In this document: one piece after another, positions 1-34,791 of the stretch | Position numbering within the stretch: the first letter of the stretch is position 1 | How the letters are laid out: every line of letters starts with the position of its first letter | Assembly: GCA_944383965.1 (NCBI GenBank) | Contig: CALWRQ010000016.1 | Location: 1 to 34,791, forward strand | Reading direction: 5' to 3' | Source: an uncultured Lachnospiraceae bacterium | GTDB lineage: Bacteria; Bacillota; Clostridia; Lachnospirales; Lachnospiraceae | Length of the DNA stretch: 34,791 nucleotides | Position numbers and translations under genes: made by a program | Notes under the pieces: generated by a model | The model's database searches: none | What the model was told of the DNA's origin: nothing | The model's input: only the letters and a program-made list of their open reading frames with translations

Positions 1-46
1 TGATACCCTTTTGCAACCTGTATAAAATTTTCAAAGTTCTTTCAAT

Positions 47-922
47 TTAGCCTTGACTTTTTATTTGCAGGCTTCGGAAGGCATCTTTGCACAGTTCCAG
101 CTTCACCAGTTCATTCTTCAGCATGTGGATCACGTAACGTACATTGGAAGGAACCGGATCCCCCTCACCGGACCAGTCAAAATAGACCCGGTTCAGCCGC
201 ATCCCCCACACGCCCTCCCGGAACAGATGACGTATGTAATACAGAAAAAGTCCGAGAATGATCAGCGCATTCCCCTGCCACAGCTTGTACAGACTCTCCA
301 GCTTCAGAAGATGGACAAAAAACAGGGTAATCAGCCAGTACCACAGGGGAAGGAGGGCAATGAGAGATACCAGTCTGCGCTGGCGGAACCGGGAGCTCTT
401 CCTCTCTCTGAGCAGCGTTCTGATAATCGGCACCGTAGCAATAACCCCATACGCCAGGTTGTAAACAGCCACCACAGAATATGCCATGGGGTCTCGTTTC
501 GGAATTTCCCTTGTCTGGCTCCACGGATAGATCATGCCGAAGCACACTGCCGGTACGAACAGAAGAATGCAGAACAGCCGGAACAGCCCGGGCCGCTTCC
601 GGTCCAGATGACAGAAGCAGAGGCTGAAAATCACCACGCAGGGCATGGCAAGATAGTACAGTACCGCAGTCATAACCGAATTGACCAGCTCATCCAGCAT
701 ATAGGCTTCCCGGAAAATCTCCAGCCGGATCCCGGAAAAAATTCCCCCATAATACAGATATTCCTTGAACACTCCCATGCTCAGCAGAAATCCGCAGATG
801 CACGCCCACTGATTCACCCTGTTTTTCGGACTGGAAAGATAGATCATAAAATAGAGCATCCAGATCAGAACAGTAAAAAGAAGCAGAATTTCTGCCGGCA
901 GTCCGGACTGTGCCATATCCAT
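47..922 (-). CDS. 7-helix membrane protein ending just after a histidine-kinase H-box (truncated sensor kinase?)
   Basis: A 291-residue membrane protein. Seven hydrophobic segments are visible, at about residues 10-30, 38-58, 77-103, 115-133, 147-170, 185-205 and 217-233. The cytosolic tail contains VIHMLKNELVKLE with His266. This looks like the phospho-accepting helix of sensor kinases with a 7TM input domain, but the protein stops 25 residues later, so no ATP-binding domain is present. The frame stays open beyond the TAA at 47-49 up to the window edge, so a nonsense mutation in a longer kinase gene cannot be excluded. The gene has its own promoter at 1031-1060 and lies downstream of the ATP synthase terminator. 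Membrane location is confident. The truncated-kinase reading is an inference; a genuine short receptor is the alternative. Confidence 0.6.
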   Translation of the reverse strand: MDMAQSGLPAEILLLFTVLIWMLYFMIYLSSPKNRVNQWACICGFLLSMGVFKEYLYYGGIFSGIRLEIFREAYMLDELVNSVMTAVLYYLAMPCVVIFSLCFCHLDRKRPGLFRLFCILLFVPAVCFGMIYPWSQTREIPKRDPMAYSVVAVYNLAYGVIATVPIIRTLLRERKSSRFRQRRLVSLIALLPLWYWLITLFFVHLLKLESLYKLWQGNALIILGLFLYYIRHLFREGVWGMRLNRVYFDWSGEGDPVPSNVRYVIHMLKNELVKLELCKDAFRSLQIKSQG

Positions 923-1030
923 TCCCCCCTCCGGAAATCCTCCCGGCTTTCCCTCTTTCGGTACGGACCTCCCGCAGAACCAAGGCAGAGCAAGATCTGC
1001 ACAGGCAGACTTTGCAAAGCATTATATTCA

Positions 1031-1060
1031 AGTATATCCTCCATCTTTCCGGCATGTCAA
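1031..1060 (-). promoter_or_regulatory. Sigma-A-type promoter of the 7-helix membrane protein
   Basis: On the minus strand TTGACA (1055-1060) is followed after 18 bp by TATACT (1031-1036). This is a near-consensus housekeeping promoter and would give a leader of about 100 nt before the start at 922. Confidence 0.6.
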
Positions 1061-1133
1061 TTCCTATTCCGAAAACGGAAAGTTTTTCCTACGTTTTTTG
1101 GGACGCTTAAGGTTTGGCCTGTCTGCCAGCATC

Positions 1134-1182
1134 AAAAAAGAGGGTTCCTCCGGTCCTTTCACGACCTTTGGAATCCCTCTTT
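1134..1182 (-). terminator. Terminator of the ATP synthase operon
   Basis: On the minus strand an AAAGAGGG arm followed by TTCC pairs with GG-AA-CCCTCTTT and runs into a T-tract. It lies 15 bp downstream of the atpC stop codon and closes the operon. Confidence 0.75.
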
Positions 1183-1196
1183 CTGTCCGGCTTTCA

Positions 1197-1610
1197 TCAG
1201 CCGTCATTATATCTGCTTCCCGCCCGAAGTCTGGAAGTGGCTCTGGCCAGAGCCGCCCGGGAAATATAATATTCCTCAATGCTCTGTTTCTGCCTCAGCT
1301 GTTCTTCCGCCCGTTCCTTTGCTTCCCTGGCCCGCTTCAGATCAATGTCTTCCGGACGCTCCACAGAATCCGCCAGCACGGTTACACGGTTATTGATGAT
1401 CTGGGCAAAGCCGCCCCCCACGATCGCCCTGTGTTCCTCTCCGTCCGGAGTCTGAAATCTCATTTCACCGGGCACAATGGCAATCATCAGGTCGCTGTGA
1501 TGGGGAAGGATGCAGATCTCTCCGTCTTTCATGGGCAGAACGATCTTCGTTCCTCTGCCTCCGTAGAAGTCCTTGTCACTGGCAACGATATGCAGACCGA
1601 ATGTTTCCAT
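1197..1610 (-). CDS. atpC: F1Fo ATP synthase epsilon subunit
   Basis: A 137-residue epsilon subunit of the F1 central stalk. The N-terminal beta-sandwich is recognisable by the ILPHHSDLMIAIVPGE stretch and by GGGFAQIINNRVTVLADSVE. The last 40 residues form a charged helical region, typical of the ATP-sensing C-terminal hairpin that restrains ATP hydrolysis in bacterial enzymes. The length is normal for the family. The gene starts 3 nt after the atpD stop and is the last gene of the atp operon, followed by a clear terminator. Confidence 0.95.
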   Translation of the reverse strand: METFGLHIVASDKDFYGGRGTKIVLPMKDGEICILPHHSDLMIAIVPGEMRFQTPDGEEHRAIVGGGFAQIINNRVTVLADSVERPEDIDLKRAREAKERAEEQLRQKQSIEEYYISRAALARATSRLRAGSRYNDG

Positions 1611-1613
1611 AGG

Positions 1614-3008
<1,395 letters not shown>

Positions 3009-3911
3009 CTACCGCCTCTTCTTTTTCTGCGCCTTCGCCCCGCTGATCACCTCGGTGATCTCCTGGGTAATGGCTGCCTGACGCACCCGGTTGTACTGGA
3101 TGGACAGATTTTTCAGCATTTCATCCGCACTGGATGTGGCCGCCTCCATGGCCATCATACGGGAATTGTGCTCACTGGCATAGGATTCCACCAGGCAGCT
3201 GTAGATCATGCCGCTTAAATAATTGGGCACAATACTGTCGATCACCGCATGGGGGGATGGGGTGAACTGAATCTCCTCCTGGTGAACCAGAGCCAGATCC
3301 TTTGTGATCTGAGGATCACTGAAAGTTACTTTATTCAGCGGCAGAAGCTGTTCTACTTCCGCCTCCATAGTCACGGAGTTGACCATCTGAGTATAAATGA
3401 TATACACCTCATCCAGCTCTCCCGTAAGGTACAGGTCGATCATTCTTTCCGAGATCACCCGGGCGCGGTGCATGGTCGGCTTCTGGACCGTATAGCGGAA
3501 ATCAGTATCCACTTCCACCTTCTTTTTCGCAAAATACTGACGGCCCACTTCGCCGAGAACGAACAGCCGGCAGCTGCCCGGGGCCTCCATCCTCTCCTCG
3601 GCAGCCTTGAACACATTGTGATTATAAGCTCCGGCCAGTCCCTTGTCCCCCGATACCAGGATATAGCCCCGTTTTCTGTCCTCCGGCTTTACCTGGCCCC
3701 TGGTGTCAAAATACCGGTGCTCCATATCCGGCACATGGCGCAGAACCCTGGCAATGGCGGACCGGAGAGCGAAAAAATAAGGTTCCGTATCCGCCAGCAC
3801 CTTTTTCGCACGCTTCAGCTTGGAAGATGAGATCATGTACATGGCGCTGGTGATCTTTCTTGTATCCTGTACGCTCCTGATACGGTTCTGAATTTCCTTC
3901 GCATTTGCCAT
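3009..3911 (-). CDS. atpG: F1Fo ATP synthase gamma subunit
   Basis: A 300-residue gamma subunit, the rotor shaft inside the F1 hexamer. The N-terminal coiled-coil helix contains RIRSVQDTRKITSAMYMIS, the classical gamma signature. The middle carries GDKGLAGAYNHNV. The C-terminal helix has SSADEMLKNLSIQYNRVRQAAITQEI, which matches the family signature for the second coiled-coil strand. The length is slightly above the E. coli protein, as is usual in Clostridia. It lies 4 nt downstream of atpA. Confidence 0.97.
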   Translation of the reverse strand: MANAKEIQNRIRSVQDTRKITSAMYMISSSKLKRAKKVLADTEPYFFALRSAIARVLRHVPDMEHRYFDTRGQVKPEDRKRGYILVSGDKGLAGAYNHNVFKAAEERMEAPGSCRLFVLGEVGRQYFAKKKVEVDTDFRYTVQKPTMHRARVISERMIDLYLTGELDEVYIIYTQMVNSVTMEAEVEQLLPLNKVTFSDPQITKDLALVHQEEIQFTPSPHAVIDSIVPNYLSGMIYSCLVESYASEHNSRMMAMEAATSSADEMLKNLSIQYNRVRQAAITQEITEVISGAKAQKKKRR

Positions 3912-3915
3912 ATGA

Positions 3916-5424
3916 TCACCTGCTCTTCTTTAAAAACTCTTTCGCCGCCTCAATGATCCTGTCTCCTGTCTCATCTGTGAGGACCTTCGTCTCCTCCAGT
4001 TCCTGCCCGATCTCCGGATACTTCTGATCAATATAATCAAGCATCTCCATCTGAACCTTCTTCAGTTCCCGTTCATCCACATCCACCAGCACTTTGTGGG
4101 TCGCTGTCCACAATGTGATCACCTGACGGTGCATGGAAAGGGGCTGGCTCTGAGGCTGTTTTAAAAGTTCCATCAGGCATTTGCCGTACCGCAGCTGTGC
4201 TTTGGTGGCCTCATCCAGATCAGAGCTGAACTGGGTAAATACCTCCATTTCCCGGAACTGAGCCAGATCCACTCTCAGACTTCCGCTGGCCTTCTTCATG
4301 GCCTTTGTCTGAGCCGCTCCTCCCACACGGGATACGGAAAGTCCCACATTGACTGCAGGGCGGTTTCCTGCAAAGAACAGGTCGCTTTCCAGAAAGATCT
4401 GACCGTCTGTAATGGAGATCACATTGGTGGGAATGTAGGCGGACACGTCACCTGCCTGCGTCTCAATAATGGGCAGAGCCGTAATGGATCCGCCTCCCAG
4501 CTCATCGCTCAGCCTGCTGGACCGCTCCAGCAGTCTGGAATGAAGATAGAATACATCTCCCGGGTAAGCTTCCCGGCCGGGAGAACGCTCCAGAAGCAGA
4601 GACAGCGCGCGGTATGCCACCGCATGTTTGGACAGATCATCATAAACAATCAGCACATCTCTGCCTTTGTGCATGAAATATTCCGCCAGCGCCGTAGCTG
4701 CATAGGGAATGATGTACTGCATGGGCGCGCTCTCGCTGGCCGTAGCGGAAAACACGGTGGTGTACTCCATGGCTCCGTGCTTTTCCAGAGTGGAAACCAG
4801 CTTGGCCACTGTAGAAGCCTTCTGTCCGATTGCTACATAAATGCAGAGCACTCCGTTTCCCTTCTGATTCAGAATGGCGTCCGTAGCGATGGCAGTTTTT
4901 CCTGTCTGCCGGTCTCCGATGATCAGCTCTCTCTGTCCCCGTCCGATGGGGAACATGGAGTCAATGGCCAGAATTCCCGTAGCCATAGGTTCGGACACCG
5001 ATTTCCTTTCCACGATTCCGGGAGCTTCCTGTTCCACCGGGCGATAGCCTTCTTCCTGAATGTCTCCTTTTCCGTCAATAGGCGCTCCCAGGGCATTCAG
5101 CACCCTGCCGATAAAACCGTCTCCCACAGGAACTCCCGCTTTCTTTCTGGTCCTGTATACCTTGGATCCTTCCCGTATTTCCCGGTCATGGCCGAAAATG
5201 ATCACACCGATCTCATTTCTGCGGATATCCTGCACCATTCCTTTGACGCCGCACTGAAAGGTCACGATCTCTCCGTACATGGCATGGTCGATTCCGTAGA
5301 TCGTGGCAATCCCGTCGCCTACGCTGATCACCTCTCCCACATCCTGAGGAGAGACTTCCATATCAAACTGTTCGATCTCCTGACGGAGGATCGAAATAAT
5401 TTCCTCTGAATTTACTGTGCTCAT
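3916..5424 (-). CDS. atpA: F1Fo ATP synthase alpha subunit
   Basis: A 502-residue non-catalytic alpha subunit of F1. The nucleotide-binding P-loop GDRQTGKT lies at residues 170-177. The conserved [27 protein letters not shown] block and the [10 protein letters not shown] motif with the arginine finger follow. The N-terminal residues 1-25 form the helix that contacts the delta subunit. The length matches the family norm. The atpH stop is 7 nt upstream, so the ribosome site lies inside atpH. Confidence 0.98.
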
Positions 5425-5431
5425 TTCTTTT

Positions 5432-5935
5432 TCACCTCCGGGTCAGTTTTTCTTCCAGACGTTCCAGCCGGCCTTTCAGGCTGCAGTCTGTCTCCTGGCC
5501 GGCTGCTTCAATCCGGAAGCCGCCGATCAGGCTTTTATCCTGTTTCATTTCCAATATTACCGTCTCTGCCTGGTAGCGCTCCTTCAGCAGATTCCTGATT
5601 CCTTCCTTCTGTCTCTCATCCGGCTCGGTCACATAAGTAAGCCGCGCTTCCAGGATCCCGTGCTTTTCGTTGTATATTTTCCGGTATGCCTGAAAAATAT
5701 CATCCAGCATATCTCCGTTTCCATGTCTGCAGACCACTTTCAGGAAATTCCTGATCTCTTCCGGAAAGATCCTGTCCACGGCCCGTTCCTTTTCCTCCCT
5801 GGAAATCACCGGGCTGCAAAGTACTTTCCCGATCTGAGGAACCGCCCGGATCACTTCCTGCGCTTCCAGGATACTTCTCTCCGGCAGATGCAGGCTGCAG
5901 AGAACGGTTCCATAACACATTGCTGTCTCTGTCAT
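5432..5935 (-). CDS. atpH: F1Fo ATP synthase delta subunit
   Basis: A 167-residue delta (OSCP-type) subunit that ties the peripheral stalk to the top of F1. Sequence identity in this family is low, so the call rests on size, position between atpF and atpA, and recognisable elements. These are an N-terminal helical domain ([12 protein letters not shown]) and the C-terminal [20 protein letters not shown] region, which matches the usual GG-x-R-x-E end motif. Its start overlaps the atpF stop by 4 nt, indicating coupled translation. Confidence 0.93.
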
Positions 5936-6414
5936 CCTTCTTCTCCTGTCTTTTTCAGCAGGCTGTCATACATCCGGCCGTCTGCCTCCGGATCTCCTCC
6001 GGAAAGCAGTTTTTTTGCAGCCTGAATCGCCAGCAGGCCGATTTCTGCCTTTGCTCCGTCCAGAGCCTTGTCATGCTCCTGTTCTGCTTCCCGTCTGGCC
6101 TTCTCAAGCACTTGTCTGGCCTGGTCTCCTGCTTCCTGCATCATCCGCTCGCCCTCTGCCCTGGCACCGGCCCTGGCTTCCTCCAGAATCCTCTGCGCCT
6201 CATCGTCGGCATGGCTCAGAGCATCTTCATAGCGTTTCTTCAGTTCCTGGCTCTCCGCTTCATTTCTTCTGGCATTTTCCAGAGAACCTTCAATAAGGGC
6301 CTTTCTCTGATCCATAATGGAAGTCACCGGCCCGATGAGATACTTTTTCAGCAGCACATAAAGGATGATCAGGTTGATGATGGTCCACACAAGATTCATG
6401 TTTATGCTGAGCAT
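5932..6414 (-). CDS. atpF: F1Fo ATP synthase b subunit
   Basis: A 160-residue b subunit of the peripheral stalk. A single N-terminal membrane helix (about residues 6-22, LVWTIINLIILYVLLKK) is followed by a very long charged helix rich in Ala, Glu, Arg and Gln, which dimerises as a right-handed coiled coil. The end binds delta and F1. There is one b gene only, not the b/b' pair of photosynthetic bacteria. It lies 27 nt downstream of atpE. Confidence 0.95.
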   Translation of the reverse strand: MLSINMNLVWTIINLIILYVLLKKYLIGPVTSIMDQRKALIEGSLENARRNEAESQELKKRYEDALSHADDEAQRILEEARAGARAEGERMMQEAGDQARQVLEKARREAEQEHDKALDGAKAEIGLLAIQAAKKLLSGGDPEADGRMYDSLLKKTGEEG

Positions 6415-6441
6415 CGTTTCCCCTCCTCCTCTCTGTGATGA

Positions 6442-6660
6442 TTATAAAGTGAAGATAATAAGAAGAGCTACTACAAATCCGTAAATAGCTGTTGCCTCTG
6501 CCAGCGCGCACCCAAGAAGAAGGGCTTTGCTGATCTTGCTCTCTGCTTCCGGCTGTCTTGCGATAGCGTCCACTGCTTTATAGGTTGCCAGGCCGATTCC
6601 GACTCCTGCTCCGATACCTGTTAATGCTGCTACTGCTGCTCCGATTGCTACTGTTGACAT
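6442..6660 (-). CDS. atpE: F1Fo ATP synthase c subunit (membrane rotor ring)
   Basis: A 72-residue c subunit made of two membrane helices joined by the polar loop ARQPEAES. The ion-carrying carboxylate is Glu55 in helix 2 (LAEATAIYG). Sodium-type c subunits such as those of Propionigenium and Ilyobacter carry a Gln in helix 1 and a Ser directly after the Glu. Here the aligned positions are Ile22 and Ala56. This argues for proton coupling, although Thr57 is retained. The short protein without a C-terminal tail is normal for Clostridia. Confidence 0.96.
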
Positions 6661-6702
6661 AATGATGATCTCCTTTTCTTTTTTCTGATTTTGTTCCCTT
6701 TT

Positions 6703-7425
6703 TTACTCGATTGCTTCTTTAATAAAAAGCGATGTCAGAAAGACAAACACATAGGCCTGAATCAGGCCGTCAAAAATATCAAAATAACAGCTGAACGGCA
6801 CCGGGACCGCTACCGGGCACACGATTTTGATCAGCTCCATGACCACATAAGCTCCCAGCACGTTTCCGAACAGTCGCATGCACAGGGATACGGGCCGTAT
6901 GAAAATCTCAAGGATATTGATCGGAGTGATCAGGGGAATGGGCTCCGCAAAGCTTTTCAGCCATTTTTTCAGCCCTTTCTTGTGAAAGCCCGCATATTCG
7001 ATCACTGCAATGCTGCAGATCGCCAGACCTGCCGTCACGTTAATATCCTTGGTCGGCGGGGTAAAGCCAAGCAGGCCGATCAGGTTGGCAATTCCTATGT
7101 AAACAGCCACCGTGATCAGATAGGGGATATATCCCGCCCCCTCTTCTCCCAGAAGGTCCTGAAAAAAATCCCGCAAGAACCCAATGCCTGTCTCCAGTAC
7201 GAGCTGTTTCCTTCCCACATTTTCCACCCGCAGTCCGCGGACAAACACAATGGACGCGACAGTCAGAGCCGCCATGATGATCCAGGTGACCACCACTGAT
7301 TCTCCCACCGGTATTCCTCCAAACACGGGAATTTCAAATGCTGTCTTGGAATTCAGCTCTTCCACTATTTTTTCCGCTATATCCGTATGGCATCCTTCCT
7401 CTCTCCCCTTCCGGGCATTGTTCAC
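6703..7425 (-). CDS. atpB: F1Fo ATP synthase a subunit (stator ion channel)
   Basis: A 240-residue a subunit with five to six hydrophobic helices. The essential arginine is Arg184 in SLCMRLFGNVLGAYVVMELI, which faces the c ring. EPIPLITPINILEIF is the other family hallmark. It is the first gene of the operon and no atpI precedes it. The start is uncertain: the first in-frame start is a GTG at 7425 with only an A-rich ribosome site, and the roughly 25 residues that follow are poorly conserved. A strong GAGAGGAAGG sequence further in serves no good in-frame start. Confidence 0.93.
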   Translation of the reverse strand: MNNARKGREEGCHTDIAEKIVEELNSKTAFEIPVFGGIPVGESVVVTWIIMAALTVASIVFVRGLRVENVGRKQLVLETGIGFLRDFFQDLLGEEGAGYIPYLITVAVYIGIANLIGLLGFTPPTKDINVTAGLAICSIAVIEYAGFHKKGLKKWLKSFAEPIPLITPINILEIFIRPVSLCMRLFGNVLGAYVVMELIKIVCPVAVPVPFSCYFDIFDGLIQAYVFVFLTSLFIKEAIE

Positions 7426-7448
7426 TTTTTTTCTCTTGTGACATCCTA

Positions 7449-7513
7449 AGTATAATCATTAAAAACATAATATCCAATATATAATTTTTATGATATAATA
7501 ACATTCATGTTAT
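7449..7513. promoter_or_regulatory. Divergent control region between atp operon and LysR gene
   Basis: This AT-rich spacer separates atpB (-) from the LysR gene (+). On the minus strand a TATACT -10 candidate lies at 7449-7454, with only a weak -35. At 7498-7513 there is a perfect inverted repeat, ATAACA-TTCA-TGTTAT, of the interrupted-dyad type bound by LysR regulators. It lies about 30 bp upstream of the LysR start. Autoregulation is the simplest reading; an effect on the atp operon is possible but unproven. Confidence 0.45.
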
Positions 7514-7542
7514 GATTGTCTATTTTGACGGAAAGGGGAACT

Positions 7543-8421
7543 ATGGAACTACTTCAATTTCGCTATTTTATCACAGCAGCCAAATATGAGAACATGACCA
7601 AAGCGGCAGATGAACTTCACATCGCCCAGCCTGCCCTTTCTCAGTCCATCAAACGCCTGGAAAATGAGCTTGGTGTGGAGCTGTTCGACCGCTCCAGGCA
7701 CCGGATTACACTGAATGAACACGGTCGGCTTCTGCAGAAAAAGCTCCTGCCTATCCTTCATTCCATAGATGGTCTTCAGACAGAACTGCAGGAATCCCAG
7801 TACAGTTCCGATCATCTGATCCGGCTGAACCTGATGGCCGCTTCCTCCTATGTGACCAACTGCATCATCGCCTATAAAGCCGCCCACCCGGATGTCAGCT
7901 TTATTCTGTCCCAGAAAGATCCCGATGAGCTGATCGATATCCATGTTTCTTCTCTGATCGGCACAGTTCCCAGCTGCGATGACAACACGGTCATTCTGGA
8001 AGAAGAGTTTTTCATGGCGGTTCCCGCTTCCTCCCGGTTCGCCTCTCAGTCCTATATCCGTCTCTCCGACATGGCTCATGAAGATTTTATCAGTCTGGAC
8101 AAATCCCGGCTGATCCGGGCCTTCTGCGATGCCTTCTGCCAGAGTGCCGGATTCACCCCTCACATTATTTTTGAGAGCGACAATCCGGAATCGGTTAAAA
8201 ACCTGACTGTAGCCGGCCTGGGCATTGCTTTCTGGCCCATCAAATCCTGGGGAAGACTCTACACCAAATCCGCTGTTCTTCTGCCCATCCGCGATCCCGT
8301 CTGCAAGCGGTCCATCCTGTTTACCATCTACAGTCACGGAAAGAAAAATCCGGCTGTACGGGATTTTTACCGTTTTCTCTGTACTTACGCCCAGACAGGA
8401 GGAAGCGGCGGACAGATCTAG
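7543..8421 (+). CDS. LysR-family transcriptional regulator (divergent from atp operon)
   Basis: A 292-residue LysR-type regulator. The N-terminal winged helix-turn-helix (residues 1-60) reads AAKYENMTKAADELHIAQPALSQSIKRLENELG, with the usual FDR-x-RHRI wing. Residues from about 90 form the two-lobed effector domain. The ATG at 7543 is chosen because GAAAGGGG precedes it by 4-5 nt; an upstream in-frame TTG at 7516 has no ribosome site. The inducer cannot be read from the sequence. The only direct neighbours are the divergent atp operon and a DUF1836 gene, so no metabolic target is obvious. Confidence 0.9.
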   Translation: MELLQFRYFITAAKYENMTKAADELHIAQPALSQSIKRLENELGVELFDRSRHRITLNEHGRLLQKKLLPILHSIDGLQTELQESQYSSDHLIRLNLMAASSYVTNCIIAYKAAHPDVSFILSQKDPDELIDIHVSSLIGTVPSCDDNTVILEEEFFMAVPASSRFASQSYIRLSDMAHEDFISLDKSRLIRAFCDAFCQSAGFTPHIIFESDNPESVKNLTVAGLGIAFWPIKSWGRLYTKSAVLLPIRDPVCKRSILFTIYSHGKKNPAVRDFYRFLCTYAQTGGSGGQI

Positions 8422-8445
8422 GATCCAATCCGAGTGCTTTTCCTC

Positions 8446-8474
8446 TTGTCATCTGGTTTTGAATACTATATAAT
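8446..8474 (+). promoter_or_regulatory. Promoter of the DUF1836 gene
   Basis: TTGTCA (8446-8451), a 17-bp spacer and a perfect TATAAT (8469-8474) lie just upstream of the start at 8494. The leader would be about 13 nt, carrying only the GAGGTG ribosome site. Confidence 0.7.
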
Positions 8475-8493
8475 AGAGACATGAGGTGACAAC

Positions 8494-9111
8494 ATGAAAA
8501 CGAATGAAGAACGATTCAGCGAGATGCTGGAACATCTCGGCCGCCTGTCCCATATACAGACTTCTCAGATTCCGGAGATTCCCCTATATATGGACCAGGT
8601 GACCACCTTTATGGAGGAGCATCTGCGGGATTTCAAGCGGAACGATGCGGATAAGGTCCTCACCAAGACCATGATCAATAACTACGCGAAGAACAATCTT
8701 CTTCCGCCGCCGGACCGGAAAAAATACTCCAAGGATCATATGCTCCTGCTCATATTCATCTATTATTATAAGAATCTGCTTTCTATCACCGATATCGATA
8801 CTCTGCTTTCTCCCATTACGGAGAAGCACTTCCGAACCGATTCTCCGGTGACCCTGGCAGATATTTATAATGAAATCTTCTCCCTTCGGGATGATCAGAA
8901 AGACCGGCTGATGGAAGATGTAAAGCAGAAATTTGTCTCTGCAGAGAACACTTTTGCCGATGCTCCGGAAGACGAGCGGGAATTTTTACGGCTTTTCTGT
9001 TTTATCAGTGAACTGGCTTTCGACGTCTATCTGAAAAAGCAGATGATTGAAACCATGATCGACCAGCTGCGGGAAGAAGCTGCTCCGGTCAAAGACAGGA
9101 AAAAGAAATAA
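8494..9111 (+). CDS. DUF1836 domain protein
   Basis: A 205-residue soluble protein of the DUF1836 family, widespread in Firmicutes. The family hallmark is visible at about residues 62-88: LTKTMINNYAKNNLLPPPDRKKYSKDH, split here only for description. The region looks like a MerR-type helix-turn-helix followed by an all-helical domain. The molecular role is not established; a DNA-binding or regulatory role is often assumed. No signal peptide or membrane segment is seen. The gene has its own promoter and a strong terminator directly behind it, so it is a single-gene unit. Confidence 0.85.
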   Translation: MKTNEERFSEMLEHLGRLSHIQTSQIPEIPLYMDQVTTFMEEHLRDFKRNDADKVLTKTMINNYAKNNLLPPPDRKKYSKDHMLLLIFIYYYKNLLSITDIDTLLSPITEKHFRTDSPVTLADIYNEIFSLRDDQKDRLMEDVKQKFVSAENTFADAPEDEREFLRLFCFISELAFDVYLKKQMIETMIDQLREEAAPVKDRKKK

Positions 9112-9124
9112 TCCGAACAGAATC

Positions 9125-9161
9125 AAAGAAGCTGATGCCTTTTCTCTGCATCAGCTTCTTT
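9125..9161. terminator. Bidirectional terminator between DUF1836 and flavodoxin genes
   Basis: A perfect 14-bp stem pairs AAAGAAGCTGATGC (9125-9138) with its complement at 9148-9161, with a 9-nt loop. A T-run follows on the plus strand and the A-run on the left serves the minus strand. It closes the DUF1836 gene and the convergent MarR-flavodoxin operon. Confidence 0.9.
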
Positions 9162-9168
9162 TTCCGTT

Positions 9169-9693
9169 CTACATTCCCGGCACGTTTCCGGCCGCCAGCT
9201 CGGCCGCATTTCCCGCCGCCGCCAGATCGGACTGATCCGGATGGCTCAGAGCCCGGTCAAAATTCTCCAGCCGTCCTTTCAGTGCCTTATCCTCCGGATT
9301 CTGCTCCAGCCCTGCCTGAAAGCGGTCTCTCACAGCCTGCGGCATCCGTCCCTGGCACATGAATGTACCGGCCACACAGTTGGACGGATCCAGATGTCCC
9401 TGCACACGCCCCAGGACCTTTTCAAAATAAGACGGACTGCCTCCGAAGCCGGCCGTCCCGAACAGAAACACCCTCTGGCCCTTCAGGCTCTCAAGGTAGG
9501 CAGCCACATCCTGGCTGCAGTCTCCCTTATCCGTCCAGAATCCCACGCAGATCAGATCCCCTTCTCTCTCTCCCTCTTCCGGGCGGACCGGTCCGATACA
9601 CTCCATTCCCTTCTCCCGGAGTCTGTCTCTCACTGCTTCCGCCAGAGCATATGTATTTCCCGTTCTGCTGCTGCAAATAATTCTACAGATCAT
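9169..9693 (-). CDS. Flavodoxin-family protein (Flavodoxin_4-like, BilS-like)
   Basis: A 174-residue flavodoxin-like electron carrier. The FMN phosphate loop SSRTGNTYALAE is at residues 8-19. GFWTDKGDC and FLFGTAGFGGS supply the isoalloxazine-binding loops. NCVAGTFMCQGRMPQAVRDRF and the ending ALSHPDQ match the clostridial Flavodoxin_4 type. It overlaps the end of the MarR gene by 11 nt, with AAGGAGG inside that gene, so the two are co-expressed. A MarR plus small flavodoxin pair recalls bilQ and bilS of bilirubin-reducing gut bacteria, but no BilR-type reductase lies next to it. The redox partner is therefore unknown. Confidence 0.85.
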   Translation of the reverse strand: MICRIICSSRTGNTYALAEAVRDRLREKGMECIGPVRPEEGEREGDLICVGFWTDKGDCSQDVAAYLESLKGQRVFLFGTAGFGGSPSYFEKVLGRVQGHLDPSNCVAGTFMCQGRMPQAVRDRFQAGLEQNPEDKALKGRLENFDRALSHPDQSDLAAAGNAAELAAGNVPGM

Positions 9694-10114
9694 TTTTCTT
9701 CCTCCTTCTTTCTTCCGCGATTTTCTCCAGAAGCCTCAAAAGCTCCTGTTGTTCCTGTTCCGTCAGCGTTCCGGCTGCCATCCGATCCCAGTCTCCAAAC
9801 AGCTTCCGGCTGGTCTCAAAGGCATTCCTTCCCTTTTCTGTCAGATTCAGGCAGACCGCCCTTTTGTCCTCGCTTCGCCTCTCCCGGACTGCAAAGCCGG
9901 AAGATACCAGCTTTTCCATGGACCGTGTCACATGGCCTCCGTCAAATTCCAGGGCCTCCGCCAGTTCCCCCGGACTGCATCCCGGATGATTTCCTATATA
10001 CAGAATAAAATACAGAAGTCCCTTGGTCAGCCCCATCTGCTGCAGGCGCCTGTCACAGAACTGATCAAAATCCCTGTGCAGCGTCTTTATGTAAAATGAA
10101 ATCGTCTTTTTCAT
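9683..10114 (-). CDS. MarR-family transcriptional regulator
   Basis: A 143-residue MarR-type winged-helix repressor. The DNA-reading part is GCSPGELAEALEFDGGHVTRSMEKLVSSGFAVRERRSEDKRA, with the family wing D-K-R-A. N- and C-terminal helices would form the dimer interface. The start at 10114 is chosen because it follows GGGAGGA. A longer reading from 10144 would begin inside the promoter's -10 box. The gene leads a two-gene operon with the flavodoxin. A TTGAC-AAA-GTCAA palindrome on its promoter suggests autorepression, relieved by an unknown small ligand or redox signal. Confidence 0.88.
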   Translation of the reverse strand: MKKTISFYIKTLHRDFDQFCDRRLQQMGLTKGLLYFILYIGNHPGCSPGELAEALEFDGGHVTRSMEKLVSSGFAVRERRSEDKRAVCLNLTEKGRNAFETSRKLFGDWDRMAAGTLTEQEQQELLRLLEKIAEERRRKKNDL

Positions 10115-10142
10115 AGCTCCTCCCGATTTTGCTGTTTTTCTC

Positions 10143-10171
10143 ACTATACCCTATTTATTTGACAAAGTCAA
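10143..10171 (-). promoter_or_regulatory. Promoter and MarR operator of the MarR-flavodoxin operon
   Basis: On the minus strand TTGACT (10166-10171), a 17-bp spacer and TATAGT (10143-10148) form a strong promoter. The 13-bp palindrome TTGAC-AAA-GTCAA at 10159-10171 overlaps the -35 box. This is the expected place for a self-repressing MarR dimer. Confidence 0.65.
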
Positions 10172-10246
10172 GTATTTTGGGAAGAAAAATCCGGCTGCTG
10201 GCCGGTCTTTTCTTCTATCATGCGGAAAGGACTCTTTCCGGAACGC

Positions 10247-10564
10247 CTATTTCTCTGCCTCCGGCTCCTGCTCCCCCTCTTCCGCGATCCTGGCAAAAAC
10301 CATATCATAGCCGTCATTTCCGTAGTTCAGGGAGCGATTTACCCGGCTGATCGTCGCTGTGGAAGCTCCCGTTCTGGATGCGATCTCCAGATAAGTCTTT
10401 TCCTCCCGCAGCATCTTGGCCACTTCATAGCGCTGGGACAGGGAAAGCAGCTCGTTCACCGTACAGACATCTTCAAAAAACATATAACATTCATCCATAT
10501 TTTTCAAAGTCAGAATCGCCTGAAACAGGTGATCCACCGCTTCTGTCTTGATTTTCTTGTTCAT
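10247..10564 (-). CDS. yerC: YerC/YecD-type TrpR-like regulator
   Basis: A 105-residue protein of the YerC/YecD family, related to the tryptophan repressor DNA-binding fold. The helix-turn-helix reads SQRYEVAKMLREEKTYLEIASRTGASTATISRVNRSLNYG, closely matching the family consensus. An acidic tail of about 12 residues ends the protein. The family is common in Firmicutes as a single small gene and its regulon is poorly known. The gene is followed on the same strand by the MarR operon, but about 75 bp plus the latter's own promoter separate them. Confidence 0.88.
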   Translation of the reverse strand: MNKKIKTEAVDHLFQAILTLKNMDECYMFFEDVCTVNELLSLSQRYEVAKMLREEKTYLEIASRTGASTATISRVNRSLNYGNDGYDMVFARIAEEGEQEPEAEK

Positions 10565-10676
10565 TGGCTTTCTTTTCCCTTCAGTCTGTTTTATATTTCA
10601 TCCGAAGATGATCCATATTCTTTCTGATTTTAACATACTAAAGCCATAAAGTCCACCCTAAATTGAGACAACTTTC

Positions 10677-11486
10677 TTAAGAAAAGATGAATTTTTCGAT
10701 TACCCAAGCCACTCCGTCGTCATTATTGGATTTCGTGACAAAATCTGCCGCCTGTCGAACCGGAAGAACCGCATTCTCCATGGCCACTCCCAGACCGGCA
10801 TACCGGATCATGGACAGATCGTTGTACCCGTCTCCGCAGGCAATCATCTGCTCCCTGGAAAGTCCCATGACCTCCAGCAGCCGTTCCAGAGACTGGGCCT
10901 TGTCGATTCCCCTGGGAAGGATCTCCAGAAAATACGGTTCAGACCGATATACGCTGAAGTTTTTACCTAAAGCCGCTTTCACCTTCGGCTCTACGGTAGC
11001 CAAATAATCTCCCTCCTCCAGCATGATGAATTTGGGAACTGCAAAATTCACATAATCCTCCATATGTTCCACCTGCCGGATCTCCATGGAATTGATCTTT
11101 CCTTCCAGGCCTGCATATTCGTTTTCCCGGTTGTTGGTAATGATCTCCTCTCCTTCATAGGTAAGGATATCCACCTGATTGTCTCTGGCCAGTTCAATGA
11201 TCCTTCGGTTGCTTTCTGCAGGAAGAAGTCTGGAAAACACCGTTTTCTCCTCGGCGCAGCCGATGATCATGCCTCCGTTGTAGGAAAGAATGTAGCCCCC
11301 GTAATTCTTCAGTTCCAGTTCTTCTGCCAGATGACGGATCCCCTTGGTCGGGCGGCCGGATGCCAGTACTACCTTTTTCCCCATCTGCTGCATTTTCATC
11401 AGGGCCTCCTTTGTTCTCGGAGTAATGACCTTGTCCTTATTGGTGAGCGTGCCGTCCAGATCCAGCACGATTACTTCATATTCCAT
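10677..11486 (-). CDS. Cof-type HAD-superfamily sugar-phosphate phosphatase
   Basis: A 269-residue HAD hydrolase of the Cof/IIB (YidA-like) group. Motif I is LDLDGTLTNKD with the nucleophile Asp near residue 8. Motif II is VLASGRPTKG and motif III/IV is CGDGYNDLSMI, with the metal-binding aspartates. The large cap between motifs II and III is typical of enzymes that remove phosphate from sugar phosphates or flavin-type substrates. The start at 11486 follows AAAGGAG; the frame is open further upstream but has no ribosome site there. The precise substrate cannot be read from sequence. Confidence 0.88.
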   Translation of the reverse strand: MEYEVIVLDLDGTLTNKDKVITPRTKEALMKMQQMGKKVVLASGRPTKGIRHLAEELELKNYGGYILSYNGGMIIGCAEEKTVFSRLLPAESNRRIIELARDNQVDILTYEGEEIITNNRENEYAGLEGKINSMEIRQVEHMEDYVNFAVPKFIMLEEGDYLATVEPKVKAALGKNFSVYRSEPYFLEILPRGIDKAQSLERLLEVMGLSREQMIACGDGYNDLSMIRYAGLGVAMENAVLPVRQAADFVTKSNNDDGVAWVIEKFIFS

Positions 11487-11569
11487 CCTGCTTCTCCTTT
11501 GTTTCCTCATGATTTTCCGGTATTTAGTGTACGATAGATCCGTGGAAAATGCAACGGGATATACAGGAA

Positions 11570-11599
11570 AAGAGCCGCAGATCTGCACCTGCGGCTCTT
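11570..11599 (-). terminator. Terminator of glucarate dehydratase gene
   Basis: An 11-bp stem, AAGAGCCGCAG (11570-11580) with its complement (11589-11599), is followed on the minus strand by a T-run. It sits 14 bp after the gudD stop. Confidence 0.8.
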
Positions 11600-11612
11600 A
11601 AAACCCCCTCCT

Positions 11613-12962
11613 TTAACGTACCAGGCAGGGCTTTTTGGAATCAAATTTCCAGTTGGGAATCAGATACTGCATTGCCATGGCGTCATCCCTGTCGTGACTG
11701 GGAAGCTGTCTGTACAGCTTATTGGCTTCCATGACCTTATCCATGTCAATGGTAACTCCCATTCCGGGCTTATCCGGAACTTCCAGATATCCGTTGCGGA
11801 TCTGGGGAGTATCCTTCAGCAGGTTCTGGCCGTCCTGCCAGATCCAGTGGGTATCCAGCGCCGTGGGATTTCCCGGGGCTGCTGCCGCCACATGAGCGAA
11901 AGCTGTCAGAGTAATGTCAAAATGGTTGTTGGAATGGCTTCCCCAGGTCAGGCCCCAGTCATTCAGGATCTGCGCCATCCGCACGCTTCCTCCGAAGCCC
12001 CAGAAATGAGGATCTGCCAGCACGATATCCACAGATTTCAGCGCTGCAGCATGATAGAACTGCCTCCAGTCCGTAGCGATCATATTGGTCGCTACGGGAA
12101 GCTTCACTGCATTTTTGAACTCTGCCATTACTTCTCTGCTGGAATAGCCTGCTTCCGGTCCGCAGGGATCTTCGATATATGTAAGGATTCCTTCCATGGG
12201 ACGGCACAGGCTGATGGCCTCTTCCAGGCTCCACGCGCCGTTGGGATCAATGTTGATCCGGCCGTTGGGGAACGCCTTTTTCAGAGCGCGGACCGCTTCC
12301 ATCTCTTCCGTTCCTTCCAGTACTCCGCCCTTCAGCTTGAAATTGCGGAATCCATATTTCTCATGAAGCACCTGAGCCTGCTCCACGATCTGATCAGGAG
12401 TCAGCATTTCCTTCCTGCGCATCCGGAACCAGGGATCGGTGCTGCTGCTCTCATCCAGATATGCCAGCTCCGGTGCCTTTTCCTTATCGCTTACGTAGAA
12501 CAGGTATCCCAGCGTTTCCACTTTGTCCCTCTGCTTGCCGTCACCCAGCAGCTCGCACATGGGAAGATCCAGATACTGTCCCAGCAGATCCAGCAGGGCA
12601 CACTCAATCGCCCATTCGGCCTTTACCACAAATTTCAGTTTGCTGATATCCAGACTCTGGATTCCTTCTCCGTCATCCTCTTTCGCCCGTCTGCTGGCTT
12701 TGTGGATCGTATCCAGGATCTTGCGGTAGGTTCCCACCTGCTTGCCGACCACCAGAGGGATGCAGCTCTCCAGAGCCTCACAGGTGTAGTCTCCCCCATG
12801 AATCTCTCCGATTCCCGTATGTCCCGCACTGTCCTTCAAAATCACCAGGTTTCTTGTAAAAAACGGTGCATGAGCTCCGCTCAGCGTCATCAGCATGCTG
12901 TCCCTTCCGGCCACAGGAATAACCTGCATTTCCGTTACTACCGGCGTTCCCTTTTCCATCAT
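11613..12962 (-). CDS. gudD: Glucarate dehydratase
   Basis: A 449-residue enolase-superfamily enzyme that removes water from D-glucarate (or L-idarate) to give 5-keto-4-deoxyglucarate. Diagnostic residues are visible. The base motif KLK is at 209-211. Metal ligands are Asp239 (INIDPNGAW), Glu264 (YIEDPCG) and Asn293 (ATNMIATDW). The His/Asp pair side has Asp317 (ADPHFWG) and the GSHSNNHFDI segment around 341-350. The length matches E. coli GudD. AAGGAGG lies 7 nt upstream of the chosen ATG. No aldolase, kinase or transporter of the pathway is adjacent. The divergent LysR gene is the likely regulator. Confidence 0.95.
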   Translation of the reverse strand: MMEKGTPVVTEMQVIPVAGRDSMLMTLSGAHAPFFTRNLVILKDSAGHTGIGEIHGGDYTCEALESCIPLVVGKQVGTYRKILDTIHKASRRAKEDDGEGIQSLDISKLKFVVKAEWAIECALLDLLGQYLDLPMCELLGDGKQRDKVETLGYLFYVSDKEKAPELAYLDESSSTDPWFRMRRKEMLTPDQIVEQAQVLHEKYGFRNFKLKGGVLEGTEEMEAVRALKKAFPNGRINIDPNGAWSLEEAISLCRPMEGILTYIEDPCGPEAGYSSREVMAEFKNAVKLPVATNMIATDWRQFYHAAALKSVDIVLADPHFWGFGGSVRMAQILNDWGLTWGSHSNNHFDITLTAFAHVAAAAPGNPTALDTHWIWQDGQNLLKDTPQIRNGYLEVPDKPGMGVTIDMDKVMEANKLYRQLPSHDRDDAMAMQYLIPNWKFDSKKPCLVR

Positions 12963-13032
12963 TACGATTCCTCCTTCTCAATACCTTCTGTTCCCAACAA
13001 ATTTCAATCTTTCTTTATACCCTTCGGTTTGC

Positions 13033-13093
13033 TATAATTATCTTAATATAACTGTTTTTATTTTTCCAATTCGGAAATCTGATTGTGACAATC
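13033..13093. promoter_or_regulatory. Divergent gudD / LysR control region
   Basis: A perfect TATAAT at 13033-13038 could serve the LysR gene on the plus strand, though its -35 is weak. At 13081-13093 lies the inverted repeat GATTG-TGA-CAATC, a LysR-type dyad, between the two divergent starts. I could not fix a convincing gudD promoter on the minus strand. Confidence 0.4.
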
Positions 13094-13147
13094 ATTATTT
13101 TTAATTGCCTGATCTATGATCCCATTCTTCCAGAAAGGAGACTCTTT

Positions 13148-14068
13148 ATGGATACCCGGTATCTGACCTATATCCTGGCCATTGCCAGGAAAAAAAATAT
13201 GACGAAGGCGGCGGAGGAGCTTTATGTGTCCCAATCCTCCCTCAGCCAGTATCTGACCAAACTGGAGCAGGAGATCGGAACTCCTCTTTTTTTCCGTACC
13301 AAAGGAGAGCTGACCCTCACTCCCGCCGGAAAGCTGTACACAGAAGCGGCAGAAAAAGTGATTCATATCAAGACGCAGCTCTACAAGGATATTTCCAGTC
13401 TGGACAACAAAGGACACATTACCATCGGAGTGACTTCCCAATTCGGCCTGCGGGCTCTGACGGAGATCATTCCCAAATTCAAAGCTGCCTATCCGGACTA
13501 CCGCATTGAGATCACCGAGCAGAGCCTGCCTTCCATTACAAAAATGCTGCTGGAGGAAAACCTGGATCTGGGGCTGATCGCCGCAAATGCCATTTCTCCC
13601 TTCCAGAAAGAAAATGTGGATCTGCTCCGGGAAGAGGAGGTGCTTTTTACCATTCCTGCTTCCCATCCCTATACAAAGAAAAATCCTTCCGGTTCCATCC
13701 CCCAGAAGGATCTGATTCCTGTGTTTCAGAACGAAAACTTCCTGCTGTCCCGAAAAGAGTCCTCTCTGCGGGTCATCTCGGACCAGCTGTTCAGACAGGC
13801 CGGCTTTGAGCCCAGCGCCATCTGTGAGACAAACAGTGTTACCGCTACACGGCGCATGGTAGCCAACGGCATCGGTGTCACATTCATCGGAGAATCCTGC
13901 ATAAACACATCCGATCCGGTAGCCTATTATTCCCTGGATCCCAAGCTGTATCGTCTCAATCTCCTCGTGCGCCGAAAAAACTGGATCCTGAACCCGGCAG
14001 AAACCTATCTGTGCCAGCTGATCCGGTCCTGTTTTCCGGATGCGGAGCCGCAGGCTTCAAAGCAGTAG
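13148..14068 (+). CDS. LysR-family regulator, probable regulator of gudD
   Basis: A 306-residue LysR-type regulator. The helix-turn-helix is ARKKNMTKAAEELYVSQSSLSQYLTKLEQEIG, followed by FFRTKGELTLTPAG. The effector domain from about residue 90 begins HITIGVTSQFGLRALTEIIPKF. The ATG at 13148 is preceded by AGAAAGGAG at 7 nt; the longer frame from 13085 lacks such a site. The divergent arrangement with glucarate dehydratase is the classic LysR layout, which suggests control by glucarate or a related hexarate. That is an inference from position only. Confidence 0.88.
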   Translation: MDTRYLTYILAIARKKNMTKAAEELYVSQSSLSQYLTKLEQEIGTPLFFRTKGELTLTPAGKLYTEAAEKVIHIKTQLYKDISSLDNKGHITIGVTSQFGLRALTEIIPKFKAAYPDYRIEITEQSLPSITKMLLEENLDLGLIAANAISPFQKENVDLLREEEVLFTIPASHPYTKKNPSGSIPQKDLIPVFQNENFLLSRKESSLRVISDQLFRQAGFEPSAICETNSVTATRRMVANGIGVTFIGESCINTSDPVAYYSLDPKLYRLNLLVRRKNWILNPAETYLCQLIRSCFPDAEPQASKQ

Positions 14069-14069
14069 A

Positions 14070-14098
14070 AAATCCGGCCTGCATTTCAGGCCGGATTT
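14070..14098. terminator. Convergent terminator LysR / alarmone synthetase
   Basis: A perfect 12-bp stem, AAATCCGGCCTG (14070-14081) with CAGGCCGGATTT (14087-14098), is followed by CTTCTTTTTT on the plus strand. The stop codon of the minus-strand gene lies inside the hairpin, so both genes end here. Confidence 0.85.
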
Positions 14099-14700
14099 CT
14101 TCTTTTTTCTGTCTGTTCTCTGTCCTCCGCCACCGCCTGCTCCATCTGCTCTAATAAAAGGGAATACTGAAGAAACCGTTCACTCCAGGCCTGCCTGTCT
14201 TCTTCCTTCCTTTTATAGCAGCTCCTGTGCTCCAGGCTTGCCCACAGATCCATGGCCATGGTACGCAGCTGAATCTCCACCGGATAGTATTCCATCCCGT
14301 CCACCCTGTAAATGGGAACCCCCACCACCAGATGATAGCTTTTATAACCGTTTTCCTTCGGACTGGTGATATAATCTTTTTCCTTTACAATTTCCAGATC
14401 TCCCTGTTTCTTCAGGGCCCTGGCCAGTTTGCGGATACCGGCCAGATCATAGCAGATGACCCGTACGCCTGCGATATCCCTGAGATAGTATCTGGCCTCA
14501 TCCGCTGTCTTTTCTCTTCCCTTTTTCTCCAGTTTGCTCTCAATGCTGTCCTTGGTCTTGATTCTGGACTGCATATGGTGGATCGGTTCTTCCCCGTACC
14601 GTTTCCTATAATCCTCAGCCAGAATCTTCAGCCGGTTCTCCATATTGCCCAGACATTCCCGGTAAGGACCGATCAGTTCCTGATATTCTTTTTCCTCCAC
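14086..14700 (-). CDS. Small alarmone synthetase (RelA/SpoT domain, (p)ppGpp synthase)
   Basis: A 204-residue stand-alone RelA/SpoT synthetase. It has no HD hydrolase and no TGS/ACT regulatory domain. Family motifs are present: RIKTKDSIESKLEKKG (substrate site), YYLRDIAGVRVICYD, SPKENGYKSYHLVV and VEIQLRTMAMDLWASLEH, with the Gln/Glu and Arg/His residues of the nucleotide sites. Such enzymes transfer pyrophosphate from ATP to GDP or GTP under stress. Length and motif set fit the RelQ/YjbM class best. The start is a GTG at 14700 with GGAGGTGAGGG about 10 nt upstream. Confidence 0.9.
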   Translation of the reverse strand: MEEKEYQELIGPYRECLGNMENRLKILAEDYRKRYGEEPIHHMQSRIKTKDSIESKLEKKGREKTADEARYYLRDIAGVRVICYDLAGIRKLARALKKQGDLEIVKEKDYITSPKENGYKSYHLVVGVPIYRVDGMEYYPVEIQLRTMAMDLWASLEHRSCYKRKEEDRQAWSERFLQYSLLLEQMEQAVAEDREQTEKRRNPA

Positions 14701-14930
14701 CTTCTGCCCTCACCTCCATCCCGTCGTTTTCTCCAGTGTAAGGGAAAATTGTGATAAATCTGTGTATACTTTCTTTTATTTTCATAATTTTTCCATTCCT
14801 TTCCGCCGAGAGCTTCTGCCGCGGATCCTCAGGGCCGGCTGGCCCCCTTCCGTTTGATCCCTGCAGGATCTGCACACCGCCTTCCCGTTCCCCACATACC
14901 ATGTAGTATCATCGCTGAAAGGAGCATCCC

Positions 14931-15434
14931 ATGAAAAAAAAGAAATTATCTTTGTCTCTTTCTCTCACTGCCGCTTCCCTGGCCTTCTGTCTGGCCGCAG
15001 TCTCTCTCTTTGCCTGCTCTTCCCGGGAAACGGGCCTGACTCCCGTAACTCTCAACGAAGTGGCCCATTCTGTCTTCTACGCCCCTCAGTACGCTGCCAT
15101 CGAACTGGGATATTTTGAAGACGAAGGCATTGAGCTGACCCTGATCAACGGAGGCGGGGCAGACAAAGTCATGACTTCCCTGATATCGGGAGATGCCCAG
15201 ATCGGGTTTATGGGCTCCGAAGCCGGAATCTACGTATATCAGCAGGGCCTGGAGGACTATGCGGTCAATTTTGCTCAGCTCACCCAGCGGGCAGGCAATT
15301 TTCTGGTAAGCAAAACCCCGTCTTCGTCCTTCTCCTGGACGGACCTGAAAGGAAAAACCGTGCTGGGCGGTCGGGCCGGCGGCCGCCCATACAGGATGGT
15401 ACGATTTCTCTCCGGATTTTTATACTGTCGGTAA
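14931..15434 (+). pseudogene. 5' half of interrupted NMT1/SsuA-like ABC substrate-binding lipoprotein
   Basis: This is the N-terminal part of a substrate-binding lipoprotein. It has a lysine-rich start, a hydrophobic stretch and the lipobox SLFAC at about residues 24-29. The domain starts TPVTLNEVAHSVFYAPQYAAIE and includes GGGADKVMTSLISGDAQIGFMG, typical of the NMT1/SsuA/TauA family. Host sequence ends at 15382 inside the codons for RAGG. The last 17 residues up to the stop come from inserted DNA. Fusing 14931-15382 to 25337-25901 gives an exact 338-codon frame. AAAGGAG precedes the ATG. No permease or ATPase gene adjoins either half, so this was an orphan binding protein. The fragment alone should not bind ligand. 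Confidence 0.9.
15372..15382 (+). repeat. attL core (left 11-bp direct repeat)
   Basis: CGGGCCGGCGG is shared exactly with 25326-25336; the next bases differ on both sides (T and C here, G and T there). Its centre is the palindrome GCCGGC. The surrounding left half-site CTGGG (15363-15367) comes from the host gene and pairs with CCCAG in the right flank (25342-25346) when attB is rebuilt. Confidence 0.85.
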
Positions 15435-15485
15435 AATTATCCAAAAACTCTTCTGTTCAGTTCAGAAAACACGACATAATTACCG

Positions 15486-15538
15486 ATTTTTGGGTATTTT
15501 TGTGAACCGGATTCTGATAAAATTTAAACTATCAGAAT
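15486..15538 (+). promoter_or_regulatory. Control region of the element's importer operon
   Basis: Two ATTTTTG direct repeats lie exactly 10 bp apart (15486-15492 and 15496-15502), one helical turn, as AraC-type response regulators often bind. The second runs into a possible -35, TTGTGA (15500-15505). After 17 bp comes TTTAAA (15523-15528), a modest -10. A perfect 9-bp inverted repeat, ATTCTGATA and TATCAGAAT (15511-15519 and 15530-15538), spans the -10. The half-site TTCTG...CAGAA also occurs at 15451-15467. This suits activation by the element's own regulator plus a second control layer. Confidence 0.45.
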
Positions 15539-15557
15539 ATGAACGGAGGGATTCATT

Positions 15558-16727
15558 ATGAAAAAAAAGTTAGCACTGCTGTTGGCGTGCACCATGATGC
15601 TTGGTATGACCGCCTGTTCCGGCGGCGGCACTGCATCTACCACTGCTGCTCCCGCTGAAGCGGAAACCACTCAGGCTGCTTCAGAAGCGGAAGGAAGCGA
15701 GGCCGCGTCCGGTGATATGGAGGCCCTGATCGAAGCCGCAAAGGCGGAAGGGGAACTTACGGTTTACGGTTCCTGCGAAGAAGAGTATCTGTCTGCCGCC
15801 TGCCAGAATTTTGAGAAGCTCTACGGGATCAAAGTAAAATATCAGAGACTTTCCACCTCGGAAGTATACACCAAGGTATCCGAGGAAGGAGGAAAGCCCT
15901 CTGCTGATGTATGGTTCGGAGGAACCACCGATCCTTACAACGAGGCCGTTGCCGACGGTCTGCTGATGCCTTATGAAGCCATGAACGCAGTAAACCTGAT
16001 CAGTGAGGATTACAAAGATCCTACCAACTGCTGGTACGGCATCTACAAAGGAATCCTGGGTTTCATGGTAAACACCGAAGAGCTCACCCGTCTGGGTCTG
16101 GAGGCTCCTCATACCTGGGACGATCTGACCAAAGAGGAATACAAGGGACTGATCATGATGTCCAACCCCAATACCGCCGGTACCGCTAAGCTGGTCATCA
16201 ACACCATGGTTCAGATGAAGGGCCATGATGAAGCCATGGAATATTTCAAAGCGCTGGACAAGAATATTGCACAGTACACCAAATCCGGTTCCGGTCCTTC
16301 CAAGATGGTAGGCCCCGGCGAATGTGTGATCGCCATCGGTTTCCTGCATGACGGTATTTACCAGATCCTTCAGGGCTATGACAACATCGAGCTCATCGTT
16401 CCTGAGGACGGAACCTCCTTTGAGATCGGCGCCACCGCTATTTTCGAGGGCTGCGCTCATCCCAATGCTGCAAAGCTGTGGATCGAATACGCTCTGTCTC
16501 CTGACTGTGTCGACCACGCCAAGGAGAATGGCTCCTACCAGTTCCTGGTGATCAGCAATGCGACCCAGCCTGAGGAAGCTACCCAGTTCGGTCTGGATAT
16601 GAACAATACCATTGACTACGATTTTGAGGATGCCAAGAACAACATCGCTCAGTATGTGGAAGACTTCTTCGCAGCTCTGGGAAGCTCTTCTGACAGTGCG
16701 GATTCCAGCCGTTTCCTGACGGAATAG
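15558..16727 (+). CDS. ABC importer substrate-binding lipoprotein (AfuA/FbpA family)
   Basis: A 389-residue extracellular binding lipoprotein. The signal peptide ends in a lipobox, GMTAC, with Cys20, followed by an Ala/Thr/Glu-rich linker to about residue 55. The domain begins GELTVYGSCEEEYLSAACQNFEKLYG and contains SADVWFGGTTDPYNEA, typical of the family that includes ferric-binding FbpA and sugar-phosphate-binding AfuA. Iron binders carry a Tyr-Tyr pair where this protein has IGFLHDG (His264, Asp265). That argues against Fe3+ and is compatible with an AfuA-like phosphorylated ligand. ACGGAGGG is the ribosome site. It is the first gene of the element's importer operon. Confidence 0.88.
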   Translation: MKKKLALLLACTMMLGMTACSGGGTASTTAAPAEAETTQAASEAEGSEAASGDMEALIEAAKAEGELTVYGSCEEEYLSAACQNFEKLYGIKVKYQRLSTSEVYTKVSEEGGKPSADVWFGGTTDPYNEAVADGLLMPYEAMNAVNLISEDYKDPTNCWYGIYKGILGFMVNTEELTRLGLEAPHTWDDLTKEEYKGLIMMSNPNTAGTAKLVINTMVQMKGHDEAMEYFKALDKNIAQYTKSGSGPSKMVGPGECVIAIGFLHDGIYQILQGYDNIELIVPEDGTSFEIGATAIFEGCAHPNAAKLWIEYALSPDCVDHAKENGSYQFLVISNATQPEEATQFGLDMNNTIDYDFEDAKNNIAQYVEDFFAALGSSSDSADSSRFLTE

Positions 16728-16834
16728 GTTTCCGTCTTACGGAAACGGTCCGATGCCGGAGAAAAATAACCCCGGCGCCCCGCCCATGAAATGAAAAGGC
16801 GCTGCGAATATGCGTTTTCCGGCATTTCGCAGCG
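16728..16834 (+). terminator. Hairpins between binding-protein and permease genes (partial terminator)
   Basis: Directly after the stop codon an 8-bp hairpin (16728-16735 with 16739-16746, GTTTCCGT arm) is followed by a second one, a 9-bp stem (16800-16808 with 16826-16834, CGCTGCGAA arm), and then TCTTTCC. The T-tract is weak. The likely effect is partial termination and protection of the upstream message, so that binding protein is made in excess over permease. Confidence 0.55.
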
Positions 16835-16880
16835 TCTTTCCTGTTAAAAAACAATGCACCAACAGAAAGGGGGCCTTTTT

Positions 16881-18590
16881 GTGGCCAGAAATCAAAGCGC
16901 CCGCCTGGAGCGCAAAAAATTCTTCTCAGACCCCATCCTGATCAGCATGATCGCAGTGCTGCTCATCTTCCTGGCTCTGTTCATCCTCTATCCTCTGCTC
17001 ATGCTGCTGGTGGACAGCTTCTATTCAGAGGAAGGATTTACGCTGGATGTATTCAAACGGGTCTTAAGTCTGGAACGATTCCGGACTGCATTCAAAAACA
17101 CGCTGGTCCTGGGTGTGATCACCGGACTTGCTTCTACTGCGATCGGTCTTCTGTTTGCTTACGTGGAAGTGTATGTAAAGCTGAAAACAAAGATTCTGGA
17201 AAAGCTGTTTGCAGTAGTTTCCATGCTGCCGGTGGTTTCTCCCCCCTTCGTGCTGTCCCTGTCCATGATCATGCTGTTCGGGCGAAGCGGAATCATCACC
17301 CGTTCCCTGCTGGGGATCTATGACTCCAACGTGTACGGCCTGAAGGGCATCGCCATTGTACAGACCCTGACCTTTTTCCCGGTCTGCTACCTGATGCTGA
17401 AAGGACTGCTGAAAAATATCGATCCTTCTCTGGAAGAAGCCACCAGAGATATGGGAGCCTCCCGCTGGAAAGTCTTTACCAGTGTGACCTTCCCCCTGCT
17501 GCTCCCCGGACTGGGAAATGCCTTCCTTGTAACCTTCATAGAGTCTGTAGCCGACTTCGCCAATCCCATGCTGATCGGCGGTTCCTATGACACGCTGGCC
17601 ACCACCATTTATCTGCAGGTGACCGGAGCCTATGATTCCACAGGCGCTGCAGCCATGTCCGTTGTGCTGCTCTCTCTGACCATGGTGCTGTTCCTGATCC
17701 AGAAATATTATCTGGAAAAGAAGACAGCGGCTACCCTTACGGGAAAGGCTTCCAGAATGCGCATGCTGATCGAAGACAGGAGCGTGACCGTTCCTCTGAC
17801 CATTATCTGTACCCTGGTTGCCGCCTACGTGATCCTTATGTACATCATGGTTCCTTTCGGAGCCCTGTTCACTCTCTGGGGCCGTGACTACAGCCTGAGT
17901 CTGAAATGGTTCCAGTATATGTTCAAGACCAGCGGTCTGAAAGCATTCAAGGATTCCTTCCTGCTTTCTCTGATCGCAGCTCCTCTCACCGCGTTCCTGT
18001 CCATGGTGATTTCCTACCTGGTTGTAAAAAAGCGGTTTAAGGGCAGAAGCTTTATTGAATTTGTGTCCATGCTGGCCATGGCAGTTCCGGGAACCGTTCT
18101 GGGTATCGGATACATCCGCGGCTACGCCAACGGATTATTCCGCACCGGAATTATGAGCGGCCTTTACGGAACCGGTCTGATCCTGATCATCGTATTTATT
18201 GTAAGAAGTCTTCCTACCGGAACCAGAAGCGGTATCTCCGCCCTGCGTCAGATCGACAAATCCATCGAGGAATCCGCTTATGACATGGGCGCCAACTCCG
18301 CCCGCGTATTCATGACCGTAACCCTGCCTCTGATCAAAGATTCCTTTTTCAGCGGCCTGGTCACCGCATTTGTACGGAGCATTACGGCAATTTCAGCCAT
18401 CATCCTTCTGGTAACGCCGGACTTCCTGCTGATCACCTGCCAGATCAATGAGCAGGCGGAAAAGGGAAATTACGGTGTGGCCTGCGCCTATGCTACGGTC
18501 CTGATCCTCATTACATACGGAGCCGTGCTGATCATGAACCTGCTGATCGGCCGCTTCGGAACCAGCAGAAAAATACGGGATATCCAGTAA
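16881..18590 (+). CDS. ABC importer fused double permease (FbpB/AfuB type)
   Basis: A permease of about 569 residues with two homologous halves, so one polypeptide supplies the whole membrane channel. About 12 hydrophobic helices are visible. Each half carries an EAA loop that docks on the ATPase: SLEEATRDMGASRWKVFTSV in the first half and SIEESAYDMGANSARVFMTV in the second. The GTG at 16881 is preferred over an in-frame ATG at 16854 because GAAAGGGGG lies 7 nt before the GTG, whereas the ATG lies upstream of that site. Fused permeases are usual for FbpB, AfuB and related importers. Confidence 0.92.
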   Translation: MARNQSARLERKKFFSDPILISMIAVLLIFLALFILYPLLMLLVDSFYSEEGFTLDVFKRVLSLERFRTAFKNTLVLGVITGLASTAIGLLFAYVEVYVKLKTKILEKLFAVVSMLPVVSPPFVLSLSMIMLFGRSGIITRSLLGIYDSNVYGLKGIAIVQTLTFFPVCYLMLKGLLKNIDPSLEEATRDMGASRWKVFTSVTFPLLLPGLGNAFLVTFIESVADFANPMLIGGSYDTLATTIYLQVTGAYDSTGAAAMSVVLLSLTMVLFLIQKYYLEKKTAATLTGKASRMRMLIEDRSVTVPLTIICTLVAAYVILMYIMVPFGALFTLWGRDYSLSLKWFQYMFKTSGLKAFKDSFLLSLIAAPLTAFLSMVISYLVVKKRFKGRSFIEFVSMLAMAVPGTVLGIGYIRGYANGLFRTGIMSGLYGTGLILIIVFIVRSLPTGTRSGISALRQIDKSIEESAYDMGANSARVFMTVTLPLIKDSFFSGLVTAFVRSITAISAIILLVTPDFLLITCQINEQAEKGNYGVACAYATVLILITYGAVLIMNLLIGRFGTSRKIRDIQ

Positions 18591-18635
18591 AACCCAAGAT
18601 CCCGGTAAACTCCGGGCAGAGAGGAGATATGAAAA

Positions 18636-19712
18636 ATGGAAAAACAGAAAAAAGGCGTGCGCCTGGAACATATTTCTAAAATCTACAACGATCCCAAGAC
18701 AGGGAAAGAATTCTATGCAGTAAAGGACACCACCCTGAATATTGAACCCGGCACTTTCGTGACCCTGCTTGGACCTTCCGGCTGCGGAAAGACCACCACC
18801 CTCCGTATGATCGCAGGTTTTGAAAGTCCTGATGAAGGGGAAATCTACCTGGGAGAAGAACCGATCAACAGCCTGACTCCCAACAAAAGAGACACGGCCA
18901 TGGTATTCCAGAGCTATGCCCTTCTTCCCCACTACAACGTATTTGACAATGTGGCTTACGGTCTTAAGATCCGCAAGCTGCCCAAGGATGAGATCCACGA
19001 GCGTGTGATGAACATGCTGAAGCTGGTGGAGATGGACGGAATGGAAACCCGTATGACGAACCAGCTTTCCGGCGGCCAGCAGCAGCGTGTCGCCCTGGCA
19101 AGAGCCCTGGTGATCGAGCCCAGCGTACTGCTGTTTGATGAGCCCTTAAGCAATCTGGATGCAAAGCTGAGAATCACCATGAGGACGGAAATCCGCAAGA
19201 TCCAGCAGAAGGTGGGCATTACCGCCATTTACGTAACCCACGATCAGTCGGAGGCCATGAGTATTTCCGATAAGATCATCATCATGAGCAAAGGCCGCGT
19301 AGAGCAGATCGGAACTCCCAGAGAGATCTATTACCATCCCTCTTCAAAATTCGTAGCCGACTTTATCGGTGAAGCAAACTTCCTGGATGCCAGCGTAAAA
19401 TCCGTTTCCGGCGATAAAGCACTGATCCAGATCACCGGCAAGGAACTGGAAGTGAATAACTTTGCCAATGCCAAAGCCGGTGATTCCGCTACTCTGGTGA
19501 TCCGTCCCGAAGGCGCCAGTCTGGCAGAAAAAGGAGTTCTGGAAGTAACCGTGACCCTTTCCACTTTCATGGGCTCCTACCAGTATTATCAGGCCATGCT
19601 GGGGAATACGGAAATCCAGATTACCGATTACAATCCCATCAACCGCAGGATCTATGAAGCCGGCGAAAAGGCATATCTCGATTTTGATCCCAGAGGGGTT
19701 TACATTCTGTAG
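18636..19712 (+). CDS. ABC importer ATPase (FbpC/AfuC/PotA type)
   Basis: A 358-residue ATP-binding subunit. Walker A GPSGCGKTT is at residues 46-54. The Q-loop reads VFQSYALLPH, the ABC signature LSGGQQQRVALARAL, Walker B and D-loop LLFDEPLSNLDA, and the H-loop YVTHDQSEA. A TOBE-type C-terminal domain of about 110 residues follows IGEANFLDA; in this family it may sense ligand or metal. GAGAGGAG precedes the start. The gene lies 45 nt after the permease gene and is the third gene of the operon. Confidence 0.95.
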   Translation: MEKQKKGVRLEHISKIYNDPKTGKEFYAVKDTTLNIEPGTFVTLLGPSGCGKTTTLRMIAGFESPDEGEIYLGEEPINSLTPNKRDTAMVFQSYALLPHYNVFDNVAYGLKIRKLPKDEIHERVMNMLKLVEMDGMETRMTNQLSGGQQQRVALARALVIEPSVLLFDEPLSNLDAKLRITMRTEIRKIQQKVGITAIYVTHDQSEAMSISDKIIIMSKGRVEQIGTPREIYYHPSSKFVADFIGEANFLDASVKSVSGDKALIQITGKELEVNNFANAKAGDSATLVIRPEGASLAEKGVLEVTVTLSTFMGSYQYYQAMLGNTEIQITDYNPINRRIYEAGEKAYLDFDPRGVYIL

Positions 19713-19737
19713 CCTTACTGGTAAAATTTCGAATAGT

Positions 19738-19762
19738 GCGGACCGTCTGTGATGCGGTCCGC
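19738..19762 (+). terminator. Hairpin between the importer and sensor gene sets
   Basis: An 8-bp stem, GCGGACCG (19738-19745) with CGGTCCGC (19755-19762), and a 9-nt loop follow the ATPase stop. Only TTTAC follows, so this is a weak terminator. It probably lowers transcription from the importer genes into the regulatory genes. Confidence 0.5.
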
Positions 19763-19789
19763 TTTACAGAAGTTTAGGGGGAAATCCGG

Positions 19790-20845
19790 ATGAATAAAAT
19801 CAGGGGGCAGAAACGAATCCGTTTTTTGAGGCTGCTCTGCAGAGCGGCGCTTCTCACATCGGCAGCACTGATCGGTCTGGGCTGCGCGGGAGGGAAGGAA
19901 CAGGTTTCCGGCGGGGAGCTGGTGATCTACTGCCCCCATCCTCAGGATTTTATTGATCCCATCGTGTCAGAATTTGAAGCCAGGACCGGAATTTCCGTAC
20001 TGGTATGTTCCGGCGGTACCGCAGAGCTCCTGGAACAGGTGGCTGCAGGCGGCACCCCGCCCTGCGACATTTTCTGGGGCGGTTCTCTGTCCATCACGTC
20101 TCCCCGGAAGGAGCTGTTTGACCCTTATGTCAGCGTCAATGAACCGCAGATCCGGGAGGAATTTCAGAATCGTGAAGGAAATATGACCCGCTTTACCGAT
20201 GTTCCCAGTGTGATTATGATCAACACCAACCTGATCGGAGATATCCCTGTGGAAGGCTATGAGGATCTGCTCCAGCCGGAGCTGAAAGGGCAGATCGCCA
20301 TGTGTGATCCGGCCGCCTCTTCCTCCGCCTGGGAGCATCTGATCAATATGCTTTATGCCATGGGGGACGGAGATCCGGAGCAGGGCTGGGATTATGTGGA
20401 ACGTTTCTGTGAAAATCTGGACGGAAAGCTCCTGGAACGTTCTTCTCAGGTCTATGAAGGCGTAGCCAGAGGACAGTATGCTGCAGGCCTGACCTTTGAA
20501 GAAGGCGGGGCCCGGTATGCCGCTTCAGGAAGCCCGGTCCGCCTGATTTATATGAAGGAAGGCGTGCTCTCCACACCGGATGTGGTCTGCATCGCAAAGA
20601 ATTCAGCTCACAGGAAAGAGGCCCGGCAGTTTGTGGATTTCGTCACCGGGTATGACGCCCAGTCGGTGATTGCCGGACAGCTGAACCGCCGTTCCGTACG
20701 CACAGACGTGGATGAGCCGGAAGGGCTTCCTGACAAAAGCGGCCTTCCTGCGATTCAGGATGATCTGGAGCTGGTGACAGCGCGCAGGGAGCAGTGGCTG
20801 GAGCATTTTTCCAAACTATATGAAAAGGGGCTTTCATCAGAATGA
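19790..20845 (+). CDS. Substrate-binding protein dedicated to the sensor kinase (HptA-like)
   Basis: A 351-residue binding protein of the same broad family as the transport binding protein of this element, but clearly diverged. The N-terminus is basic, then hydrophobic, ending at LIGLGC with Cys32, an imperfect lipobox, so it is either a lipoprotein or membrane-anchored. The domain starts GELVIYCPHPQDFIDPIVSEFEA and has CDIFWGGSLSI. No Tyr-Tyr iron motif is seen; the position reads GLTFEEGG. It overlaps the kinase gene by 4 nt (ATGA), which points to a sensory partner of the kinase rather than an import component, as in Staphylococcus HptA. The ligand is inferred only. Confidence 0.8.
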   Translation: MNKIRGQKRIRFLRLLCRAALLTSAALIGLGCAGGKEQVSGGELVIYCPHPQDFIDPIVSEFEARTGISVLVCSGGTAELLEQVAAGGTPPCDIFWGGSLSITSPRKELFDPYVSVNEPQIREEFQNREGNMTRFTDVPSVIMINTNLIGDIPVEGYEDLLQPELKGQIAMCDPAASSSAWEHLINMLYAMGDGDPEQGWDYVERFCENLDGKLLERSSQVYEGVARGQYAAGLTFEEGGARYAASGSPVRLIYMKEGVLSTPDVVCIAKNSAHRKEARQFVDFVTGYDAQSVIAGQLNRRSVRTDVDEPEGLPDKSGLPAIQDDLELVTARREQWLEHFSKLYEKGLSSE

Positions 20846-22542
20846 AAAAAGAGCGGTATTTCAGAGAAGAACTGCAGCGGCTGTTTATCGGGCTTGCCAT
20901 TGTGCCGGCGGTGTCTATTACCCTGATCTGCTGCTTTATTTTTATGGGGCTTCTTCTGAAAGGACGCTGGGAAGAAAATACGGCACAGGGAGACTACACA
21001 GCCAAACAGCTGGAACAGATTGTTACCACCTGCAGTCAGGAACTGGAGCGGCTGGAATCGCTGGAAGGCCTGTTTGACGGAGAACCGGATGCCGCCAAGC
21101 GGGCCCGCATTTTCGAAGAAATCTACCGTTCTACCTCCGGTCTTGAATACGAGGCCGATTTTTATATGCTGGATGCCAGCCGTCAGGTGATCCTGACGGA
21201 CGGAGACGAAGCGCCTGATTTTCTCCGGATTGCCCCAGGCATATCCTGGGGAATTTTCGGAAGTATGGAAGCCAGCCCGGGGAAAACCGTATTCCGTCTT
21301 CAGAATGGTTACCGGCAGAAGGGAGCGGCTCTTGCCCTGGGCCGGGCCGTCTGTGCCGGAGGGCGGCTGCAGGGCTATCTGATCTTTCTTCTGAACGACA
21401 GTTCCCTGCAGCCCATACTGGAGCATTCTGCAGCTCAGACCGTAGTCACAGATCCATTCGGATGGGCCTTTTTCAGCAGCAGCTCCGCCTTTCTGACCGA
21501 CAGCCATCAGCTGTCCCGGGAAATCCGGGAAGGAGATACCTGGCTGACCTGCAACCGCCAGTTCTATCTTCTGTCCGTCCGTTCTGCCTGTCAGGGAAAT
21601 CTTCTGGTCTATGTCCTTTCAGATATTCACAATATTGTGATCTCCCTGGCTCTCAATACCGCTCTGGTCATTACCGCCCTGCTGATCATGACTCTGTGGG
21701 TCTTTGCCGCCACAAGAAAAGTAACCGAGAAAAAAACGGAAGATTTCTACCGGATCCTGGACGTCATGGATCAGGGAAAAAAGGGAAATCTGGACTGCCG
21801 GGTCCAGGTGGAGAGCAACAATGAATTCCGTACCATTGCCGATGCCTACAACGGAATGATCGGCAGTCTGAGTCAGCAGATGGAAAATAATCGCCGTATG
21901 GCTGAACTGGTTGCCATCTCTCAGAACCGGCAGCTGGAATCCCAGTTCAATCCCCATTTCCTCTATAATACCCTGGAAACCATCCGGTATATGTGCCGGA
22001 TCGAGCCGGAAACAGCATCCCGGATGATCTTCTGTCTGTCCGGTCTCCTTCGCTACAGTCTGGACAGCAGCCGGACCGAGGTTCCCCTGAAAGAAGATCT
22101 GGAGCATCTGAACAATTATCTGACCATTCTGAAATACCGGTTCGGCACAAGATTGTGCTGCACCATGGATGTGGAGGAACGTACTCTGGACTGCATGACT
22201 CCCAAGCTGGTCCTGCAGCCCATGATTGAAAATGCCGTCCGGTACGGTTTCGGAGACCGGGAAACACTGTCCGTGGAACTGAAAGCCTATATTCACGAAG
22301 ATCATCTGGTGATGATCTGCCGGGATGACGGAGCCGGAATGACTCAGGCCGCTCTGAGCGAGCTCAGCCAGCTTCTGGAGCAGAAGGAAAACAGAAGCCG
22401 CCATTCCGGACTTTACAATATCCACCGGAGGATCCAGCTGCTCTACGGGCATCCTTACGGGGTGGAAATACGAAGCACAGAGGGCCGCGGCACCACACTG
22501 ATCATTACTCTTCCGGCCCGCAGAGAGGAGAACATATGCTGA
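20842..22542 (+). CDS. Sensor histidine kinase (YesM/HptS-like)
   Basis: A 566-residue membrane kinase. Membrane helix 1 is at about residues 14-38 and helix 2 at about 266-291, with an extracytoplasmic domain of about 225 residues between them. A HAMP linker follows (NLDCRVQVESNNEFRTIADAYNGM). The H-box QFNPHFLYNTLETIRYM carries His372, and the N-box is LQPMIENAVRYG. DDGAGM and a GLYNIHRRI G-box complete the ATP site. This is the LytS/YesM kinase class that pairs with AraC-type response regulators. Overlaps with the upstream binding protein (4 nt) and the downstream regulator (7 nt) tie the three into one signalling unit. Confidence 0.93.
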   Translation: MKKERYFREELQRLFIGLAIVPAVSITLICCFIFMGLLLKGRWEENTAQGDYTAKQLEQIVTTCSQELERLESLEGLFDGEPDAAKRARIFEEIYRSTSGLEYEADFYMLDASRQVILTDGDEAPDFLRIAPGISWGIFGSMEASPGKTVFRLQNGYRQKGAALALGRAVCAGGRLQGYLIFLLNDSSLQPILEHSAAQTVVTDPFGWAFFSSSSAFLTDSHQLSREIREGDTWLTCNRQFYLLSVRSACQGNLLVYVLSDIHNIVISLALNTALVITALLIMTLWVFAATRKVTEKKTEDFYRILDVMDQGKKGNLDCRVQVESNNEFRTIADAYNGMIGSLSQQMENNRRMAELVAISQNRQLESQFNPHFLYNTLETIRYMCRIEPETASRMIFCLSGLLRYSLDSSRTEVPLKEDLEHLNNYLTILKYRFGTRLCCTMDVEERTLDCMTPKLVLQPMIENAVRYGFGDRETLSVELKAYIHEDHLVMICRDDGAGMTQAALSELSQLLEQKENRSRHSGLYNIHRRIQLLYGHPYGVEIRSTEGRGTTLIITLPARREENIC

Positions 22543-23312
22543 GGATACTGATCGCCGAAGATGAAGATATTATCAGAAAGGGACTGGTCTATACCGTAGA
22601 CTGGCTTTCCATGGACTGCGTCGTGGTCGCTGAAGCCTCCAACGGAAAGGAAGGTCTGGAAAAAATCCTTGAGTACCGGCCGGATGTGGTGATTGCCGAC
22701 ATCTGTATGCCTTACCTGGACGGCATCGAAATGATCCGCCAGGCATCGGAATCCGTAAAATTCGTCAGTCTGATTCTGACCAGCTATGCGGAGTTTGACT
22801 ACGCCTGCAGGGCAATCGACGCCAGAGTAAGGGAATATCTGCTGAAACCGGTGGACGAGGAAAAGCTGGCCCGGATCATGGAGAAGATCTCCGCAGAGCT
22901 GGCCGCTGCCCGCCAGGCTGAGCACAGCCGCGAACAGGCCGAGCCGGAAGACGGAATCCTGAACCTGGAATACTACATGACTCTGGACCGGTCTGAAAAA
23001 GGCTATGTTTCCCAGGCTCTCAGCCGGATCCGCACCGGATACTCCGGGAAACTGAGCATCGAGTCCATCTCCGAAGAGCTGGGGGTCAGCGCCAGTTATT
23101 TAAGCCGGAAATTCAAAGAAGTCACCGGCCAGACTTTTCTGGATTTTCTCAACCGCTACCGGGTCCAGCAGGCAATCCTGCTGCTGGGAACGGGAAAATA
23201 CCGCATCAATGAAATTTCCGACGCCACCGGCTTTTCTGACTACAAGCATTTCTGTTCCGTATTCAAAAAATACACCCTGAAATCTCCTACCAAGTTCATA
23301 AAAGGCATCTGA
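22536..23312 (+). CDS. AraC-type response regulator (YesN/HptR-like)
   Basis: A 258-residue regulator. The receiver domain (1-120) has the acidic pocket AEDED, phospho-acceptor Asp55 in VIADICMPYLDG, the switch threonine in LTSYAEFDYA and the conserved Lys in LLKPVDE. The C-terminal AraC domain (about 155-258) has two helix-turn-helix units: SIESISEELGVSASYLSRKFK and INEISDATGFSDYKHFCSVFKK, ending P-T-K-F. It lacks the extra middle domain of long YesN proteins. It should be phosphorylated by the kinase encoded just upstream. The 10-bp-spaced repeats before the importer operon are candidate binding sites. Confidence 0.93.
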   Translation: MLRILIAEDEDIIRKGLVYTVDWLSMDCVVVAEASNGKEGLEKILEYRPDVVIADICMPYLDGIEMIRQASESVKFVSLILTSYAEFDYACRAIDARVREYLLKPVDEEKLARIMEKISAELAAARQAEHSREQAEPEDGILNLEYYMTLDRSEKGYVSQALSRIRTGYSGKLSIESISEELGVSASYLSRKFKEVTGQTFLDFLNRYRVQQAILLLGTGKYRINEISDATGFSDYKHFCSVFKKYTLKSPTKFIKGI

Positions 23313-23344
23313 ATCCGTTCTCTTTCCGGAAGCCGAACATAGAA

Positions 23345-23386
23345 CAGGCTGCCTGTTTCATACACTGATATGAAGCAAGCAGCCTG
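23345..23386 (+). terminator. Long hairpin after the response regulator gene
   Basis: CAGGCTGC (23345-23352) pairs with GCAGCCTG (23379-23386). The stem then continues, with one mismatch and one wobble pair, for about 17 bp in all around a 6-nt loop. There is no T-tract, so this may be an mRNA stabiliser or a weak terminator between the signalling genes and the recombination genes. Confidence 0.5.
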
Positions 23387-23388
23387 AG

Positions 23389-23574
23389 GTGATTTCCCTG
23401 CACGGCGGAAAAGCAATTCATTGTCTGACCGTTCCGAATGGAACCGACCCTTCTGAGGCCTTACGCAGCAAAGAAGAGCTCAACCGGAACGGAACTCTTG
23501 TGATCACATTTGTGGAAGGTCCTGCTCCTGCAAAAATCGGGATCCGGGCCATACTCCGGAATCACTGTCTGTAA
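23389..23574 (+). CDS. Small unknown protein upstream of the recombinase
   Basis: An open frame of up to 61 residues starts at a GTG (23389), or with GAGGTGAT as ribosome site perhaps at the in-frame CTG at 23398. The protein contains LHGGKAIHCLTVPNGTDPSEALRSKEE-type mixed sequence and a beta-like stretch, NGTLVITFVEG. It has no signal peptide or membrane segment. I do not recognise the family. Its position, 45 bp ahead of the recombinase in the same direction, is where small accessory or directionality factors of serine recombinases are often encoded. That role is a guess, and the weak start leaves open that it is not a gene. Confidence 0.4.
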   Translation: MISLHGGKAIHCLTVPNGTDPSEALRSKEELNRNGTLVITFVEGPAPAKIGIRAILRNHCL

Positions 23575-23619
23575 ATTTTCTTCCCGGTTTTCACCTCGCT
23601 GGCGAAAGGAGGACTGCAG

Positions 23620-25287
23620 ATGCAGGAATTCAGAACCGGTACGCCTCCGACTGTGGCAGGCTATGTACGTCTCTCAAGAGACGATAACAGGCGGAACTAT
23701 TCCTCCATCGAAAATCAGAAAGCCATCATCCGGAAATTCGCAGAACAAAATCATATGACCCTGTATGAGATTTATGAAGATGACGGCTTCTCCGGCTATT
23801 CATTCGACCGTCCCGGATTCCGGGAACTGACGGCCCATCTGGAGTGCGTTGATGTGATTGCTGCCAAGGACCTTTCCCGGATTGGCCGCCACAACGCAAA
23901 AGTACTCCTCTTTCTGGAAGAAATGGAACAGCTGGGAAAGCGGATCATCCTTATTGACGATCATTACGATTCCCTCTATTCGGATGACGATATGATCGGT
24001 ATCAAAACCTGGGATAATGAACGTCATGTCAAAACTACCAGCAGAAAGGTAAAACGGATCAAAAAAATGGAGCAGGAAAACGGCACTCTGAAATCGTCCC
24101 CTCCTTTCGGTTATATCCGTCATCCGCTGAACCGGCAGCTCATCCTGATTGATCCGGAAGCCGCCTCCATTCTGAATCTTGAAAAAGAACTGTATCTGGA
24201 AGGCAACGGAATGCGCAGGACCGCTCAGATCCTCAACGCCCGGGGAGTCCCCACTCCCACCATGCTTCAGAAGGAGCGGTACGAGGCCCTTGGCCTTCCC
24301 TATCAGCGTCAGATATCCTCTGCCTGGAGCAGCAGCATGGTCAGAGACACTCTTTTCAATGATTATCATAACGGTGTGCTGCGCACTCACAAACGGGAAC
24401 GCACTTCCATCAACGGCCCGGACCGAAAGGTTCCCAGAAATCAGCAGTATGTCTTTCCGGACCATCATCCCAAAATATTTGACGATGCCACTTCCCGTCT
24501 TCTCCTGGAGGTAAAGGAAAGCCGGTGCCGATGCCGATACCGGGGGCAGAAAAAACATATCAACCTCTTTTCCGGCTGTCTCTACTGTGCGGACTGCGGC
24601 TGTAAGCTCACAGCCGTCAATCGGCCCGGACGGGCAAAATACTACATCTGCGGGACCTACAATAAAAAAGGAAAGCAGTTCTGTGATGCTTCCCACATGA
24701 TCCGTGAAGACACTCTCATCCATGCCCTGCTCACGTACCTTGCTCTATGCAGGCAATCCCTTGCAGATGTCCTGGACAGACTGGAGCTCTCTGATCTGAA
24801 GCAGGACGTCTATTCCGTCCGGGACAGCATCCGAAGAACGGAAGCTGAGCTGGATCGGGTCCGGAGTGAGCTGAATACTCTGCTGGATCAGAAGATCCGG
24901 GAGCTCGCGGCCAGACCTTCCATGAAAGATCTGATCGAAGAATCTTTTTCTGCCCTGCAGGCAGACCGGATGGAACGGATCTGTGCTCTGCAGCAGAAGC
25001 TGGATACACTGTCCGGCACCTCTTCAGAATGCAGCTCTGCCTCTGATCCCGTTCTCTCCCGGACCCCTTCCCGTATTCTGGACAGCATTCTGGAGCAGAA
25101 GACCTTAGACCGGGCGGATATTGAAATCCTGGTTCAGAAAATCGTTGTAGACCGTCAGGGAAATGCGGATATCTATCTGAAATACAATCTGGACCCCCAT
25201 GAAACGCCGGCCATTGGGACTGCAAAATCTTCCACAGGACCGGCAAAGTCCGCTCCCGGGCATACCCGCTCCGGCATGGATCGGTAA
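23620..25287 (+). CDS. Large serine recombinase (TnpX-like integrase of the element)
   Basis: A 555-residue large serine recombinase. The resolvase-type catalytic domain (about 10-150) has VAGYVRLSRDD with nucleophile Ser19, DGFSGYSFDRPGF, and the DLSRIGRHN arginine motif. A Recombinase domain follows, with GYIRHP and NARGVPTPTM stretches. A zinc ribbon has Cys320, Cys323, Cys326 and Cys328, then YYICGTYNKKGKQFC. A coiled-coil region (about 395-470) is typical of those that set integration direction. AAAGGAGG lies 7 nt before the ATG. The enzyme is intact and sits 38 bp from the right core repeat, so it is the probable integrase and excisionase of this element. Confidence 0.95.
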   Translation: MQEFRTGTPPTVAGYVRLSRDDNRRNYSSIENQKAIIRKFAEQNHMTLYEIYEDDGFSGYSFDRPGFRELTAHLECVDVIAAKDLSRIGRHNAKVLLFLEEMEQLGKRIILIDDHYDSLYSDDDMIGIKTWDNERHVKTTSRKVKRIKKMEQENGTLKSSPPFGYIRHPLNRQLILIDPEAASILNLEKELYLEGNGMRRTAQILNARGVPTPTMLQKERYEALGLPYQRQISSAWSSSMVRDTLFNDYHNGVLRTHKRERTSINGPDRKVPRNQQYVFPDHHPKIFDDATSRLLLEVKESRCRCRYRGQKKHINLFSGCLYCADCGCKLTAVNRPGRAKYYICGTYNKKGKQFCDASHMIREDTLIHALLTYLALCRQSLADVLDRLELSDLKQDVYSVRDSIRRTEAELDRVRSELNTLLDQKIRELAARPSMKDLIEESFSALQADRMERICALQQKLDTLSGTSSECSSASDPVLSRTPSRILDSILEQKTLDRADIEILVQKIVVDRQGNADIYLKYNLDPHETPAIGTAKSSTGPAKSAPGHTRSGMDR

Positions 25288-25325
25288 GAGACGTCTGCCG
25301 TAAAGCGGGGTTCATCGTGTGGGGG

Positions 25326-25336
25326 CGGGCCGGCGG
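25326..25336 (+). repeat. attR core (right 11-bp direct repeat)
   Basis: A second copy of CGGGCCGGCGG. On the left is element sequence (GTGTGGGGG, 25317-25325), on the right host sequence (TATGCCCCAG). Joining the two element flanks gives a candidate attP with arms GTGTGGG and CCCATAC around the same GCCGGC centre. Confidence 0.85.
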
Positions 25337-25901
25337 TATGCCCCAGATGGTCTTTGAATACATTCTGAAGAAAAACGGAATTGATCCGGCCGCGGACCTT
25401 ACCATTGACCAGAGTATTTCCTTCGGCCTCACCGCTGCCGCTTTTCCGGGAAGTCAGGCCGACTATACGGTGGAATTCGAACCCTTTGCCACCGCCCTGG
25501 AACAGCAGGGGCAGGGATTTGTCGTTGCCTCCCTGGGTGTGGATTCCGGCTATGTCCCCTATACGGCCTACTCTGCCCGGCGGTCCTATATAGAAGAAAA
25601 TCCGGATATGATTCAAGGTTTTACCAATGCCATACAGAAAGGTCTGGAGTATGTCAGCTCCCATTCCGCAGAGGAAATCGCAGAGACCATCCATCCCCAA
25701 TTTCCCGAAACGGACCTTTCTTCCCTGACCACAATCGTGGACCGGTATAAAAGTCAGGATACCTGGAAGGAAGACACCATTTTCGCAAAAGAAAGCTTTG
25801 ACCTGCTCCAGAATATTCTGGAGGAAGCCGGAGAACTGGAGAAGCGGGTTCCCTACGAGGATCTGGTGACTACGGAGTTTTCCGAAAAAGCTGCCGATTA
25901 A
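25326..25901 (+). pseudogene. 3' half of interrupted NMT1/SsuA-like substrate-binding lipoprotein
   Basis: This is the C-terminal part of the split binding protein. It resumes GGMPQMVFEYILKKNGIDPA after the core repeat and runs through VEFEPFATALEQQGQGFVVASLG, SGYVPYTAYSARRSYIEENPDM and a C-terminal helix region to a stop at 25901. These are normal second-lobe features of NMT1/SsuA binding proteins. It has no signal peptide. A GTG at 25317, within the element, could start a useless cytosolic fragment. No frameshift or internal stop is present, so the insertion is probably recent or the gene is periodically restored. A terminator follows directly. Confidence 0.9.
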
Positions 25902-25929
25902 ACCGGAAATTCTTTCGGATCGCTACGGC

Positions 25930-25967
25930 AAAAAGAGCACGGACGCCTCCCAGCCCGTGCTCTTTTT
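25930..25967. terminator. Bidirectional terminator after the split binding-protein gene
   Basis: A perfect 13-bp stem, AAAAAGAGCACGG (25930-25942) with its complement (25955-25967), has A- and T-runs at its two ends. It serves the split gene on the plus strand and the CofE-like gene on the minus strand. Confidence 0.9.
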
Positions 25968-25978
25968 GCTGTGCATTT

Positions 25979-27178
25979 TTATTTTGTATAATTATCGAAA
26001 TAACCCTGAATATAGATGATCGGTGTACCCTTATCACCGCTTCCGCTGGTCAGATCTGCCAGAGAACCGATCAGATCCGTCAGCCTTCTGGGCGTTGTTC
26101 CCTGAGTCACCATGGTACCCACCAGGCTGGCTGCCTTTTCATCCTTTTCATGAATGTAGCTCTTGATCGCCTCTTTCAGTTCTTCTCCGGAAAGTTCTGC
26201 AAAATCGTTATCTGCCAGATATTTGAGCTTTACTTCATTGGGAGTTCCCTCCAGCCCCTTGGTATAGGCAGGAGAAACCACCGGATCCGCCAGCTCCCAG
26301 ATCTTTCCTACGGGATCCTTGAATGCACCATCTCCGTAGATCATAACCTCCACATTTTTTCCCGTTCTCTCTTTCATCATGGAGTGGATCTTATCCACCA
26401 TCTCCTGACAGTGAATGGGAAACAGCTTTACCGTATCTTCCGTGGCCTTGTTGGATCCCAGAAGGCCGTAGCGATCATTGTATCCGCTTCCGTCAATGCT
26501 GGCTGTCATAATATCGTCCAGGGAGCATACCTTTTTCGCTCCGTTCTCCAGAAGGATCCTCTTTGTACGCTTTCTGGTATGAATATCACAGTTCAGCACC
26601 ATATCCGTATAGGACAGAATCGCTTTGGGATTATTTGCAAAAATGATCTCCACCTCTGCTCCTGCTTCACGGATCAGTTCTTTATAATATTCCACATAAT
26701 CCACGCCGGTAAAATAATGCTTCCGGTATCCGAACAGTTCCCGGTACTTCTCCTCTGTAAGCACATCGCTCCAGGGGTTCACATTTTTTTCATCCATCAG
26801 ATCCATATCCACCAGGTGATTTCCCACCTCGTCAGACGGATAACTGAGCATGAGCACGATCTTTCTGCAGCCCATGGCAATGCCCTTCAGGCAGATTGCA
26901 AAGCGGTTGCGGCTCAGAATCGGAAAGATCACTCCGACCGTGCTGTCACCGAATTTGGCCCGCACATCCTTTGCAATGGCCTCCACACTGGCATAATTTC
27001 CCTGCGCCCTTGCCACGACTGCCTCTGTTACCGCAAGCACGTCACGGTCTCTTATGTCAAAATGTTCTGATTCCGCCGCTGCCAGTACGGAATCCACCAC
27101 AATCGCCGCCAGGTCATCTCCTTCACGGATAATGGGCGCCCTGACGCCTCTGGAAACGGTTCCAACCATTCTATCCAT
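25979..27178 (-). CDS. CofE-like (coenzyme F420-0:L-glutamate ligase family) protein
   Basis: A 399-residue protein whose N-terminal half matches the F420 gamma-glutamyl ligase fold: GVRAPIIREGDD, DIRDRDVLAVTEAVVARAQGN and GVIFPILSRNRFAICLKG. The C-terminal half includes VEVMIYGDGAFKDPVGKIWELADPVVSPAY. In archaea and actinobacteria CofE adds glutamates to F420. Clostridia like this are not known to make F420 and no other F420 gene is nearby, so the true substrate is probably different. The start at 27178 follows AAAGGAGAACAG; upstream in-frame codons back to 27232 lack a site. It is a single-gene unit. Confidence 0.8.
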   Translation of the reverse strand: MDRMVGTVSRGVRAPIIREGDDLAAIVVDSVLAAAESEHFDIRDRDVLAVTEAVVARAQGNYASVEAIAKDVRAKFGDSTVGVIFPILSRNRFAICLKGIAMGCRKIVLMLSYPSDEVGNHLVDMDLMDEKNVNPWSDVLTEEKYRELFGYRKHYFTGVDYVEYYKELIREAGAEVEIIFANNPKAILSYTDMVLNCDIHTRKRTKRILLENGAKKVCSLDDIMTASIDGSGYNDRYGLLGSNKATEDTVKLFPIHCQEMVDKIHSMMKERTGKNVEVMIYGDGAFKDPVGKIWELADPVVSPAYTKGLEGTPNEVKLKYLADNDFAELSGEELKEAIKSYIHEKDEKAASLVGTMVTQGTTPRRLTDLIGSLADLTSGSGDKGTPIIYIQGYFDNYTK

Positions 27179-27209
27179 GGTATCTGTTCTCCTTTTCATC
27201 CAATAATCC

Positions 27210-27266
27210 CGGCAATTTCCCATTGCCGCCACGGATTAGTATACTATAAATCACCGCCGGATACAA
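27210..27266 (-). promoter_or_regulatory. Promoter and leader hairpin of the CofE-like gene
   Basis: On the minus strand TTGTAT (27261-27266), a 17-bp spacer and TATACT (27238-27243) form the promoter. The leader then contains a 7-bp hairpin, CGGCAAT with ATTGCCG (27210-27228). I see no known riboswitch in it. Confidence 0.6.
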
Positions 27267-27275
27267 CCAGATTCC

Positions 27276-28535
27276 TCATATCTCTGCCTCTGCTCTTCCG
27301 GTCTTCAAGAACAGTTCCCATGCTGTCTTCAGACAATGCAGAAAACCGGCCCTGGCCACTTCCTGTGCTGTCACGACCGGGAGCTCTCCCAGTACCTTTC
27401 CCCCCAGGATGTACCGCAAGACTCCGGCCTGGGTCCCCTGCTTCACCGGGGCGGGAAGGGCTTCCTCCAGCACCAGTTCTTTTTCCACCCGGCTGAAATC
27501 CTCTCCGCTCATTCCCAAATAGGAAAATCCCCCGGAATATTCCAGTGAAACCCGGGATTCCGTTCCATTGAGCACCTCCATCTGCGGCAGCGGCAGCCCT
27601 TCTTTGTCCTCATACAGACGGCAGACTGCATATCCATAGTTCAGAAGTGCAGCCGCATCGGTAAATCTTGCCTTGTAATCCGGCGCAGCCATTACCACGG
27701 CGATCAGTCTGACCCCGTCTTTTTCCGCCGTTGCCGACAGGCAGTATTTCGCAGCGGAAGTGGATCCGGTCTTCAGACCGGTTACCTGAAAATTCACTGC
27801 CATCTTCAGAAGCCGGTTGGTGTTGGAAAGGCCGAATTCCTTTGATCCCTGCTTTGTCTCATGAGTGATGGTATCCATCCAGATGGTGGAGTACTTATGG
27901 ATCTCCGGGTAGGTATTGATCAGCTCTCTGGACATAATGGCAATATCCCTGGCCGTCGTCCGGTGAGCCGGGTCTTCCGTCAGACCGCAGCAATCCGTAA
28001 AATGAGTTCCCGTCATCCCCAGACCGGCTGCTCTCTCATTCATCATTTCCACAAATGTTTCCTCGCTGCCCGCAATATACTCCGCCATTGCCACGGAGGC
28101 ATCATTCCCCGATGCGATCACAATACATTTGATCAGAGTCTCCACCGTCTGTTTCTCTCCCTCTTCCAGAAAGACCTGGGATCCTCCCATGGATTTGGCG
28201 TGCGCGCTGGTGACCACCTGATCCTCCATGGATATTTTTCCCGATCTGATTGCATCAAAAATCAGAATCAGCGTCATGATCTTTGTGATGCTGGCCGGGC
28301 TCCTCTGTTCATCCGCTCCCTTTTCACAGATCACCTGTCCGGTAGAGGCTTCCATCAGAATGGCACTGGGGGCCGTTATCTCCGGACCGCCTGAAATCTG
28401 TCCCTGTGCTTCTGCCGCTGTCTCTGCAGTCAGAAGCTCTCCTCCGGTTTCCAGATCCGGCCGGGATGCATCCGCCGGAACGGCCGCTGCTGCCGTTAAT
28501 GCCGCCGTAATAAAAAACGCCAGTATCCGCTTCAT
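27276..28535 (-). CDS. dacF: D-alanyl-D-alanine carboxypeptidase (DacF-type, PBP5 family)
   Basis: A 419-residue secreted serine carboxypeptidase that removes the terminal D-Ala from peptidoglycan stem peptides. A signal peptide covers about residues 1-23. The three active-site motifs are S82-I-T-K85, S142-G-N144 and K255-T-G257. A C-terminal PBP5-like beta domain and a final amphipathic stretch (FLHCLKTAWELFLKTG), which probably anchors the enzyme to the membrane, complete it. DacF-type enzymes often act during sporulation, but no sporulation sigma-factor gene is adjacent here. The assignment to dacF rather than dacA or dacB is by general resemblance. Confidence 0.92.
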   Translation of the reverse strand: MKRILAFFITAALTAAAAVPADASRPDLETGGELLTAETAAEAQGQISGGPEITAPSAILMEASTGQVICEKGADEQRSPASITKIMTLILIFDAIRSGKISMEDQVVTSAHAKSMGGSQVFLEEGEKQTVETLIKCIVIASGNDASVAMAEYIAGSEETFVEMMNERAAGLGMTGTHFTDCCGLTEDPAHRTTARDIAIMSRELINTYPEIHKYSTIWMDTITHETKQGSKEFGLSNTNRLLKMAVNFQVTGLKTGSTSAAKYCLSATAEKDGVRLIAVVMAAPDYKARFTDAAALLNYGYAVCRLYEDKEGLPLPQMEVLNGTESRVSLEYSGGFSYLGMSGEDFSRVEKELVLEEALPAPVKQGTQAGVLRYILGGKVLGELPVVTAQEVARAGFLHCLKTAWELFLKTGRAEAEI

Positions 28536-28615
28536 ACTTTCTCCTGTCTTTTTTCTATATTACCAGTATATCTTCCGCCTTCCAAAAAATGTAAGAAAAA
28601 AACCCTTCTCTTCCT

Positions 28616-28644
28616 ATGACATCCCATTCTGTTTATGTTATAAT
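28616..28644 (+). promoter_or_regulatory. Promoter of the polysaccharide deacetylase gene
   Basis: ATGACA (28616-28621), a 17-bp spacer and a perfect TATAAT (28639-28644). The predicted leader is about 65 nt. On the other strand a TATACT at 28565-28570 (minus) may be the -10 of dacF, but its -35 is poor. Confidence 0.65.
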
Positions 28645-28714
28645 AGGAACACTTGGCAGGTCTTCTGCCGGACCGCTGTGATTCCCTTTTATGATTTGGA
28701 GAGATTTGCAAAAT

Positions 28715-30151
28715 ATGAGTAAAAGAGATTATCGAAAACGTTTTTTCCGCCGGAAGTTCCGGGAGGTCTCCCGTTTTCTTCCCATGACGGCCGTTATTTT
28801 TCTTTCAGCCTTCATCATTGGCGGAAGCATCTATCTTATAAATGATTTTTACAGCTATTATCTTGCCCCTGCCGTTTCCTCCGGTCCGGAAACCCCTCCG
28901 GAACATCTTTTCTTCTCAGATGAAGGGGCAGACCCGACGGAAGAGACCGCCGAGCCGCTCACAGGCGTGGATGCGGTGATCTATGATGCCGACCGGCTGG
29001 CAGCAGGCTATGATTATGATGCTGCCATTCAGCTTCTTTCCCAGAGCGAATATGCGGCAGATCCCAAAGCGGCGGAAGCCATTGCCGGATACGAAGCGAC
29101 CAAGTCCACTCTGGTTCGGGCAGATATCTCCGAAGTTACCCATGTATTTTTTCATACTCTGATCATGGATACTTCCAAAGCCTTCGACGGTGATTCCCGT
29201 CAGGACGGCTACAATCAGATGATGACCACAAAAGACGAGTTCCTCCGGATTCTCCAATCCATGTATGAGCGGGGCTACGTACTGGTGCGCATTCACGATA
29301 TGGCCCATGAGGAAATCGATGAAAACGGCAACGCCGTATTTGTGGAAGGAGATATTATGCTCCCGGAAGGGAAAAAGCCCTTCGTCATGTCCCAGGATGA
29401 TGTGTGCTATTATGAGTATATGGAGGGAGACGGCTTTGCCAGCCGTCTGGTCATCGGAGAAGACGGAAAGCCCACCTGTGAAATGGATCTGGAGGATGGA
29501 ACCACGGTCACCGGATCCTATGATCTGATCCCTCTTTTGGAGGATTTCATTCAGGAGCACCCGGACTTCTCCTATAAAGGAGCCCGGGCCATTATTGCCT
29601 TCACCGGCTACAACGGCGTTATGGGATACCGGACAGATGCTGCTTATGAGGGAGTCAACCCCAATCTGGAGCAGGATCGGGAAACCGTACGCCAGCTGGC
29701 TCAGTGCCTCCGGGACAACGGCTGGGAGCTGGCCAGCCACAGCTGGGGGCACCGCAATCTGGGCGCCATCACCTATGAGGAATTTGTGACCGATACGGAC
29801 AAATGGGAAGACCAGGTGGAATCTCTGATCGGCCCTACGGATATCATCCTCTACCCCTTTGGAGCGGAAATCGGTGACTGGCACCCCTATACAATGGATA
29901 ATGAACGGTTTGCCTATCTTCACGAAAAGGGGTTCCGCTATTTCTGCAACGTGGACTCCAGGCAGTACTGGGTGCAGCTGGGTGAAGACCATATGCGCCA
30001 GGGCCGGAGAAATCTGGACGGATACCGGATGTATTACGATCTTCCGGAATCCGGGCCTGTAAAAACCTATCTGGAAGATCTTATGGATGTGGAAGAGGTA
30101 TTTGACCGGAGCCGTCCCGTACCGGTTCCTCCCATGTCCCAGTCATCCTGA
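28715..30151 (+). CDS. Membrane-anchored polysaccharide deacetylase (NodB-like)
   Basis: A 478-residue protein. It has a basic N-terminus, one membrane helix at about 21-43 and an acidic linker; a helical region (about 85-135) precedes the catalytic part, which faces outward. NodB-type metal motifs are visible: FVMSQDDVCYYEY with Asp228 and Asp229, and H342-SWG-H346 (ELASHSWGHRNLG). IILYPFGAEIGDW supplies the last conserved loop. Such enzymes deacetylate peptidoglycan or other N-acetyl glycans. A long insertion separates the Asp motif from the His motif. The ATG at 28715 is preferred to one at 28691 because GGAGAG lies between them; the choice is not certain. Confidence 0.82.
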   Translation: MSKRDYRKRFFRRKFREVSRFLPMTAVIFLSAFIIGGSIYLINDFYSYYLAPAVSSGPETPPEHLFFSDEGADPTEETAEPLTGVDAVIYDADRLAAGYDYDAAIQLLSQSEYAADPKAAEAIAGYEATKSTLVRADISEVTHVFFHTLIMDTSKAFDGDSRQDGYNQMMTTKDEFLRILQSMYERGYVLVRIHDMAHEEIDENGNAVFVEGDIMLPEGKKPFVMSQDDVCYYEYMEGDGFASRLVIGEDGKPTCEMDLEDGTTVTGSYDLIPLLEDFIQEHPDFSYKGARAIIAFTGYNGVMGYRTDAAYEGVNPNLEQDRETVRQLAQCLRDNGWELASHSWGHRNLGAITYEEFVTDTDKWEDQVESLIGPTDIILYPFGAEIGDWHPYTMDNERFAYLHEKGFRYFCNVDSRQYWVQLGEDHMRQGRRNLDGYRMYYDLPESGPVKTYLEDLMDVEEVFDRSRPVPVPPMSQSS

Positions 30152-30168
30152 TTCTGACCGACAGACGA

Positions 30169-30211
30169 AAAAGGCAGGAGGTTTATCACAGAGATAGACC
30201 TCCCGCCTTTT
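30169..30211. terminator. Convergent terminator deacetylase / Sel1 gene
   Basis: AAAAGGC-A-GGAGGT pairs with ACCTCC-C-GCCTTTT, a 13-bp stem with one mismatch, with A- and T-runs at its ends. It lies immediately next to the stop of the Sel1 gene at 30213. Confidence 0.85.
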
Positions 30212-30212
30212 C

Positions 30213-32738
30213 TTATATCTCCCGCGACAGACGCAGACGCAGCCTTTTCAGGCCCTTTTTCAGCTCCTGATCCTCCATCGCTGCTTCCAGTTCTTTCAGA
30301 ACCTCCTTCATTTCTTCCCGGTCTCCCAAGAGTCTTTGAAACCGGTAGCCCCGGTCTCCTGCTCCGGCCCGGACCGCCTGGCGGCAGAGTTCCTCCGCCC
30401 TGGAACGGTTTTTTCTCACTCCTGCGCCTTCGAGATGCATCCGTGCCAGCCACAGCATTCCTGCCAGCCCGCCTTCCTCTGCTGCTTTTCTGTACCAGCG
30501 CACTGCTTCCTTCCCATTTTTTTCCGTTCCTTTTCCCAGGCGAAAGCACCTGGCCACTGCCTCATATCCGGCCCCGCCTGCACGGCGGTACAGCTCCAGC
30601 GCTTTTCCCGGATTTTTCCGCACTCCATCCCCCCGTTCGTAAAGTCTTCCCAGATTCAGGCAGGCCACCCCGTCTCCTTTGACCGCACCGATCCGGTACA
30701 GATTCAGCGCCTCCGTCCTATCCCGTTCCGTTCCTTTTCCACAGGCGCAGAGTTCTCCAAGATAACCGTAAACCGGAATCTCCTCATCCGCCTTCAGGGC
30801 AAGGCGATACAGGCGGACTGCTTCCTCCAGATTCCTTTCTGTTCCCAGTCCGAACTGATAAGCCCAGGCCAGATTTGCCATGGCTTCCCCGTCTCCCTGC
30901 CCTGCGGCTGCCCGGTGCCAGCGGACCGCCTCTTTCAGGTTTTTCTGTACACCTGTGCCTTCCTCCCAGTAAAGAGCCAGCTTCTCCTGCGCATAGACGC
31001 TTCCGGCCTCCGCAGCCCGTTTCATCAATCGGAATGCCTCTCTTTCATCCCTGCTGCCTCCCAGTCCCTTTTCCGTCAGTTCTGCCAGCAGGACGCAGGC
31101 GCCGATCCCGCCCAGCCCGACTGCACGACTCAGCCACTGTCTGGCCGTTCTGAGATTTTTCCGGCACCCCGTTCCCGTTATAAGGCACCTTCCCAGATTG
31201 GTCATTCCTTCCACATTTTCCTGTTCCGCTGACTGCCGAAAGCAGGCCGCTGCCTTTTTCTCATCCCGTTCTGTCCCCAGTCCGTTTTCCCAGCATATTC
31301 CCATATTATTCTGGCCTCTGGCATCTCCTGCTGCAGCTGCCCTGGAATAGTATTCAAAAGCTTTTTCCCGGTCCTGTTTCACTCCCATGCCCCTTTCGTA
31401 CATATTTCCCAGGGCATTCTCGGCCCGGCTGTCTCCCAGCTGAGCCGCCATGGAAAAGTACCGGACAGCCTGTTCGAAATTCTGATCGATTCCCTCACCG
31501 CCCTGCCTGTACAGAATGGCCAGGTTCACCATGGACGACAGGTCTCCGCCATCTGCTGCTTTTTCGTACCACTTTGCCGCTTCCTTAAGATTTTTCTCTG
31601 CTCCACAGCCGTTTTCGTAAGCATAGGCCACAAAGAACTGACCGTCTCTGTCTCCCATTTCTGCAGACATCATAAACCACCAGAACGCCAGCTCCTGGTT
31701 CTGCTCCACTCCCTTGCCTTCCCAGTATGCCCGTCCCAGCTGATAGCAGCCGGTAGAATCCTCCTGGGCCGCTGCCGCACGGAACAGTTCCACTGCCCGC
31801 ATCGCCAGATCCGGCTTTCCGTCCTGATAATAATAGTGACAGCCCAGTCTCCACTGAGCCGGTGCATAACCCTTTTCCGCAGCCTGTTCCAGCAGAACAA
31901 GCCCTTCTTTCTTTTCCCGCAGGCTTCCCTTCTGATTGACCATGGAATAGAAATTGATCATGGCGCGGCAGCTTCCTGCTGCAGCCGCACTGCGGTAAAG
32001 CTCCAGCGCTCTTTTTCTGTCCGGCTCCATACCGATTCCGGTTTCCCTGCAGTAAGCCAGATTGCACAGAGCTTCCCCATTTCCCTGAGCCGCTGATTTC
32101 TCATACCAGGCGGCAGCCAGTTTCTCATTCTTCTCCGTTCCGATTCCATATTCGTAGTAGCGTCCCAGTTCTCTCTGCCCGTTGGGATCACATTGCCAGG
32201 CAGCCGCCTCCATCAGCCGGAAGGCTTCCTTCTCATCTTCATTGACCCCTTCTCCCTCTTCATAGCAGCAGGCCAGGAGCACCTGAGCCCTGGGGAAACC
32301 GCATTCTGCCGCCTCAGACAGATATTCCACTGCCCGGTCCACATCTCTCGGAACACCGATCCCCTCCTGCCAGCAGACGCCCAGATTGCAGAGAGCCGGC
32401 ACATATCCCATCTCTGCTGCCTGCTCATACAGCCAGACCGCCTGCCTGGGGTCCGGTTCCGTACCGATTCCGGCCTCCATACACCATCCCAAGTTGCAAA
32501 TTCCCCAGGGATCTCCTTTCCACGCAGCCTTCCGGTAGCAGAGCAGAATCCTTTCCTCTTTCCCTCTGCGGCTCATCCAGTATCCTCCCAGCATGGACCA
32601 GTCACGGCCGGTAAGTTCTTCTTCTTTTATCTCCTTCATGGGAGCTCCGCACTCCCTGCAGGATACGGGTCGGCTCTTTTTCCCCGTTTCTGTCTCAACC
32701 ACCGCCTGGCAGCCCGGATTTTCACATTTGTATACCAT
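30213..32738 (-). CDS. Zinc-ribbon plus Sel1-repeat protein
   Basis: A protein of about 841 residues. The N-terminus has a small metal-binding ribbon with Cys pairs: CENPGC, then SCRECGAP about 25 residues later. The rest is a solenoid of about 20 Sel1-like repeats of around 36 residues. Each has a G-x-G-x-x-x-(D/N) turn such as GIGTEPD, GEGVNED or GTGVQKN, followed by A-x-x-x-Y/W-x-x-A-A. No signal peptide or membrane segment is present, so it is probably a cytosolic scaffold. The start at 32738 follows GAGAGGGCG; an earlier frame start at 32765 falls in the promoter. The function is unknown; in bacteria such repeats usually bind proteins or glycans. Confidence 0.85.
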   Translation of the reverse strand: MVYKCENPGCQAVVETETGKKSRPVSCRECGAPMKEIKEEELTGRDWSMLGGYWMSRRGKEERILLCYRKAAWKGDPWGICNLGWCMEAGIGTEPDPRQAVWLYEQAAEMGYVPALCNLGVCWQEGIGVPRDVDRAVEYLSEAAECGFPRAQVLLACCYEEGEGVNEDEKEAFRLMEAAAWQCDPNGQRELGRYYEYGIGTEKNEKLAAAWYEKSAAQGNGEALCNLAYCRETGIGMEPDRKRALELYRSAAAAGSCRAMINFYSMVNQKGSLREKKEGLVLLEQAAEKGYAPAQWRLGCHYYYQDGKPDLAMRAVELFRAAAAQEDSTGCYQLGRAYWEGKGVEQNQELAFWWFMMSAEMGDRDGQFFVAYAYENGCGAEKNLKEAAKWYEKAADGGDLSSMVNLAILYRQGGEGIDQNFEQAVRYFSMAAQLGDSRAENALGNMYERGMGVKQDREKAFEYYSRAAAAGDARGQNNMGICWENGLGTERDEKKAAACFRQSAEQENVEGMTNLGRCLITGTGCRKNLRTARQWLSRAVGLGGIGACVLLAELTEKGLGGSRDEREAFRLMKRAAEAGSVYAQEKLALYWEEGTGVQKNLKEAVRWHRAAAGQGDGEAMANLAWAYQFGLGTERNLEEAVRLYRLALKADEEIPVYGYLGELCACGKGTERDRTEALNLYRIGAVKGDGVACLNLGRLYERGDGVRKNPGKALELYRRAGGAGYEAVARCFRLGKGTEKNGKEAVRWYRKAAEEGGLAGMLWLARMHLEGAGVRKNRSRAEELCRQAVRAGAGDRGYRFQRLLGDREEMKEVLKELEAAMEDQELKKGLKRLRLRLSREI

Positions 32739-32763
32739 GGATCGCCCTCTCTTTCCGTGAAAC

Positions 32764-32793
32764 ATTATAACCCCTGGAAATTTCTTCTGTCAA
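32764..32793 (-). promoter_or_regulatory. Consensus promoter of the Sel1-repeat gene
   Basis: On the minus strand a perfect TTGACA (32788-32793), an 18-bp spacer and a perfect TATAAT (32764-32769). This is the strongest promoter match in the window. Confidence 0.8.
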
Positions 32794-32837
32794 ATCGGAA
32801 GAAATTGTGTTAAACTGTGAAAAAAGGAGTTTGCGCT

Positions 32838-33200
32838 ATGATCAATATTCTTGGTTTTAATTTTTATACAGCAGAAGAGAGAAGGGCTCAGGATGCCGCC
32901 TATGCCGCGCGGATGTTTCCCTTTGGAGATCCCCAGAAGCAGAAGATCTCCGGTATTCTGAAAGAGATCTGCCCTGCCGCAGATCAGAAGAACCTGCTGT
33001 TCTTCTATCTGGTCCTGAAGCAGGCCCTTCTGGAGGATTCCGGCCTTACCATGACCCAGATTCTGAAGAAATCCCGGATGAGAGGACTTCCTCCGAAAGT
33101 AACTCCGGAAATGGGGGAAGCCATTTTCCATCTCTGCCTTCTGGATCTGGACTGTGATGAGAGCCTTTCCTATCCGTCTGCTGCCGATCTGTTTTCCTGA
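32838..33200 (+). CDS. Small protein of unknown function
   Basis: A 120-residue soluble protein starting MINILGFNFYTAEERRAQ. It is mostly helical by eye, with charged helices and a hydrophobic core stretch, NLLFFYLVLKQALLED. It has no signal peptide, membrane segment or recognisable motif. The ATG at 32838 is preceded by AAAAGGAG; an earlier in-frame ATG at 32817 lies upstream of that site. It is transcribed divergently from the Sel1 gene and ends 44 nt before the CsoR-type gene, so the two may share a transcript. I do not recognise the family. Confidence 0.7.
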   Translation: MINILGFNFYTAEERRAQDAAYAARMFPFGDPQKQKISGILKEICPAADQKNLLFFYLVLKQALLEDSGLTMTQILKKSRMRGLPPKVTPEMGEAIFHLCLLDLDCDESLSYPSAADLFS

Positions 33201-33244
33201 GCAGACCGCCCATTATTTTTTCTGAACAAGGAGATGTGACTGAC

Positions 33245-33520
33245 ATGAGACAATGTATGGATTCCGCAAACCTTCACCGCAGGCTGAAAAAGATCATCGG
33301 CCAGGTGCAGGCCATCGACCGGATGATCGACGAGGATGTTCCCTGCGAAGACATCCTTTCCCAGATCAATGCTGCAAAATCTGCTCTTCACCGGGCCGGA
33401 CAGGTGGTACTGGAAGGGCATATCAAACACTGTGTACGGGACGGCATCGAACACGGAGATGCCGATCAGACCATTGCCAGTTTTACAAAAGCTGTGGAGC
33501 GCTTTGCAAATATGAACTGA
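33245..33520 (+). CDS. CsoR/FrmR-family metal-sensing repressor
   Basis: A 91-residue all-helical repressor of the CsoR/RcnR/FrmR (DUF156) family. The first helix has LHRRLKKIIGQVQAIDRMI, the family DNA- and tetramer-contact signature. Ligand positions match CsoR: a Cys in DVPCEDIL and a His-x3-Cys (HIKHC) in helix 2. This pattern fits Cu(I) sensing, but formaldehyde- or sulfide-type relatives share parts of it. AAGGAG lies 11 nt before the ATG at 33245, with an alternative GTG at 33236. No copper ATPase is adjacent, so its target must lie elsewhere or be the upstream small gene. Confidence 0.88.
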   Translation: MRQCMDSANLHRRLKKIIGQVQAIDRMIDEDVPCEDILSQINAAKSALHRAGQVVLEGHIKHCVRDGIEHGDADQTIASFTKAVERFANMN

Positions 33521-33530
33521 TCCTGTACGG

Positions 33531-33577
33531 AAAGACTCCCGTCGTCTCCGGAACATGCCGGGGCGGCGGGAGTCTTT
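33531..33577. terminator. Terminator between CsoR-type gene and CobW-type gene
   Basis: AAAGACTCCCG (33531-33541) pairs with CGGGAGTCTTT (33567-33577), followed by more T on the plus strand. The loop of 25 nt is GC-rich and may fold further. Confidence 0.8.
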
Positions 33578-33589
33578 TTTGTTTTTCTG

Positions 33590-34519
33590 TCAGAACTGAA
33601 CCACGTCTTTGATTTCCTGGTCAGGGGTGACGGACTCTGCGTAAAGCACCGGTCCTTCTCCTCCGTAATCTTTCCAGTATTCCAGGGCTACCTTGGCCCG
33701 CACTTTCACCCACTGACGGTTTTCCAGCAGTCTGGCTTCCCTGGCCTTGCAGATAAAGCCCAGAAACGCCATATCTGCCTCACAGCAGGTCATGGCCATC
33801 CGTCCGGGTACAAAATAGTTCTTGGGGAATTCCGGAGACTTCATAACCATCGCCGTAAATTCCACCACCCGGCCTGTATATCTCTCCGGGTTGTCCATGC
33901 AGTCAATATACCAGATTCCGTAATGCTCCGGGGCGATTCTGATCACATCCGCTTTCATATCGTAGGGAAGATCTTCCTCTGTAAGCTCCGGCTCCACTTC
34001 TCCTTCAGACGTTTCAAATACAATATCCGCCTGCCGTCCCATGGCTTTCAGAGTCCTTCTGTAGATCCCCAGCTGTTCCTCCGAAATGCCGTCGCAGCGG
34101 TTTACAATCACCAGCTCTGTATTTCTGAGCATGGCCCCGAACAGAGGCTTCATGTTCTTCAGGTACAGGTCTATGGTCGATCCGTCCACAATGGTGATCT
34201 GCTGATAGATCGTCCAGTCCTCAGGAATCCGCAGGTCATCCTGATTCCACATTCCGTTCCATTCAATAAGCACTCTTTCCGGATTGTACAGAAGTTCCAG
34301 CTCCGTCAGGCGTTCCGGCGTCATCTGGGAAATATCATCCATATAGACGACGGCCGTTCCCGTCTCTTTTAAAAGCTCTTCATCATACTCCGTATCTCCC
34401 TCTTCACAGACGATCAGCAGGGTCTTTCCCTCCGTCTGAAAGTAATCCTGACCCATGGTAAAGGTAAGAAACGCAGTCTTTCCTGCCTCCAGAAAACCAT
34501 TGATCAGAAATACAGGCAT
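33590..34519 (-). CDS. CobW-like GTPase with YcgQ/TIGR03943-like C-terminal domain
   Basis: A protein of about 309 residues. The N-terminal GTPase domain has the P-loop NGFLEAGKTAF and a guanine motif variant, NRCD (VIVNRCDG). The CxCC metal motif of classic CobW/COG0523 metallochaperones is absent; the aligned place reads IEWNG. The C-terminal 110 residues (TGRVVEFTAMVMKSPEFP, GRMAMTCCEADMAFLGF) resemble the tail of TIGR03943/YcgQ proteins, which often sit beside CobW genes. A role in metal handling is inferred. The start at 34519 follows AGAGGA; an in-frame ATG at 34546 is also possible. It is the second gene of a pair with the partial CobW-type gene. Confidence 0.8.
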   Translation of the reverse strand: MPVFLINGFLEAGKTAFLTFTMGQDYFQTEGKTLLIVCEEGDTEYDEELLKETGTAVVYMDDISQMTPERLTELELLYNPERVLIEWNGMWNQDDLRIPEDWTIYQQITIVDGSTIDLYLKNMKPLFGAMLRNTELVIVNRCDGISEEQLGIYRRTLKAMGRQADIVFETSEGEVEPELTEEDLPYDMKADVIRIAPEHYGIWYIDCMDNPERYTGRVVEFTAMVMKSPEFPKNYFVPGRMAMTCCEADMAFLGFICKAREARLLENRQWVKVRAKVALEYWKDYGGEGPVLYAESVTPDQEIKDVVQF

Positions 34520-34552
34520 AATATCATCCTCTATCATCGGTCCCATAATTCA

Positions 34553-34791
34553 TCAACTCCTGGCAAACGCCTTTTCCAGATCCTCTTCCTTCAGGTTCGC
34601 TCCGATCACGCATACCTTGCCCGTATATGCCGGGTTCCCTGTACGGATCTCATACTCTTCCGGAACAAGGTCAAAGTAGAACCACTCTCCGTCAGCAGAC
34701 GGCACCATGCCTTTTGCCCGGAGCACATCTCCGTAAGCTGCTCCATAGGCGAGCTCATCCAGCACCGCTTCCAGAGCTTCTCTTTCCATGG
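34553..34791 (-). CDS. CobW-family GTPase, C-terminal part only (cut by window edge)
   Basis: This is the last 78 or more residues of a protein whose 5' part lies beyond the window. The visible sequence matches the CobW C-terminal domain: VLRAKGMVPSADGEWFYFDLVPEEYEIR and then GKVCVIGANLKEEDLEKAF. It ends 6-33 nt before the next CobW-like gene, depending on that gene's start, and probably forms an operon with it. Whether it carries the metal-binding CxCC motif cannot be seen here. Confidence 0.8.
   Translation of the reverse strand, partial: MEREALEAVLDELAYGAAYGDVLRAKGMVPSADGEWFYFDLVPEEYEIRTGNPAYTGKVCVIGANLKEEDLEKAFARS

Follow-up and report, generated by a model that had tools for sequence, protein, structure and literature searches.

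A putative skin-like serine recombinase element with an importer and sensor set in a ytlA-like gene of a Lachnospiraceae bacterium

The window, the whole stretch of 34,791 nucleotides analysed here, contains an insertion of 9,954 bp (15383–25336) in a gene for a binding protein of 338 codons. This 9.95-kb insert is a site-specific large serine recombinase (LSR) element that splits the gene. The split gene is probably ytlA, the binding-protein gene of a sporulation ABC transporter, and not part of a rival nutrient importer. Likely, the insert is a skin-like element that is excised from the ytlA-like gene in the mother cell and carries a PhnSUT-like importer together with a sensor set. All genes, promoters and core sites of the window given below are located on the plus strand.

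When the 5' piece (14931–15382) and the 3' piece (25337–25901) of the split gene are joined in silico, a reading frame of 1,017 nt results (338 residues and the stop codon) with the run GGRAGGMPQM spanning the join. The 339 codons including the stop that the initial annotation had counted are thereby reproduced, and precise removal of the element would regain the full reading frame. Both halves contain NMT1/THI5-like domains according to Pfam. An exact 11-bp repeat, CGGGCCGGCGG, forms both ends of the element (attL core, 15372–15382; attR core, 25326–25336). It is the longest match between the ends (150 nt of each end compared) and the exact crossover is located somewhere within it. The LSR of 555 amino acids (23620–25287) comprises Resolvase, Recombinase and zinc-ribbon domains (Pfam) and is positioned inside the insert next to the right end. 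Furthermore, empty attB sites are present in relatives. Of nine genomes of the genus, three (the window genome G000, G003 and G004) have the gene split at one and the same codon, and four have it whole (G001, G002, G006 and G007; 77–83% identity). The initial annotation had proposed a search of relatives for the uninterrupted 338-residue protein and for the same cassette at other sites; uninterrupted orthologues were found in these four genomes, and the boundary recurs in further species.

The importer consists of a PhnS2-like extracellular binding protein (15558–16727), a PhnU2-like double permease (16854–18590) and a PhnT2-like ABC ATPase with a TOBE domain (18636–19712), each assigned with Pfam and NCBIfam. 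It is followed by a second binding protein (19790–20845; Pfam, NCBIfam), probably the receptor of the sensor, by a histidine kinase (20842–22542; His_kinase and HATPase_c, HAMP under the cut-off) and by a response regulator with an AraC-type DNA-binding domain (22536–23312). The NCBIfam models of PhnS2, PhnU2 and PhnT2 (TIGR03261/3262/3265) reach 183, 283 and 368 bits against cut-offs of 393, 593 and 458, respectively. Judged by these scores, the importer is related to the 2-aminoethylphosphonate transporter PhnS2/U2/T2 without being a member of it. Complete importer, sensor set and intact LSR had all been listed in the initial annotation and all are found by Pfam, but the earlier inventory overlooked a conserved ORF of 61 codons (23389–23574), which related elements also have next to their LSR. 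PhnSUT operons were also detected in eight loci (L081–L088) without an LSR or a target match to the queries, and confinement of this cargo to mobile elements was rejected.

The target gene is present in 214 of 397 genomes of the family. No fewer than 28 of these carriers have it interrupted, with pieces flanking the same codon (in 17 carriers they share a contig, in 11 they lie on different ones). This number is a lower bound: 34 suspects among the matches listed were searched again, G000 and G003 were added, and genomes with a single strong match were left out of the second search. Four further genomes (G261, G170, G367 and G385) with only one piece, ending at the site, were counted apart. 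In G353, G261 and G456, which are metagenome-assembled genomes, the contigs end at the core. Left out of the count were G253, which has small gaps on a contig with runs of N, and G027, G089 and G369 with whole copies (in G369, a separate 3' piece is also found where a contig ends). The interruptions fall at four codons, three of them recurrent, and some genes are hit twice. Two main sites, A and B, each have their own LSR clade; the LSR of the window belongs to the site-A clade. Other genera carry related LSRs at the codon that is split in the window, and two loci from different genera (L075 and L076) have 2,140 nt in common at 97%. Other elements at the codon of the window carry a ParE-type toxin gene, a glycosyltransferase gene or a TraG-type conjugation gene. 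In a scan of the window LSR against viral contigs, no match was confirmed. Not the binding-protein gene but the ATPase gene next to it is split in another family. On our reading, related islands and other mobile elements share the ytlA-like gene as a docking site across the family.

The pieces of the split genes keep their reading frames. Pairwise dN/dS among three split genes is 0.05–0.115, a low ratio that is also expected if the insertions are recent. One stop within an aligned piece was observed in 4 of 38 sets scanned (G062, G212, G235 and G260). The second search of the suspects gave more stops, probably from alignments that run beyond the junction.

The promoter region of the split gene points to sporulation. 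A sigma-K-type promoter (14876–14903) reads AC-N17-CATACCATG, one mismatch from AC-N16/17-CATANNNTA. With at most one mismatch, the latter pattern is present in 50 of 62 upstream regions of the target gene and in 11.3% of 397 control genes (p = 6e-29); the controls are mechanically called ORFs that include at least one target copy (L090), and start codons were picked by script, some of them wrongly. The known mother-cell gene spoIVA has the same −10 type in 14/20. Because related sequences make up the 62 upstream regions as well as the spoIVA comparison and the set of 22 small ORFs described below, the p-values overstate independence. SpoIVA is co-present in 209 of the 214 carriers of the target gene (p = 7e-58), compared with 9 of 16 for a control cargo gene (p = 0.59). 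The target gene is thus nearly confined to spoIVA-bearing genomes.

The genes ytlA, ytlC and ytlD are listed among the core sporulation genes of sigma-K (PMC3416734). In 15 of 29 loci from outside the family, the ORF that comes next after the target gene encodes an ABC ATPase. In the genus, an ATPase-permease operon (Pfam ABC_tran and BPD_transp_1) is located apart from the target gene, which in the lineage of the window has no adjacent ATPase or permease gene. Upstream of the split gene is the motif CATANNATRNAGTATC (14895–14910), which is also found at the ATPase-permease operon. It has ten matches in seven of the nine genus genomes, seven ahead of the ATPase gene and three ahead of the target, and none for the reversed control; the pattern was derived from the two promoters that it finds, and the target copies of G001, G003, G004 and G006 deviate. 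A search of solved structures with the target half gave no match at E ≤ 1e-5. Promoter, spoIVA association and shared motif agree, and these sequence signs suggest that the target is a mother-cell sporulation gene, presumably orthologous to ytlA of B. subtilis. Given these signs, the insertion would cost vegetative cells little, and what is regained by excision would be a function in sporulation.

The small ORF overlooked before (23389–23574; 61 residues, GTG start) is preceded by a sigma-E-type promoter, ATA-N17-CATACACT (23339–23366). An ORF of ~60 residues next to the LSR is present in 22 of 23 site-A elements, ten of these ORFs being seeds of the search model, and in none of seven site-B elements. 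The site-A element without it is that of G296. Promoters of the sigma-E/K type precede 15 of the 22 small ORFs compared with 16 of 457 control genes (p = 4e-15). The remaining seven, without a full match, include that of G004, whose cargo is the same as in the window. For L204, the small ORF was called wrongly, within its own −10 box, and the sigma-K match is off the conserved place. Searches of Pfam and PHROG with the small ORF gave nothing convincing, the best matches of its alignment among solved structures are designed proteins, and a fold search with its model had no match at E ≤ 0.001. The two structure searches thus link it to none of the known directionality factors. The ~60-residue protein appears to be undescribed and is a candidate excision (recombination directionality) factor. 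Near nine site-B LSRs and three others, no small gene with a mother-cell promoter was found under the filters used. An exact sigma-K match within 300 nt is present at none of 29 LSR genes; a match with one mismatch was observed within 110 nt of four.

These features suggest the following course of events. In growing cells and in the forespore the element would stay integrated, and importer and sensor set would be expressed as an ordinary operon. Activation of the small ORF in the mother cell would be due to sigma-E, or in some relatives to sigma-K, and its protein would act as the directionality factor that turns the LSR to excision between attL and attR. Excision would rebuild ytlA as its own sigma-K-type promoter fires, so that the binding protein of an ABC transporter could be made late in sporulation. 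The insertion would cost almost nothing, since the mother cell is doomed and the spore inherits the element in its integrated form.

Alternatively, the ytlA-like gene may merely be dispensable and several LSR families may have converged on it as a harmless target, with excision as an ordinary reversal that has no developmental timing. The gene can indeed be lost (it is absent from 47 of 256 spoIVA-bearing genomes of the family), site B also holds large elements with siphovirus-type or MobL relaxase genes, which have life cycles of their own, and no small gene with a mother-cell promoter was found near the nine site-B recombinases examined. This explanation is nevertheless rather unlikely, as the pieces retain their frames and low dN/dS and the site-A elements have the conserved small gene, mostly with mother-cell-type promoters. 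Furthermore, the split ATPase gene in another family belongs to the same operon, which indicates that docking reflects a property of the operon and not of one sequence.

The same cargo in identical gene order is present at the same site in three species (G000, G003 and G004). Its dS (0.63–1.12) is close to that of the neighbouring CofE gene (0.77–1.37), a pattern that fits long residence better than a recent exchange. A single continuous residence does not follow from this, because dS of the cargo is below that of the pieces of the split gene (1.09–1.84) and the three LSRs come from different branches. One ancestral insertion in this clade, domesticated and immobile, with the split gene as a pseudogene, would agree with the gene order and the divergence of the cargo. 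It is very improbable, since the three species have kept the cargo but differ by replacement of the LSR and of the short arm at either end, the pieces are not decayed and the LSR reading frames are intact. The exchange of one uptake ability for another, proposed in the initial annotation because importer and sensor are inserted into a gene for a transporter-type binding protein, was rejected as scarcely credible, as the cargo of other elements at this codon has nothing to do with uptake and the target shows a sigma-K-type promoter, near-confinement to spoIVA genomes and a motif common to the ytlCD-like operon.

Mother-cell excision of a skin-like element is therefore retained as the preferred explanation. 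A wider proposal is held with less confidence, but is on balance favoured. The sporulation transporter operon would be a docking hub of the whole family, used at no fewer than four ytlA codons and, in another family, at one ytlC codon by different LSR lineages. It would serve a pool of elements shared across genera, made up of small islands with metabolic or defence genes, conjugative elements and prophages, in which LSR-attP modules are exchanged around inherited cargo. A new family of ~60-residue directionality factors would tie excision at site A to the mother cell, and where a gene is interrupted more than once, several recombinases would repair it within a single doomed cell. If this is true, rearrangement of sporulation genes is common in gut Lachnospiraceae, beyond Bacillus and C. 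difficile, and one mother-cell gene is a nearly cost-free dock through which complete nutrient, defence and phage cargo passes between genera. The candidate factor family, the LSRs and the natural attB/attP pairs would then offer many new switchable recombinase pairs, and the timing of element exit would become directly testable in cultured strains.

The initial annotation could name no class for such a unit. Skin, SPbeta/spsM, gin and yin are sporulation-gene intervening elements, and the element of the window probably belongs to this class. In C. difficile skin, the 3' part of sigK directly follows the LSR (CD1231), and a directionality factor of 72 aa (CD1234) under sigma-E/SpoIIID control drives excision (PMC5025042). 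The arrangement in the window is similar: an LSR element splits a presumed mother-cell gene, the 3' part of which directly follows the LSR, a small protein is encoded inside behind a sigma-E-type promoter, and the spore lineage would bear no cost. In C. difficile, a sigma factor is split; here it is a transporter gene, the cargo is a metabolic operon, the candidate factor has 61 aa and excision is predicted. Like gin in gerE of Bacillus cereus, the element is not a prophage, but gin has 28.6 kb and three recombinase genes (PMC5595907), compared with 9.95 kb, one LSR and one conserved small gene here. Unlike gin, relatives of the window element are located at the same codon in many genera. Convergence of diverse LSRs on one attB in a coding sequence was also described by Durrant et al.; the targets named in the available part of that report (magnesium chelatase, prolyl isomerase and competence genes) include no sporulation or binding-protein gene (PMC10083194). 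The target of yin, yabG of Clostridium botulinum, is controlled by sigma-K, and a small directionality factor of yin, with a promoter putatively of the sigma-K type, was predicted (PMC10747680); a sigma-K-type promoter of the target and a candidate small factor are predicted here too. The prophage-like yin was reported from one isolate, whereas at least 28 of the 214 carriers of the family have the ytlA-like gene split, at one or another of several codons.

The initial annotation had described a binding-protein gene split by a large serine recombinase (LSR) element that carries an importer and a sensor set, and this description holds. Joining window positions 14931–15382 and 25337–25901 restores a protein of 338 residues, and an 11-bp end sequence is common to both sides of the insert (15383–25336). 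The insert contains a PhnS/U/T-like importer, a second binding protein, a histidine kinase, an AraC-type regulator and an LSR of 555 residues. The NCBIfam scores of the importer are below the cut-offs of 2-aminoethylphosphonate importers. The GC content of the element (0.52) and of its flanks (0.50–0.51) is alike.

The motif AC-N16/17-CATANNNTA is present with at most one mismatch upstream of 50 of 62 copies of the target gene, whole or split. Only 11.3% of the 397 further ORFs from these loci have it, and shuffles give a mean of 5.0/62. Exact −10 boxes are located 34–46 nt ahead of the target start in 31 of 42 cases. According to PMC3789822, sigma-E and sigma-K of C. difficile share the same −10, whereas the −35 is ATA and AC, respectively. 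For comparison, 14 of 20 spoIVA upstream regions contain this −10 type, and 4 of 20 have a full AC-type match with no more than one mismatch. Target gene and SpoIVA occur together in 209 of 397 family genomes (p = 7e-58); 5 genomes have only the target gene, 47 only SpoIVA and 136 neither of the two. The cargo PhnS gene shows no link to SpoIVA (9/16).

In a phylum sample, the target gene was matched in 73 of 199 genomes (E<=1e-30). An ABC-ATPase ORF follows it in 15 of 29 loci, two of these ORFs being truncated, and the promoter is found with at most one mismatch in 16 of 28 scored loci. In the genus of the window, the ATPase–permease operon lies apart from the target gene; in Lachnoclostridium sp. 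An14 the two share a contig and are separated by more than 50 kb. The exact promoter precedes this operon in 6 of 9 loci. Furthermore, CATANNATRNAGTATC has ten matches in seven of nine genus genomes, by coordinates seven ahead of the ATPase gene and three ahead of the target gene, and its reversed control has none in these nine genomes. PMC3416734 counts ytlA, ytlC and ytlD among the core sporulation genes of sigma-K, and PMC3789822 places ytlC in the sigma-K regulon of C. difficile. For YtlCDA, PMC11466899 states that the substrate is unknown. Promoter, SpoIVA, ATPase–permease and sigma-K list together point to a probable ytlA, and the target is therefore named ytlA-like here.

Among nine genus genomes, whole copies of the gene, which the initial annotation had proposed to seek in relatives, are present in four (G001, G002, G006 and G007). 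The gene is split at the identical codon in three (the window genome, An14 and G004), a 48% identical homologue is present in G005, and G008 has no match. Pairwise dN/dS of the three split genes is 0.07–0.09 for the 5′ piece and 0.05–0.115 for the 3′ piece; whole genes give 0.04–0.11 and 0.055–0.12 for the same regions. The split pieces appear to evolve like a working gene, which is supportive but not decisive because synonymous sites are near saturation.

All three split genomes contain the six-gene cargo in unchanged order. The LSRs of the other two are 62% and 41–44% identical to that of the window and all three are on separate branches of the LSR tree; the short arms at both element ends differ as well. 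Synonymous divergence in the cargo (0.63–1.12) is similar to the values for the neighbouring CofE gene (0.77–1.37) and lower than those for the target's own pieces (1.09–1.84). In the simplest picture, the cargo has long been at this codon and the LSR-att module was swapped in some lineages. Alternatively, the cargo may have reached the codon by separate arrivals in the three genomes. The An14 element has an additional block between cargo and LSR (L016 9727–13526) with a choline-binding-repeat protein (Pfam) and, by eye, a histidine kinase and a response regulator.

A close LSR (E<=1e-100) is present in 15 of 397 family genomes. In ten loci of other genera (L071–L080) the 3′ part of the target directly follows the LSR. 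Six of these loci also contain the 5′ part, whereas in the remaining four (G155, G234, G130 and G265) it is found at another place in the genome. A search with the whole protein found the target gene in 214 of 397 genomes. In a rerun on the 34 genomes whose gene appeared broken, doubled or weak, together with the window genome and An14, at least 28 genomes have target pieces on both sides of one codon: 19 at site A (near codon 151, as in the window), nine at site B (near 195), three at site C (near 250) and one at site D (near 97). The pieces are on a single contig in 17 of the 28 and on separate contigs in 11; four further genomes have a single piece only. G280, G260, G235 and G263 are interrupted at least twice, with one more recombinase ahead of the first piece in G263. 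Among the best 80 named loci of a 3′-part search, nine appear split, including An14 and [Clostridium] symbiosum ATCC 14940 (L162), with only the 3′ part lying within the extracted locus in L155, L162, L181, L184 and L189; in L197 the gene is cut by the contig end. At the level of sequence, insertion and the docking-gene pattern can be regarded as established. Some MAG contigs end at or a few bases from the junction (L121, G353:C42; L127, G261:C101; L266, G456:C3), which could reflect integrated and excised forms together in a sample.

In the LSR tree (36 rows, some of them long branches), the 16 rows of site A make up one side of a branch with 100/100 support, and so do the nine rows of site B. 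Pfam confirmed recombinases at site B (6), site D (1), ytlC (2) and site C (1). Site-B pieces are 48 kb apart in G054 and 40 kb in G315, and only about 2.4–4 kb in G280, G260 and G232. Site-B elements encode a methylase (G054), a MobL relaxase (G315) and siphovirus-type proteins (G360) according to Pfam. An IMG/VR contig encodes a site-B LSR of 69% identity, and the 15.8 kb examined of this contig contain no match to the target. Site-A cargo is varied: NifH, two nitrogenase-component-1-type (NifDK-like) proteins and a FecCD-type importer (L129 of G235, 5620–12717), a LysR-amidohydrolase-DcuC set (L168), a two-component system with an FtsX-type ABC transporter (L204), HPr and antiterminator genes (L080), DUF1538 and P-II (L073), a ParE-type toxin gene (L071), a glycosyltransferase (L078) and a TraG-type gene (L072). 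In six site-A elements the LSR frame is open through attR into the target 3′ part, giving fused ORFs of 811–863 residues (L016 14126–16717, L071 3105–5540, L072 3121–5562, L162 8072–10570, L204 8075–10570 and L230 8132–10570). The C-terminus of the recombinase would differ here once integrated.

In a distant family (f12), an LSR element of ~2.2 kb splits the ytlC-like ATPase gene at codon 88–90 in G495 and G409 (L264 and L265), next to an intact binding-protein gene. In a third genome, G456, the contig ends exactly at this split point. The L264/L265 element carries a Ppx/GppA-looking gene (by eye) and its LSR is oriented against the host gene.

Of 23 site-A elements, 22 have an ORF of ~60 residues upstream of the LSR (23389–23574 in the window), in 21 cases no more than about 0.4 kb away. 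The model of this ORF was built from 10 of the 22, and none of seven site-B elements contains it. No Pfam or PHROG family matches the ORF. AlphaFold predicts a beta-alpha-beta-alpha fold (mean pLDDT 77) with no convincing PDB match. A full sigma-E/sigma-K-type promoter precedes 15 of the 22 ORFs (11 E, 4 K) and 16 of 457 control ORFs (p = 4e-15); the CATANNNT box precedes 19 of 22 versus 84 of 457. Within 300 nt of the LSR genes, exact sigma-K matches are absent (0/29) and E-type matches occur in 7 of 29. The latter are 245–296 nt upstream, so these promoters sit before the small ORF and not before the LSR itself. The sigma-E-type promoter of the window (23339–23366) overlaps TAGAACAGGC and lies inside the inverted repeat CAGGCTGC/GCAGCCTG. 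TAGAACAGGC fits a SpoIIID consensus, WWRRACARNY.

The loci L075 (G296) and L076 (G130), from two genera, have 2,140 nt in common at 97%, and agree at 90.6% over 2,454 nt surrounding the LSR. The small ORF is present upstream in G130 and was not found in G296, despite the very similar LSR. If it is the excision factor, the G296 element should be locked in.

A literature search covering few subscription journals found neither insertions in ytlA or ytlC nor such elements in Lachnospiraceae. The best-supported reading is that the element in the ytlA-like gene is probably excised in the mother cell. For the skin element of C. difficile, PMC5025042 describes an LSR that every cell produces and a small factor, controlled by sigma-E and SpoIIID, that confines excision to the mother cell. 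The site-A arrangement, with a mother-cell-type promoter before most of the small ORFs and no exact sigma-K match before the LSR genes, parallels that of skin. PMC10747680 likewise gives the proposed factor of yin a putative sigma-K promoter, comparable to the sigma-E/K-type promoter before the candidate factor of the site-A elements.
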